From assembly GCA_019054805.1 (NCBI GenBank), contig JAHQIY010000001.1, positions 4,726,501 to 4,790,500 on the forward strand: 64,000 nucleotides of DNA, written 5' to 3'. Below the pieces are notes generated by a model that saw nothing but the letters and a program-made list of their open reading frames with translations, did not search any database and was not told where the DNA came from. Position 1 is the first letter of the stretch. Every line of letters begins with the position of its first letter. This DNA is from Brachionus manjavacas (Eukaryota; Rotifera; Eurotatoria; Ploima; Brachionidae). Positions 1 through 64,000 of the stretch are shown here, in pieces. The translations under genes and the position numbers were made by a program.

Positions 1-270
1 AGTCATGAATAAGAAATAAATAAAAAATGAATTAAATAATGGTTCAATAGTATAAAAAACTAAGAGATGATTAATTACATAAATAGGTTAGTTACAATTG
101 ATTTTTGATTATATGATTAAAAAAAAAAAAAAAAAAAAAAAAATTAGCTAAATAAATGAATGTTAAGAAGACTTAAATTTTAATAGATTGTTACATGTAT
201 TACAGCATTTATTTATTTTTTTTTCTTTATTTTTTTTTTTTTTTTTTAACATTCAATTAAATTTACAAAT
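1..270. other. AT-rich flank with homopolymer runs
   Basis: No gene is visible. There is a long A run near 119-143 and T-rich runs near 215-247. The T-rich stretch lies just beyond the 3' side of the minus-strand LINE at 344-1196 and may be its poly(A)-like tail seen from the other strand. Confidence 0.5.
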
Positions 271-343
271 TTAAAATAAAGATAGGAAATTTCTAATATA
301 TAGTTACAAGAATGTACATAAAGAAAGGTTAGACGTTAACCAG

Positions 344-1196
344 TTATGAAGTACAGGCCGACTTATAGGCATCGTAGTGGTTCTTGAATTGGTTAACCGA
401 GGTCGATTCAGTAACTGGCGGGGGCAAAGCGTTCCACTCGTTGATGACCCTGTTGGTGAAGAAGTTTGCTCGCTGCTGACATTTGGTCGTGACTTGGCCA
501 GAAAGTCTTCTCCTGTGTCCCCTAATATTACCAGCTGGTCCTGCTTGCGAGAGAGAGTTGCAGTGTTCCATAGGTTTCACCCAGCATACAGCGTTGAATC
601 CGCGGTAGAATTTGAACAGTTGGATCATGTCTCCTCTCAAACGGCGCTCCTGAAGTGTCGTGAGTCCTAATACAGCGAGGCGATCAGCATAGCTCCAGTT
701 CTTGTATCTGCTCACTAGCTTTGTGGCCCTCCGTTGCACAGATTCGAGGATTTTGATGTCCTTTTTGCTGTGAGGAGACCAGACTGTTGCAGCGTACTCA
801 AGGTGGGGTCTGACGAAGGCACAGTAGAGGATTCTGCACGTATCGATGGTCCAGTACCTGAATGTTCTCTTTAGCTGTCCGAGGATGGCGGTAGCCTTGT
901 TAGCCTGGATTCTAATGTGGGTGGAGAATTTCAGGTTACGTGAGAGGGTGACCCCGGTCTTTTTCGGTTTCGACATATTTCAGGGTGGTGCTTCCTTTGG
1001 AATCACCCATGACAAGTTCCGAATTGATTTGATTACCGTTGGTTCTGCTGAAGTCCATCACCTTACATTTGTCGACGTTAAAGAGCATGCGCCATGTGAT
1101 CGACCATTCCATGAGTGCGTTGAGGTCGTTCTGAAGAATTGAGAGGTCGTTGTTATTTCGAACTGTGTTATTGTTTCTAATTTTTTCTTGAAACAT
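344..1196 (-). mobile_element. 5'-truncated, GC-rich non-LTR retrotransposon (LINE), C-terminal RT region
   Basis: The minus strand encodes the end of a Jockey/CR1-like LINE ORF2. Two ORFs in different frames (936-1196 and 344-976) line up as one protein interrupted by a frameshift near 960-980. Recognisable pieces are a motif of the type NVDKCKVM (end of the RT palm/thumb), then FVRPHLEYAATVWSP, then SVQRRATKLV and RRLRGDMIQLFK, which recur in the other LINEs of this window. The N-terminal endonuclease and RT catalytic core are absent, as expected from 5' truncation. Base composition is near 50% GC, far above the flanks, and it resembles the copy at 13437-14080 most closely. Confidence 0.85.
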
Positions 1197-1385
1197 TCAG
1201 TTCTTAAACATGTAGTACATTACTCATTGCAATTTTTTTATATTTTAATCAAAAGGATCCTATCACAGTACAAACAATTAAATAAATAAAGCTTCGTATA
1301 AGGAAGCATTAATAAAAAAACTAATTTAATTTTTGAATCTTGTAATTCATTTATTTTGAATAAAATTAAAAGGAGAAGAAAAAAG

Positions 1386-1457
1386 TAGCAGCGAATGGTT
1401 TCGATCCACCGACCTCTGAGTTATGAGCCCAGCACGCTTCCACTGCGCCACGCTGCT
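1386..1457 (-). tRNA. tRNA-iMet (CAT), initiator
   Basis: Read on the minus strand this 72-nt segment has a seven-pair acceptor stem starting AGCAGCG and ending CGCTGCT plus A, a D arm with GTGGCGCAGTGG, an anticodon loop CTCATAA giving CAT, and a T arm GGTGGATCGAAACC. The AGCAG start and the ATCGAAAC T-loop match the eukaryotic initiator tRNA rather than elongator Met. No CCA is encoded. A T-rich stretch follows, as a Pol III terminator requires. An ORF reading out of its 5' flank (to about 1578) is not convincing. Confidence 0.93.
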
Positions 1458-1578
1458 TCATTGTTTTAGCTAAATTATAGTAAATAGATAATTTTAAAAT
1501 AAAATTAGCTTTCTTAATTAATTCTGGTTCGTGCAAAGAAACATTTGGATCTTTAACTAGTTCAATAATTTTGGCCAT

Positions 1579-2247
1579 TTTTCGTCAAAATTTCGTCAAA
1601 TGTTCATAACTTGTATCATTTATGATAAAATTAATAATCAAAGAAAACTTTTTTTTAATTATAGAATTTATCGATTATTTATTTTAAGTTAAAGAAAATT
1701 TATAAAATAAATTTAAAAAAATTTTCTAACAAATTTTGAAATCGTTCATTTTAGATTTCATAAATTGTTAATTTTAGATTTCAGAAGCAAAATCAAAAGA
1801 CTGGTATATTAGAGAATAAATTTTTTGAGTTCTTTTATATAAAGACAAAATTTTTTCAAGCTTAACTTTTATTTTTGTTTCTAAAATTTTAATTTAGAAA
1901 TGATATGTCATTTTTTAAAATGTTTAATTGAAATTAAAATTGGTGATTTTTTATAAATTTTGGCGAATTGATCATAAGGATGTCAGCAATTTTTAATGCT
2001 CTTCAGACTAATGTTGGAAAAAAAATCGAATCAAACAAGACTAATTGTTAGCTTTTTTTTGTATTTAAAAATAAAATTTTTCAAAATTTTAAACTCAATT
2101 AATTTAAAGAAGCCTGCAGTTTGGCAAAAAAGCAGGTTCAAAGTTGCTTTGAATCCAATGCATGTAGAGAGCAAAAAAGCCTTGCTTTAAGCTGAGCTTT
2201 AAATTGATAGAACTAATAGATAGAATTCAGTACAAATAACACACAAA
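1579..2247. other. AT-rich intergenic stretch upstream of uL4
   Basis: No supported gene. The segment 2100-2247 should hold the promoter and 5' UTR of the uL4 gene; no clear TATA box was seen. The plus-strand ORF at 1996-2190 looks like chance AT-rich reading frame. Confidence 0.4.
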
Positions 2248-4290
2248 ATGGTAAATCTTAATTAATCAATCTAAACCAAGAGCTAGATAATAATTTTTTT
2301 AAATGGCAGGCATTAGTCGCTGCAAGACCATTAATCTCCGTGTACAATGAGAAGAGTGAAGTAACAGAATCAAAAGTGTTGCTTCCGTCGGTGTTCCGGG
2401 CGCCGATCAGACCCGACGTAGTCTCATATGTTCACGATCAAATGAGCAAAAACCACAGACAGCCGTACGCCGTGAGCGAGAAGGCTGGTATGCAGAGCTC
2501 GGCGGAGTCGTGGGGCACTGGCAGAGCCGTAGCTCGTATTCCACGTGTCCGCGGTGGTGGCACTCACCGAAGCGGTCAAGGTGCTTTTGGCAACATGTGC
2601 CGAGGTGGCCGCATGTTCGCCCCGACCAAAACTTGGCGAAGATGGCACCGAAAGGTCAACATCAAGCAGAGAAGATACGCCATCGTATCGGCCATCGCTG
2701 CTACCGGCATCCCAGCTCTAGTCATGGCCAAAGGTCACCGCGTCGAGGAGACCCCAGAGCTCCCGCTTGTTCTCAGCGACAAAGTCGAAGAAGTCAAAAA
2801 AACCAAAGAGGCTGTTGCCGTTTTAAGAAAACTCAAGGCATGGAATGACATAGAAAAGGTCTATGCCACCAAGCGCTTCCGTGCCGGCAAGGGAAAACTC
2901 AGAAACAGAAGACGAATCATGAAACGCGGGCCTCTAATTGTTTACAACAAAGACAATGGCATCACCCGTGCATTCAGAAATATACCAGGTATTTTTTTGG
3001 GTTTTTTTTTAAAGGAAAAAGAGAGCTATGATGATAAAACATCGATCGTCCAGAGACTCGATGAGACGTCCTTTTTAAAAGTAGTGGACTGATGCTCTTC
3101 TAGATCAATAAAAAGATATTTTAATGATGATTTAAAATTGATCACCATCTTTCGAATGAATCGAATGATTTTATATTTTAATCTGAAATTTTAAATAAAA
3201 CAAAAAAACTAGGCTGATGATATATTTTGGTCCGTGTTTCTGAACCTCGGTCTGGAAGATTCCACTTTTTCTGACTAGTTTACTCTACTTTCTATTGCTA
3301 TATAATAATTCTGTGATGATAACTATTGGTCCGTGTTTCTGAATTTAGATTATGACGAGTCCAAAGTTAACTGAGATTAATTTTTAAAAATGTTAGGATT
3401 TTTTTTATTTGAAAGAAAATTGATTTTTCAAATTTTATTAAAAAATTTTGATTTCGGAAAAAAAAAATTTAATTAAACGAAAAAATGATGATTTAAAATT
3501 GATCACCATCTTTCGAATGAATCGAATGATTTTATATTTTAATCTGATATTAAAGACTTAAAAACTAGATTGATGATATACTTTGGTCCGTGTTTCTGAA
3601 CCTCGGTCTAGAAGATTCCACTTTACTGACTAGTTTACTTCATTATTTTATTACTATAGGCTCGTGTCTCCAAAGAGAGTTAAACAAAGTTAATTTTAAA
3701 ATTAAAAATTGATTTTCTTTCCGAATCTTTGCTAAATTTTTTTTCTAATTTAGGTTTTTTTAGAAAAAAAATTGAATAAATAAATAAGAAATTAATTTTT
3801 TATAAAACAAAGGTGTAACTTTGATAAATGTTGAAAGATTGAACTTGTTGAAAATTGCACCAGGTGGTCACTTGGGTCGATTCTGTATTTGGACTGAGTC
3901 GGCTTTCCGTCGCTTGGACGATATCTACGGCACATACAAGCAAAAGTCGTCAGCCAAAAAAGACTTTAGGTTTGTTGAATTAAATTAAGGATAAACGAAA
4001 TTAAATCACTATTTTTTGGATGATTCAAATTTGATTTCGTTTGACTTAAATTTTAGAACACTAGTTTTTACTTTTTTTTTAGCTTGCCATTGCCAAAGAT
4101 GACCAACAGTGACTTGGGAAGATTGTTGCGCGCCGATGAAGTGCAACGAGTGTTGAAGGTGAAATCGCATCCGCTCAAGAGAAGACTGGTCAAGAAAAAT
4201 CCGCTGAAGAACACCCGAGTTATGGCCAAATTGAACCCGTACGCCATTACTCAAAAACGAATTGCACTCAAAAAACACAAATTAATTTAA
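2248..4290 (+). CDS. RPL4: Large-subunit ribosomal protein uL4 (RPL4)
   Basis: Core protein of the 60S subunit lining the exit tunnel. Four exons: 2248-2250 (the ATG alone), 2310-2988, 3813-3969 and 4083-4290, all with GT-AG introns, giving about 348 residues. The first exon holds only the start codon; exon 2 begins [15 protein letters not shown], matching the uL4 N-terminus. The extended tunnel loop is recognisable by the [20 protein letters not shown] stretch, followed by [16 protein letters not shown]. Exon 3 has [20 protein letters not shown], exon 4 [18 protein letters not shown]. It is shorter than human RPL4 (427 aa) because the basic C-terminal extension is missing. Intron 2 (2989-3812) hosts six C/D snoRNA-like units. 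It lies tail to tail with the SLC6 gene, 75 bp apart. Confidence 0.97.
3022..3098 (+). ncRNA. Box C/D snoRNA-like unit in uL4 intron 2 (target unknown)
   Basis: Box C ATGATGA at 3028-3034 and box D CTGA at 3089-3092 are enclosed by a terminal stem AGAGC (3022-3026) with GCTCT (3094-3098). The spacing of about 60 nt is normal for the class. I could not match either guide region to rRNA from memory. Confidence 0.7.
3120..3190 (+). ncRNA. Box C/D snoRNA-like unit, guide against 28S CGAAAGATGGTGA (copy 1)
   Basis: Box C ATGATGA at 3124-3130 and box D CTGA at 3183-3186. The internal stretch ATCACCATCTTTCG is complementary to the conserved LSU rRNA sequence CGAAAGATGGTGA, a region modified by C/D snoRNAs in other animals. 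A near-identical copy is at 3481-3551. The D' box is not clear. Confidence 0.65.
3207..3281 (+). ncRNA. SNORD18: U18-like box C/D snoRNA (copy 1)
   Basis: Box C TGATGA at 3215-3220, box D' CTGA at 3240-3243 and box D CTGA at 3271-3274, with a terminal stem AAACTAG/CTAGTTT. Upstream of D' lies TTGGTCCGTGTTT, complementary to AAACACGGACCAA of LSU rRNA. The GGTCCGTGTTTCTGAACC core is as in vertebrate U18, which also sits in RPL4 introns. Confidence 0.88.
3309..3379 (+). ncRNA. SNORD18: U18-like box C/D snoRNA (copy 2, diverged 3' half)
   Basis: Box C TGATGA at 3314-3319, D' CTGA at 3339-3342 after the same TTGGTCCGTGTTT guide, and box D CTGA at 3371-3374. The half after D' differs from copies 1 and 3, and the terminal stem is weaker. 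Confidence 0.78.
3481..3551 (+). ncRNA. Box C/D snoRNA-like unit, guide against 28S CGAAAGATGGTGA (copy 2)
   Basis: Near-identical repeat of the unit at 3120-3190: box C ATGATGA at 3485-3491, guide ATCACCATCTTTCG, box D CTGA at 3544-3547. Confidence 0.65.
3562..3636 (+). ncRNA. SNORD18: U18-like box C/D snoRNA (copy 3)
   Basis: Box C TGATGA at 3571-3576, D' CTGA at 3596-3599, box D CTGA at 3626-3629, terminal stem AAACTAG/CTAGTTT. It is nearly identical to copy 1, so the block 3120-3281 (both snoRNAs) was probably duplicated as a unit to 3481-3636. Confidence 0.88.
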
Positions 4291-4365
4291 ATAAATGTTA
4301 TTTTAATAAATAATGTTTTGTCTAATTTTATTATTTTTTATTAAGGGAAAAAATTAAAAATTAAA

Positions 4366-7300
4366 TTATTGAGAAAATTTATTTTTTTTTATAAAATAAA
4401 AAAGTGCATAGCCGGGTATGGGCGAGAGAGCGAGAGCGTTTAGGGTATAGCCGAGGCTTATGGCCCATTTGGGATAAATATAAGAGCCATAGGCCAGGCC
4501 CGGGAAGAATAGTATATCGAAAAGAACTATTAGGAAAAGTAGTGCGGGACACAAGTACTTCCATGATAGGCGCCAATTAATGAACGGCTTGCTTCCGTTC
4601 ATTTCTTTAATGTTATTACAGAACTTTTTGAGACCATAGAACCAGGATATTGTGACCACTTCGGTGCATACTATTAGAAGAACTGAGGGACTGATTGCGA
4701 ATGTGTCCATCCATTGGACTACGTAAATACCTCCGTAGGTTACTGTCGGGAGACTAGTCAAAAATGGCACTGAACTTATCAGCAATCGACTTGTCAATGG
4801 ATACTTTCGACATATTGGAAATTCATCTGCAATTGCCGTATAAAGACCTTCCATTCCACCTTTAATTAAATTATATATAATAAAAAATACATAGATAGAA
4901 ATTTAAAACAAAAATTTAATTAGGCTAACAGTAAAGTTTTAACTTTTAAAAGGTTTAATTTTGTCTATTTTTTCAATATTGACATATTTAATTTAATTCA
5001 TTTTATTTTTTTAATAAAAGAACATCAATTAAGTTTATTAAGCAAAAAATTAAGCAACTATTTTGGCAAATTGAAGTTTCTGATTACCTTTAAATGCCCA
5101 AATTCGATTTGAAAATGTCTTAGGGCATTTACCAACTTAGTAAAAGAAAAACTCAATTACAGAGATATATTCCAGTTAGATATTTTTTTATATTTTATCC
5201 TAAACTTTTGGTTTAATTTGTGTTCGCTGGCACACAAGATTTGGATGGGGCGATTTTTTCTTATTTTCTAAAGAATTTTTAACCGAAAAGTTATTTTAAT
5301 CATTATATTAAAAATTAAACGAGGTCTGGACGAGCCCTGGTTTGGGGATTCGGGTATACTGAAGGTAAGAGAAACACTTGTTAAAATTTAAAATTAACTT
5401 TTAAACTATTGATAAATTAAAATCTATATTTTAATTATCAAAAAGTACAAAAATAGGAGCAGGGCCAAATAAAATAAAATTCTGATAAAATATAAAATTT
5501 CAGAAAGGATTTTTACTTTTACTAATTAATAACTGATTAAAAAAACAATAAAATCAGTTTGAAAATAAATTCCTAGCTAGGATTTAAAACAAAACAAATT
5601 TAAAATCGAAGAAAACATTAAATTAATACAAAATCAAAAAATTATAGTCCCTGTAATCTCGACATTTCTTAATGTTTGAACACGGTTTAGTAAGACCACT
5701 GAATAAATAAATCTCTTCTATGTTGAATTTTTTCAACGAAAGAAACAAATAAAACACCGACTTGAAAGCAAGCATCAGACTCCATTGGAATAGAACAATA
5801 TAAAGAAAAAATAGACAAAATAATTTTATTACGCTAATTTACTGGCAGGTCATTGAATTTTTAAAATTATTTGTAAATTAATAAATAGAGGAAAAAAGTA
5901 CTTAATTTCCAGATTGTTTTGCTAATTAACTATTATATAAATATAATGTAAAAATTTATTTTGGACTCAATTTTTTTTTAAATAATTTTTAACTAAATAA
6001 TCAAAATTCAATTATGAGTGCTGAAAAGAATTCGTGGTAATTCGAAACTGCCTTGGAAATTATTTTAATATTAATTAATCAATCATTGCAAAATAAAACC
6101 TTTATCGAATTAATGTTAAAATTAAAAGTATGAACCATTGTGAATTTCGGTACAAAAAACAAAAACAAAATATAAAAAAAATTAGTCAGTCCAAAACATC
6201 TTCTGTAAGTTGAAGCAAATGATTAATCCTCTGTACCACTTTTTAAATTTTAGCAAATAAATATAATATAATACGTCAAATTCACACTGAAATGAATTTT
6301 ACAAATTTTTTGCAGAATTTTACAGAATATTGGTGTGACGGAGAATGTATTTACAGAACAATTAAGTTTTGGTCTGTCCGAATTACAGCCTTGGCGTTTT
6401 CAATATAATTTTATTGCTTCAATGTACCAAAATTCACAATACCAAAATATGGTGCTTAATTATTAAAGCAAGTGACATTTTATATAATTAAATTTAAATA
6501 TATATTTCTAGTGATGCTTAGTTATTCAATACTTAGTAAAGAATTTGTAAAAAATTTAAAATTTATTAATTTATGAACCACTTGTTTAAATTCTTTCCAA
6601 AATAAACAATGCATATTAAATTTGGATTCTTTACTCTGCATTTTAGTGTAACATATTTAATTAATTTCTTTTTTGCAGAAACTCTCAGATCAACGAATCC
6701 AAATTTTTTATATTTACAAAATTTAATTAATTCAGTTTATTTTAAAATTTCTTTTTATTTCATTTATTCTTGGCCTCGATATTAGCAATTAATAAACAAA
6801 TTGAAAAACCTTTTAATTACATGAATTTTTTAATCAACTAACGATCCAATTTTTATTATAATTTGAAAAAAATATCGCTTTTTTATTTGTATTTTAGACT
6901 TTAATTAAAAACTATAATGATAAAACTGAGGCATCACTAATTATCCTTATAATAAATTATTTTTTCAAAATTTTTTTTAGCAGGAAGAATTTTGCAGCCA
7001 CACAATTTAATTTGTTCTAAAGGTGCTTTGAAAAAAAATTTATTAAATCCTAAAAAAAAAAAAACTTCATTTAAATATCAACATTTTAAATAATAAGGAA
7101 TCAAAATAACAAATCTAATCTAATTCCATTTGTTTTATTTCAAGAGTTTTAACTTTATTTTAATTAATTTCATTATGTTCCTATCTTCAATCTTTTAAAA
7201 ATTAATTTATTAGATTATTTATTCATTTTAATTTTAAAAAAACCAAAGCATGAAAATTACGCTTTTTGAAATTATTTTAAAAAATTATCTTTCGAAATAT

Positions 7301-8637
7301 TTAATTACTTTTTTGTTTTTAACTTTAAGTTAACTTGATTTTTATCAAAATTGAAGCCAACTAAAAACAAGCTAAAACTTTCTCGTTTTGTCATAAATTT
7401 TCTATGATGCGTAAAAAAAATTCAAAACAAAATTTAAATATCTCTGAATGAGCAATTAAATAAAAAAATTTGAGTTACCAAAAGCCGAGTCCAAGCCAAG
7501 TGTTATTAACATGATGAAAAAAATGATTGCAAAAACAGAGGCCAGTTTGAAAGTGGATATTATCTCAGGATAGACCACATAGACCAGACCGATGCCGTCT
7601 CTCAAAAAGTAGTTGATGTCCACACTGAATCGCTTGGCCATGTAGCCCAGACCGGCGAATACCACCACTCCGTACAAAAGACTTGTGACACAATTCACCA
7701 GACTGCACATAATGGTCAAATTTTTTATATTTGTATTCTTTTTTGTGTAGCTTGAATAAGTGATGAGGACGCCGAAGCCGGGTCCTAGGCTGAAGAACAC
7801 CTGGACTGAGGCAGCTAGCCAAACCTTGAGCTCGAAAATTTTATCGAATTCTGGAGTGATGTAGTATTTGAGTCCGTCTATTGAGCCATCTAAAGACAAA
7901 CATTGGACTATAAGTACGGCAAGACAGACGTATGGCAACAATGCCGTGACATACACCGCTTTTCCCGATGTTTTTATGCCTCCTATTAGACACCCCGTAG
8001 TCATTAGAAATATTGCCACAAGGGCGAGTAGCATGTCGGGCTTGATCGACTTAAGGTCATCAATGCCTGTGGATTTATAAGAGCCGAGCATTTTGCGCAC
8101 AAAATACTCGTTTGAAGGAATACTACGGTCGGTCAGATTGGAAACATTGCTTCTAAGGTGACAGTTGTCCGTGTTCCACTCGTTAGTGCAGTCAGACCAT
8201 GGCAATGGTGACCTAAAGCTGTTGAAGAAGTAGTACAGTGCATAGGCTTGTAGAGTGTTGTAATAGGACAGCATTAGGATATTTATGATGACCACTGCGA
8301 ATCCGATTCCCTTCATTTGAGGACTGATCTTAGTCCAAATGCTTATGTTGCCCAATTGAAAGTACTGTCCGGCAGCCAGCTCTAAGTACATGCACGGCAT
8401 TCCAATCACAAACAGGCAGATCAAAAATGGAATTAGAAAGGCGCCTCCGCCGTTTTGGTAGCAGATGGTCGGAAAGCGCCACACATTTCCTAAATCGATC
8501 ACAAATCCGATTATGGACAAAAAATACTCCATGAAGCTGTCCCATTGCATGCGCTCCATTGGCGGTTTTTTGCCGCCCTTTTCCAACAGATCCTCGCCTG
8601 CTTCATCATATTCCAACTTATTATGCTGCTCAATCAT
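4366..8637 (-). CDS. SLC6 sodium/chloride-dependent neurotransmitter transporter, monoamine-like
   Basis: Two exons, 8637-7479 and 4859-4366, joined by a 2.6 kb GT-AG intron inside the conserved TLGLDSAFGGMEGL segment; the product is about 550 aa, normal for this 12-helix family, and acts in the plasma membrane. TM1 reads IDLGNVWRFP followed by ICYQNGGGAF. The Asp before LGN is typical of monoamine carriers (SERT/DAT/NET), where amino-acid and GABA carriers have Gly. The second extracellular loop has two Cys (SDCTNEW, DNCHLR) and NVS/NLT glycosylation sites. TM6 has FSLGPGFGVLITYSSY; exon 2 carries TM9-12. Substrate cannot be fixed from the sequence. The start ATG is the first in the exon. 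Confidence 0.93.
4860..7478 (-). other. Long intron of the SLC6 gene
   Basis: 2.6 kb of AT-rich DNA between the two SLC6 exons. The splice sites are GTAACT at the donor and TTAAAG at the acceptor. I saw no coding exon, tRNA or clear repeat inside it; a slightly GC-richer patch near 5315-5350 is unexplained. Confidence 0.6.
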
Positions 8638-11219
8638 AGTCTTATCTTAAATTAGTGAAAAAAAATTAGAATCAAACTGGATCAAGTTTAGAAAGTAATA
8701 AAACAAAAAATTTTTATCAACAAAACTAAAATTTAGAGGGAATTTAAGTGGAAGTTTTGTTTTAAAGATAAGCACTACAATAATTATTTTTGATATCTAA
8801 AAAGGCATAGATTTTTTGGAACCTGAGTAATACCTGCGCAATTTTTGCATTATGAGCTAAATGCACGGATGAATAAACTACGACGATTTTAGCAATTTTT
8901 CTCGGCTTACCATGCTTTAAAAATTTTTTTTTTATTTTATATTAAGAAATTAATTATTTTTTAATTTGTTTTGTTATTCTTTTTTAGTTGATCTGAAACT
9001 TAATTAAAAAATTCTGTTTAGCTGAGGAAATTTATTATCAATAAATTTTTTGAAACAGATGATTGTTCAAGTCGAATCATGTTTAAAATTTTAAACAGCT
9101 TTTTTAGATTATAAGGCATTTTTTTGTTAAATAAAAGAGAAATTTTTTTAAAAAAATAATTTATTAAGATTATTTTAGTATAAAATTGCTTAAAACAAAT
9201 GGAAAAACTCATAAAAGTTAATCTAAAATTGTTTTGTTTTATCAATTGAATATAATGATTTTAAATTTCAACAACTAGAATTTTTTTTTTTTTACAATGA
9301 AATCAAATCCTAAAAAATTAATTTCGTCTAAATCAAAAAAATACTAAATTTTATTTGAGAGAAAGAGCAAATTGCACTCTATCTTAGTTTGATTTTATCA
9401 ATTTTTATTATTTTTTTAATTTATATTTTTTTTCGGCTAACTTTTATGCGCTTAGCAAGATTGTATTTTGTTTAACTTTTTTTCTTCTTTTTCTATAAAC
9501 ATGTGCCGTTTTTTCAATAATCATTTTTTTCGAATTAAAAAAATAAAATAAAAAAAATTTTGAAACAAATTAAGGTTCATTATAATTTATTTAGCAATCT
9601 TTAAAAGAAAAATCATGTAATTTGGCATATTTTAGCCAAAAAAATCAAAAAACATTATTGCACCTACAAAAATCGTAATGAGATGCCAATTAGATCAATT
9701 TTTGCTCTAATTCAATTAGAAAAATTTCATTTTTTGAAATCATCTTAAGATTAATTTTTAAATAAACTTTAGTTTTCCTCTTACATTTAGCTTTTTTAAA
9801 GTAAACTTTTCATTAAAAAAAGTTTGATCAAAATAAGGAATATCAGGAATATTGAATAACTCGATTTATTTTGAATGTTTCATAAAATAATGAGTTAAGA
9901 TAAGGGAAATTAAAATTCAAAAAGGATCTAATTAAAGATTCATAAAAATTACTAAATGTTTTTGTATCAAAATCGCATTTTTAATTTTGGGAAAATCTTT
10001 ATTAAATTTAGGCTTGAGGCTTTTTTTTCATCAAGTATGGAAATGATAGCTGATTTCGAATATTAACACCAATAAACTTCAATTCTTTCTTAATTTCAAA
10101 AATCTTGAAATTAAATTAAATTCTTTTTCTTTTTTCTAAATAAAAAATTTTATTAAAAGACTTTTCTATTTCTATTTTTCAGCCTTATTATCCTTCCTTT
10201 GGTTTAGAAAAATAGAATTTTCCAGTTTTTTACACGCAGAGTTCAGCTAAATTTAGGATTCAGGTGTAAGTATATGTACTTGATCAAGATGTATTTTAAT
10301 ATTGATTATTTAAATTAATAATTTCATTAATTTTTTGTTTATTTTAATAATTTTTTTTTGAATTAGAATTAGTTTTGAAAAATGTGAAAAACGGGGCAAT
10401 TTTGAATCACTCAGAAACATATGCCTCCAAAAATTATGAAATTATCTGCAAAGTAATTGCGGATTTGTGATTAAAGTACTTTTGATGTCCAAACTACAGA
10501 GAATTGAGTTTTAAATAATTTATAATTTATTTGTTAATTAAACAAAGATGCTAAAAATTGTTGAAAAGCAACAAAGTAAAGCTGATTAGTTGAAAGAACA
10601 CTTTAATTTTTCTTCAACAGAATTTAATTCTCTATAGAATTAAGAGTCTCTCTGATTAAATTATTTTATTAATTAAAAACCTATTTATGGCAAAAATTTA
10701 TTCTTTGAAATAATTTATAGTTGAAAAAAATTCTTTGAAAATCATTTTAGAAAAAATCTTGATCAGAATTTTTTTTGAACAGGAAGAATTTTACGATTAT
10801 TTACAATTTTGATCATTTACGCTTCCAACTAAAGAGATAATAATTCAAAAAGATAGACCTTGATGCTTTTTTAGTATCGGTCCGAATTTTCCGATTTTTT
10901 TGTTGAATTTTTTGAATAAAAAATAAATAAAATTAATAAATCATTTCTCTATATTTTTCACAAAATTTTAATTTTAATTACAAAAATAAATTTAAATAAA
11001 CTGAAAAGTAACTTGATTTTGATATAATTGGCAGAGATCTTGATCAAAATGGAAGCTCTAAATCAAAATAATTAAAAATGATTTTTTAAAAAATACAAAA
11101 TATAGGAATTGCTGAATTTATGACCAATTGACCAAGCTAATCAATCATTTCTCTGCTAAAAAAAGTGAAACATTGCCAATATCAAATGCATTTTTAGAAG
11201 CTAATTTAAGAAAATCATT
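8638..11219. other. Intergenic AT-rich stretch
   Basis: It should contain the SLC6 promoter at its left end, but no core promoter motif is convincing. ORFs here are short and made of AT-rich codons. No repeat family was recognised. Confidence 0.4.
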
Positions 11220-11400
11220 GGAGATTTCAAGTGTACCATGTGGAAAAGAGTCTTGGAATGCGGACAGCCACAACAGCTAGAATAGCTTTATTTTGGACAC
11301 CACAAAGGAAAAGGAATCCTGGAGGACATAGTTGACCCGGAGATTAACAATTCAAAGAGAGCTGAAAGAGGTAAAACTCAAACAGGGTAGAAAGAATGGA
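11220..11400 (+). mobile_element. LINE fragment (C-terminal end of an endonuclease/RT ORF)
   Basis: The stretch near 11275-11395 translates to RIALFWTPQ, RKRNPGG and then, across stops, a QRELKEVKL-like piece. This is the usual C-terminal motif of LINE ORF2 proteins of the type ALFWTPxGKRxxG...T.RREL. Only about 60 codons are left and they contain several stops. It is unrelated to the RRATKL-type LINEs elsewhere in the window. Confidence 0.6.
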
Positions 11401-11547
11401 GTTTAAGAATTCAAGGAAATTTTTTTAAATTATAAAAATACTTGATCTTTTGATAGCTTTTTGGTCATATATTTTGGCCTATCATGATTTTTGCTAATTA
11501 TTTCGCAATTAATTGAGAAAATATTGACCAATTGGTCATTAATTCAC

Positions 11548-12760
11548 CTAACCATAAAATAATACCCTTCTGTATAAATACTGAGCTTTATTGGTATCCT
11601 TTTCAATACCTTTTGCCATGTCATAGCATCTCGCTAGTGTAAAACAAGCAAGACCTATTCCCTTGCAGATAAAATCTCTTAAACAATTTGTTTCACGTGA
11701 TATTTTGTCAATATCGTTCAACTCTGAGACCCTAGATTGAAAAATTGTTGAAAATTAATTTCAAAAAAAATCTTCCTTTTTTAAAAATACTTTTTTGCTA
11801 ACTCTGTAGCTTTGACATAAAATTTGTTTCTATAATAATAATCACACAACAGCCCCATAGAAAAGACATTTCCTCTTTCACTACTATTTGTCAAGCATTC
11901 ATAGGCAGCCTCGTAGTCTTTCTTGCAACCGATCCCGTAGTAGTACATGGCACCAAGAGCGCCCTGCGACTCCAAAGACCCATTACCACATGCTTCATTG
12001 TGCCAAAAATAGGTTTTGTCCAAATTGAAAAATTCAGACTCACTTTTTCTCGAGTAAAAGAAGGCCAAGTAAGTCATGGCACTCACGTTTCCATACTCAC
12101 TTCCATTGTCCGCACTTTTCAGCCAATACTCCTCGGCTTTTTTGTCCGATTGCTTGCAACCAAAGCCCAAAAAATACGCTTTGCCAACATTGAATTGTGC
12201 TTGGTGAATTAGTTTTTTGTTTACTTCATCAAGCGGAAGATTAGCGATCTGTAACATGTACTCAAAACCTTTGGACCATTTTTCTCTATTCGGATGCCTA
12301 AAAGCTGCCTCGCTGTCTACTTGTGAATTGGCTGGTGGTCTGAATTTTTGGTCATCTTCGCCTTCGTCGCGGTCAAGCAAGTCATCGTACAGAATTATGC
12401 CCAATTGAAACATGGCCGGGTAGTAGGAAGCTTTGATGGCATCGAAAATATCGTGAGCTTTTTTGAATCTTCTCTGGTAAATTTTTTAATTAAAATAAAA
12501 ATTAAGTCAAAGCTTACTGAGTCAAAATAAAACTGAGCTAGGATAAAGCGATTTTCTGTAATTTTTTTCGGGTTTATTTTTCTGTTTTGTTCGTCTGTTG
12601 ATTTAGTTCTTTCCACAAGGAGTAATTCTAACTTTTCGTACAGATCTGACTTGGTTAGGTTTTCGTTTGATTGAATTTGTTCGGCCAGACTGTTCAAATA
12701 ATCGATTTGATACGCATCCGGCAGTTGTTCGGATGGAATTTGGGATTTTTTAAAATCCAT
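11548..12760 (-). CDS. LRP2BP: LRP2-binding protein (Sel1-like repeat protein)
   Basis: Three exons, 12760-12518, 12473-11791 and 11731-11548, joined by GT-AG introns of 44 and 59 nt, give 369 residues (human LRP2BP is about 350). The N-terminal part is a helical QIDYLNSLAEQIQ region; the middle and C-terminal parts are Sel1/TPR-like repeats. Diagnostic stretches are WLKSADNGSEYGNVSAMTYL, YFWHNEACGNGSLESQGALG and YYGIGCKK, then SERGNVFSMG, which follow vertebrate LRP2BP closely. Exon 3 carries IGLACFTLARCYD and KAQYLYRR. In vertebrates the protein binds the cytoplasmic tail of megalin (LRP2); whether that holds here is unknown. The gene stands alone; its nearest neighbours are LINE fragments. 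Confidence 0.9.
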
Positions 12761-13436
12761 ATTAGCTAAGAATTTAAAGGTATTCTTTTATGTTGTTTCG
12801 TTTTTTAATCTTTCAAGCTTTTTTTGTTGCTTTTTGGCTTAAGATACCATGACAACTTGAAATTTATACATATTGAGTTAATTATATAATATTTTCTGAA
12901 TTTTCATCCTTCCAAACTATTAAGTCTGCAATTCATTTTTTAATTTGAATCAAAAATTAAATATTTAAGATAGATTGATCAAGAATATTTTTTTATTAAT
13001 TTAAAATTTTAAAAAAGATATTAAATAGCTATAGAAACAATTTTTGCACTTGGATTCATTATTTGATGAAAGCTTGATTGATGAACAATGGTTTATTTGA
13101 CAATGATGCTTGCTGTGGGTTTTAAGTAATGAAATTATTTTGAGCTTGTAAAATGTGATTTAAAGGTTTAAGCTGTTTCTAAAAATACAAAGTAATATAA
13201 AATTTTCCTGGAGTCAAATCGAAAGCTTGTAACAAAAAAATTCAAATATTTAGAATTTCTAAAAAAAAATTATTTGTTTTTAATCAATTTTTTTTAAATT
13301 AAAACAATTCAGTTTTTATAGCACTATTGATTCATAGAGAGTTAAAATAATAAAAAAAAATGATTAATTAAATTATATTTTATTGATTTAATAAATTAAA
13401 AATTAATTTTAAATAATTTTTTCTATAAATAATAAT
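12761..13436. other. Intergenic AT-rich stretch upstream of LRP2BP
   Basis: No gene seen. It should hold the LRP2BP promoter in the first few hundred bases. A (TAA)n stretch at 13428-13452 marks the 3' end of the neighbouring LINE. Confidence 0.4.
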
Positions 13437-14080
13437 AATAATAATATATATAAGCTACAGCAAGACTAGCTTGCGGAGATGAACTGCTAGGAGGTCACCT
13501 ATGGTAGCTCCTTGTACATAACACATAAAAAGTACTGAAAAAAGAAATCCTGTTTAAAATTTTTAGGTCAAAGTAAGAGTTAAGATTCTAGAAAAATTTT
13601 ATAATTAAATGTTCATCTTCAGGATTGTTGACTAGACCGGAATGCATCGTATTCATTCTTGAACTTGTTGACGGAGTCGGCGTCTGTCACTGTAACTGGC
13701 AAGGCGTTTCACTCGTTGACTATCCTGTTGGTGAATGTGTTTGCTCGTTTTAGACATTTGGTGGAAGCCTGGCCGGACAATCTTCTTGCATGACCTCTGA
13801 TACCTCTGGCGGGTCCGGGTTGGGATAGTGAACTTGCGGGAACCGGGGGGTTCACCCAGCTCACTTCGTTGATGCCTTTGGTGAGTTTGAACATCTGTAT
13901 CAGGTCTCCACGAACACGGCGCTCATTAAGGGGAGTTAGTCTAAGGACGGCTAGACGGTCTTCGTAGCGCCAGTTTCTAATGCGGGGCACCAGTTTGGTG
14001 GCCCTTCTCTGCACCTGCTCGAGCATCTTTGCGTCTTTCTTGAGGGACCAGACAACAGCGGCATATTCCAGGTGGGTTAG
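13437..14080 (-). mobile_element. 5'-truncated GC-rich LINE with hairpin 3' end
   Basis: On the minus strand it encodes LEYAAVVWS, KMLEQVQRRATKLVPR, RRVRGDLIQMFK, WVNPP, GIRGHARRLSGQ and NRIVNE, the C-terminus of a Jockey/CR1-like ORF2. The 3' part (about 13515 down to 13437) has the hairpin-like end AGCTACCATAG ... GTAGCTTAT followed by (ATT)n, shared by several other copies. The 5' break is close to 14080 next to an unrelated ORF. It is near 50% GC and close to the copy at 344-1196. Confidence 0.85.
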
Positions 14081-14264
14081 ATAGATCTAAACACACCAAG
14101 CCAAGCATCAACCATATTATTGGTGCGGGGTAGCTCGCTAAAGATTTTTCTATAAATGTTCCTATGAATTTTTTAGTAAAAGCTTCAACGAATACTAAAG
14201 CGTAAACAGTGGCATTAGATAAATTTTGAACAAAAATAACTTTTAAATTTTTAATTTTCATCAA
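14080..14264 (-). pseudogene. Possible host exon cut by a LINE insertion (unrecognised membrane protein)
   Basis: From an ATG near 14261 the minus strand reads about 60 codons of varied, protein-like sequence, including NLSNATVYALVFVEAF and a hydrophobic SYPAPIIWLMLGLVCL segment. The frame then runs into the LINE at about 14080 and loses sense. I do not recognise the family. It could be the first exon of a disrupted gene or a chance frame. Confidence 0.3.
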
Positions 14265-14530
14265 ATATTTTCTTTAATTATTAATGGAAAACCGCGAAAT
14301 GAGTTAAATTATATAACCTACTTGACTTTGATTTGCCATGTCACTTTGAAGGTTTGAATTTAACAAAATCTTTCATAAAAAATCAATTGAGTTAGAAATT
14401 GTAAATTTTACTTAAATTGATGTTAAATTTCATAAAATTACTTAAAATTAAAAATAACAAAATTAAAAAAATTGAATCGAAGTTATGGTAAAAAAATTTC
14501 ATTCTTTTAAAAAAAATTTATCATACCATA

Positions 14531-15356
14531 TGGTTTAATTTTTTGTGTTTGAATTACAAAATGTATCCAATGTTGAAGTTACATTAAAAAAGTGCGATGA
14601 TTTAAATTATTTTTTCAGTCTCAAATAAAAAAATAATTTTAAGTTAATGCTGCTAGCATGAAAAACCGTTTTTCTATGTTTTTTTTTATAAATTTTGCTT
14701 TGAGTTTGTGATATGATGATCCTTAAGATAATATTTGTATAAAAACTTTCTACGCTCTGTTTTCCATTTTTTATAAATTTAGTTTTTGCTAAAATGCATC
14801 AAATGAACGTCAATTATAACTAAAGTCAAAATTTATTATGAAAAAAATAAAGTTTTTCGGGTCTAGTCGATAAGGTGAACTATGGTTCACCTATAACTGG
14901 AACAATTCTTGTTCTCAGGTTTTATGAACTATTAGTTCACCAAATCTAAAAATTGTTTTCCTAATTTGAAATTTTTTCATCAATTCAGATAAGAGCTAAA
15001 TGTATCATTCAAAAATAAGATAGAAAAAAAAATGCTAACAAAAAAATTCAAAGTTGGGTGGAGTAGGTAAAATTCGCAAAATATATGTATAAATGTTCCC
15101 TGTTCCCGGAAGTCAAACACTTAGATTATATAAAATTTAAAAAAAGAATTTTCAATTATTTTTTTCAAATTTCCAAATAAAGATTAAACTTATTCTATTT
15201 CACTATCAAGTTTAATTTCAAATATGAAAATGTTTGCAATATTAACTTTAAATTATTTTTTTATTTGAGACTGAAAAAATAATTTAAATCATCGTAATTT
15301 TTCAATGTAATTTCAACATTGGATACATTTTGTAATTCAAACAAAAAATTAAACCA
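14531..15356. mobile_element. MITE-like element with about 117 bp inverted repeats, TA-flanked
   Basis: Segment 14531-14648 reappears as its reverse complement at 15241-15356. The ends read TGGTTTAATTTTTTG and its complement, and a TA dinucleotide lies directly outside each end (14529-14530, 15357-15358), as for Tc1/mariner-type elements. The interior has no ORF; it has a palindrome GGTGAACTATGGTTCACC near 14875-14892. It is therefore non-autonomous. Confidence 0.75.
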
Positions 15357-16362
15357 TATTTTACCTGAATTATCGTAAAATTTGGTTAAATCTTCGTGTC
15401 AAGTCATCACCATAAAAATCTTCTCAAAACACTTTTATCATTCGTTACTTGACTCTAGGTTGTCACTTTTTGACTGAAAATGCACCCTAAAAACAACCAA
15501 ATTTTTCTTTCTTTGAGGTCTTTCAATTGTTTAATTAAAGCTTAATTTAAAATGTCAAATTTGTGTATGTGACGGGCATTATTTCTCTCTTCTCAAGCTA
15601 TTACCAACCTAGTGATTGTTTCCAAATTTTACAATGGATAATATTGATGTTGTGTTTGAATTTCATTGAGTTCGATGTTTCTTTTAGTTCATTAAGCTCA
15701 TTCTAAATTAGTTTTGGTGATCGTTAATTGAGTCATTTGCTAAATAAATTTCGGACCATGATCATAATCGCCTAAATATTTTTTTTCAATTTAGTTTTTT
15801 TCACAGAAAACCTGAAAACTTAAAAAAATAATCCTTAGATTTTTGGGTTCTGAGAGAGCTGAAGAATAAAAGTTTCAACAAAAACAATTTCAGTTTGTCA
15901 AAAAATTTTCTCTTTTTTTGGATCAGTTTAAAAAAGATGTCAAAATTAATGGATTTTTATAAATTGAAAGTTCTTATCATTCAATTTTCCCCTTTTATGA
16001 TGTCATAAATTCTTAATTTGGAAACATTTTTGTTAAACTTAAAAAATTAAAAATAAAAGACTCATACTTGGATCCAAAATAAATACTTTATGATTTAAAG
16101 CAGAAAAAGTTAAAAAGATAAATAAATATACTCGATTTTTTGTAGAAAAAACATAAAAAATTAGTCTTTTATTTGTTTAAAGTCATTTTTAAATTATAAT
16201 TTTTTTTCTAGACAAATCTTTATTTAATATCAATTAGAATTGGAAACGTGAAATGCTTATCAAAAGCAATAATTTTTGGTTGACTTGTCATAGATTGAAG
16301 CAACAAAGAAACCCCTCGAGAGTTTTTTCATTTGTGATTACTTCACCATTACCAAATTTTGG
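15357..16362. other. Intergenic stretch before the MORN gene
   Basis: AT-rich, with no supported gene. The last 100 bases lead into the TATA box of the MORN gene. Confidence 0.4.
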
Positions 16363-16370
16363 TATAAATA
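16363..16370 (+). promoter_or_regulatory. TATA box of the MORN-repeat gene
   Basis: TATAAATA with a GC-containing flank (GG before, GGCG after), about 60 bp upstream of the ATG. It is the clearest core promoter in the window; a start site near 16395-16400 would leave a short 5' UTR. Confidence 0.6.
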
Positions 16371-16431
16371 GGCGATATAATTGAGTTTGCGTACCATCAA
16401 AATAAAAAAATTACTTAGACTCTTAGGAATA

Positions 16432-16857
16432 ATGAGTGAAACTAAGGAATACGTTTACAGTAACGGAACTTATATCGGCGACTTGGTCAATGAAAAAAAG
16501 AATGGAAAAGGAACTTTTAAGTGGGTAAACGGAGACCAGTATGATGGTGAATGGAAAAACGACAAAAGACATGGCAAAGGAGTAATGTTTTTTAAAAATG
16601 GTGACGTTTATGAAGGCCAATTCGACAACGATACCATTAATGGAAAAGGTGTTTATACGTGGAAAGATGGAAGCCAATACAACGGAGATTGGGTAAAAGA
16701 ATTGAAATCGGGCCATGGAGTAATGATCTACAGCAATGGAGATAGCTACGATGGAAAATGGGCAAATAATGTTCAACACGGCAAAGGTGTTATTATTACG
16801 GCGTCTGGTGAAAAGGTCGAATGTGATTGGGATAATGGTAAATTAGTTAAGAAATAA
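16432..16857 (+). CDS. MORN-repeat protein, 141 aa, single exon
   Basis: The ATG at 16432 (ATGAGTGAAACT) is preferred to the longer non-ATG frame. The product starts MSETKEYVYSNGTYIG and consists of five consecutive MORN repeats of about 23 residues with the pattern YxGxWxNxxxxGKGxxxxxNG (for example DQYDGEWKNDKRHGKGVMFF), then a short tail ECDWDNGKLVKK. MORN repeats often mediate membrane-lipid or protein contacts; this one has no other domain, signal or membrane segment, so it is a stand-alone MORN protein of unknown role. AATAAAAT follows about 15 bases after the stop. Confidence 0.9.
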   Translation: MSETKEYVYSNGTYIGDLVNEKKNGKGTFKWVNGDQYDGEWKNDKRHGKGVMFFKNGDVYEGQFDNDTINGKGVYTWKDGSQYNGDWVKELKSGHGVMIYSNGDSYDGKWANNVQHGKGVIITASGEKVECDWDNGKLVKK

Positions 16858-17805
16858 TTTTTTTAAGAATGAATAAAATTTAGTAAAATTAGAAATAAAA
16901 TAATTTAATTTGAAAATTTTTATTTTTACTAGTTTTTGGTAAAATTATAGTTAAGGAAACTTTGTCCATTTAGGTATTTAAAGAATATATTTTTAATAAG
17001 GTTTTTATAAGGTAACCTATCAAAAACTTAAAATTGCAATCTCAGATTATCTATTAGCTTTTGGTTTTTTAAACAGAAATGACACTAGTCTGTGGCCATT
17101 TTTGGAAAAAGATTAGCCTAATTCTTTGCATTACAATTTATACATAACTTCCATTATAATAATTATTTTTATTTATTTTTTTTTTATATTGAGCTTGTGG
17201 CGGCAAAATGATATTTTTTACCTAATGTCCGGACCTGAACTTTAATTTGAGATTTTTAAGCAACTATGTTAATATCTACCACAAAGCTTTTAAATTTAAG
17301 GCTTGAAGTGAATATTTCTAATGAAATAAATTAAATTTTTGAAAAGAATGATCTTTATTCATTTCAACATACAATTTTCGAAAGGATTTTAAATTTCTAT
17401 TTCTTATGTCTTTTTTATTACAATTCTCCCTTAAATTAAGTAAAAAATAAATAAAATTTATATGATGATTTTGGATCAACATTATGTTTTTTTTTGTACA
17501 ATCAATAGAAAAATAAAATTTAGTTGAAATAGATTTTTGTAAGTTAATAGTCAAATTTTTTTTTCAAATGATGAGGTCGATGTTGTTTTCTAGGAAACAT
17601 GCCTAAATTAATAGTGAAAATTACAAAAAAGAAAAGAAATTAAAGTTCTGTAGTTTTCAAAAAGGTAAAAATCACCTTTTCATCTATTTATGCAATTGCT
17701 ATCTTATCATTAGTAACAATTTATATTCATTTTTGATTTAGTTTTAAAAAACATAGCTTCTTTAAAAGAAAAAAAAACACTAAAATATCAATATTATTAG
17801 TAATA
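16858..17805. other. Intergenic stretch
   Basis: No gene supported. The minus-strand ORF at 17318-17554 is AT-rich and resembles nothing. Confidence 0.4.
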
Positions 17806-18193
17806 CAGTGTATTACAAAATTTTAGAAATTAATTATTTTATTTATCTTAAATTGTTGACAAAAAATTGAGTGCACAAGAACACTTTTTTGTAGGATTTT
17901 TATTCTCTTCAATTTGATATTTCACACTTGACGTAAAAGTTTAATTCTGCCATGGTGTGCCTGTTCACCAGATCTCAACCCAATCGAGAACTTATGCTCA
18001 TGAATGGATGCCAAAATGGTTAGCACTAAAGTAGCCTCTATTGAGCATTTAAAAGAGGTTTTACACAAAGAGTGGTCATAGATTCCGACTGAGTACGTAC
18101 AAAATGGATTGAATCTAAGCCAAAAAGATTTATGACTTGTTGTAACGCAGGTGGTCATTTCAAATATTAAATTGTAAAAAGAACAATACACTG
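17806..18193 (+). mobile_element. Internally deleted Tc1-like DNA transposon
   Basis: It begins CAGTGTATTACAAAA after a TA dinucleotide and ends CAATACACTG, so the outer nine bases are inverted copies. Between 17930 and 18175 the plus strand encodes the C-terminus of a Tc1 transposase: a PACSPDLNPIENL-like motif with the third catalytic acid region (SPDLNPIE), then SIEHLKEVLHKEW and IPTEYVQN. In-frame stops and the missing N-terminal two thirds show it is dead. Its right end coincides with the left end of the 10.8 kb element. Confidence 0.8.
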
Positions 18194-18581
18194 TTTCCAT
18201 TGAAATTTTGCCCTTTTATATTTTATTTAAAAAAAGAGGGTTCAACTTAATTTTTATATCAAAATAAAGGTTTTTTACTCATCTTTCGGCAAAATTATCT
18301 AATTTTTTTAGATTTCCAAAAAATGTCAATTTTGGCAAGATGAAAATCTACATTTTTTCATAATAAACTTTACAATTTTACTTGCAAGCAGTCGTTGTTT
18401 CTTTTTTCTTGGTGAAAAAGAATAATTCTCTATTAAGGATTTATTTTGCTTAGAATTGAATTAAATAACAATTTAAAAATAATAAAAAATATCTTTTGAT
18501 AAAAGTTAGATAATTTTTAAATAAAAATTCAGATTAAAGATGCAGAAAACTTAATGAACCTTATTAAATACTTAAAATCTT
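18189..18581 (+). repeat. Left terminal inverted repeat of the 10.8 kb element
   Basis: 393 bp matching the complement of 28628-29023 with only scattered differences. The match extends another 11 bases outward beyond the TA (AAAGAACAA against TTGTTCTTT), which makes the insertion site itself palindromic or places part of the Tc1-like end inside the repeat. Confidence 0.85.
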
Positions 18582-19013
18582 CAAGAATACAACGAAAATT
18601 TTAGCGTTTGAGAGTTATTTTTCTAAAGATTTAAGTTGTAATTTTTATTTCATTTAACAAAAAATAATTTTAGTTACAAAAAGTTTTTAAATAAGATTAC
18701 ATAAATATCTATTTAAAAAAGAGGATAATTTTTGAGTCATCTTCTTCGTATTTTTCAATAATCAAATTTTTTTCCAATTGAAAATAGAGCATTACATATT
18801 AAATTGGACATAGCATATTTTTTAAAAATTGCACATAAATTAATTTATATATAAATTCATTTTAAAAATTTTAGACAAAGTTTAACTGAAGCTAAAAAAT
18901 GAATTTAAAAATCAATGATAAAGTTTCATTTAAAAGATCAAATGGTATAAAATTAATATCATGCATTATAATTAAATATTGTTTAAAATTTTTTTTAAGG
19001 ATTAATTCAAATA

Positions 19014-19526
19014 GGATTTATTAAGAGTATAAATCAAGAAAAATTAGAGCTGGTATGGAATAGTAATCAGAGGACTTTTGCAAAAAATCTTCGAATTGAG
19101 GACGTCAAGCTTGTTAAAAATAAATATTTTTCCCTTAAAACATTCTTAATATCATTGATGGTTGTCATTTTTAGTTTGTTTGGAATTTTGATTGGGGAAG
19201 GTGTTTATGTTAACTATGTTGAACAAGAAATAGCATATAATAAGTGCTTGCCGTATAAAGATTTAAGTTTTTTTGTTTTTTTTTTCACAGACTTTTGTTC
19301 AAAGAGTCCTTCTTTTCTAAGAGCAATCCTTGTTACTTTTTCTGATATAGCTTCTAGTATAGGGCATTGTGGTGGTCTCTACTTAAATTTTTTTTTTAAA
19401 GGATTATTTACAAATGTTGGAATTTTTGGATTTTTTCAAATTGTTATTTGTGTGATCACCTTTGTTATAATTTTTTTAACTTTAATTTTTTTTATATGTT
19501 TATATGCTAGAAAAAAATTAGTGTAA
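19014..19526 (+). CDS. Partial CLCC1-like membrane protein (last exon)
   Basis: An open frame from a likely splice acceptor (TCAAATAG at 19006-19013) to a stop at 19524-19526. It contains a membrane segment (SLMVVIFSLFGILIG), then EQEIAYNKCL, FFTDFCSKSPSFLRAILVTF, a GHCGGLYLNF stretch and a long hydrophobic segment before a basic end. Order and spacing resemble the core of chloride channel CLIC-like protein 1 (a Cys pair, LAVTFTTF-like and G-rich stretch, then a membrane helix). That match is from memory and weak. No upstream exon was found, so it may be a captured fragment or a cargo gene whose 5' exons I could not see. Confidence 0.4.
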   Translation, partial: GFIKSINQEKLELVWNSNQRTFAKNLRIEDVKLVKNKYFSLKTFLISLMVVIFSLFGILIGEGVYVNYVEQEIAYNKCLPYKDLSFFVFFFTDFCSKSPSFLRAILVTFSDIASSIGHCGGLYLNFFFKGLFTNVGIFGFFQIVICVITFVIIFLTLIFFICLYARKKLV

Positions 19527-19579
19527 TATTATTGTTTTTTCTTTAAAAAATAAAATTTTTTTAAAATTTAAATAAGAAA

Positions 19580-20520
19580 AATATTATTTTATGGACCTTG
19601 TTAATGCAGAGAAGTCCGCTATGGGTCTTACTTTCGTCCTGGGTCTCGAGACCAGCAAAAAGTTCCGCAATATCGTTCCTATTTGATCGTTCCGCAATAT
19701 CGGGATGATTCGACTATTCTGGCCTTTTAAAGAGAGACCAGCACGAGTCCTTATCCTTATCGCTGGACTAATTTTGTGCTAATAGCTCTTAATACGAGCG
19801 CAACCAGCTGCCGACCGAATCATGAGACCGTTTTGTAGATTGGCAAAGAGCGCGTGAGTGATTGGAAATTCCTAATGGAAAGATATCTGTGGGTAGAGCG
19901 AAGTAGGCGTCCACCTTTACTTTTTCCCTAGATATAGAGCTGTGAGCTGTGAGACCCTTGGCCTGAATCTGACAATCATCGAACTGGGCGAAAATTCTTT
20001 CGACCTGGTTGCAAAGAAGCTGGTGGTAGTAGGTGGAGGAGGCTGTTGGAGATCCCTCGCCTATTTGATCATTTTCCTTATCATTTTGCTCTTGAAGCTC
20101 GTCTTCCGAGCTTTCTGGATTGTCCATGTACCTCCACGATTCCATAAGGAATTATGGAACATTACTAATTAATTCCATAATTAATTAATAATGTTCGTGT
20201 CTTTGTCCCAGAAGTATTTACTAATTACCGGGCGACCGAACTTCCACTTATGAATTAATGAATAATTAGGGTGATTAGTGGTGGGTGAAAGGATATTGTT
20301 GACTAAATCGATCCCCGGTGTGAGCTTTGCTAGTTCCTTAAAACCGCATCCTGCTTTTTGAGCGAGTGCGAGACTTAGCTGTAGCTGTCTTGTTGCCTCC
20401 TGTTTTAGGAAGCCTTCCTGAGGAGCTAGCAGGCTTTGTGGCTACCACTACTACGTTGTCCCTCTGTGGGATGTAGCTTGCCTTATCTAATGAGAATATC
20501 ATGATCTTCAAAAAAATTTA
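19580..20520. other. GC-richer foreign island inside the transposon, class unknown
   Basis: Roughly 45% GC against about 22% around it, with sharp edges near 19585 and 20510. The minus strand has the most protein-like content, with acidic stretches such as ESSEDELQEQNDKENDQ and a Lys/Arg/Ser/Thr-rich part. It appears broken. I do not recognise the family; a mobile or virus-derived fossil is possible but unproven. Confidence 0.45.
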
Positions 20521-21574
20521 GGGTCCTATCCCAGCTTCCTTTAGAGACTACTTAACTACCAAAACAAAAAAACTTCAATTGTATTAGAATAAAGTCTTTT
20601 AAAGTTTATAATAGTTTTTAACCACAATTATAAAAAACGATTAAAAATTAAATATTAATTATTAAATTTTTCTAATCAATAAGTGGCTCAAGGATACGAG
20701 GTCAGCTTTTTTAATGACAATTGGTGCTATTTGTAGAGTACCACAAGTAAAATTGTGATTAATTTGCAGGAGCATTAGGACTTAAAACAGTCAGCATAAA
20801 AAAATGAATAAGTCTTAGATTTGCAGGTTAAATAAAATTATGAAAGTTTTTAAGTTTTTTAAAGTTATTAAATTCAAATGATTATTGATAATTCATTGCA
20901 TATGTAAATGAGTAAAAAGAGATAATATTTTTTTATTAAGAATTCGAATCCAAATCATGTCACAAAAATATAACATTAAAAAAAACCTATTTATTCTTCA
21001 GCTCAGATTTGGGCTCTTTTTGACATTTGATTTGATTTTTTGGGGTGTTGTGAATTTCAAAAACAAATAGAAAAAAATTCATCATGTTTTGATAAATCAA
21101 AATTAGAGTTAATAAAAAATATTAGAAAAAATAAGGCCACAAACTGCAACAAAGTATGTTACACTTTATCGCCTTAAATAAAATTTTTTTATTCTATTTT
21201 CTGTTTTTTAAATTCACAATACCATTAATGGTAAATAATTTATTTGTTTATTTGTAATTTTATATTTTTGTTAAATAAATGTGAATATTAAATATCTTAT
21301 AAAAAATTCCAATAAAATGATGATTCGTTCGAATTTATCCATCTATTTTCCTGAATCAAAAACCAAGTTCAGATGCAAAAATTAAGATTTTATCATTCAA
21401 GTGAAATTTAAAATTAAACATTGTTTTTTGAAATAAAAGTGATATTCTAAAAAAATGATATTTTTCCTTTTCTCTAAATTTTTTTATCGCTATTAATAAT
21501 CTAATAAAATATACACTATGTTTAAAAAGTTAATTATTGTATTTAGCAAGTAAAAATTTATTTAAAAAAATTAT
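20521..21574. other. AT-rich spacer inside the 10.8 kb element
   Basis: No gene seen. It may hold the 3' flank of the minus-strand homeodomain gene. A GC-richer word GCAACAAAGTATGTTACACT lies near 21148. Confidence 0.4.
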
Positions 21575-22159
21575 TTACATAAAATTAAATTGATTTATTT
21601 TTTTTTTTAATTCTTTTCTTCTTTTTCTGTAAAACCATTGACTGATTTGTCTTCTTGTGATCTCGAGATTCTCTGCCAATTCAGATATTTGTTCTTTTTG
21701 TGGATATGCACACACATTTTCAAAAAATTCATTCAGTTTTATTTCTTCGTTTAATGATATGCGTTTAGACGAATTAAATTTTTTAGTTCTTGAATTTGAA
21801 ATCCATCTTGATATTTGACGGACCGACAAATTTGTTTTTTTAGCTAATTGAATCTTTTCATTTCGAGAAAATCTTTTTTGGTATATGAGTGCATCGTAAA
21901 GAATCCTGCGATTTTTAAAATTTATTCGTTTTTTTGAATTTTTCTTAATAGGCTGATTATCATTTTTCTTGGACTGTTTTTTATTGATAAATGTATTGAA
22001 AACTTTCGATAAACTTCGAAAAGAGACTTTCGAAGAATTAAAAAACATTTTAAAAGCATTGGTAGAAAATCTCCAGCTTAAGTTAGCTGAAGCTCTAAGT
22101 GAAGTGAGTAAAATGTTTGAATAACGAATTAATGCCATTTTAAAAATAATCTTAAACAT
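21575..22159 (-). CDS. Double-homeodomain protein carried by the transposon
   Basis: 194 aa in one exon, start ATG at 22159 (an in-frame ATG at about 22138 is an alternative). The N-terminal 70 residues are basic and Ser/Phe-rich. Two homeodomain-like units follow. The first (residues about 80-130) ends in a recognition helix LSVRQISRWISNSRTKK; the second (about 135-190) ends ITRRQISQWFYRKRRKELKK with the homeodomain W-F-x-x-x-R core. In the first unit the usual WFxNRR is altered to WISNSR. The fold is DNA binding, so a role as regulator of the element or as TIR-binding accessory factor is plausible but inferred. It is transcribed opposite to the transposase. Confidence 0.75.
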   Translation of the reverse strand: MFKIIFKMALIRYSNILLTSLRASANLSWRFSTNAFKMFFNSSKVSFRSLSKVFNTFINKKQSKKNDNQPIKKNSKKRINFKNRRILYDALIYQKRFSRNEKIQLAKKTNLSVRQISRWISNSRTKKFNSSKRISLNEEIKLNEFFENVCAYPQKEQISELAENLEITRRQISQWFYRKRRKELKKKINQFNFM

Positions 22160-22262
22160 CAAGATAAAAAGATTAAAATAAAATATTGGAATAATAATTA
22201 TATCAAAAAAAATCTAAAATTAAAATACTAACGACAAGAAAAAAATTTTTAAGGTAAAAGAT

Positions 22263-22757
22263 ATAGAATTTGGAAGAAAAAACCATAATTTTTATCTTTT
22301 CTAAAGATATGTTTTCTGCCTTAAAATAAGATTTTTTAGTATAAAAATCTTTATTGAGGTCAATATCGATTTTTTATGTTAAAAAAATAGAATTTGGAAG
22401 AAAAAACTATAATTTTTATCTTTTTTAAAGATATGTTTTCTGCCTTAAAATAAGTTTTTTTAGTATAAAAATCTTTATTGAGGTCAATATCGATTTTTTA
22501 TGTTAAAAAAATAGAATTTGGAAGAAAAAACTATAATTTTTATCTTTTTTAAAGATATGTTTTCTGCCTTAAAATAAGTTTTTTTAGTATAAAAATCTTT
22601 ATTGAGGTCAATATCGATTTTTTATGTTAAAAAAATAGAATTTGGAAGAAAAAACTATAATTTTTATCTTTTTTAAAGATATGTTTTCTGCCTTAAAATA
22701 AGTTTTTTAGTATAAAAATCTTTATTGAGGTCAATATCGATTTTTTATGTTAAAAAG
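22263..22757. repeat. Tandem repeat, four copies of a 124 bp unit
   Basis: The unit starts ATAGAATTTGGAAGAAAAAA at 22263, 22387, 22511 and 22635. Copies two to four are almost identical, the first slightly diverged. Each unit contains TTATCTTTTTTAAAGATA, an inverted repeat. It lies between the divergent homeodomain gene and the plus-strand genes, so it may be their shared upstream region. Confidence 0.95.
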
Positions 22758-22874
22758 TAAGAATTTTCGCTGAAACTTGATTCAAAAAAGATATTCTTAA
22801 AAATATAATATTTTTTTATTTCGATAAAAAAGTTGTAGTAAAATAATTTTTTTTCAAACAAAATCTAAAAGGAG

Positions 22875-23668
22875 ATGCAATTATATATTTTTTTTCTTTT
22901 TTTATTTTGTTTAAATTTCAAAAAAAGTAAAACTTTATCATCTGCCCATATAATTTCTAATAAAAAAAATGTAAACACTGAAACATTTTCTAGTCATTTT
23001 CCTCCAAACACTTTTCATGGTGTAAGCAACGCTGTGGCATGTGATGATAAACTTCGTTGCCTAAAAATTATTGAATTTTCAATATCTCCAAATCATTCAT
23101 TGAATTGTTTCGACAAATATCTACCAATTATTTTTGGCGATTCTCAGATTGGTTTTTATCCACGGGATGGAGGCATTTTATTTTACCATCAAAAAAATTC
23201 AGAAACATGTCAAAAAATTAAAAGGTAATTTTTGATTGCAGTAAATTTTAATTTTCTTACTCTAATTTCTTTTGTTAGGTTTAAAATAAATGAAGAACAA
23301 GTTCTAATTATAATTAGGGAAACAATAGCAATTAGCGACATAAAAAATGTAGAAGAGACAATTGAATGGCTCTTATTTAAAAATAATGAGTTCGCTTGTT
23401 GGCTTATGTTCTCATTTGGATTATACGATGAAGAAAAAAACAGAATTTTTTATTTTGTTGGATTAAAAGTATTTTTTTTTATTTGAAGATTTGAATTTAA
23501 AATTTGTTATCTATTTAGGATCTAGTGTTTATCGGAGCTTGTCTTCTTACAGTGAAATCTATTTATACAAAACTGTGCATAATTTACATTTGTATTAAAG
23601 TTTTAACAGAAGAATCAAGAGTAAAATGTCAGATAAAAAAAGTTAATGAAACCAAAAAATCAAAGTAG
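22875..23668 (+). CDS. Secreted or membrane protein of the transposon (unrecognised)
   Basis: Three exons, 22875-23224, 23279-23468 and 23519-23668, joined by GT-AG introns of 54 and 50 nt, give 229 aa in a continuous frame. The N-terminus is a strong signal sequence (MQLYIFFLFLFCLNF). The mature part has paired cysteines (ACDDKLRC, LNCFDKY, SETCQKIK), suggesting an extracellular or ER-lumenal fold. The last exon begins with a hydrophobic DLVFIGACLLTV segment and ends in a basic tail, so a single-pass membrane protein is possible. No family recognised. The intact splicing and frame contrast with the damaged transposase next to it. Confidence 0.65.
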
Positions 23669-23815
23669 ATTTTTCAATTTTTTTTTGTATTTTTTTCAAA
23701 TAAAAGTTTAAACTATATTTATTATATCACTCTAATCGATAATAACACAAAATATTATTTTTATGAAATTTTTAAGAACTCAATCTTCATTTTTTAGATA
23801 AAAAAATAAATTAAA

Positions 23816-26800
23816 ATGTCCACGAAAAAGATAGAAACAGCTATAAATTCGCATAATTGCTGTTTTATTTGTAGACGGAAGCGTTCTGATAGGATTAAAC
23901 TGCGAACAATTAATAAAAATTCAATTATTCATGCATTCAAAATGAAAAGAATAATTATTGATGAAAATGCAAGATGCTGCAGAAACCATCTTGATAATAA
24001 TGGTTGTATTAAAGAGGAACTTTATGGTCAAATTCGTACAAAAAAAAAATTATAAGAATCAATTAATAAAAATGTTTGATATGTTTGAAGTCGGTGAAAA
24101 AAGTGTGTTTGAAAAATTTAAAGATATTTCTTCTGTTCAAGACTCACATTGTATTGAAATTACAGGTTGGACAAAAAAACAATTTTTAGACTTTTCTAAA
24201 TTCATCACTAGCATAAAAAATAGTAAAAATCGTTCGAAAGAACAGCTGATTGCTCTTTATCGATACTGGTTAAGAACAGGAACAAACCAATCAGTACTTG
24301 CTAAAATTTTTAAAGGGATGTTCTCAACAAGCCATTAGTAAATACTTGTCTCAAATACGAAAGGCAATAAACGATGATTTTGTTCCATTTTTTCTTGGAG
24401 CTGATAGAAAAAGAGAATTTTTTTGAAACACAACAATGAAATGGTAACAGAACTTCTATCAATTAAGAATGAAGAACTTGTTATTGTTTGTGATGGTACC
24501 TATACTCGCATTGAAAAAAGTCAGAATAATAACTTCCAGTATAAAAGTTGGAGTGTTCAAAAATCAACATCATTACTTAAGCCTTTTATTATATGCTGTA
24601 GTGATGGATATATTATTGACTGTTATGGATCATTTTCTGCAAATATGAACGATGCTTGTATATTTGAATATATATTGAAGACAGACTTAGCTCTAAAAGA
24701 AAAGATTCTTCTTCCTGGAAAAACAATTATCTTTCTCGATAGAGGTTTGTAAAAATTTATAATTTGCACTAAAGAATTTTATTATGTGAATTGTTAAAAA
24801 TAAAAGATTTATTTAAAAGGATTTAGAGATGTCGTATTACAACTTAGAGAAAAATACGATTTTGATGTAAAAATTCCAACTTGTCAGCAGTTTTTAAATA
24901 ATGATTTGGATGAGTCTAATTTAAAATCTAAACAGCTTTCTACCAAACAGGCTAATGAAACACGAATGGTAACAAAGGTAAATTAAATTATGTTTTTTTA
25001 TTAAAATTTTATTTGATTAATTAAGTGTCGATTCATAGTTGAAAAAAAAATCGGCGAAATTAAAAAATTTAGGGCTTTAGAAAATGTTCGAAATACAGCT
25101 ATTGGTCATATTCAAATTGACTATCGAATAGCATCAGCAATGATTAATTTCAGCCATATTAGTTGTTCCCCTGATGGAAATCATGGAAAAAAATTGCGCG
25201 AAGAATGATTAGAAAATCAAAAATAACCAAGAATGAATTAGAGTTTTTAATAGGAAAACATTTGGAAACAAAATTGATAGCATCTATTTCGATTTCAAGT
25301 ATTGTTGATTTTCCAATTCTAAGACCAAAACAAATGATGAGAAAGTTATTTCTTGGATCATATCAGTTAAAGCAAGCTAGAGCCTACGCTGATGACCTTT
25401 TATTTAATAAAACAGCTTACATTGTTAGCTCAAGATTGATGAAGAATATGTCAAATAGGGTTTTAACTGATGAATATGAAAATTCAAAAATCCTTGCATT
25501 TGAAATAATTTCACGTCATAGAAGATCTAAAAAAATCTAAAAGATATTGGGCAAACCAGCTATGTTAAACAGTTTAAAAATACATACAAAGTTTTTATCA
25601 AATATATACCTGGATTAAATCATTCGAAGTCAATTCAAGGTAAATTCAAAATTTTACACTATTTACTAGGTAATCTTTTGATTTTAATTTTTATTTAAGC
25701 TCATATATGCACATGTTTGTCAGGTCGTCGAATAGTCGGATGCTGTAGCCATGTCGCAACTGTGATTTATTATTTAAGCTATTTAAAATATAGAACACCT
25801 GGTATCATATCAAAAGGAAGACATTTAAACGAAATTCCTATCGATATACAGAATCAACAGTTGCCTAACAAACCGAAAAATATTAAATGAAAGAGAAGTA
25901 GAAAAGAAAGTTCAAGTGATTCGGAATATACTACTAGTTGTTCAGATTCAAGTGATATTGAAATTGAAATCCTTCAAAAGGAATTGAATCAAACTCATGA
26001 AATATCATCAAACGATTTAACAAGTATTGAATCATTCAAAAATCACATACCAAAGTGGGGAGCTTTCATTGAATACAAAGGGGAAAAAAACGTTTTTGTT
26101 TCAAAAACTTGCTCAATTGATTATATTCTTTTAGCATTCTGGTATCTTTATAAAAAAAATTCTTCTTATTTTCAAAATATAATAAGTAACAAGTTGACTA
26201 TAGTTATAAAAGACATTATAGATGAAGTGGATAAAAAGAATTTCGATAAAGCTAAAGAATTATGGATTAAACAAATAATGAGCTATGATACAAAATTAAA
26301 TTTTTCTGAAAATTTTATTGAAATATCACTTGATAATAATGAAGAAGATAATTTTTCAAAGAATTTAAAAGAATTTCAAAAGTATGTATTTATTCAACAA
26401 AGTTGTTCAAGATGTGAAAAAAATGAGAGAAATATTCCCAAAGAATCTGATGTCATACTTTTTAAAAAATCTAATTCAAAAATTAAGTTATCAGCTGAAA
26501 ATGAAGAAAGATGCAAGTCATGCAAGTTGACTTTTGAATTCAACGTTAAATTTTTTAATCAGCCTACATTTTTGTTTATAAAATCAGCAGAGAAGAACAT
26601 TTTTATCCATGAATTACCAGATGTTATAACATGTGATAATAGAAACTATAATTTTCTTTGTGCAACTTTAAACAAACCAGGCCATACTGTTTCAATTTTT
26701 AAGCTAAAAAATGATTTTTATGTGGTTGATGACATATATAAAACTGTCAAAAAATTATCTAAATATGGAAAAAATCTGAAAAAGAAGAGAGATCATTTTT

Positions 26801-26856
26801 ATTTTCAAAAAGCAACCATCAGTTATTCATTTTATTATTTAATCAATAGTTTTTAA
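23816..26856 (+). pseudogene. Multi-domain transposase: Zn-binding, HTH, DDE, SWIM and USP-like peptidase
   Basis: Domains in order. 23816-24055: zinc-binding N-terminus (CCFICRRKR ... CCRNHLDNNGC). About 24060-24420: HTH region with LAKIFKG and SQQAISKYLSQIR. 24420-25200: DDE nuclease with VCDGTYTRI, IIFLDRGF and KKIGEIKKF as the acidic positions, split by two introns (24745-24822, 24979-25025 approximately). About 25700-25770: SWIM finger CTCLSGRRIVGCCSH, after another intron. 25984-26856: peptidase-like domain with a Cys box (SKTCSIDYILLAFWYL), two CxxC pairs (CSRCEK, CKSCKL) and a His box (PGHTVSIFKLKNDFYVVDD), the layout of USP/USPL1-type ubiquitin or SUMO peptidases. About four frameshifts, mostly at A or T runs, and one stop break the frame. 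DDE_4/IS5-like assignment is from memory. Confidence 0.78.
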
Positions 26857-27241
26857 TTTTTTTTAAAATTTTTTTGAATAAACAAATTATTAATTCATTT
26901 TCTATTTACTAACATTTAAACGTTATAACAAAAAAAAAAATTTAGACGTATGTTGATTTTTTAAATATATGTTGATAAGTAAAAAAATTAAATATTAATT
27001 ACAACTAATATATTTACAAAATTTTAATGGATCGCAGCAAATTTTTTACAATTAAATTATACAAAAAGCAACAAAGACAATTAACCAGAACAAGTTAGAA
27101 GGAAATATTAATACAAAAACAATGGATCAGAAACATGAAACAGGATGAGAAACTAATTCTCTTGTTCTGGTTGAATCAGTATCATTTAGTTTTTCTAATT
27201 TAAAATGTTCCCTTAAAAATTGAGAATTTTCATATTGGTTT

Positions 27242-27924
27242 TCATAAATACAAACATCCTTTTAATGAAATTGTGTAAAAAAATGCCATTTTTTTATCTT
27301 TGTAAATTACTTCGAAGCTATCGTCATTTGTCTGATTATACACTTCTTCAGAAACGATTGCAGATTGAAGCTTAAAAAAAATTTTGCTTATTCTTTTATA
27401 AGATATTTTTGAAAAAACCTCGTTAAGATCTCTCAAAAATGCTTTGGCAAATTTTGGTTGTGCGCACAGACAAGGCTGTCGATCAATTATAGGAACATTT
27501 TGGTCCTGGCCCTTTAAAAATATTTAAAAGGAAAATGCAAGACAATTTATTACCAAAATCTGATTCCGATTATCAGCTGAAAAACGTGAGACACCATTTT
27601 GACCAATACTTAAGTTCAAATCTGAATTTGGGTTCTTAATTTAAAAATAAAAAAATTGCTCAGCTTTTAGAAAAAGAAATTACATTTTTTTGAAAAATAA
27701 TTTTTTTTCAGTAATGATACAGATAAGCAAATTAAAAATACAGTCAAAAGAACTATAAAAAATCTGGTCATTGATATCATATTTATATCAATTCTGATAT
27801 CTATTGAATTTTTAGAATTGTTCAAAAAGTTTGAAACTGTCAAATTCGTTGAAATCGAAGACTTTTTAGCTGCAATTTTTGTACTTGACCAAAATTTCTC
27901 CAAAAACGCATTGAACGAACTCAC
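27242..27924 (-). CDS. Small single-pass membrane protein of the transposon (unrecognised)
   Basis: Three exons on the minus strand, 27924-27684, 27621-27554 and 27511-27242, with GT-AG introns of 62 and 42 nt, give 192 aa in a continuous frame. The N-terminus is cytosolic-looking and Ser-rich (MSSFNAFLEKFWSS). One membrane helix follows at about residues 50-72 (FFIVLLTVFLICLSVSLL). The C-terminal part has a CLCAQPKFAKAFLRDL segment and a helix-rich remainder. No family recognised. It converges on the transposase gene from the right side of the element. Confidence 0.55.
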
Positions 27925-28627
27925 TTTATAAAAGAAATATTAATGAAAAAAAACAAGTTGAAACCGGATGGTAAAGAAAAGCTTAAAGAAACTTTTTGAG
28001 TAAAAAATAGATTAGAAAAGAAGATCAAAATACAAAGAAATCGGTTCAAACTTCTTTTAAAACAGATTTCATAAGGCCATTAAAATTTTGAGCTAGGTTA
28101 AAAAGAGACTGACTGAAATTTCAAAATCAAAAAATTCATTTTTTAAAATGACTAATCATTTTTTGAAAATTTTGTTTCAATAAACAATTAAAAAAATTTT
28201 TCTTGAGATGTATGCTATAATTTTTTATTAATTTTAAATCATTAATATGGAAAAAATAAATTGAAAATAATATTTCAAAATGAATATTGACAAATGAAAC
28301 AAAATAAAACTTAACAAAAAGTTTAAATATTTTAGATTATATTAAATTTTTAATTGCTTTTGCTTTCCTCTGCGTTACTGGTTTAAATTCATTTTTTTTC
28401 ATTTTTATTTCTTTTTAAAAAGTAGTCGATAATTGATGAAAAAATTTATGATCAAAAATAAGTAAATTATTGATAATCCAAAATACTTTAAATTATTTAC
28501 CTTTTTATTTTGGTAAAGCCTTTAAAGGGAAATAATCATTTAGATAAAAAAATTTTTCAAATCATGAATATCATCCCAAATAAAATAAATCATTGTTTTT
28601 TAAAAATAAATTAAATAAATATAAAAT
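27925..28627. other. AT-rich spacer before the right inverted repeat
   Basis: No gene seen. It presumably contains the promoter of the minus-strand membrane protein gene ending at 27924. Confidence 0.4.
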
Positions 28628-29023
28628 AAGATTTTAAGTATTTAATAAGGTTCATTAAGTTTTCTGCATCTTTAATCTGAATTTTTATTTAAAAATTACA
28701 TAACTTTTATCAAAAGATATTTTTTATTATTTTTAAATTGTTATTTAATTCAATTCTAAGCAAAATAAATCCTTAATAGAGAATTATTCTTTTTCACCAA
28801 GAAAAAAAGAAACAACGACTGCTTGCAAGTAAAATTGTAAAGTTTATTATGAAAAAATGTAGATTTTCATCTTGCCAAAATTGACATTTTTTTTGGAAAT
28901 CTAAAAAAATTAGATAATTTTGCCGAAAGATGAGTAAAAAACCTTTATTTTGATATAAAAATTAAGTTGAACCCTCTTTTTTTAAATAAAATATAAAAGG
29001 GCAAAATTTCAATGGAAACAGTG
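28628..29023 (-). repeat. Right terminal inverted repeat of the 10.8 kb element
   Basis: 396 bp, reverse complement of 18189-18581. The outer end is GGAAACAGTG followed by TA. Confidence 0.85.
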
Positions 29024-29873
29024 TATTGTTCTTTCCAAACTTTTGAACCGTTTTTTTTACTTGATTTTCTTATGATTTTTTTTTCACATAATTTTTTTTG
29101 GTTTTATGTTATGGATTGATAACAAATAAAAATTTAAAAAAAAAAACATTTTTATTGTTATTAATTTATTTATTTATTTAAAAATAGCCACTTAGGCCAG
29201 CTGCTTGGAGATTGCACGCTCTCTTTTTAGAAAATAAATCGCTTAAGAGATTGAGCTTTAATTAAATAAAATAGAAAAAAATTTAAAAATTTTAAGTAAT
29301 GCATAAAAATAAATAGAAATTTCTAGTAATTAAATTTGAAATTTTCATTGATTAATTTAAAATAGTTTAATAGTGAAATTTCAAAATTGATTTTGTTGGT
29401 TTGCTTTTTTTATTTACCCGCCTTTTATACGTAAAAACAATTCTTTAGTTAACCAAAAAAAATTTCTAAATTTTTACAAAATACAGTATAAGAAAGCTAT
29501 GATTTTAAGTTTAATTATTTTTGGTCTGCATCCAAAACTAATTGAGCAAACTAATGTAATTACATCAAATAATATCCTTACCATGTTTTAGATAGTTTCC
29601 CAAAAAAGTAAAAATTAAAAAACATTGAGTTTCGAAAAAACTTTAAAGGATATTAAAGCGTGTTTCCTCTAGTTTCCAAGGTACATATTCGATAGTCTAA
29701 ACTCATCCGACTAAAGATTTATATAAATTTCCTAATGTATTTTGATTTGAACAAGGTTTGCTTTCTTTTACCATCTGCACTCTCAAATTAAACAATTACA
29801 AAACTTATTTATTTAATTAAAATTAAAAAAAAACTCGTTCAATAAAGAGGTAAAAATAACTTAAAAAATAAAA
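29024..29873. other. Spacer between the transposon and the MSK gene 3' end
   Basis: AT-rich. A GC-richer word at 29187-29222 (TAGCCACTTAGGCCAGCTGC) next to an ATTT-repeat looks like the 3' end of an unidentified retroelement on the minus strand. No gene. Confidence 0.4.
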
Positions 29874-32800
29874 TTAATCAATTAAAATAGTTGAACATCT
29901 TTTAAGTCGTTTGAGAGCGGGAGGCTGCAACTGAACACACTGGGTCTCTTCTTCATCTCTGGCGATATCGTCTTCCTCTTTCCTAAACTCGACCAGTTTG
30001 TTATTGTGATTAGTAATTGATCTAGTAATAGGCCTATTGAAAACTTGCTGATGCGAATTCAGCTGAGTTTCCTGCTGCTGCTTTAGGTAATCATTGACCA
30101 AGGTGTCGTTGAAATTGAACACTTTTTTTTCATCCAACTTGCCACACGAAGACGGACACTTCTTGGTCGGTGTGCCGTTCAAAACTAAGCTCAAGCTGGT
30201 GGTTGTGGTGTTAGTGGTGCTCAAGGACGAGCACGAAACAGTGGTTGACGATGATTCGGATGAAGCGTTGGACGAGGTGGATCGCTTCAAGTAGCGCCTC
30301 TGGGCCAACGGTGCTTCGAACACATTTTTCAGCTCAATTTTGAACAGGCCGTCCTGTTCGGCCTTGTGATAGGCTTTGAATGCTTGTTTGAATTTGTTCT
30401 TGAGGCCCGAATCGGACACTGTTGCCACAATGTTGTTCGAAAAGCTTGCCGATGAGCGGATCCACTCATTCCGGCCAAGGTCTTTTATTTTCATTCTTTT
30501 CTTGGGATCAACATTTAGCAGACCTTTTATCAAAGTCTTGGCCGAGTCGCTCACACTCGACCAGTATTCTTTCTTAAAGTCCAAATTGGACACATTGCGG
30601 ATTTTGTCTATGATTGCTTCTTGGCTCACTTGATTTGTTGACGCATCGAAGGGCACGTGACCGCACAACATTGTGTACAATATGACGCCCAGACTCCACA
30701 AGTCGCACGACTCGTCGTAGCCGTCCGAACCTTGGCCGGGATTGAGCAGCGCTTGGTTGAGGACTTCGGGCGCCGCATACGACAGAGTAAAGCATGGTGT
30801 GTGCAATTTTTGACTTTTTGTGATGTCCGGCTTGCACTTGGCAAAGCCGAAATCAACAATTTTTATTCTTAAATCAGTTTTATTTACAAAGATTATATTC
30901 TCTGGCTTGAGATCGCGATGCACCACTCCTTGGGAATGCATGTACTGAATGGCCGATATGAGAGATTTCATTAGTTGACTAGCGTCTTTTTCGGTGAACT
31001 TTTTCATTTCCCTAAGTCTGTCGAAGAGCTCGCCGCCCGTCAGCAGTTCCATTATGATGTAGGTGTGCAGGTCGTCCTGCAGCACGTCGAATAGCTTGAC
31101 TATGTTGTCGTGTCCCTGGCATTTGGATAAATATTTTACCTCGCTTGTTGAATCGTATTTCACTCGACTTATTATTTTTACAGCAAAGAATTCGCCGGTC
31201 TTTCGGTTCCGACACTTTCTGAAAAAAAAAAATTTCATACAATTTTTTGCAAAAAAATAAAATAAACAAAAAATTTTAGTTCTAATTTTTTTAATTTAAT
31301 GGTAGTATTGTAAAAACGCGCTTGAATACCCTTTTATTGGTTCTATGAGAGTTGGAAATCAAACTGTTCAATTTTTTTTAATTTAAACTAAAAATAAAAG
31401 TAAAAACTGGGAATTTTAATCACAGTGAATTTTCATACAAACCTTTCAGAAATTACAAAAATAAAATTCTTTTTCATTAATTGAATTTTACAAAATTGAG
31501 CTTTATAAACTTTAATGATGAAATTTCATGAAACAAAATATGATCAACAAAAAAAATTAATTTCAATAAGCACAGGAAATGTAAATTACCAAATAAAATA
31601 TGAATATTTTGAGATTTATTTTTTTTTGAGATATATTATGATCTATTTTAATTTGAATTTTTTTTTCAATTTATAAATTTGTTTTTTTTAATTGATAAAA
31701 TTCTATCATCGCTTCTTAAATAATATTGGTAAAATTTTTAATGTTAGTAAAATTTTTGATAAATTAAAAGCCTTAGATCAAAACAAAGCTATTGGCCCTG
31801 ACAAGATCTGTAATAGGGTTCTGACAAAGTCTCTCATCGCAAGTTGCTTTATAAGCTTAAATTTTATGGTTTTGGTGAGAAATTGATACGATGGATCAAA
31901 GATTTCTTAGTTAGCCGTACCCAAAGAGTGGTGTTGGGAGAGCATCAATCTGTTTGGACCATGGTAACAAGTGGTGTACCACAAGGATCGGTCTTAGGAC
32001 CTATACTGTTCATTATTTTTATAAATGACATGCTGGAGATGATCAATTTCCATTGTGAAGCTTACGCTGATGATACCAAGATGATTTCAGTCATAAAAAA
32101 CTTAAGGTCTATGGAAACATTACAGAAAGATTTGGATAATGTGGCAAGATGGTCTAGTGATTGGTCTACTCAGTTAAATGCCGATAAGTGTAAGATTGTA
32201 CATTTTGGAAGGCTAAACAAGAAATTTGACTATGATATTCAATTTGGCCCAAGTAAAAAACCATTATTCAAGTCAGATTGTGAGAAAGATCTTGGGATAT
32301 ATATAAATCATGATTTAAAATGGAACGTCCAAATACGAAACTGTACAGCGAAAGCAAACAAAATATTAGCCATGATTAGGAAAGCATTTAAATTCCGAGA
32401 AAAAAATAATATCAAGCTTCTTTATACATCGTTAGTGAGACCGCACTTAGATTACGATATTAGCACTTGGTGTCCGTATCTCGAGAAAGACGTTATCGAA
32501 CTAGAAAAGGTGCAGAGAAGAGCCACAAAACTTATTTCAGGGCTTAAAAACCTTGACTATGCGCAACGTTTAAAAGAACTTGGACTTAGTGATCTAAAAA
32601 CAAGGAGACTACGAGGAGATCTAATTCAAATGTACAAATTGGCAAACAATCTAGTGAAAGTGAATTTTGTAAATGGACTTGAAATCGGTTATGAATCAAG
32701 CTACAATTTAAGAAGGCACAGAAAATCAATGCATCGAGAGCAAGTTAGGAGTTGTTTACCAAGATTTAACTTTTTTGTTAATAGGGTTGTGAACGATTGG

Positions 32801-35800
32801 AACAGTCTGCCGGTGGATGTGGTCGAAGCAAGAAGTTTGAACTCTTTCAAATCGAAACTTGACAAGTGGATCTTTGAAAATCGCGAAGTATCTGCTACAG
32901 CTCAGGAGAGCTTGCTTGAATATTATTCAAGTTGCAGATTATTTTTTCTACTACTACTACTACTAATATTGAAATACATATAATTTGACTAAAAATAATC
33001 AATATATTGGCTAATAATTCTTTAAAATATTTAAATTTGATAAATAAATTTAAAAATAAATTCGACAAAATGAACTTAATAAGCTTAACATTCCAGCGAG
33101 TCTTAAGAGCTCGTTTAATGTGGCATATCCACATCATTGCTAATTATATTATTTATTTATAGATCATTTTTTATGTATTTTTAATCTCCTTTTATTTTTT
33201 TTTGATCACAATCCAAGAAAATCAAATCAGAATTTAAACTTTTTCAATTTAAATTTAAAATGAAATATTTTTTGAATAATAAGAAAAAAAAATTCTTTCT
33301 TAAGAAATTTTATTTTCATAAACCTTAAAAATTAAACTTTAAAAATATTCCTTCTTATTGAACTTTAAGAGGTTTAAATTTTTAATTAATTTTAATAAAA
33401 ATACTTAGAGACAAAAAGATTAAAATAATTTTTTTTTATTTTTTAAGAAATTAAAGAATTCATTCATAAGATTAATTAAGTTTTAAATCTTTAAATGATA
33501 ACTTAGATCTTAAGATCTGATTTGTCAAGCTAATAATAATATTAGTCTAACATTAAGGATGCTTACTTTTTTTTATATTTGATTTATTTTTATAAATAAA
33601 TAAAATTTTTTAAAAAATTTCGAAATAATTTGACCTTATAATAATACTACAAATAAAAATAATAATAATAATAAAAAGCTACGACAAGCAGGCTTGCTAA
33701 ACTAGGAAGACATCTATGATAACTATTTATCTTTTCTTTAATTTATTTTATTTTTTTTATTTTTTTTGCTTTATTTTTATTTTTATTTTTTTTCAATTCT
33801 GAGGGAGCTCAAGCTCGGTACAGAAAAACAAATAAATAGATACAGACTTTCGCATTAGGCCAAAATTTTTATTTTCGAACAAAAGGTTGTTTCACTTATA
33901 AAATAATAATATTAGTCTAACATTAAGGATGCTTACTATTTTTTATATTTGATTTATTTTTATAAATAAATAAAATTTTTTAAAAAATTTCGAAATAATT
34001 TGACCTTATAATAATACTACAAATAAAAATAATAATAATAATAAAAAGCTACGGCAAGCAGGCTTGCTAAACTAGGAAGACATCTATGATAACTAGATGC
34101 ATAGAAATCTTGTTAAAGAGATTAATAGTTATCTATTCATAACTAGTACAATCTTTAATTTTTAATAAGTAAATGAAATACAAAACTAAATTAAGAAAGA
34201 TATAAAAAAGAGCTTGCAAATAAGAGAAGATTCAGGGGACTAATTACTGACTGATAAACCAAATTATTTCTTTTGTCAATTTCAAAAAAAGAACTCTATT
34301 TAAATTAAAATTCGAATTTAAATTCAATTATTTTTAAAAATTAAAAATTAATTTCAAATGCGATTTTTTTACTATTTAAATTTTTTTTTACAATGAATGA
34401 TACTGATTTTTTTACACTTCTTAAGACCGGAGGGATATTATGCGAAACAAGCGTTTATTTAGATTTTTTTCATAAACATTTGGCAACTGAAACTTAAATA
34501 AACTCATTACCCAAATTGAACATGAAAACCTATTTCTTGATGAAGAAATTTTGAAAATTTAATAATCAAAAAATTATTTTTTTTTATTTTTTTTTATTCT
34601 GTTTTTTATATTTATTTCAGACTTTTGAGATTCAAAGTAAAAATCGTTTGTTACAAAAATTGCATTTTTTAGAGAAAAAAAAATTTATCATTAAATCAAA
34701 TCATTTGATTGTACAATGTCTTTTTTATGGTTTTATTTGTATTTAAATTTACTTTATTTTTAATTAAATGAAAAACTTCAATTTTACTATTCCTTTTGAA
34801 GGTTAATTTAAATGAATTAAATTAAATAAATTAATATTACACCCATTTACTCCTTTGATTCAAAAATTAAAAATTTACAACGGTCCCTACTTTTAATATT
34901 ACTTTACTATTCAAAAAAATTAAGTTATTCCAAGCCTTTGTGCTTTTCTTTTTTAACTTAATTTAGTTTTATTCAAAAAATCTTGGATAATTACATTTCC
35001 ACTCTTGTATCTTCTTAGATTTTTTAAATTCTCCAAACAATTGCAAACTCAATGAATTTAGTTCAGGTTTTCAAATAAAGTAAAAATAAGCCAACATGCC
35101 TAAGTACTGGTATGTACTGGTTTATAAGAGAATAAAATTTATTCATGAACTTTTATATTTAGAGTGAATATTTATGGAAAACTTTATTTTAATTATAATA
35201 AAATGAAAATTTTTTAAAATAAAATAAAATGATATTTAATCAAAATTGGTGATTTTTTAAAAAAATTTCTAAATTGATATTAGAATGTCGCTAAGTTTTC
35301 TTTCCCAGCAAGTAAGTTATAATGAATTTTTATACTAAAACTGCACATTAGCAATTTTTTATAAGTTTGTAATATATTATTTATTGTGTAAATAATTTTC
35401 AAAATTAAAATATTTCAATAACATCTTTGAATATAGATTCCTTATTTTATAAATACTATAGCGTAACTTTTTCTCTTCTTCCATCTAATATATATGCTTA
35501 ACTTTCAAAAACTACATGTCAATATAAAAAAAAATATATATCATTTATTACATATCTATTTATCTTTTCTTTAATTTCTTTTATTTTTTTTATTTTTTTT
35601 GCTTTATTTTTATTTTTATTTTTTTTCAATTCTGAGGGAGCTCAAGCTCGGTACAGAAAAACAAATAAATAGATACAGACTTTCGCATTAGGCCAAAATT
35701 TTTATTTTCGAACAAAAGGTTGTTTCACTTATAAAAAAATTCACGATGACTTTTAGTTTACAAATTCAGCATTTGAATTTATAGATAGTAATATTTCAAT

Positions 35801-38534
35801 ATTTAAAGCATAAATAAAATCAAATATTTGTTTATTTTCTTCCATGATCTAAATTGATAACCTAAAAATTTTATGATGTATTTTTAAGATTTTATTCGTG
35901 TAGAACTCTTAAGTGCTAAAATTTATCTAGTCTTTCTAAAATTGTTAATTCTATTTTTAGACATTCTAAATTTATCATGAGATCGTTTTGTGTGTAACTT
36001 TTTCTTTTCCAAGGTTAAAAATAATGATCAAATATGATACGACTAATTGAATTTTTTAGACACCCATTTTGAATTGAATTGACAATTGACAAAGCTTTCA
36101 AGTCATGGTCAATCGGTACGTTCTAGAAGCTCTACGTTGCATTTTTAAGACCTTTTCTCGAGTACGCCGTAACTACTTGGTGTCCGTACTCCAAAAACAC
36201 AATATTGCTCGAGAAGGTACAAATAAGAGCAACAAAATTAATTAAGTCACTTAAGAATCTATCATATGAGAAGAGATTAGAGAAGTAGGGGCTCAGTACG
36301 CTGAGTAAGAGAAGAGAAAGAGGAGATCTAGCCTAATATTACAAGATGGTTTAACTAAAGTAAATTGGCACAATCCAAACAAATTTTGTGATTCGATCAG
36401 CTTTTTTGGTCTAGCGAGAAGTAAACGCGGATACCAACCCAGAATGGCCAAACAACTGACAATATCAGCCAACTTAACAAAGTAGTAGACAACTGGAACA
36501 GATTGCCTATTGAAGTAGTCAAAAGGAGTTGAAAGAACTTATTTAAAAAAACGGTTGACGAAATCAATTCGTCGCGCCAGTCAATAGTGAATGATTCACT
36601 CTGTGAAAGCTACCATAGCGATCCCTATATGGGGCTTCGTTTGGTGGAATAACCCACCATAGCTTATTGTTATTATTAATTTTTTTTGAATCTTTTATTT
36701 AATCTTATGTGTATGAGTCTTGAATTAATAAACAAAAATAGTAATAAAGGTAAAGCAGTGAGACATCAGCAAAAAATTGCACACAGTTTCCACTTGCAAC
36801 ATTCGATTTTGATATTTTTTTATATACTTTATCACAACCTGAATTTTTATTGAACTTGAAGCTCAATTTCAAAAACTATTTTTAATTTAAAATTAGCAAT
36901 AGCATGTTTAATTAAAACAAGGAGTGTACAAGATGTAGAAGATGTCCAAACTTTTAAAGATAACAAAAAAATAGTTTTCTGATTTGATCTTGAAATTTTT
37001 TTCATTTTCTTTAAAAAAATCAAAATTCAGAATTATCGTTAACAATATCAAAGATGTACAATTGATCCTGAGGAATAAAATGATAATGTTTTGTTTTTAT
37101 ATTGTGTTAGTCTTCTATTCTTTTTCGTATTTATTCTCAATTTTCAAAAATTATCTATGTTGAACAAATATTTTCTATTTGATCAGACTGCATTGAAAAT
37201 GTAACAAAAAAAAGTATTACTTGCATACACTGAACGATCCTTCACCTAAATTGGAACCGAAATCAATTTCATAAAGCTGATTAAACGCAGAATTCTATTC
37301 GGAGAGCAAAAAAATTCAACAAAATTAAATTTAAAATTGAAATAAATTTTTCAATGCTTGCCTTGAGCCATTGATTTATACTTGAGCTAAAATTGGTCTC
37401 TGCACTTGACTGATCATCAGTTATGATGTTGCTACTAAAAATAATTGAAGGCGCCACGTAAGAGTAGCCGCGGAAGACACTGTCGGAATTAATGGCAGAC
37501 GGCGGCAACACAGCCGGCGAATCAGTCGCAATTTGCTTGGTAAATTCCTCAGCAAAGTTATTTGTATCCAGCTCACTGCAAATACTGGGCTTAAACGGAG
37601 CGTTTACTTTTTTTTCCAACAAATCGCTCCATGCAATGCCCTCAAAAAACAGGTGAGATTTGACCTCTGCTGCACCGCTTGAGCCTAGTCGCCTATTTGG
37701 CTGTTTGACCAAAAGTTTGAGGACAAAGTCTTTGGTATTTTTGGAAAAAAATCTGGGCACAGGAGGCTGAGTCTTGAGAATTCGTTTGGAAATATCAGCT
37801 GGTATGTTTTTTTCACCCTCAACAGTGAATGGAGAAGCGCCAGTCAACAACTCGTATGTAAGCACGCCCAGCGACCACCAGTCAACTGCAAAACCATGTC
37901 CCTGTTCACCTTGGATCAGCTCGGGAGCCATGTACTCAATCGTTCCGCAGAACGAATACGTCCTCTTGTCACTGTTCGAAACATGAAACTCTTTGGACAG
38001 GCCGAAGTCGCACAAGCAAATGTGGCCCTCTTGATCAAGCAGAATGTTCTCAAGTTTGATGTCTCTGTAAATTATACCCAGTTGATGTAGATGCTCCAGA
38101 GCCAGTGTGATCTCGGCAGTGTAGAATCGCACCTCTTGCTCATTGAAGCGTTCTCGTTTGAATAGATGAGTGAAGAGTTCTCCGCCTCTGATGTATTCCA
38201 GAATGAGATGAAGCTTAGCATCGGTCTGAAAGGCATAGTACAATTTGACTAGAAAGGGCAATTGTCTGATTGATTCGAGCACTTGACGCTCTGTTTTTAT
38301 ATGCTCGGTAGTCTTGGCTTTCTGAACAATGTTGGCTTTTTTCAAGACCTTCATGGCATATAATCTGTTTTTGTCTTGACCGTCAATTTTGCGCACCAAA
38401 AACACTTTTCCATAAGCTTGAACAGAAAAAAATTAGCAATTTGAGAGGGATAGTCACAAAAGCTTACCGCCTGTTCCCAGAACTTTTAGCAATTCGAAAT
38501 TTTTCATGCCCACTTTTGACAATTGATCAGACAT
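29874..38534 (-). CDS. RPS6KA5: MSK-type tandem kinase (mitogen- and stress-activated kinase)
   Basis: Four exons, 38534-38468, 38416-37362, 37294-37221 and 31218-29874, give 846 aa in frame (human MSK1 is 802). The start MSDQLSKVGMKNFELLKVLG matches MSK. The N-terminal AGC kinase has GTGAYGKVF, IIYRDIKLEN, CDFGLSKE and SFCGTIEYMAPE (T-loop Ser), then the hydrophobic motif FRGYSYVAPSI. The C-terminal CaMK-type kinase has GEGSFSVCKK, VVHRDLKPEN, VDFGFAKC and TPCFTLSYAAPE (MAPK-site Thr). The tail has APLAQRR, a Ser/Thr-rich stretch and GTPTKK. MSKs are nuclear kinases activated by ERK/p38 that phosphorylate histone H3 and CREB. A4 and A5 cannot be told apart here; an ancestral single MSK (fly JIL-1) is likely. 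The intron between exons 2 and 3 starts GC, not GT. Confidence 0.94.
31690..32990 (+). mobile_element. LINE with RT core, 5'-truncated, in the MSK intron
   Basis: Plus-strand ORF2 C-terminal two thirds. RT pieces: ALDQNKAIGPDKI, then after an internal deletion and frame change near 31840, FYGFGEKLIRWIKDFL, SGVPQGSVLGPILF and the catalytic AYADDTKM. Downstream are NADKCKIVHFG, YTSLVRPHLDY, VQRRATKLISG, RRLRGDLIQMYK and NDWNSLPVDVV. No endonuclease domain remains. The 3' part ends in (CTA)n near 32950. Jockey/CR1-like. AT-rich like the host, so older or better adapted than the GC-rich copies. Confidence 0.92.
33527..33724 (-). repeat. Repeat A copy 1 (LINE 3' end with (AAT)n)
   Basis: About 195 bp nearly identical to 33902-34098. 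On the minus strand it has the family 3' end AGTTATCATAGATGTC ... GTCGTAGCTTTTTATTATTATT, i.e. the hairpin-bearing tail of the LINE group also seen at 13437. Confidence 0.85.
33725..33901 (+). repeat. Repeat B copy 1 (second LINE family 3' end)
   Basis: About 175 bp nearly identical to 35559-35737. It has the hairpin CTGAGGGAGCTCAAGCTCGG followed by TACAG and an A-rich tail. The same hairpin, diverged, ends the LINE at 60454-61290. Confidence 0.85.
33902..34098 (-). repeat. Repeat A copy 2
   Basis: Same as repeat A copy 1 with a few changes (GCTACGGCAAG against GCTACGACAAG). It directly follows repeat B copy 1, giving the order A-B-A. Confidence 0.85.
35559..35737 (+). repeat. Repeat B copy 2
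   Basis: Nearly identical to 33725-33901, including the T-rich start, the GAGGGAGCTCAAGCTCGG hairpin and the end CAAAAGGTTGTTTCACTTATAA. It stands alone, which defines the borders of repeat B. Confidence 0.85.
36075..36690 (+). mobile_element. Decayed LINE C-terminal fragment with hairpin 3' end
   Basis: Translates, with many stops and frame changes, to LEYAVTTWCPYSK, LLEKVQIRATKLIKSLKNL, LSTLSKRRERGDL and a WNRLPIEVV-like end. The 3' end is AGCTACCATAG ... CCACCATAGCTTATTGTTATTATT, the family signature. Confidence 0.85.
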
Positions 38535-38687
38535 TTTAGTCTACGAGCCGATCGAGAACAGAAAATTAAGATCACTGTATTCTCAATTTTCTTAAGCTCG
38601 AAAATAAAACTTAAATAATAAATAATTTTTAGAGTATAAATTATGGTTCGCTATTTAGTCTGAATAGTTAAATTTGAACAATACACG

Positions 38688-38722
38688 CACACACACTCTT
38701 ACTCACACTCGCGCACACACAC
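38688..38722. repeat. Imperfect (CA)n microsatellite
   Basis: A run of ACAC-type repeats interrupted by TCTTACTC and TCGCG, in the MSK 5' flank. Confidence 0.8.
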
Positions 38723-39103
38723 AAATAGCGAATAGAAGAAGAGATATATAGGTAAAGAATACTAATGAACTATCAGATTGTTCGACAGTGCTATTAGAAT
38801 TAGACTTATGACAATTTGTTCATCTCCATATAATCGATCTTATCAATAAAAACTGACTGTATGCGAAACCAAATCCAGCTAGACGAAAATGTAAATTGTT
38901 ATGTAACTTCGACAAATAAATATCATAATTTATTAAAATTTTTTAAGCTTTTGTCTAGAGTAATTTTTTCAAAAGACCAACAGATCGATGTGGATACAAA
39001 TGATTCAATTGATTCAAAGTTGACTCATTGGAATTTATTTCTTAAATTTCTATGAAAATTTAAAAGAAAATTTTTTTGAAATTATTTATCAAAGCTAATC
39101 AAT

Positions 39104-39133
39104 GAGGAATTCTAACTACTAGACCATATGGGA
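39104..39133 (-). pseudogene. tRNA-Glu relic (5' half)
   Basis: The words AATTCTAACTACTAGACCATATGGGA match the 5' half (acceptor, D arm) of the tRNA-Glu genes at 42300 and 44011, with two changes. The anticodon and T arms are gone. Confidence 0.7.
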
Positions 39134-40494
39134 AATAATTTAATAAAATGAAATTTTTAACACAAATTGTCACTACTAATTTAATTGATTGTAATTTCTG
39201 TGTTTTTCACTCAGCTCACGTCATCTTAGTAATCCAAATAATTGAAATTATTCAGAGAATATTTTGAAATTTCAAGTTTGTTGAATTAATCACCTAAAAT
39301 CATGGATATGCTTTTTTGAATGACCTAGTCAGCCAAATTACCTAATCAATTTTATATTCCATGGAACAAAATTCATAACAGAGTAGAGATCCTAATTGTA
39401 TCAAATTTAATTATAAATGATAAACTAGCTGTTAAAACATTATATTATGTTTGCAATTAAACGAATAATAATGAAAATATTTACAAAAAATTTTCTCGTC
39501 TATTTATTGATCGGTATTTATTTTTTCTTTATAATTTTATTTAAGATCCCAAATTTGTATTGTATTTATCATTGATACGTCGTTAATAAGTCAACATGGT
39601 TTGATACTTTAATTGACCAAAGTCCATTCTAATATATATTTTTTAACTGTCTTAAATTACTTATTTAAAAAAGAAAAATTTAAACTGGTCATTCAAATTT
39701 TTTCAACTCTAAACTTTACTTCATTTAAATATGGTGATTTGGGGAAAACTAATTTTTTAAGAAAAGGTTAGATCTTGGGCTATAAAAAGTAAAATATGCT
39801 GATATTAATTTTTGTTATAAATGAAACTGCCACTAACTATCAAAAGATTAATTTATTTTGATAATTTAAGCATAATTTCTTCACTCTTTTATTTTAGACA
39901 AGGCATTTTTTTAGCCGATATCATAAAGCGACTGAATATTTCCATCAAGTTTTTATAATTTTTTCGTTCTTATTAAAAAAAGGAAATGAAACTTACAATA
40001 ATCAAAATAAGATTTCTTTTATCTAAATTATCCAAATTCTAAGATTAAATTTAATTTAAGAATTTTAAAAAATGAATTTATCAAGTATCATCAATTCAAC
40101 ATTGAATTATTCTCTCTTGATTAATCATTCAAAAATTAAAAAAGAAATAACGCTCATCAAAACTATTTTAAACAGTAAAATCAAAACAAAATTTTGTTCA
40201 TTTCAAATTCATCAAATCCATATAACTTAAATTATTTTCACTTTCAGCTCTCTTTAAATCTACATTTTTATGCTCATTACCACTTTGGATGCATATAAAA
40301 AAATTAAAACATCTTTTCAAATGGAATGGTAAACTTTTTTCTTTTTATTTCAATGAATGAAAGATTTTTTTATTATTGAAAAAACCTTTAAAATTTGGTT
40401 CATTTGGAGCAATTTCTCAATGGTACAATTTTCTCTAATACCATTTTTTTTCAAATAACTAATAAACAAACAGAAATAAAAGGTAAATTTTATT

Positions 40495-41315
40495 CTAAAA
40501 AATTTGACAATCGTCATTTGAAGTAAAATTTCGAATAAAATAATTACGATCTCTAGCACAGGATAGTTGAAGGCTTCTGTTTGAAAAATTTAAATTCCTG
40601 CCAACATTTCTCGGCTTCAGATTCCTGGCATTAAAATCATATCTGTAAATATTTGAATTGTTTGAATTAAAATAAGGCACCATACTGTTCATTTCCGATA
40701 CAGCTGGATTATTCTGTCTTAAATAAAAATTAAAAATTTTTTAAAATTTAAATAAAAATATTTTTAATTATTTAAAAGTTACATTTTCTTAAGCTCAGAA
40801 CTAAACTGTGGATTTCGGTACAAAGTTATTAGCTCTTCGTCTTTCGAGTAGCCGTATACGGAGGAAAATGAAACATTGTCCGGCGACTCGATTATGCTGG
40901 TGCATTCTTTAAGGGTTTCTTTAGCCTGTTGTAACCATGCCGCATAATAGGAGGCTAGGTGCGGATTGGTCCCGATCAAGTTCTCTGTCTGAGCTATCTG
41001 AGACTGAATAACATAAAAATCATTTTCAGCTTTTTTTTGTGTTTTGTACTTTTCGTAAAGTTGATGCCTGGTTAGTGCCGAGCGGTTGTTTTTGCGGTTA
41101 TTTTTTTGATAAAGAACCTCTCGATTGTCGAGTGCGCCATTCGGCGCTCTCCATCCTTTTTGCCGATTAAATTGAATCTGCTGCTCTGGCTGGCCTGTGT
41201 TTACCATTCCATAATAGCCAGTAAACACCGGCGTCTGGCTCTCTCGCTTATAGGATATGTTCTTGAGCTTTAATAGTTGGTTATGCCACATTTTGATAAC
41301 TAAAAAATTGCACAA
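40495..41315 (-). CDS. Unrecognised 251-aa protein, two exons
   Basis: Exons 41315-40783 and 40717-40495 with a 65-nt GT-AG intron keep one frame. The first ATG gives MCNFLVIK; a second ATG at 41291 (MWHNQLLKLK) may be the true start, giving 243 aa. The sequence has GYYGMVNTGQPEQQIQFNRQ, a lysine-rich helix with heptad-like spacing (LTRHQLYEKYKTQKKAENDF), then PHLASYYAAWLQQAKETL. The C-terminal exon is Asn/Arg-rich. No signal peptide or membrane helix. The varied composition and normal GC for an exon argue it is real. No family recognised. Confidence 0.7.
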
Positions 41316-41649
41316 AAAATTTCCTAAGTCTTATAATCTAATTTTACGCTTGGTTTAGCTCTAATTTTTAAGGATATCGTCTAACGAGATAAATACCTAT
41401 GAAAGAAATTTGTTGGAAAATTCGCATTGAAATACCAAAGACTAGCCTAGAGTACATTGTTTAGATTAGTTTAGCAAATCTGTGTCACTTATTGGATTTT
41501 TATTACACTCGTAATTTAAAAAAAAGAGCAATTCCTGTCATATACCATTTTCTATATTGGTCTAGATAGTAATTGCTTTTTGACATTTCTCAAGCTAATT
41601 TAAAAGCTTTTATTTAAATAAAAATTTTATTTAGAATACAGATTTTTTT

Positions 41650-42140
41650 TTAATAGAGAGATAATCCGACAGCTTGAGTTTGCTCAACAGTTCGTTCAGG
41701 ACGAATCGATTTGATTGTATCGCGTACACAAATGTAGAAAGTGCAGCCGATAATCAGAGCCATTTGAATTAAAAAACTGAAAATATTTAATTCTAATTTA
41801 AATTTAAATAGTTCTATTTTAGCTTACAAGACAACTAAGAGAATCATAGGTATGTAGATTTTTTTCGGACTGGAAATAATTACCGAGCTACAACATGGAA
41901 ATTCAGTTTGGTTTTCCTGCTCACACTCGACACATCGTCGACTTAGATGGATTGAATGTAAAAAAATAATTTAGCTTATAAAAAAGTAACTATTTACCAG
42001 TTTACAATTTTAATTGTAATATTTGGCATTTTGGCAATATTATTTTTCATGTTCTTATCGTTATGTATCACACATGATTCAGTTGGTAAAAAATAAATAA
42101 TCATTAGACCCAAAAAAAGATATAATAAAGCCATGTTCAT
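41650..42140 (-). CDS. Small single-pass membrane protein, Cys-rich ectodomain
   Basis: Three exons, 42140-41998, 41941-41828 and 41776-41650, with GT-AG introns of 56 and 51 nt, give 127 aa in frame. Residues 1-20 are a signal peptide (MALLYLFLGLMIIYFLP). The ectodomain has about seven Cys (CRRCVECEQENQTEFPCCSS) and N-glycosylation sites. A membrane helix follows (YIPMILLVVFFLIQMALIIG), then a short cytosolic tail RPERTVEQTQAVGL. The layout recalls small type I receptors or Shisa-like proteins, but I cannot name a family. Found by joining short exons by eye, so borders need transcript support. Confidence 0.65.
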
Positions 42141-42299
42141 TTTGATAAATAAATGCAGAAATAATTAAGGATTAAGAATTTTAAAAAGGAAAAATAAAAC
42201 AAGAAACCCTTAAGCAAATAATCACACACATAAAGATTAAAATTAAGGAAGTAATGATCTGGCAATGCTAAAGGCTTAGGTGAAATTTTGAAAAAATTT

Positions 42300-42370
42300 T
42301 CCCACACCGGGAATTGAACCCGGGCCGCCTGCGTGAAAGGCAGGAATCCTAACCACTAGACCATATGGGA
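42300..42370 (-). tRNA. tRNA-Glu (TTC)
   Basis: On the minus strand: TCCCATATGG acceptor start, D arm TCTAGTGGTTAGGA, anticodon loop CTTTCAC giving TTC, T arm CCCGGGTTCAATTCCCGG, acceptor end TGTGGGA. A T run follows the 3' end within the flank. Confidence 0.96.
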
Positions 42371-42589
42371 ATTGATAATCTAAAATTAATAAATAAATCT
42401 TGTTTACATAATTTTCTTGGAAGTATAAAATTCAGTACAAAAGAACTGAAAAAATGATTAAAAATTAATTTTTTTTCTTTTAAATTCAAAATTAAAAAGT
42501 TATATGAATGCAACATGATGCAAGTTGCATCAGCTTTATAAGTCTGCTTAGGTAAGAATTTTTTGAAATTTAATTTTTCTATGTTTGAA

Positions 42590-42872
42590 GTATTTTATAA
42601 AGTTGATGAACTATACATTTTAAACCATGTTTCATTCGCATGGTAAATTTAAAACTAAACTGGAACCGTCTTCCTCCACACATACTATCAGCAAAATCAA
42701 AAAATAGCTTCAAAAAGAAATTAGATAATTTTTTTTTTTGACTACCAAAAAAAAACTAAACAATAAAACCAATTTATTAATAAAATCGTTTTAGCTACCA
42801 TAGTGAAGCCTTCGGGTCTTGCTCTACGGGAAACCCTGTTGTAGCTTAATATTATTATTATTATTATTATTA
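42590..42872 (+). mobile_element. LINE 3' fragment with hairpin and (ATT)n tail
   Basis: A short coding piece reading KLNWNRLPPHILSAKSKNSF matches the C-terminal NDWNSLPVDVVEARSLNSF of the LINE at 31690. It ends with AGCTACCATAG ... CCTGTTGTAGCTTAATATT and (ATT)n. Confidence 0.8.
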
Positions 42873-43379
42873 AAATAGGATATTTCATCTATTACTTTTC
42901 ACGCTTGAGCTTTATGAAGTTCAAAACAGAAACAACAGTATAAAAAATAATATCATTTAAAGCTTTAAATATTGAGTCGTAATTATGATTATTTATAAAA
43001 TTTAAATGACTTTGAGCAATAAAAATATTTTTATCATTGCGAATAAATTTAAAAAAATTAAAATTTAAGCAAATGATCTTTAATTTTGTTTTATGTGTAA
43101 CATTATATTAAAATTATTAACTTATAATTTTTCATTAGAAAATAAAACTTTTTAATATTTTTTAGCTAATAAAAAATAATTTTTAATTTATGCTACTTTT
43201 TTGTCCTTTTTAGAATATTTTTGATAAAATTAGAAGATATTTACTTAAAATCAGATTATAAAATAAGAACATATCACATTATTCTTTCACACTTTTTTTA
43301 CATTCTTTTACATTGAAATTTTACAAACTCTGCCATTTTTGAATCAGGATTATTAAATTGCTATATCTTCTTTTTTTTT
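42873..43379. other. AT-rich spacer
   Basis: Nothing recognisable between the LINE tail and the following T-rich segment. Confidence 0.4.
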
Positions 43380-43575
43380 CTCTCTTGCCCTGATTGTCAA
43401 ATTTTATGAATCTTTAGTACCTTTATTGCCGTATTTTATTATATTGATTTAATTTTTAATTTTGATTTTAGTATATTAATCCTATTTTACTTTTGATTTT
43501 ATTTTATTTTGTTTAATTTGAACTGTTGTTTTTTTTTGCTATCTGAAAGAGCTCAATGCAAATATTCATATTAAA
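43380..43575 (+). repeat. Possible diverged 3' end of the second LINE family
   Basis: A TTTTATTTTATTTTG-type stretch leads into GCTATCTGAAAGAGCTCAATGC, resembling the CTGAGGGAGCTCAAGCTCGG end of repeat B. The stem's second half has decayed. Confidence 0.35.
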
Positions 43576-44010
43576 AAATTAGCAAACAACTTTTATTTTA
43601 AAATAAATAGAAATTAAAAGCTTAAAATTGTTACAAAAAAATTGAAATTTTTTTTAAATAAAATATACTTGGTACAAAATGATTTCACAGAACCCAATTC
43701 TGCTTTCTTTATCATTCAACTATATCATTCACTCAGTTATTTAGATTTTTGTTGAGATCAATAATGATTAAATTTTTAGGATCAAAATTAAAATAACCTA
43801 AATCTTGTTACATTTAGACTGGTCGTAATCTTTAAGTTTTGCCAATATTGACTCGTAACTTTACCTTTATGTATTTAAAAAATAGATTTTAACAATATTT
43901 AAAGTTTTAATTTTTTGGGCTGATTTAGGTAAAAAGTTAAAATTTTGTATGAATAATTTAATGAAAATGCCAAGAAAATGCTAAAAGAAGGTGAAATTTT
44001 GAAAAAATTT

Positions 44011-44081
44011 TCCCACACCGGGAATTGAACCCGGGCCGCCTGCGTGAAAGGCAGGAATCCTAACCACTAGACCATATGGGA
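44011..44081 (-). tRNA. tRNA-Glu (TTC)
   Basis: Identical to the copy at 42300-42370. The 3' flank GGTGAAATTTTGAAAAAATT is also shared, so the two arose by duplication of a longer segment. Confidence 0.96.
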
Positions 44082-44224
44082 ATTGTTAATATAAAGAAAA
44101 AAACTTAAGTCATTTTTTATTTTTGATTTTCATTGCCATTTTTTGGAGCGACTAGAATTTTAAGATCATTTAAGAAAATTAAAATGAAATAAGGGACATA
44201 GGATTCATTGTATTTAGGTAACCA

Positions 44225-44345
44225 GCTTATCCTATATTATATGAGCAGTGATAACCTTTTTTTTCACTGGTCAAAAAATACGTCACGTATTTTTGGTGAT
44301 GACCACAGATCATTTATCATTTGGTCACAAAATTTTTGGTTTAAC
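44225..44345. repeat. Fragment related to the MITE at 52592-53395
   Basis: Contains ATATTATATGAGCAGTGATAACC and several GGTCA words in the order seen at the right end of the 52.6 kb element, plus a palindrome AAAATACGTCACGTATTTTT. Confidence 0.4.
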
Positions 44346-44602
44346 TTTATAATTCTTTAAATTAAAGTCAGTTTTTCATTCCAATAATATAACTTGAAAC
44401 TTTGGTGATTTAAATCCCAAAATAAAAATAAAACATTTAAATTAATTCACTTTAAAAAAAATTAAAAATTGTTAATTCCTTTTAAAATAAAAAAAGATCG
44501 TTTTTTAAATATATTTATTAGCGTCATAATCAGAAATTTTAAAATTTAGTTTAAAAAAAATAATTATTAAATTTTTTAAATATTCTAACTAAAAATTTTT
44601 TT

Positions 44603-45047
44603 TCAATTCCAACTTGAAATTTTTGTACGCGCGTTTCTGCTTATGCACCAAAGACCATGATTATTGATCAAATAAAGTCTACAGTTTGTATCTTGATTAA
44701 AAGGCCGAAAATTCAAAGTCCGATCATTTGAATTAATTATTAAGCACTGAATATTTAATTTATAGAATTGTTTCAATTGATCACGATTGACAGCAATTTT
44801 CAAAGCCTCATTTTTATCAAATACTTCCTCATTAAAATATTTAACAAATACGGTGTCATAATCATTTACTAATTTAACACTGGCAAAATTATACTCTTTT
44901 ATTTCTTCCAATATTAATCGCAGGACTTAAATTTAAACATTAGATTGAATTAGGAAACCGACTATAGGCTTTACTAGTCAAGCTTGCCAGAAATGAATGA
45001 GATTTATTTATGGAACTCATGATTAAAACTAGAAATGTTATCTTCAT
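44603..45047 (-). CDS. Small secreted protein, 131 aa, two exons
   Basis: Exon 1 45047-44975 encodes a signal peptide (MKITFLVLIMSSINKSHSFL). Exon 2 44925-44603 follows after a 49-nt GT-AG intron (TAGTAAAG donor, ATTTAAG acceptor) and keeps the frame to the stop. The mature part is mixed charge with four Cys (NIQCLIIN, DTNCRLYLINNHGLWCISRN), so disulfide pairing is possible. It has no ATG of its own in exon 2, which supports the spliced model. No family recognised. Confidence 0.6.
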
Positions 45048-45689
45048 TTTAATTTTGGGTCAAAAATATTAAAAAAACTTAACTCAGATGTAATGCTTCA
45101 TTTAATTTTGTAAATAGATCTTGTTTCTATTTTAAACTATCTATACGAGACATTTTTCCTAATTTCCCACCAAAAAACAAAAAGCAAATAATTTTACTTA
45201 GGCATGAAATTAAAAAAAAGTTTTAGCTCGAAAAAGAAATCTCTTTTGAAAATAATGATCAATTCTTCCTCCTAAAAAATTAATTTTTAATATTAAGACT
45301 TATAGAAGATGATGAGTTCTAGAGTTCAATTTAATATTTGTTTCATTATTTTGATGAAATGAAATTGTGGTATTTTCAATATTAACTTCAACTAAAAATG
45401 TGAAGTATATTAAATATTTAAAAATTATATTATTGTAGAGAATTTCACGAACTTTCCGAAAATGTGCTTATCTTTTGTCCAGAAAGAATAGCTTTTACGA
45501 AAAAGCAAAAAAAATTTAAATAACTGTCTTTTTATAATAATTTATAAAATTTAATTTTGATTGTATTTTGTTAATTGCAAAAATATTTTAATTTATTTGA
45601 ATTCATAATTTTTCGAAATTTTTTTGACAAAATTTAATTTTTATCAATGTTTAAAAAAAAAACAATTGGAGTTATTTTTTGTAGCGAAA

Positions 45690-45835
45690 GGGTTAAATTT
45701 CGACTTTATGGGGTTTCGGTCTAGATCAACTAAAAATGAAGCAATTAGGTAGACCCTAATTGCCCCTCACCCGGTTAAACTGTCGGTCTATTTGGGTGAG
45801 TCAAAATATTGAGGCAATTGAGGTGAACAAATTTC
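45690..45835. other. GC-richer island with two perfect hairpins
   Basis: Stem GCAATTAGG (45741-45749) with CCTAATTGC (45755-45763) and loop TAGAC, then CTCACCC near 45766 with GGGTGAG near 45794. The word GGTCTA recurs. No ORF and no tRNA pattern. Confidence 0.5.
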
Positions 45836-46374
45836 TAACATAATTTCCTTAATTAAATTTTTTTAATAGGTAAGCTGGTAAGGCTTAGTTTCAATAAAAA
45901 TAAAGTTTCTAAGGTTGATGATAAAATTATATTCTAGAAATAAAAATAAAAATACGCAATCTTAGCAATTTTTGACTATATTTGAATTAATGATGATTCA
46001 TAATTTTATTCCTTCACTTTATTTTCATTTTTTTCAACAAAAAATAATTTAAATAACTGTCTTTTTTAATAACTCGACATCTTTTAATCATCTTTTAAGA
46101 TGATTTTTATGTTTATTTTATACTTAAAAATGGGCCCATTAATGAAAAGTTTTGGTTAGCCTAGATTAACTAGCGACAAAATTTGATCAACACTTATTAA
46201 AAAAAATAAAATTTTCTTCATACATTGCAGCTATGATAAAAGTACCAGAAAGGTAGAAAAAAATTGTCAAAATTTCTTGAAAATAAATTTTTCAAATTTT
46301 TTTTTTTAAGAAATAATGTCAAAAAAATTGGTTAAATTAAGTTATATTCTTTTAATTACAAACAAGTACAAGGT

Positions 46375-46427
46375 ATAGCTGTGGGATAACTAGAAGGCAA
46401 TCTATGGTGGCAAAACTGTTTATCAAA
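46375..46427 (-). mobile_element. LINE 3'-end scrap
   Basis: AGCTGTGGGATAACTAGAAGG followed by CAATCTATGGTGGC is a diverged minus-strand copy of the AGCTACCATAG hairpin end of the first LINE family. No coding part remains. Confidence 0.45.
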
Positions 46428-47052
46428 CGATCTAAACATTGTTTCATTAGTATTTCATCATCCAAATAAGACACTCGGATAAAGAATTCACTTTAAAAAG
46501 AGTCTTGGTATTAAGCTTTTAATGTTTTAAAAAGAGAAAAATAAAACATCAAAATGAATATGTTTTATTTTTTTTTCAAAAATAAATAATTAAAATAAAA
46601 ATTTAAAATTAATTTTCTGACATCTTTGTTGTTTTTGTTTTTGTTTGTAATAGAAAAAATTCAACTTAATTCAACCAATTTTTACAAATTTTATTAAAAA
46701 ATAACTTTTTTTACGAAAATTTACTAATTTTTTTTTCTCATCAGTTCTTATGAAAAAAAATTTAAAACAATTAAATTTTTCGACAAATGACACTTTTACG
46801 TTAATTTCCGAAATTTGACAAAAATTTACAAAAATTAACGTAAATTGTGGTAATATATTTTTTTGTAGCAGCACTGTATTTCCAGCATGGATTCCAATTC
46901 TATTTTTCTTTCAAAATAAAAAAAAAATTAAAGCAATCAGCCAAGCGTTGAAAAATTAACAATTTATTCAAAATTTTACTAAGACATAAGAATAACTCAA
47001 TTAAAAAAAAGGAAATTCTAAAAATTGTTTGAACTTATCAGGTCAACAAACT

Positions 47053-48024
47053 CTACTTCCATACTCTTAGCGTGTGATCGGGTGATCCGCTCACAATCTC
47101 ACCACTATCAAAAACATACAACGAATAAATGTAGTCAGTGTGACCAGTTAAAATGGACAGACAAACACCGTTCAAGGGACACCAGATGCGAATGGTGCGA
47201 TCTTTGGAGGCGCTCACAATTGTGTTGGACTTGGTCACCGCCAAGCACATCACGTAGTCTTTGTGTCCGTCGAACGTTTTTAAGCACCGACCACTTTTTA
47301 TATCCCATATTTTTATGCACAAGTCATTTGAGCCACTGATGAGCTCGCCAGTCAACAGCACCTCGACACACGTCACCCAGTTGTTGTGCCCGATTAGAGT
47401 GGCCAAGCACTCGCCGGTCATCAAATTCCACAATTTAATAGTCCTGTCTGCCGACCCACTGATCAGAGTGGTCGTGTCCATCATTTTTATGCACTGTATG
47501 TAGTGATTGTGTGCCTGAATGGTTTTCAAGCAGCTGTATGTATTCAACTCCCATACTTTAATGGTAGCATCATCAGACGCACTAATTAGCAAGTTGTCTT
47601 TGATTATTATACTGTTTATCCAGTCGGTGTGGGACTCCAGTGTTGCCATGCATTCACCCGTGGAGAAATTCCATATTTTGATGGTCTTGTCGCTGGACGA
47701 GCTGGCAAATCGGTTCGAGTCGACAATTTGCAGGTTCCAGACGCGGTGTGTGTGACCGCGGTAGGTTTTGAGGCATTCGCTCCCGTCTGGTGTCCAGAGC
47801 TTGATGTTGTATGCGCTCTCGGCCAATATGTGACCCGATGGAAGAATTTTAAAGTCATACAATAAACTAGAGCTATCGTTTATGGATATAACATTCTTGC
47901 ACTCGACATCGTTGGTCATTTTAACATGGTTTTGGTGTAGCTCGAAGTGCTGAGGACTCGAGAACGGCACATAGTCCAAGTCAAAGCTCAAAGGATTCAT
48001 TTCACCACTAGATTCATCTAACAT
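47053..48024 (-). CDS. Seven-blade WD40 protein (paralogue 1), 323 aa
   Basis: Single exon from ATG at 48024. A 40-residue leader with acidic and Ser residues (MLDESSGEMNPLSFDL) precedes seven WD40 blades, with repeats such as SSSSDKTIKIWNFSTGECMA, SGSADRTIKLWNLMTGECLA and SASKDRTIRIWCPLNGVCLS and GH dipeptides at blade starts (GHTHRVW, GHNNWV, GHKDYV). The last blade ends DHTLRVWK at the stop. The regular 40-residue spacing predicts one closed propeller with no other domain, hence a scaffold of unknown partner. It lies divergently from a clear paralogue at 48959-49852. Confidence 0.93.
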   Translation of the reverse strand: MLDESSGEMNPLSFDLDYVPFSSPQHFELHQNHVKMTNDVECKNVISINDSSSLLYDFKILPSGHILAESAYNIKLWTPDGSECLKTYRGHTHRVWNLQIVDSNRFASSSSDKTIKIWNFSTGECMATLESHTDWINSIIIKDNLLISASDDATIKVWELNTYSCLKTIQAHNHYIQCIKMMDTTTLISGSADRTIKLWNLMTGECLATLIGHNNWVTCVEVLLTGELISGSNDLCIKIWDIKSGRCLKTFDGHKDYVMCLAVTKSNTIVSASKDRTIRIWCPLNGVCLSILTGHTDYIYSLYVFDSGEIVSGSPDHTLRVWK

Positions 48025-48179
48025 CTTAGTTTCTTACACTCGACATAAAATAAACTTTAATTTTCATACTTTTTTCAAAATAGTTTTTCTTTTTATTTTT
48101 TATATAATAAGTTGTTATTTAAATAATTTATGCTTTAAATTATTTTGATGTTGGTTTTGGCTTCAAATTTAAAAATAGG

Positions 48180-48310
48180 TTGAAATATTCTAACTCTAAA
48201 AGGCTTGGTACATGCACAGGTTTAAACGCGTTCATGTCCCTTAGAGATTGTCAGTCATGGCTTTGTTTGTGAATGGACACCATTGTTCCCGGTTCGATAC
48301 CCCATTAGAA
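48180..48310 (+). other. Possible tRNA-derived or SINE-like fragment
   Basis: A GC-richer patch containing CTTGGTACATGCACAGG and, 85 bp later, CCGGTTCGATACCCC, which resembles a Pol III B box. It does not fold into a complete tRNA. Confidence 0.25.
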
Positions 48311-48751
48311 ATGTCACATAAAAGTAAATTGGTGCAATTTTTTTATCAATCATAATTTATCCTTTTTTAAATAACTTATTTTAATTTTTAGACTAAATTT
48401 ATATGTCAGTTATTAAACTAGGATTAAAAAAAAAAGATTTTTAATAAAAAAAATATTTATTCTTATGATGTGAAATAAAATTTAAAACAAAAATTTTGTC
48501 ATGACTCATCTAAATTTTAATTTGAAAAAAAGTTAATTCAGTCGCGTGAAAAATTACATGCCTGGAGAAGAGTTTTACAGCATGATTGCACTGTTTTTTT
48601 TTACATGGTCTTTGAATGAGATAGCTTTTGAATGCTTGTTGTAGAAATATGCAGTGTCATGAATGAATCATCAAAAAAACTATCAAGTTCAAATATCATC
48701 TCAACAATTATTGAATTATATTTTATAGGTTTTTTTTTGTAAAATTTTAAG

Positions 48752-48822
48752 TCCCATATGGTCTAGTGGTTAGGATTCCTGCCTTTCACGCAGGCGGCCC
48801 GGGTTCAATTCCCGGTGTGGGA
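48752..48822 (+). tRNA. tRNA-Glu (TTC)
   Basis: Same sequence as the two minus-strand copies, here on the plus strand in the 0.9 kb between the divergent WD40 genes. It is followed by GATTTTATTTTT as terminator. Confidence 0.96.
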
Positions 48823-48958
48823 AGATTTTATTTTTAAATAGAAAAATTACTGAAAAAAATTCAATCTAATTAAAACTCGACTATTTGAAAATTGTGTTTG
48901 AATTAACTTTACACTTACACAACAAACTTCAGAGGCAACTTTTTTTCTTGCTTTACAA

Positions 48959-49852
48959 ATGAGTGAAAAGACAAATATTCCCATAAAATCGGTCGAATAC
49001 AAATGTGCAAAGGTACGCACTATTCCCGACGATTCAGTTTTGCTATTCGATTTTTTAATTCTAAAAACAGGCGAGATCTTGACCGAATGCTCGAATACTA
49101 TTAAACTGTGGGACTCTACATGTCAAACATCAACTCGATCATTCATCGGCCATTCTAACTGGATATGGCACTTTAAACTTACCGATCAAAACCAACTCAT
49201 TTCATGTTCAGCCGACAAAACAATCAAAATTTGGAATTTTTTTACCACTGAATGTCTAGCCACATTACACGCTCACACCGATTGGGTTAATTATATCCAA
49301 GTACTGGACAATGCTCTATACACAGCATCAGATGACTGCACCATAAAAATATGGGATTTGAAGTCAAATAAATGCACCGAGACCCTCACCGGTCATAACC
49401 ATTACGTTCATTGTATAAAGCTAGTGGATGCAAATACTTTACTTAGTGCCTCAGCTGATAGGACCCTAAGGTTGTGGTGTTTAGTGAGCCACCAATGTCA
49501 GATGACTTACATAGGACACAGCAACTGGGTTTTGTGCTGCAATGTGCTGGAATCAGACAGGATTGTGAGCGGCTCCGCGGACACCAGTCTTAAAATTTGG
49601 GACAAAAAATTAGGAAAGTGCTTGATGACTCTGAACGGACACACGGATGAAGTGGTTAGGGTAAAAGTGTCCGAAAACGATGACATATTTAGCTGTTCAA
49701 AAGATAGAAGTGTCAGAATTTGGTCCAGTCTGACTGGCGAATGTCTAGCGATTGTTAACGACCACAATGATTATGTCCTAAATATGCAGCTATTGAACAG
49801 TAGAGAATTTGTGAGCGGTTCGTCAGATAGAACTTTAAAATTTTGGAAGTAA
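48959..49852 (+). CDS. Seven-blade WD40 protein (paralogue 2), 297 aa
   Basis: Single exon; the leader is short (MSEKTNIPIKSVEYKC). Blades include SCSADKTIKIWNFFTTECLA, ASDDCTIKIWDLKSNKCTE, SASADRTLRLWCLVSHQCQ and SKDRSVRIWSSLTGECLA, ending SSDRTLKFWK. Blade order and loop lengths match paralogue 1 throughout (shared AHTDWVN, GHNHYVHCIK), so they arose by an inverted duplication; divergence is large enough to be old. It is shorter only in the N-terminal leader. Partner and role unknown. Confidence 0.93.
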   Translation: MSEKTNIPIKSVEYKCAKVRTIPDDSVLLFDFLILKTGEILTECSNTIKLWDSTCQTSTRSFIGHSNWIWHFKLTDQNQLISCSADKTIKIWNFFTTECLATLHAHTDWVNYIQVLDNALYTASDDCTIKIWDLKSNKCTETLTGHNHYVHCIKLVDANTLLSASADRTLRLWCLVSHQCQMTYIGHSNWVLCCNVLESDRIVSGSADTSLKIWDKKLGKCLMTLNGHTDEVVRVKVSENDDIFSCSKDRSVRIWSSLTGECLAIVNDHNDYVLNMQLLNSREFVSGSSDRTLKFWK

Positions 49853-52591
49853 TTTTTGACACTTAAATGTTTTTTTTTGAAGATTTATATTAAATTAACT
49901 AAAAAATTTGATACCAATGTGAATAATAAATGAGAATAATATTTAAAAAATAATTTTTAGTTTATTAGACCTAATCGAAGAAAAGAAGATTTTAAGGAAA
50001 AGTCTTTGGGCCTAGTGAGGCAAGATTCTGATGATTAGACAATGATTTAGAGAGGAAAAAAACTGCGCAACAAAAATTTAATTCAAAATGCTAATGAGCA
50101 ACTATGAATTGGTTTAAAAATGATTTAGATTTCATAAATTAGTGAATGTGGTGTTTTATTAAACTTAGTGTTTAGAAGAGTGGAGAATTTTTTGTGAAAA
50201 TTTTGTTTTGCTGCTTGCCAAACAGTGGTCAATGAGGCATTCGGACTAAAGATAATTTGGCCATACAAAAGAATGAATCTTTCAGTAAGATATTCCAAAA
50301 GCAGTACTGAATTGGCAGCAAATTAGATTAGTCAAAAAATTATTAATTAAATTTAAAATAAAAAATTTCTTTTTGATGAGCTTTAACTTTTTATAAAGGA
50401 AATTCCGAGTCTTCATTTTTCTAAATATTAACTAACACAATCTAAATGCTGTTCAAATTTATTGACTGAAAAAAAAATTTGAACCACATTTTAAAGTAGT
50501 GTTTGAACACAATGATGCTTTTAACATATCGAGCAAATTTTTTTCTAATTCATTCACTTTGATGAACTCTATTTTAAGCTTTTAAAATGATTGAACATCA
50601 AAAAATTAAAATAAATTTTTTTTGTATTCGCTCATTAAAATCATCAAATCATTTATCAACAACGTTAGTTCAATAATAAATTTTTCTAAATTAAATTTAA
50701 AATTTTTAATATTTTTTATCCTAATTAGACAATAAATCACTGTTTTAATTATTTTAAAATGCGGTATCCGTTTTATTTTTGGGTTTATTTATTTTTGTTT
50801 TTGTACCGATAATTTACATTTTTTTTGTAAAAAGCTGAAAAAAATTTAGATGTACTTTGATAAATCAAAACTGAAGTAGGATGAAGGAAGGATCTAAATC
50901 TCGACATAGATTTACAAATAAATAATGGAAAAAGATTGGAAATCTGATCTCCTAAACAACCAAAAAAATACTTGACTTTGGAAGTCAGGTTCCAAATTTT
51001 TTTGAGGCCAAATCTTTGTGGGTAAGAGATGTTCACGTCTATCGAAAACGGACCGTGTAGCGGCAAATTTACAAAACTAGAGCCGAGGTAGAAAAGAACA
51101 AGCATTTGGATTTTCTAGTCCAATTCAACGATAATCAAAAATATAAATTTTTTATTCAGAAATTTTGATCATTCTTTTATTCAATTTTTTTTAGCTAAAA
51201 ATTGTTTGTTTTTTTAATAAAATCATTTGGTAATTTTGTTTTATTTATAATTTATCTTTTTTTTTTTTAATTTGAAAAAAATTTTAAAGTAGATTTACAA
51301 AAAAAATAAAAATAAAAAATAAGAAGCTAGAAGGCTGTAGGCGACTTTCGATAATACATTTTAACAGTAGATTTGTAGAATGATATACGATGTTAGTTGA
51401 TTATTGCTATAAATATGGAATGTAAATTTTGACTGAAAATACTATGAAAAATTTCAATCACAAAGGCATTTTACGTATTACAGATTATTTTTTCACCTTT
51501 TCTCTTTGTATCACATTGTTATCTTTGCATCTTTAATAAGGTTCAATAAGAGCTTTTATTGTCCTTAATAATTATTTTTAATGAAAAATTTTTGATTTTA
51601 TTAGGTACAAAATAAATTTTTAATAAAATTTGTTTTCTTTTTTTTGGGATGAGATTTATGAAGAAAAATTTAGGGAAACATTTTGAATGATTTAACAAGA
51701 AAGCTGCAAAAGCACTAAGAATTTTTGGTTAAATATTCAAGTTGTAGTAAAAAAATCAAGGGAAGAACGAAGGAGAAAAATTCGCCTCCATGACCTTTTT
51801 AGTTAGTTAAATTTAGTTTTTACTTATAAAAAATTTTTCATGGTCTCTTCTAACAAACGATCCAATTTACTACACTCCTTGGAAAAAAATAAATATATTT
51901 TTTAGAGCTGGTGAATGTAGATTTATTAGTTATTTTACCATTAAAAATTAATGGTAATATTTGTACTGAATAAAGCCGAAAATCCATTTATATTCTTAGA
52001 GGAGTAGGCAAGAGTTAACGTGTTTATTATATAAACTTAAAAACTACTTTATTAACTAAATATTACGTAAAAAAAAAGTTCAAAATATCCTTTACCACTA
52101 TAAAGCGTGATAAATGTTAAAAATTTGAAAAAAGTCAAAATTAGTGAAATCTTCGACTCTTTTAATTCTTAACCCTCATCAATTAGCTAATTTAAATTTA
52201 AATTTTATCTGAATATAAATAAATTAGGTGTTGATCGATCTTTTGAAGAATAAAACTATTGAATTTATATTACATGGTTCTTACAGGAATTTGTGTAATT
52301 TTACGTAATCTTACACTTTCTTACACACAAAATCTAATGTAAGATTACGTAAAATGACATAAAATTACAATAAATTTTTTTTGATTTCTAATAAATTTTT
52401 ATACTAATATAATTTTGCAAAAATTTCCCAAAAATAACAGCAAATAATAAATTAAAAGATTTTGTTTAGAAAATTTAAAAAATTTTCATTGTTAAAATAA
52501 CATTAATAAGCAAATAAAAAATTGGATATTCTAAAAATAAAAACTACTACAGCTACATTATCTTAAACCAAATCTATTTTAGTATATTTTG
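49853..52591. other. Intergenic AT-rich stretch
   Basis: 2.7 kb. The minus-strand ORF 50785-51105 (from ATG at 51105, 106 aa, FSIDVNISYPQRFGLKK) is somewhat protein-like but has no family and no neighbouring exons, so I do not call it. A perfect foldback is at 52294-52355. Nothing else seen. Confidence 0.4.
52294..52355. repeat. Perfect 18 bp foldback
   Basis: ATTTTACGTAATCTTACA (52297-52314) and its exact complement TGTAAGATTACGTAAAAT (52338-52355) are separated by 23 bases. Confidence 0.75.
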
Positions 52592-53395
52592 GGTCTATAA
52601 TATGACTCCTCATCTAAAATATTTGACCATGACCGGTCACGTAATTTTCGAAGCGGTAATATGAGACCAGAAATTGGTAACCTTTTTTTTAGATTTATCA
52701 CCTTTTTTTTGTTTGGTCACTTATTTTATTTGCCATTTAGGGTATTTTTAATCTCTTTTAAAATAATTTTTAAAATTATTCAAACTTAAAAAAAAGTTAA
52801 ATTTTATTTTAATGAAATATAATTGATTTTGAAGCACAATAAAAGTTTCAGAGTGCATTAATTTATAATCTATAAAATACTAAGTCAGAGACAAAAATGA
52901 ATATTAAAGAATGGATAAAATAAACAAGGAATTGTCAGTAGTAAAATTAGACAGCGTTAAATTTAAAAGTTTGTTGTATGAAAAGCAGGCACCTGAGGAA
53001 CAAAAATGTATATGTTTGCTAAAAAAAATAAGTAAAAAATCAAGAATTATTTCTTCTATAGAAGAAGAAAAAAAAGTTTAATAAATAAGAGAAGTCAAGT
53101 GTCCTCTATTAGATAATTACTTTGAGCGATTAGGGCTAAAAAACATTAAAACTGCTGATTTTGAATTTATTTGGTCACATATCTCTTTTTTGGTCACGTA
53201 ATAAATTTTTGGTCCCTTTGGTATTGAAACATGAATTACAAAAAAAAAATTTCATGCAAATCATGGTTTTGTTAATAATAAAACTTTTGGTCACATACCA
53301 CTTCGAAATCTAGGTGACCAGTCTTGGTCACATATTTTAGTTGAGGAGTACTGCTCACATATTATGTGATAAACTGGTCACCTATCACTATAGAC
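52592..53395. mobile_element. MITE-like element with imperfect inverted repeats rich in GGTCAC
   Basis: Left arm 52592-52680 and right arm about 53280-53395 are inverted copies: ACTCCTCA-TCTAAAATATTTGACC on the left against GGTCACATATTTTAGTTGAGGAGT on the right, with CGGTCAC/GGTGACC and TTTTCGAAGCGG/CCACTTCGAAA further in. The left arm lacks about 35 bp present near the outer end of the right arm. The interior has no transposase. A related scrap is at 44225. Confidence 0.65.
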
Positions 53396-54291
53396 TCTGT
53401 ATTTTTTACTACTAAAACTATTTATTTTTGCATCTTTATGGTTTTTTTATAAATGAAAAGTTAATTAGAGAATTTATTAAGTGCAACGAAAATCAGTCAA
53501 ATGATTAATTTTTTAAGATTAAAATTTCTTAAACGTGAAACTTACACTTTAATGAGAGTGAATTTTAGAACTAAAGAATTAAAAGAAATATTTTATAATT
53601 CAATTTTTACAGAATTTAGTCTGTTTCAAGCTTTTTTTGAATAAATTAAAAAAAAACACATTAATTGAATTTAATGAATTTTTACTTATTAGTAATTTAA
53701 TATTTTGTTAAAATAAATATAATAATAGAATTCTTAATGTTATTTTTATTCTTTCTTTCAATATTTTATAACAAGACCTGACTGAATTTCTCCGCCACCG
53801 CCATATTTTTATGATCGCTAAAAATTTCTAATAATAATTTTTAACAAAAATCAATTTTTGGAAAATTTTTTCAAAAATTGTGAAATCAATTTATTTAAAT
53901 AAAAAATGACTCCTTAAAAATTTACCATTTAACTAACTTTTTTGAAACATGTGAAAAAAATTCTATGGATGCGATAAAGTTAATTTTGTTTAATTTTTTT
54001 AAAATCAAACTCATCAGTCCCATACACGTCTTGTACTATTTAGAAGAAAAAAAAGTTATTTAAAAAATAGAATTTCTAATTGCAGCAGACTTGAAGGTGA
54101 ATGCAAACCATGATCGAATTTAGCTAACAAAAAAAAATTCTCTTTTTTCTCTCTTGCTTTTCACAAGTCTCCTGCATGCATTCAATATCAAAGCCAACTT
54201 AGACTCATTTGCTTTCCAAAATTTTCTCCTTGCTACAACGTGCTTAATAAAATTTAAGAGTTAAAACATTTATTTAGACTTGATCGAAACA
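53396..54291. other. Intergenic stretch with the eL6 promoter
   Basis: AT-rich. A pyrimidine tract (TTCTCTTTTTTCTCTCTTGC) at 54138-54157 is of the kind found at ribosomal-protein start sites. No gene. Confidence 0.45.
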
Positions 54292-55635
54292 ATGGGTCCA
54301 AAAGTCAAATCGCCTCGCACTACCCCAATCAATCAGGAAGTAAAGTCCAGCGGCGTCATGCGATTGTCGCACGGCCGCATGTTCCACAAACGCGGACTCT
54401 GGCTCGTAGAAAAATGGAAGAAACAAAACGAGAAAAAACCAGAGGACAGAAAGCCAAAAAAGTCCACTCGTATGGTTACCAAAGAGGTCAAAGGTGACAA
54501 GAACGGCAAGACCAGAACCGTCCGAGTCAACCGATTTGTAAGCACGACACTTTTTTTCCTTTTCCTTTCATTTTATTCATCTTTTTCTTTAGCCAAGATT
54601 CTACCCAACTGAGGACAGACCAAGAAAACTAAGAACCAACAAAAAATCGTTCTCTCAACACAAACACTCGTTGAGACCATCCATCACTCCCGGCACTGTT
54701 TTGATCCTAGTCGCTGGACGCCATGCAGGAAAAGTAAGTCTCCATAAGAAAAAAAATGATAATTTCTTACCACTCACTCTGGCCAAAACGACTTTATGGT
54801 CTTAAATCTGAACACATAGTTTTCCACAAAGTATTTTAAAAATGATGATTCCATACCGCCCCAGTCTGACAAAAATGACTGATAGGTTATATTTCTGAAT
54901 AAAAATTTCATTCTTTTTATTAAATGATGATTCCATACCGCCCCAGTCTGACAAAAATGACTGATAGGTTATATTTCTGAATAAAAATTTCATTCTTTTT
55001 ATTAAATGATGATTCCATACCGCCCCAGTCTGACAAAAATGACTGAATGGTCTTAAATCTGAACAAAACTTTCAAAATTTTTTAAATTTTTAAATGATGA
55101 TTTCATACCGCCCCAGTCTGATCAAAATGACTGATAGGTTATACTCTGATTTTTTTATTTATTTTTAAATAAAATTATTTAAATAGAATAAAAAAAGCTT
55201 ATTAATTTTTTTGAATTGTAGCGTGTTGTTTTCTTGAAACAATTGGCTACTGGTCTATTGTTGGTGACCGGTCCGTTTAAATTGAACGGATGTCCTTTGA
55301 GAAGAATCAACCAGAATTATGTGATTGCCACAAGTACCAAAATTGACATAAGCAAGGTTAAAGTGCCGGAGAATTTGAACGACGCGTTCTTTAACCGAGT
55401 GAGAGCTGCGCGACGACAGGCCAAGTCAGGCGAGGCTGGAGCTGAGATTTTCCAACAAAAAAAGGAAGAGTACAAAGTCACTGAGGAAAGAAAGAGTGCT
55501 CAATTGGAGGTTGACAAGCAATTGTTGAACGCGATTAGAACCAGCACTAGCGCTGATAGAAAACTTTTGGTGCCCTACTTGAAGAAAAAATTCAGTCTTT
55601 CAAACAAGCAGTACCCGCATGAAATGAAATTTTAA
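54292..55635 (+). CDS. RPL6: Large-subunit ribosomal protein eL6 (RPL6)
   Basis: 60S ribosomal protein. Exons 54292-54537, 54593-54733 and 55222-55635 with GT-AG introns give 266 aa (human RPL6 is 288). The ATG at 54292 ([12 protein letters not shown]) is chosen over an upstream non-ATG frame. Family marks: [19 protein letters not shown], then [33 protein letters not shown] with [13 protein letters not shown], and [20 protein letters not shown]. The C-terminus [20 protein letters not shown] matches the usual YLRSxFxLxxxxYPHxL motif. Intron 2 carries a tandem array of one C/D snoRNA. AATAAAAT follows the stop. Confidence 0.97.
54754..54814 (+). ncRNA. Diverged C/D snoRNA-like unit (array copy 0)
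   Basis: Box C is weak (ATGATAA); the guide region TTACCACTCACT and D' (CTGG) are altered, while the 3' half ATGGTCTTAAATCTGAAC matches array copy 3. Probably a decayed array member. Confidence 0.45.
54839..54901 (+). ncRNA. Box C/D snoRNA in eL6 intron 2 (array copy 1)
   Basis: Box C ATGATGA 54842-54848, D' CTGA 54866-54869, box D CTGA 54895-54898. Upstream of D' is ATACCGCCCCAGT, complementary to the conserved LSU rRNA word ACTGGGGCGGTA. Confidence 0.8.
54921..54983 (+). ncRNA. Box C/D snoRNA in eL6 intron 2 (array copy 2)
   Basis: Identical core to copy 1: box C 54924-54930 and box D 54977-54980. The 82 bp spacing and identical spacer point to recent tandem duplication. Confidence 0.8.
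55003..55065 (+). ncRNA. Box C/D snoRNA in eL6 intron 2 (array copy 3)
   Basis: Same first half and guide; the second half reads GAATGGTCTTAAATCTGAAC, as in copy 0, instead of GATAGGTTATATTTCTGAA. Confidence 0.78.
55091..55151 (+). ncRNA. Box C/D snoRNA in eL6 intron 2 (array copy 4)
   Basis: Box C 55094-55100, the ATACCGCCCCAGT guide, D' CTGA and box D CTGA 55145-55148. Small changes (GATTTCATACC, GATCAAAAT). Confidence 0.78.
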
Positions 55636-57119
55636 ATTTTTTTTTCGAGAATAAAATTTTTCGAATAAAAAAATTTAGATAAATAATTTCTCCTTTTTTT
55701 CTTTTCCAAACCTTATTTTGGTTTGATAACCAATCCACTTATTTTGAGCTTAAGAAGTAGGACTCTAAGGATCATTGCATCTAGATATCAATATCAAGCT
55801 TCAAAAATGTCCATATTTATATTCAAATTTTTAATATATATTTAAAAAAGTCTCAACATGGTAAATACTGATGAAATATTTTCTAAAGAGATAATACAGT
55901 GTTGATTTTTGTAAAATAAATTTACTTTAGCTTTAAAAAATCAAAAGTTTAGAAATTTTTTTCAAATTTTAATTTCATATGTTTTTAATTTTTTTATTAA
56001 ATTTTAAAAATATAAAAAATTTAAATTTAAAAAAAAAATTATATTATATTTAGTCTTTTATTTGAAATTTATGATTTTTATGATATTTGCTAAATTTTAA
56101 AATTAAAAAAAATTAATTTTAAATAATAAATTTTTTCTTAAATTTACGTTTCCTCTTCGTAACAAATCATCCTTGTATTTTGTTTGTAATTAAAAAAACC
56201 GAAATATTTTTCAAATTCTTTTAAATAAGATTCAAATGGGATTTTTGTGGGTTTTATCTAATTCTTTTAAATTTGAAAACTATTATAAGCCTAAAAAATT
56301 GTACTCAAATTTGAAAAATTTTATTTATTCAAAAAATCTTTTAAAAAATTTCAAATCAAGCTGACTTTAAAAATAATTCGAAATTTAATTTCTCCAAAAA
56401 AGATTTTCCAAGTAAAAAGGGGGTGACCAAGGCTTTAAAATTTTGCGTATATTTATTATCTTATTTTCGAAAATGAAACTTTGTAGACTTTAACTTTAGG
56501 GGGTGTTTTTTGGTGCTTGATTCAAATTTGAGATAATTTACTGAGTGTGAAAGCTTAATCTTAAAAATACACTCGAGTGTGAGTTTTAGGATTTTAAATG
56601 TATTTAATAAAATAATTAAAGCAAAAGTTACCACTCATTTAAGAGAGACAATTTTTTTTAAATTGGTTTTGACACTCAAGTGTGCTTTCTAGTCATAAAT
56701 GGGAGTCGTGCATTTTTTAGGTATTCATTTTTGCGGTGTGAAATTCTAAAAAAAATTAAAATAATTTTTTTCTTATTAAAAAACTGAATCTTATTTCTGG
56801 ATTTATTTAAAATGTTTAAATTATTAACGAAATTTCAACAGATAAAATAATAGAAATAGTTGGTAAAGAGTAAAACGTGATTAAAGAGTGATTGTAAGAA
56901 ATCTAAGAAATTAAAACGAAAAAGATTTAATTTTCAGTATTTCCACTTTCGATAATCATTCTTTATATCTTAATATATAAAATAAATATTTTATTTTTAA
57001 CAATGCATTTTATTTTTAAATTTTAAATCTAAAAAAAAGTGAATTGTCATTGATTTTAATAGAATTTATTTAATAGGCTTATGAAATATCTTTGAAATAT
57101 TTAATTGACTATATTCTAG
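55636..57119. other. Intergenic stretch between eL6 and MTERF3
   Basis: AT-rich, no gene. The words CACTCGAGTGTGAG (56570) and CACTCAAGTGTGC (56672) are palindrome-like and repeat within 100 bp; their meaning is unknown. Confidence 0.4.
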
Positions 57120-58208
57120 ATGATCAGACGAACTTTGCGGTACTATTCATCTGATTATTTTAAAAAAATAGTCACCTACCAAAAACCCAATGTTTCCGAG
57201 CAGTCGAAAAATTTTGCAAAAAAATTTATCCAAAAAAATAATGTTGTTGTGCGTCAAAAACAGATTTTAGTTTCGGAACCGATGTGGAAAGAGCCGCATT
57301 TAGATGAAGAAGAAGATTTGACCGAGGAGCAAAAAATGGAAAAGCAGATTCAAAATCTGGAGCCAATTAGCCGACCAGTGGTGTACAACTTGGCCTATTA
57401 TGTCAACAAAAGCCCGGTGTTGCGAGCTTTTGTAGAAATGGGAGTTTTCATAAGAAAATGGGACCAGGATCCGTCAATAGCCAAGCTTGTATTGAATCTC
57501 GATTTAGAAAAACATGTTAAACCATTTTTGATATTTTTGCATGATATCGGCGTGCCTGCTGAGAACCACGCGTTCATTATAACAAAAAATCCTGCAGTTT
57601 TTCAGGATTCATTGCAGGACTTGGTCAATCGGATAGAGTATTTGAAAAGTAAAAAATTTGACAAGGAAGCCATAGTGAGAATATTAACCCAGGCACCCAA
57701 ATGGCTGAGTTTAAGTGTGCAGGAAGTAGACGCCAGACTCGGATGGTTTCAGAAAGAATTTGGTCTTAGTGGAGCTGAATTGAGACAAGTGGTGACCGAA
57801 AGACCCAAATTGGTTACTTTACCGACTAGTATACCCCAGAAGGTCAAGTTTGGAGTGACTGATTTTTTGGATTATTCGCCGCACAGTCTTAAGTCACTTT
57901 TAATAAAGTTTCCCAAGTTGTTTACCAAAAAATTTGACCAAATAGAAGGAAATTTTATTTTTTTAACTCAGGTTGCCAAGTTGACTCATCAAGATATTGA
58001 GTTGTATCCGGCGGCTCTGGTATGCTCTCTTCAAACACTAAAAATCAGATTTGCATTTTTAAAAACGCTGGATCGAGTTCAGTTCGATCCGACAAAAGCT
58101 AATTTTGTTAGCTTAAAGGCGCTTTGTGAGCCTGAGGATAAAGTTTTTTGTACTCGAACAGCCAAAACTAGTTATGATGAATATAAAAAATTTTTAAAAA
58201 CGTTGTGA
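57120..58208 (+). CDS. MTERF3: Mitochondrial transcription termination factor 3 (MTERF3)
   Basis: Single exon, 362 aa (human 417). The N-terminus MIRRTLRYYSSDYFKK is basic without acids and fits a mitochondrial targeting sequence. Helical mTERF repeats follow from about residue 130: LKSKKFDKEAIVRILTQAPK, LDARLGWF-type (EVDARLGWFQKEFGLS), VTERPKLVTLP and LIKFPKLFTKKF. The C-terminus PTKANFVSLKALCEPEDKVF then CTRTAKTSYDEYKKFLKTL matches the ending typical of MTERF3 (EIAKAS..DFEKFLKTL). In animals MTERF3 represses mtDNA transcription and aids mitoribosome assembly. No intron is evident. Confidence 0.93.
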   Translation: MIRRTLRYYSSDYFKKIVTYQKPNVSEQSKNFAKKFIQKNNVVVRQKQILVSEPMWKEPHLDEEEDLTEEQKMEKQIQNLEPISRPVVYNLAYYVNKSPVLRAFVEMGVFIRKWDQDPSIAKLVLNLDLEKHVKPFLIFLHDIGVPAENHAFIITKNPAVFQDSLQDLVNRIEYLKSKKFDKEAIVRILTQAPKWLSLSVQEVDARLGWFQKEFGLSGAELRQVVTERPKLVTLPTSIPQKVKFGVTDFLDYSPHSLKSLLIKFPKLFTKKFDQIEGNFIFLTQVAKLTHQDIELYPAALVCSLQTLKIRFAFLKTLDRVQFDPTKANFVSLKALCEPEDKVFCTRTAKTSYDEYKKFLKTL

Positions 58209-58589
58209 ATAAAATTTTATTTATTAAAAAAATTTGTTTTTGTTTATCTGTTTATTAGACAATTAATGTTTTTATAATTAATTAATTATTTCTATTTGAA
58301 TAAAAGAAAACTTTCTAAAAAAATAAAAAATTGAAATTTTTAGAATGTAAAGAAAGACTTAAAGAATAATCGCTTCATTCCAGAATACGGTTTTGAGTAC
58401 GCTATATCTCTTCCAATATGTCAGAGATAAAAGAAACATTTTGACATTTTTTTTTAATTTTATTAAAAAATTAAAAAGACAATTTGATTTTTTAATATGA
58501 TAGAATTAAAGTCCAGCTTTTTTCAGATATTTTTACAGAAAATATATTTCAATTAATCACACTGATATCTTTATCAGAACTGATCATAT

Positions 58590-59097
58590 ATTACAAGAGA
58601 AGAAACTTGAGATATTGGAATCGACTCCTTTGGAAGATAAAAAAAAAAGGTTATCTAATTGAGTTCATCAAATTATCAATAATAGAATAAGTTTAGTCAA
58701 ATGTCATATCTTTAACGACTTACAGATGCATTATCAGTTTATGGTCCAGCTGGTAGCACTAGAGACCGTAAAAATCGACTCTTTAAAAGAAATTTACAAA
58801 AAGCAATGTCCACCATGACTTTTAATCAAATAAAATTGTTAATAATTGGAATCAACTTCCTCTTTGTGTTATTCTGGTCAAGATTTAGAAGAAGAGAAAA
58901 TGTTTAAATTAGTAACAGTGTACAGCTAGTAAAGAGGAACCTTTAAGTTTATTAAATTATTTTTGTTGGTCATCTAAAAAAGGACCGTAATCTTTAAATA
59001 ATTTTAAAAAATTTAATATTCAGTAAAGCAGCTACCGACGGGTTCCTGAGTAATTTGTCTTCGTAAATCTGCTTGCTGTAGCTTATTATTATTATCT
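58590..59097 (+). mobile_element. Decayed LINE C-terminal fragment with hairpin 3' end
   Basis: Broken frames give GYLIEFIKLS, STRDRKNRLFKRNLQK and VNNWNQLPLCVI, collinear with the C-terminus of the LINE at 31690. The 3' end AGCTACCGACGGG ... TTGCTGTAGCTTATTATTATTAT is the family signature. DNA from 58209 to 58590 shows nothing. Confidence 0.75.
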
Positions 59098-59602
59098 ATA
59101 AGTAGTTTTGGCTGTTCGAGTACAAAAAATTTTATCGTCAATCTTAGAGAACAAAAATAGCTTTTTCGTATCAAACTGGACTCGGTTCAACCATTTAAAA
59201 ACCATTCTCTATTAAATTTTTTAAGTCCTAATCAGAGTACTGAGAAAAAATTTAATAACAATATTGAATTTTATATTCTAAGATTTCAAAAAAAAAAATT
59301 ATTAAAATTCTATTTTTTTTTTAATTAGATAAGCTAAATCTGTTTCTAAAAATTAATAATTTTTTTTGATGTCAATAATGGAATTATTCCTTTGATTCTA
59401 ATAATTGATAAGGATCAATGTCTTTTTTTAAATTTCAAATCAATCGAATAAAAGAGAATATTCTTTTTAATTCTTGATCATTTATTCAAAAAATTTTTTC
59501 TATTTGATTAGTTGACTAGTTTCTTATCAAAACTTATCAAACAATGTAAATTTAAAATCTTTCATTTTTATAAAAAAAAATCGACAGTTATTTGAAAAAA
59601 AA
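59098..59602. other. Intergenic stretch
   Basis: AT-rich; 5' flank of the next gene. Nothing recognised. Confidence 0.4.
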
Positions 59603-59959
59603 ATGAGACTATTATTAGCATTAAGCCTTCTTCTTTTCGTGAAATGCAACGACAATTTTGATTCATTCTTTGAGTCGGCTAGCTGGATAGACCGAAGCGG
59701 AATCGTGGCATTGAGCATCTTTCACAAGACAATCGCCTATGACAAAGTTGAAGCTGCTTTTTCGGAGCTCGAGACTCGTTTTGGCTCTGACGTCCAGTGG
59801 AAAAATCGAGAAGCTCTGTACATGCAATTTCTATGCCATGTAAATTTCGCTCCAGGAAAAAATCCTTGGAACATCGAACCTCATAGAGTAACAACCAGCT
59901 ATCTGCAACACATTTTAAATGCGTGTAATCCACCTAGAAAATATTACTATTATGTCTAA
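59603..59959 (+). CDS. Secreted DUF2599-like protein, 118 aa, intronless
   Basis: A clear signal peptide (MRLLLALSLLLFVKCN) is followed by one domain of about 100 residues: SASWIDRSGIVALSI, AFSELETRFGSDVQWKN, ALYMQFLCHVNFAP, GKNPWNIEPHRV and ILNACNPP at the C-terminus. The order W-x-x-R-x-G..LS, W+N, Q-x-x-CH, K-x-x-WN-x-EP, CNP is how I remember DUF2599, a domain mostly known from secreted bacterial proteins; the two Cys (CH and CNP) probably pair. Function is unknown. It has no intron, AT-rich flanks and normal AT content, and AATAAAAATT follows the stop. Horizontal origin is possible but not shown. Confidence 0.6.
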   Translation: MRLLLALSLLLFVKCNDNFDSFFESASWIDRSGIVALSIFHKTIAYDKVEAAFSELETRFGSDVQWKNREALYMQFLCHVNFAPGKNPWNIEPHRVTTSYLQHILNACNPPRKYYYYV

Positions 59960-60453
59960 ATTACTTCAAAATTATTTTTAAATTTTCTTTAATAAAAATT
60001 TAAACATTTATTTTTTTTGCAAAAGTAGAAACTAATTAATATAATTTGAAAAATATTTTATATACCAAAATCACTTTTTAGGATAAAACTAATGAACTTA
60101 TTATAGATAATTTTAAATGTCCTATTATAATTAATAATTTATTATTTGTTTAGTCATAATTCTATTTTAAAAACAAAATTTTAATAAATTGATTTATTTA
60201 TTATAAAATGCATTTAAATACGTTTGTCTAAGAAATTCCTTTATTTTGGTGGGTGGATAAGCGACCATCGATCCTATATTATTTTTAATTCCTATTAAAA
60301 ATATTTTATTTGAATCATTTTAAAAAAATTTAAATAATATTTGTCTTATTGTCTCTAAACTTTCTAGGCTGCAATCCAGAGTTCCTTTCGTTACTTTGAA
60401 TCTGAAATTTTTTCAAGTAAGGTACCGATTCGATTACGGATTATTATTTATTT
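59960..60453. other. Intergenic stretch
   Basis: AT-rich. A GC-richer patch 60245-60275 (GGTGGGTGGATAAGCGACC) is unexplained. No gene. Confidence 0.4.
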
Positions 60454-61290
60454 GTTTTATCTGTGCCGAGCTAAAGCTCCTTCAGATTAAAAAATAAAAT
60501 AAGATAAAATTAAAAATTAGGACAAAATAAAATAAAATGTAAAGAAAAAATATAAGAAAAATTAAAATAAGTTAAAATATAATAATAAGACAATTAAAAA
60601 TTGATAAATTGTAAGAGGTGACATGTAAAAAGTATTTAAGTTTTGAACAGTTCAGGAAAGAAAGAAGAAATAGTAAGATAGCAATTACACAATGGAGTTG
60701 GGTATTCAACATACCTTGATTCAAAACCCGCTTTATACTCATCAACCAGCTTAACAACCAATCGAACAGAATGACGCAGTCCTCCCGCTACATATCTTTC
60801 GCTCAATTCAAAAAGTCGATTCGAGACAGTTAAGAATTCAAGTTTATTAAAGGCCTCATGATGCAAAATATTGGAAGGAGTATCATATTTTAGTATAAGT
60901 ATAAAACGAACTGCTGAGTTTTGTAAGACTTGAATTTTTTTAATGTTTGTCTCTGAAAATGAATTTAGACACGGAAAAGAGTAATCAATTGGAGATCCGA
61001 TTAAAGATTTATATAGGTTTCCTAGTGTGCAATCATTAAGACCCCACGTTTTGTTTGACAATGTTTTTATTAAGTTCAACCGTGAACTACAACGCTGTTT
61101 TATTTCATCAACCATTGGGGTAAAGGTTAATTTTGAATCAAATTTTGTACCTAGAAACTTGATTTCCTTTTGACTCTCAATTTTATTTTCATATATTTTT
61201 AATTTTAAGTCAATATTTTCCTTATTATATTTAGTGAAGACAATGAAGCAAGACTTTTCAACAGATATTTTCATCTTCCACTTGAAGAGC
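60454..61290 (-). mobile_element. Second-family LINE, 5'-truncated, with hairpin 3' end
   Basis: The minus strand encodes 212 residues of an RT C-terminal region: EKSCFIVFTKYNKENI, KFLGTKFDSKLTFTPMVDEI, CTLGNLYKSLIGSPIDYS and LQNSAVRFILILKYDTPSN, then ELSERYVAGGLRHS. This is a different LINE group from the RRATKL type. The frame is open to its stop at 60636. The 3' UTR runs to a hairpin AATCTGAAGGAGCTTTAGCTC followed by GGCACAG and an A-rich tail near 60450-60480. The RT core and endonuclease are missing. Confidence 0.85.
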
Positions 61291-64000
61291 CATTTTCTAG
61301 TTCGTCTAAGTATTTGTTTATCTTATTTTCTAGATTTCCTTTTTTCTTAAAAATATAAAATCAGCAAAAAGAAGAGAGTATTCACTATTTGGTATTCACT
61401 ATTACGGAGTTGGGCGTCTCTGTTTAATAATTTAGTCTAATATTTACTTTTTAACCTAGCAAATATCCCTTGGAGATTTTTTTAGTTTTTAGATCGACAA
61501 AATTTTGTTAATTTAATCAATTGAAGATAAATTAGCTATTTAGAAAATTTGATAATTCTATTGTTAAACAGTAAGGTTTAATATTGAGTAAGTAAATTAC
61601 CAGGAAATAATTAAAGATATGTTCTATTAAGATACAGTTAAAATTTGAATATCTGACTAATTAAACAATTATAATTTTAATGCAAAAATGTGATCTAATG
61701 AAAGTTTTTGGCTTGATTAATTAATGTTTAATAGAAGAAATATCGATGATTTTCCTGGAGTCAAATTTGAGCTTTAGCAAGTTTCGACATCAATCTTTTT
61801 CACTAGTTTGACTCCACTTCAAATTTTTAGCGAGTGAAATACTGCGATTAAGTTCTTCTAAAATTCGGTTTGCATGAAATAGCCATGAATCTTCCACATG
61901 AATGAAACGTCATGATTTATATAAGCTGACAAAAAAAATAAGCAGAATTGATGAGTATTTTGAATCAATTGTAACTAAAAAAGGATATGAATTTCAAAAA
62001 TAATTTTATATTTAGTTTTATTTTGGTTAACTATACATATGTTGATTCATTAATAAGATTTTTGCAATATTTTTTAATGGTGAAATTATTATTAAAAAAG
62101 ATTTGGCAAGTTTTTTTTCTATTTAACTTTTTTGAAATTTTGATATTACGTTGTTTCATTAAAACTCAATACTTAAGCATGTTAAAATTTGAAATATAAT
62201 TACGCAATTATTTTTAGAAATGTAAAATAGAAAAAAAATTGCCATTTGGTCTTAACAGAAAATTTTTCTTAATAAAAAATACTAAAAGCCGAATGGTTAA
62301 CAATAGTTAGTTAAAATTATAATCTTTTAAAATCAATAAAAAATTCATATTAGTATATTTGATGATCCTCTTCCAACTTCACATCCCGCATGCTACCTTT
62401 TCTTTGGCGGCAATTGCTACTTGTTTATACGTGGTTTCATCTATTTAATCTCTCTTTCAAGTGATCTTTTGTGTTGTCCAGAATAAAGCGACTTTAAAGA
62501 TTCTGTCTGTTGGTATTCTTAAAATATATCCAAGCTATTTAAGACCTCCAAATATTAATTTAGGATGCAGTTCTGGCCTCCACTATTCTATTTCGAATGT
62601 CTTCCTAAGAACCTCCATTTTTGCTGATTATGTAATTTTTAGTGATGAATAATTCAAATTTTTCGAAAAAAAATTTCAATGATTTACTCATTAATTTTAA
62701 GGAGTTCTTATTTTTAGATATTTTACGGGTTTTAATGATCGACATTTAGCGGTAATTTGTTTTTTTTTTAATCTTTACATTTTATTTTACTATAAAATCA
62801 AATTTCTTGCTAAAAAAATTAGAATAGACAAAAATTAATTTTAATAACTAAATAATATAATTAATTTAACAATAATTAAAATAATTTATTGTCTAAAATT
62901 ACTAATGAATTCAAAATTTAAATTTTTTTTTAAAATTCATTTTTCTAAACTACGGCTTATTAATTGAAATATTCTTGTCAGATAGAAATTTTATTTTATG
63001 TCGTGAAAAGATTATTTTTTTTTTAATTTTTATTATTATTATTTTATTCGTCTGGCAGTTGGTTCCAATTGCTTGCTGTCCTGTTGGAGAAAAAATTTTG
63101 ATTTATTTAATTGATGCTATTTTATTTTCTGGTTTCTTGCTGAGTTTACAAGGCCATCATGACTGAGGATCACTACTTTAAATATTGTAAATTTTTTTAA
63201 TTAATTTAATTTTTAGTATTTCTTTATATGCTTGTTTATATTAAACTCATGAATAATTTGTGCTTAATTTTAAAATGATCAAAATGATGATAATAGATTA
63301 CATTTTTTTAATAATGACTAAAATTAATATTTAGCACCTGAAATTGTTCTGAATCTAGATCAAAGATAAAGACTGTAGGCAATCTTATTCACTTTATTCA
63401 CATGGATTATCTTTGATTTAAACTAACACACGTATCATGTTTCGATATCGATTTTTCCTCTTTATCAAATAGCTCTTTGCAATCATATTATTTTTATCTA
63501 ATCAGTTTCAAAATTTATTAATTTTTTTTCTATTAATTTTCAAAAAAGAATTATATTGGCATGAAAAATTCTGCATTGAAATTAGAGAGAAACAAAAATG
63601 TTTTAATCCTAATTTTTTTCATCTATCTATCGAACGCATGAGCTAATCAAGGGAAATACGCATTAGGTGCTGAAAACTCAGCCCATAAATTAATTTTTTA
63701 GCTCATGACTATTTTTAAATTATTAATAAAGGCATGAGATTAATTGTTGTCAGTAAAAGCAAAGTTTTACAAGTCACTTAAACAAAATAACAATTTTTTA
63801 TGATTTTTTTTTCTAAATTTTTATCTGGACAGTTGTTTATCCTATTCCAAATTTTTTCCAGTTCAATAAAAAATTGTCAATCGACATTTAAAAAATTTTC
63901 CCTCTTTTTTTTAAGTCTCAATAAAATGTCTTTAAACTCTTTATCTATCTACTGAGTAATTTACAAAGTCATGAATTTATTCTAACCATGAGACATTTAG
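61291..64000. other. Right-end intergenic stretch
   Basis: AT-rich. A frame at 62461-62652 (SYLRPPNINLGCSSGLHYS) and one ending 63166 (VPIACCPVGEKI) have some protein character, possibly LINE or exon scraps, but lack support. No RNA gene was seen. Confidence 0.4.

Follow-up and report, generated by a model that had tools for sequence, protein, structure and literature searches.

A young, mobile DNA transposon of probable Spy type carries several cargo genes in the rotifer Brachionus manjavacas

We analysed a 64,000-nucleotide stretch of the Brachionus manjavacas genome (the window; assembly GCA_019054805.1, contig JAHQIY010000001.1, positions 4,726,501 to 4,790,500, forward strand). The results showed that it contains a mobile element of 10,851 bp, whose ends are common to 15 of 15 full-length copies. 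At insertion it splits its target between AAA and TTT, and no target base is duplicated. This size is large for a cut-and-paste element. Judged from its sequence, we read it as a recently active, probably autonomous Spy-type cut-and-paste transposon of the PHIS superfamily (probability about 0.85). The features are collected in Table 1.

Table 1. Features of the element and its insertion site (window coordinates; exons assigned by eye)
Feature	Position	Strand	Basis or detail
AAA, left half of target site, outside element	18178..18180		15/15 copies; two empty sites
Whole element	18181..29031		Ends shared in 15/15 copies; empty sites
Left terminal inverted repeat (TIR), starts with GAACAATACACTG	18181..18581	+	401 bp; 399/401 aligned bases identical to right arm
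ORF1	18899..19526	+	Two exons: 18899-18944, 19000-19526
ORF2m, 118-aa frame	19789..20145	-	Within a 44% GC stretch (19594-20560)
Double-homeodomain protein	21575..22162	-	Homeobox_KN E 6.8e-12, two stretches
124-bp tandem array	22263..22756		4 units in the window; 3.2 to 7 in the copies
SEC, predicted secreted/membrane protein	22875..23668	+	Exons 22875-23224, 23279-23468, 23519-23668
Transposase	23816..26856	+	Exons 23816-24744, 24820-24977, 25026-25639, 25700-26856; DDE_Tnp_4; 12 homologues; catalytic triad codons D 24492, D 24738, E 25041
SWIM-like motif C-x-C...C-x-H in transposase	25712..25760	+	Pfam SWIM E 0.053, below cut-off
Extra C-terminal transposase domain, ~280 aa	26017..26853	+	Cys / zinc-ribbon / His / Asp order
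MINUS, predicted single-pass transmembrane protein	27242..27939	-	Hydropathy; relatives in genome; exon limits uncertain
Right TIR	28628..29031	-	404 bp; arm alignment
TTT, right half of target site, outside element	29032..29034		15/15 copies; two empty sites

A sequence-only reading of the window had proposed a cargo-bearing transposon between long inverted arms with TA flanks. The arms lie where that reading put them, with bounds 8 bp short at each end; all 15 copies carry AAAGAACAATA beyond the left bound and TATTGTTCTTT beyond the right one, placing the true ends farther out. We then compared the insertion sites. Every copy has the junctions AAA-[element]-TTT. At the two empty sites related to those of copies M and I, the sequence reads AAATTT. 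No target-site duplication was seen at the 15 copies' junctions or the two empty sites. A TA target duplication was considered and rejected, as the TA sits inside the TIR, so this part of the earlier reading did not hold.

Searching the 114 Mb assembly with the arm, as the sequence-only reading had proposed, returned 87 candidates, 40 of which were scored. The arms are not unique: 32 of the 40 matched at 98-100% identity, and 30 of these pair into at least 15 full-length copies with the same ends (arm-to-arm spacing 10,715-11,218 bp), leaving two lone arms. The other eight scored matches, at 91-94% identity, are all on contig C24. Mismatches between the copies and the window amount to 0.04-0.17%; the mismatch and indel comparisons used matches spanning at least 60% of a segment, a rule by which one of the five segments of the indel comparison lacks copy M. 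The copies occupy 14 distinct flanks on each side, with the junction at the same element base. These low mismatches and distinct flanks indicate that the element is young and mobile, and its genes travel with it from flank to flank instead of staying fixed at one locus, which bears out the earlier proposal of a mobile, cargo-bearing unit.

The transposase, about 953 aa long, matched DDE_Tnp_4 with an E value of 5.7e-7, which passes the Pfam cut-off, and has the D, D, E triad, in agreement with the DDE_4 type proposed earlier. The SWIM-like motif is kept in its homologues. The extra C-terminal domain matched no Pfam or PDB family. A separate protease gene at 25984-26856 was considered and rejected: in copies E, M and O, this part and the SWIM-like motif form one 385-aa open frame, indicating that it is the C-terminus of the transposase. 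Peptidases of the USP type (C19) have the order Cys / zinc fingers / His / Asp. The Cys / zinc-ribbon / His / Asp order of the C-terminal domain is present in the six sequences compared. In the C13 locus and in protein P0001, Cys is replaced by Ser. Neither Pfam nor PDB gave a USP match for the domain.

The cargo lies on both strands, as the sequence-only reading had stated, with ORF1 and SEC on the plus strand and the double-homeodomain protein and MINUS on the minus strand. The start of ORF1 resembles the KIF2A N-terminus (SH3/Tudor-type; Pfam KIF2A-like_1st, E 0.0017, below the cut-off), and the protein has two transmembrane segments predicted by hydropathy and relatives in the genome. No Pfam family above the cut-off was found for ORF2m. 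In all 8 SEC sequences compared, four Cys are kept together with an N-glycosylation sequon, and SEC matches a B. plicatilis protein (95% over 79%). No RNA family in the element reached the gathering threshold.

Other parts of the genome also have cargo genes next to related transposases. The order at the C10 locus is homeodomain (-), SEC (+) and transposase (+); SEC and transposase lie together at C13; and the matches at C4 run ORF1, SEC, DDE and C-terminal domain. A SEC-like part precedes the transposase in proteins P0006, P0008, P0010 and P0013, and SEC adjoins the transposase both in diverged families here and in proteins of B. plicatilis and B. calyciflorus. The dN/dS ratio was below 1 in all nine computable pairs, weakly so against the C24 copies (0.32-0.72). 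For SEC it was 0.13 against C13 and 0.35 against C10, with dS saturated. The left end of the C10 element was sought and not found, and its right end is one fuzzy match. A C13 transmembrane frame resembles MINUS by eye; tblastn gave no match for it, nor did it find the homeodomain protein in the C13 stretch. The lineage seems to have had this gene set ancestrally and not by random capture.

An alternative, which we consider unlikely, is that the cargo consists of passengers, namely host or foreign sequence trapped between ordinary Spy TIRs with no role in the life cycle. In published passages, Spy moves with one or two ORFs (PMC11304231). In the Pfam scans, no known domain accounted for SEC, MINUS or the transmembrane part of ORF1, and ORF1 and MINUS gave no tblastn match at C10 or C13. 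SEC speaks against passengers: it lies next to the transposase in several diverged families and in two further named species, its four Cys and sequon are conserved, and its dN/dS against C13 and C10 is below 1, with dS saturated.

Most copies have interrupted reading frames: exon 1 of the transposase is open in none of the 15, exon 3 in one and exon 4 in three. This would suit a family that is non-autonomous or dead, with its own genes decaying while another element's transposase moves it in trans, as would the rearranged and fragmented C24 relatives. However, the copies are nearly identical except for homopolymer length, and in diverged relatives open frames still extend over 611 aa (C10) and 1073 aa (C1), which makes such a family quite improbable. 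Because 247 of 250 indels among the copies fall within homopolymers, the broken frames are likely assembly errors, without this being proof.

Polinton/Maverick elements encode a protein-primed polymerase, a retroviral-type integrase, a packaging ATPase and a capsid. A disguised viral or Polinton-like element could account for the long TIRs, the several genes on both strands, the predicted membrane proteins and the protease-like domain, but it is extremely unlikely given the DDE_Tnp_4 transposase and the absence of target duplication. In agreement with the sequence-only reading, a Pfam scan of ten frames and some additional pieces found none of those four families; one encoded in a short or frame-broken gene could have escaped it. 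Segmental duplication or assembly artefact, suggested by the flanks common to copies G and H and by the lone arms, whose flanks repeat those of D and M, has a negligible probability beside 14 distinct flanks per side, the same junction base and the empty sites.

Within the Spy-type reading, the DDE_4 transposase would recognise the TIRs of about 400 bp and insert the element between the AAATTT halves, so that the element would be moved by its own enzyme. The double-homeodomain protein may be a DNA-binding helper, as the second proteins of sister groups are thought to be, and the 124-bp array may serve as a regulatory region shared by the two divergent genes that flank it. It is possible, if rather doubtful, that spread is favoured by effects of the secreted and membrane proteins on the membranes or surroundings of the host. 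Very unlikely is the further idea that the lineage keeps its membrane gene module (SEC and two transmembrane proteins) to pass between cells or individuals; if true, this would be a transmissible element founded on a transposase in place of a viral genome.

The array varies from 3.2 to 7 units across the 15 copies, and a sister element has an array of 124-bp period at the equivalent position, with at least 79 units. The C13 and window units aligned with a score of 37, marginal against the best of 200 mononucleotide shuffles (36), and the claim is therefore limited to period and position. Published passages report that satellites drive genome-size differences in Brachionus, with units of 154 and 143 bp, unlike the 124 bp here (PMC8447722). 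The two arrays hint at a way in which satellite DNA may arise from a transposon.

The findings would add a rotifer to the Spy hosts, which in published passages span three animal phyla (Arthropoda, Cnidaria and Mollusca), and would provide an example of a conserved multi-gene programme carried by a cut-and-paste element that inserts without duplicating its target. They also raise a testable question, namely why a transposon keeps predicted membrane proteins under selection. Among the open-licence PMC titles and abstract beginnings covered, none described a Spy element from a rotifer or a multi-gene Spy.

The element very probably belongs to the Spy type, to which we assigned it by insertion signature and DDE_Tnp_4 transposase. 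An AAATTT target without duplication is the Spy signature in published passages (PMC4482050, PMC11304231), and its combination here with a DDE_Tnp_4 transposase points to a large multi-gene Spy-type lineage. The sequence-only reading had suggested a new group of giant DDE_4-type elements; the large multi-gene lineage stands, whereas the Spy signature (PMC4482050) speaks against a separate group. The TIRs fall within the 5-691 bp described for Spy (PMC4482050, PMC11304231). The element differs in its transposase, which carries the extra C-terminal domain and exceeds the published size of about 700 aa, and in its at least four genes besides the transposase, compared with the one or two ORFs described (PMC11304231); both are descriptive and not defining traits of Spy. 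A Mytilus edulis protein (P0012, 686 aa) likewise has DDE_Tnp_4 and, close to its end, matches SWIM weakly; it shares 28% identity with the element's transposase over 63% of the query and matches the last exon only in the SWIM part (residues 4-36). The terminons of bdelloid rotifers are telomeric Penelope-like retroelements of up to 40 kb without a DDE transposase. In ISL2EU and PIF/Harbinger, according to passages of PMC4482050, a related DDE transposase is accompanied by a second protein that binds DNA, but these elements duplicate AT and TWA, respectively, on insertion, whereas the present element duplicates nothing. Their second proteins carry YqaJ or, in PIF/Harbinger, Myb/SANT domains, unlike the cargo DNA-binding protein here, which matches homeodomain families. 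In Chondrus crispus, enlarged CACTA elements measure 16-20 kb and, with 4-5 ORFs, likewise exceed the ORF number that is normal for their superfamily, according to passages of PMC6431247, which take 20 kb as a size limit, above the present element; superfamily and host differ, and the likeness is one of ORF number.

The inverted arms proposed in the sequence-only reading were present where claimed, and alignment of the left with the right arm gave 399 identical bases among 401. We searched the 114 Mb assembly with the arms and scored the best 40 of 87 candidates. The results showed 32 matches at 98-100% identity and eight at 91-94% on contig C24. Thirty of the 32 formed 15 inverted pairs, 10,715-11,218 bp end to end, giving at least 15 full-length copies; the other two had no partner among the matches listed. 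The window copy was then compared with the 14 others and several relatives. In all 15, AAAGAACAATA lay to the left and TATTGTTCTTT to the right of the arms as originally drawn; these sequences hold eight further TIR bases and, outside them, AAA (left) or TTT (right). The predicted recurrence of the ends was thus found, with AAA/TTT instead of the predicted TA flanks. Beyond AAA/TTT, the 15 copies had 14 distinct 60-base sequences per side. Copies G and H had common flanks, marking a duplicated segment, and the two lone arms carried the same left flanks as copies D and M.

Copies M and I sit in satellite arrays whose other units provide empty sites, and both empty sites had AAATTT at the element position. 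When the M and I flanks were joined via AAATTT, alignment scores were 225 and 212, respectively, against 218 and 205 via AAATT, 212 and 199 via AAA, and 203 and 190 with nothing between them. Because AAATTT occupied both empty sites and its join scored best, the element inserts between AAA and TTT without duplicating target bases. The TA duplication suggested earlier was not borne out: the TA falls within the TIR, and the empty sites show nothing duplicated.

We placed the splice sites of the element genes by eye, which gave a transposase of four exons. Its assignment to the DDE_4 type held, with a DDE_Tnp_4 match above the Pfam cut-off. A TIR-bounded unit encoding a DDE_4 transposase has been inserted repeatedly at AAATTT with no duplication. 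After a SWIM-like motif, whose Pfam match (E 0.053) stayed below cut-off, came a domain of ~280 aa, in which a Cys, further zinc-ribbon-type cysteines, GH and VDD were all kept in six sequences. In a wider set, this Cys and a following Asp were substituted in the C13 relative and in database protein P0001, and the Asp also in P0010; five database sequences were short or gapped there. The residue order recalls that of USP peptidases; no Pfam or PDB profile supported this likeness. A transposase protein search, scoring only the 7998 candidates with most words in common, returned 12 homologues (one B. plicatilis, nine B. calyciflorus, one Mytilus edulis and one other). Searching with the C-terminal domain gave four proteins; these included the query itself and P0013, a further protein from B. 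plicatilis.

In each copy, 6.4-7.8 kb was counted; there, mismatches to the window copy numbered 3-12 (0.04-0.17%) and gap bases 17-43. Transposase exons 1, 2, 3 and 4 were open in 0, 14, 1 and 3 of the 15 copies, respectively. The copies may be truly frame-broken. Across five compared segments, 247 of 250 indel events fell within homopolymer runs at least four bases long; of 116 indel sites, 61 were confined to a single copy. This pattern looks like uncorrected long-read error, which would explain the scarcity of open exons. Among the diverged relatives, some had long uninterrupted reading frames, of 611 aa at C10 and 1073 aa at C1.

Features of the window and of related loci in its assembly
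Feature	Position	Remarks
Left arm	18181-18581	
Right arm	28628-29031	
DDE triad	24492, 24738, 25041	
GC-rich stretch	19594-20560	44% GC vs 23% in remainder of element; 17 near-identical copies, parts elsewhere at 67-96%; perhaps an old nested insertion
Frames resembling LINE reverse transcriptase ends	344-976, 31844-32983, 60636-61274	By eye
Kinase-like frames	29874-31238, 37281-38405	Right of element; by eye
Element relatives	G000:C24:687000-776000	Diverged (about 80-94%), rearranged, clustered within about 90 kb
124-bp array	G000:C13:3167350-3177000 and beyond	Adjoins the genes for SEC and transposase in a sister element
1073-aa frame	G000:C1:124577-126622	Single frame matching DDE part (42%) and extra C-terminal domain (30%); a distant relative, intronless in matching part
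ORF1, SEC, DDE and C-terminal matches	C4, 1049.9 to 1060.8 kb	In order; match positions only
UCH-profile frames	C52, C4 (3.7-22.7 kb), C28, C16	Amplified family of about a dozen closely similar frames, mostly 274 aa, matching first part of UCH peptidase profile; on C52 and close to C4 start, several stand in a row

Among the cargo genes, the homeodomain protein had two Pfam-matching stretches (best E 6.8e-12). The start of ORF1 was KIF2A-N-like, below cut-off in the window copy (E 0.0017) and above it at the start of P0006 (E 4.6e-7), whose beginning is ORF1-like (E 0.002). Hydropathy predicted two TM segments in ORF1, one in MINUS, and one hydrophobic segment near the C-terminus of SEC, which also has a hydrophobic start by eye. 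The SEC protein search gave a single match, from B. plicatilis (95% over 79%). Together, the protein matches suggest as host a Brachionus related closely to B. plicatilis. A SEC-like part preceded the transposase within one gene model in P0006, P0008, P0010 and P0013. Four cysteines and an N-x-S/T site were present in 8/8 aligned SEC sequences, some of them fragments; since window/P0014 and C10/P0013 are near-identical pairs, the eight stand for about six lineages. The C10 order was homeodomain (-, about 31% identity), SEC (+, 36-39%) and transposase (+, 35-55%). C13 kept SEC and transposase; it has an end that reads AAAGAACAATACGC, and a TM frame that looks like MINUS on visual inspection. 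As evidence against conservation, tblastn detected neither ORF1 nor MINUS in the C10 and C13 stretches, nor the homeodomain in the C13 stretch, which ends within the repeat array. With dS at or near saturation, NG86 dN/dS versus C13 and C10 was 0.13 and 0.35 for SEC and 0.27 and 0.31 for the last transposase exon, and 0.11 for DDE (C13 only). Versus the C24 copies it was 0.32 (MINUS), 0.45 (ORF1), 0.56 (SEC) and 0.72 (transposase N-terminus), a weaker signal, consistent with relaxed or decaying copies.

The homeodomain and SEC genes are divergently oriented, and between them sits a 124-bp tandem array of 3.2 to 7 units across the 15 copies. The C13 array lies on the same side of SEC, has at least 79 units and reaches the end of the stretch examined; it is possibly a transposon-born satellite. 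Sequence likeness between window and C13 units is marginal. The B. asplanchnoidis satellites described in PMC8447722 have units of 154 and 143 bp, differing from the 124 bp here, and we claim no direct link.

We infer that the element would be moved by its own DDE_4 transposase, with the homeodomain protein as a putative helper and the array as a candidate regulatory region; speculatively, the predicted membrane proteins might serve spread. As described in PMC4482050 and PMC11304231, Spy elements prefer AAATTT without target duplication; their TIRs span 5-691 bp, they have one or two ORFs with a transposase of ~700 aa, and their hosts belong to three animal phyla. Set against these published descriptions, the element shares the insertion features of Spy (AAATTT, no duplication), whereas its set of genes, the length of its transposase and its host are different.
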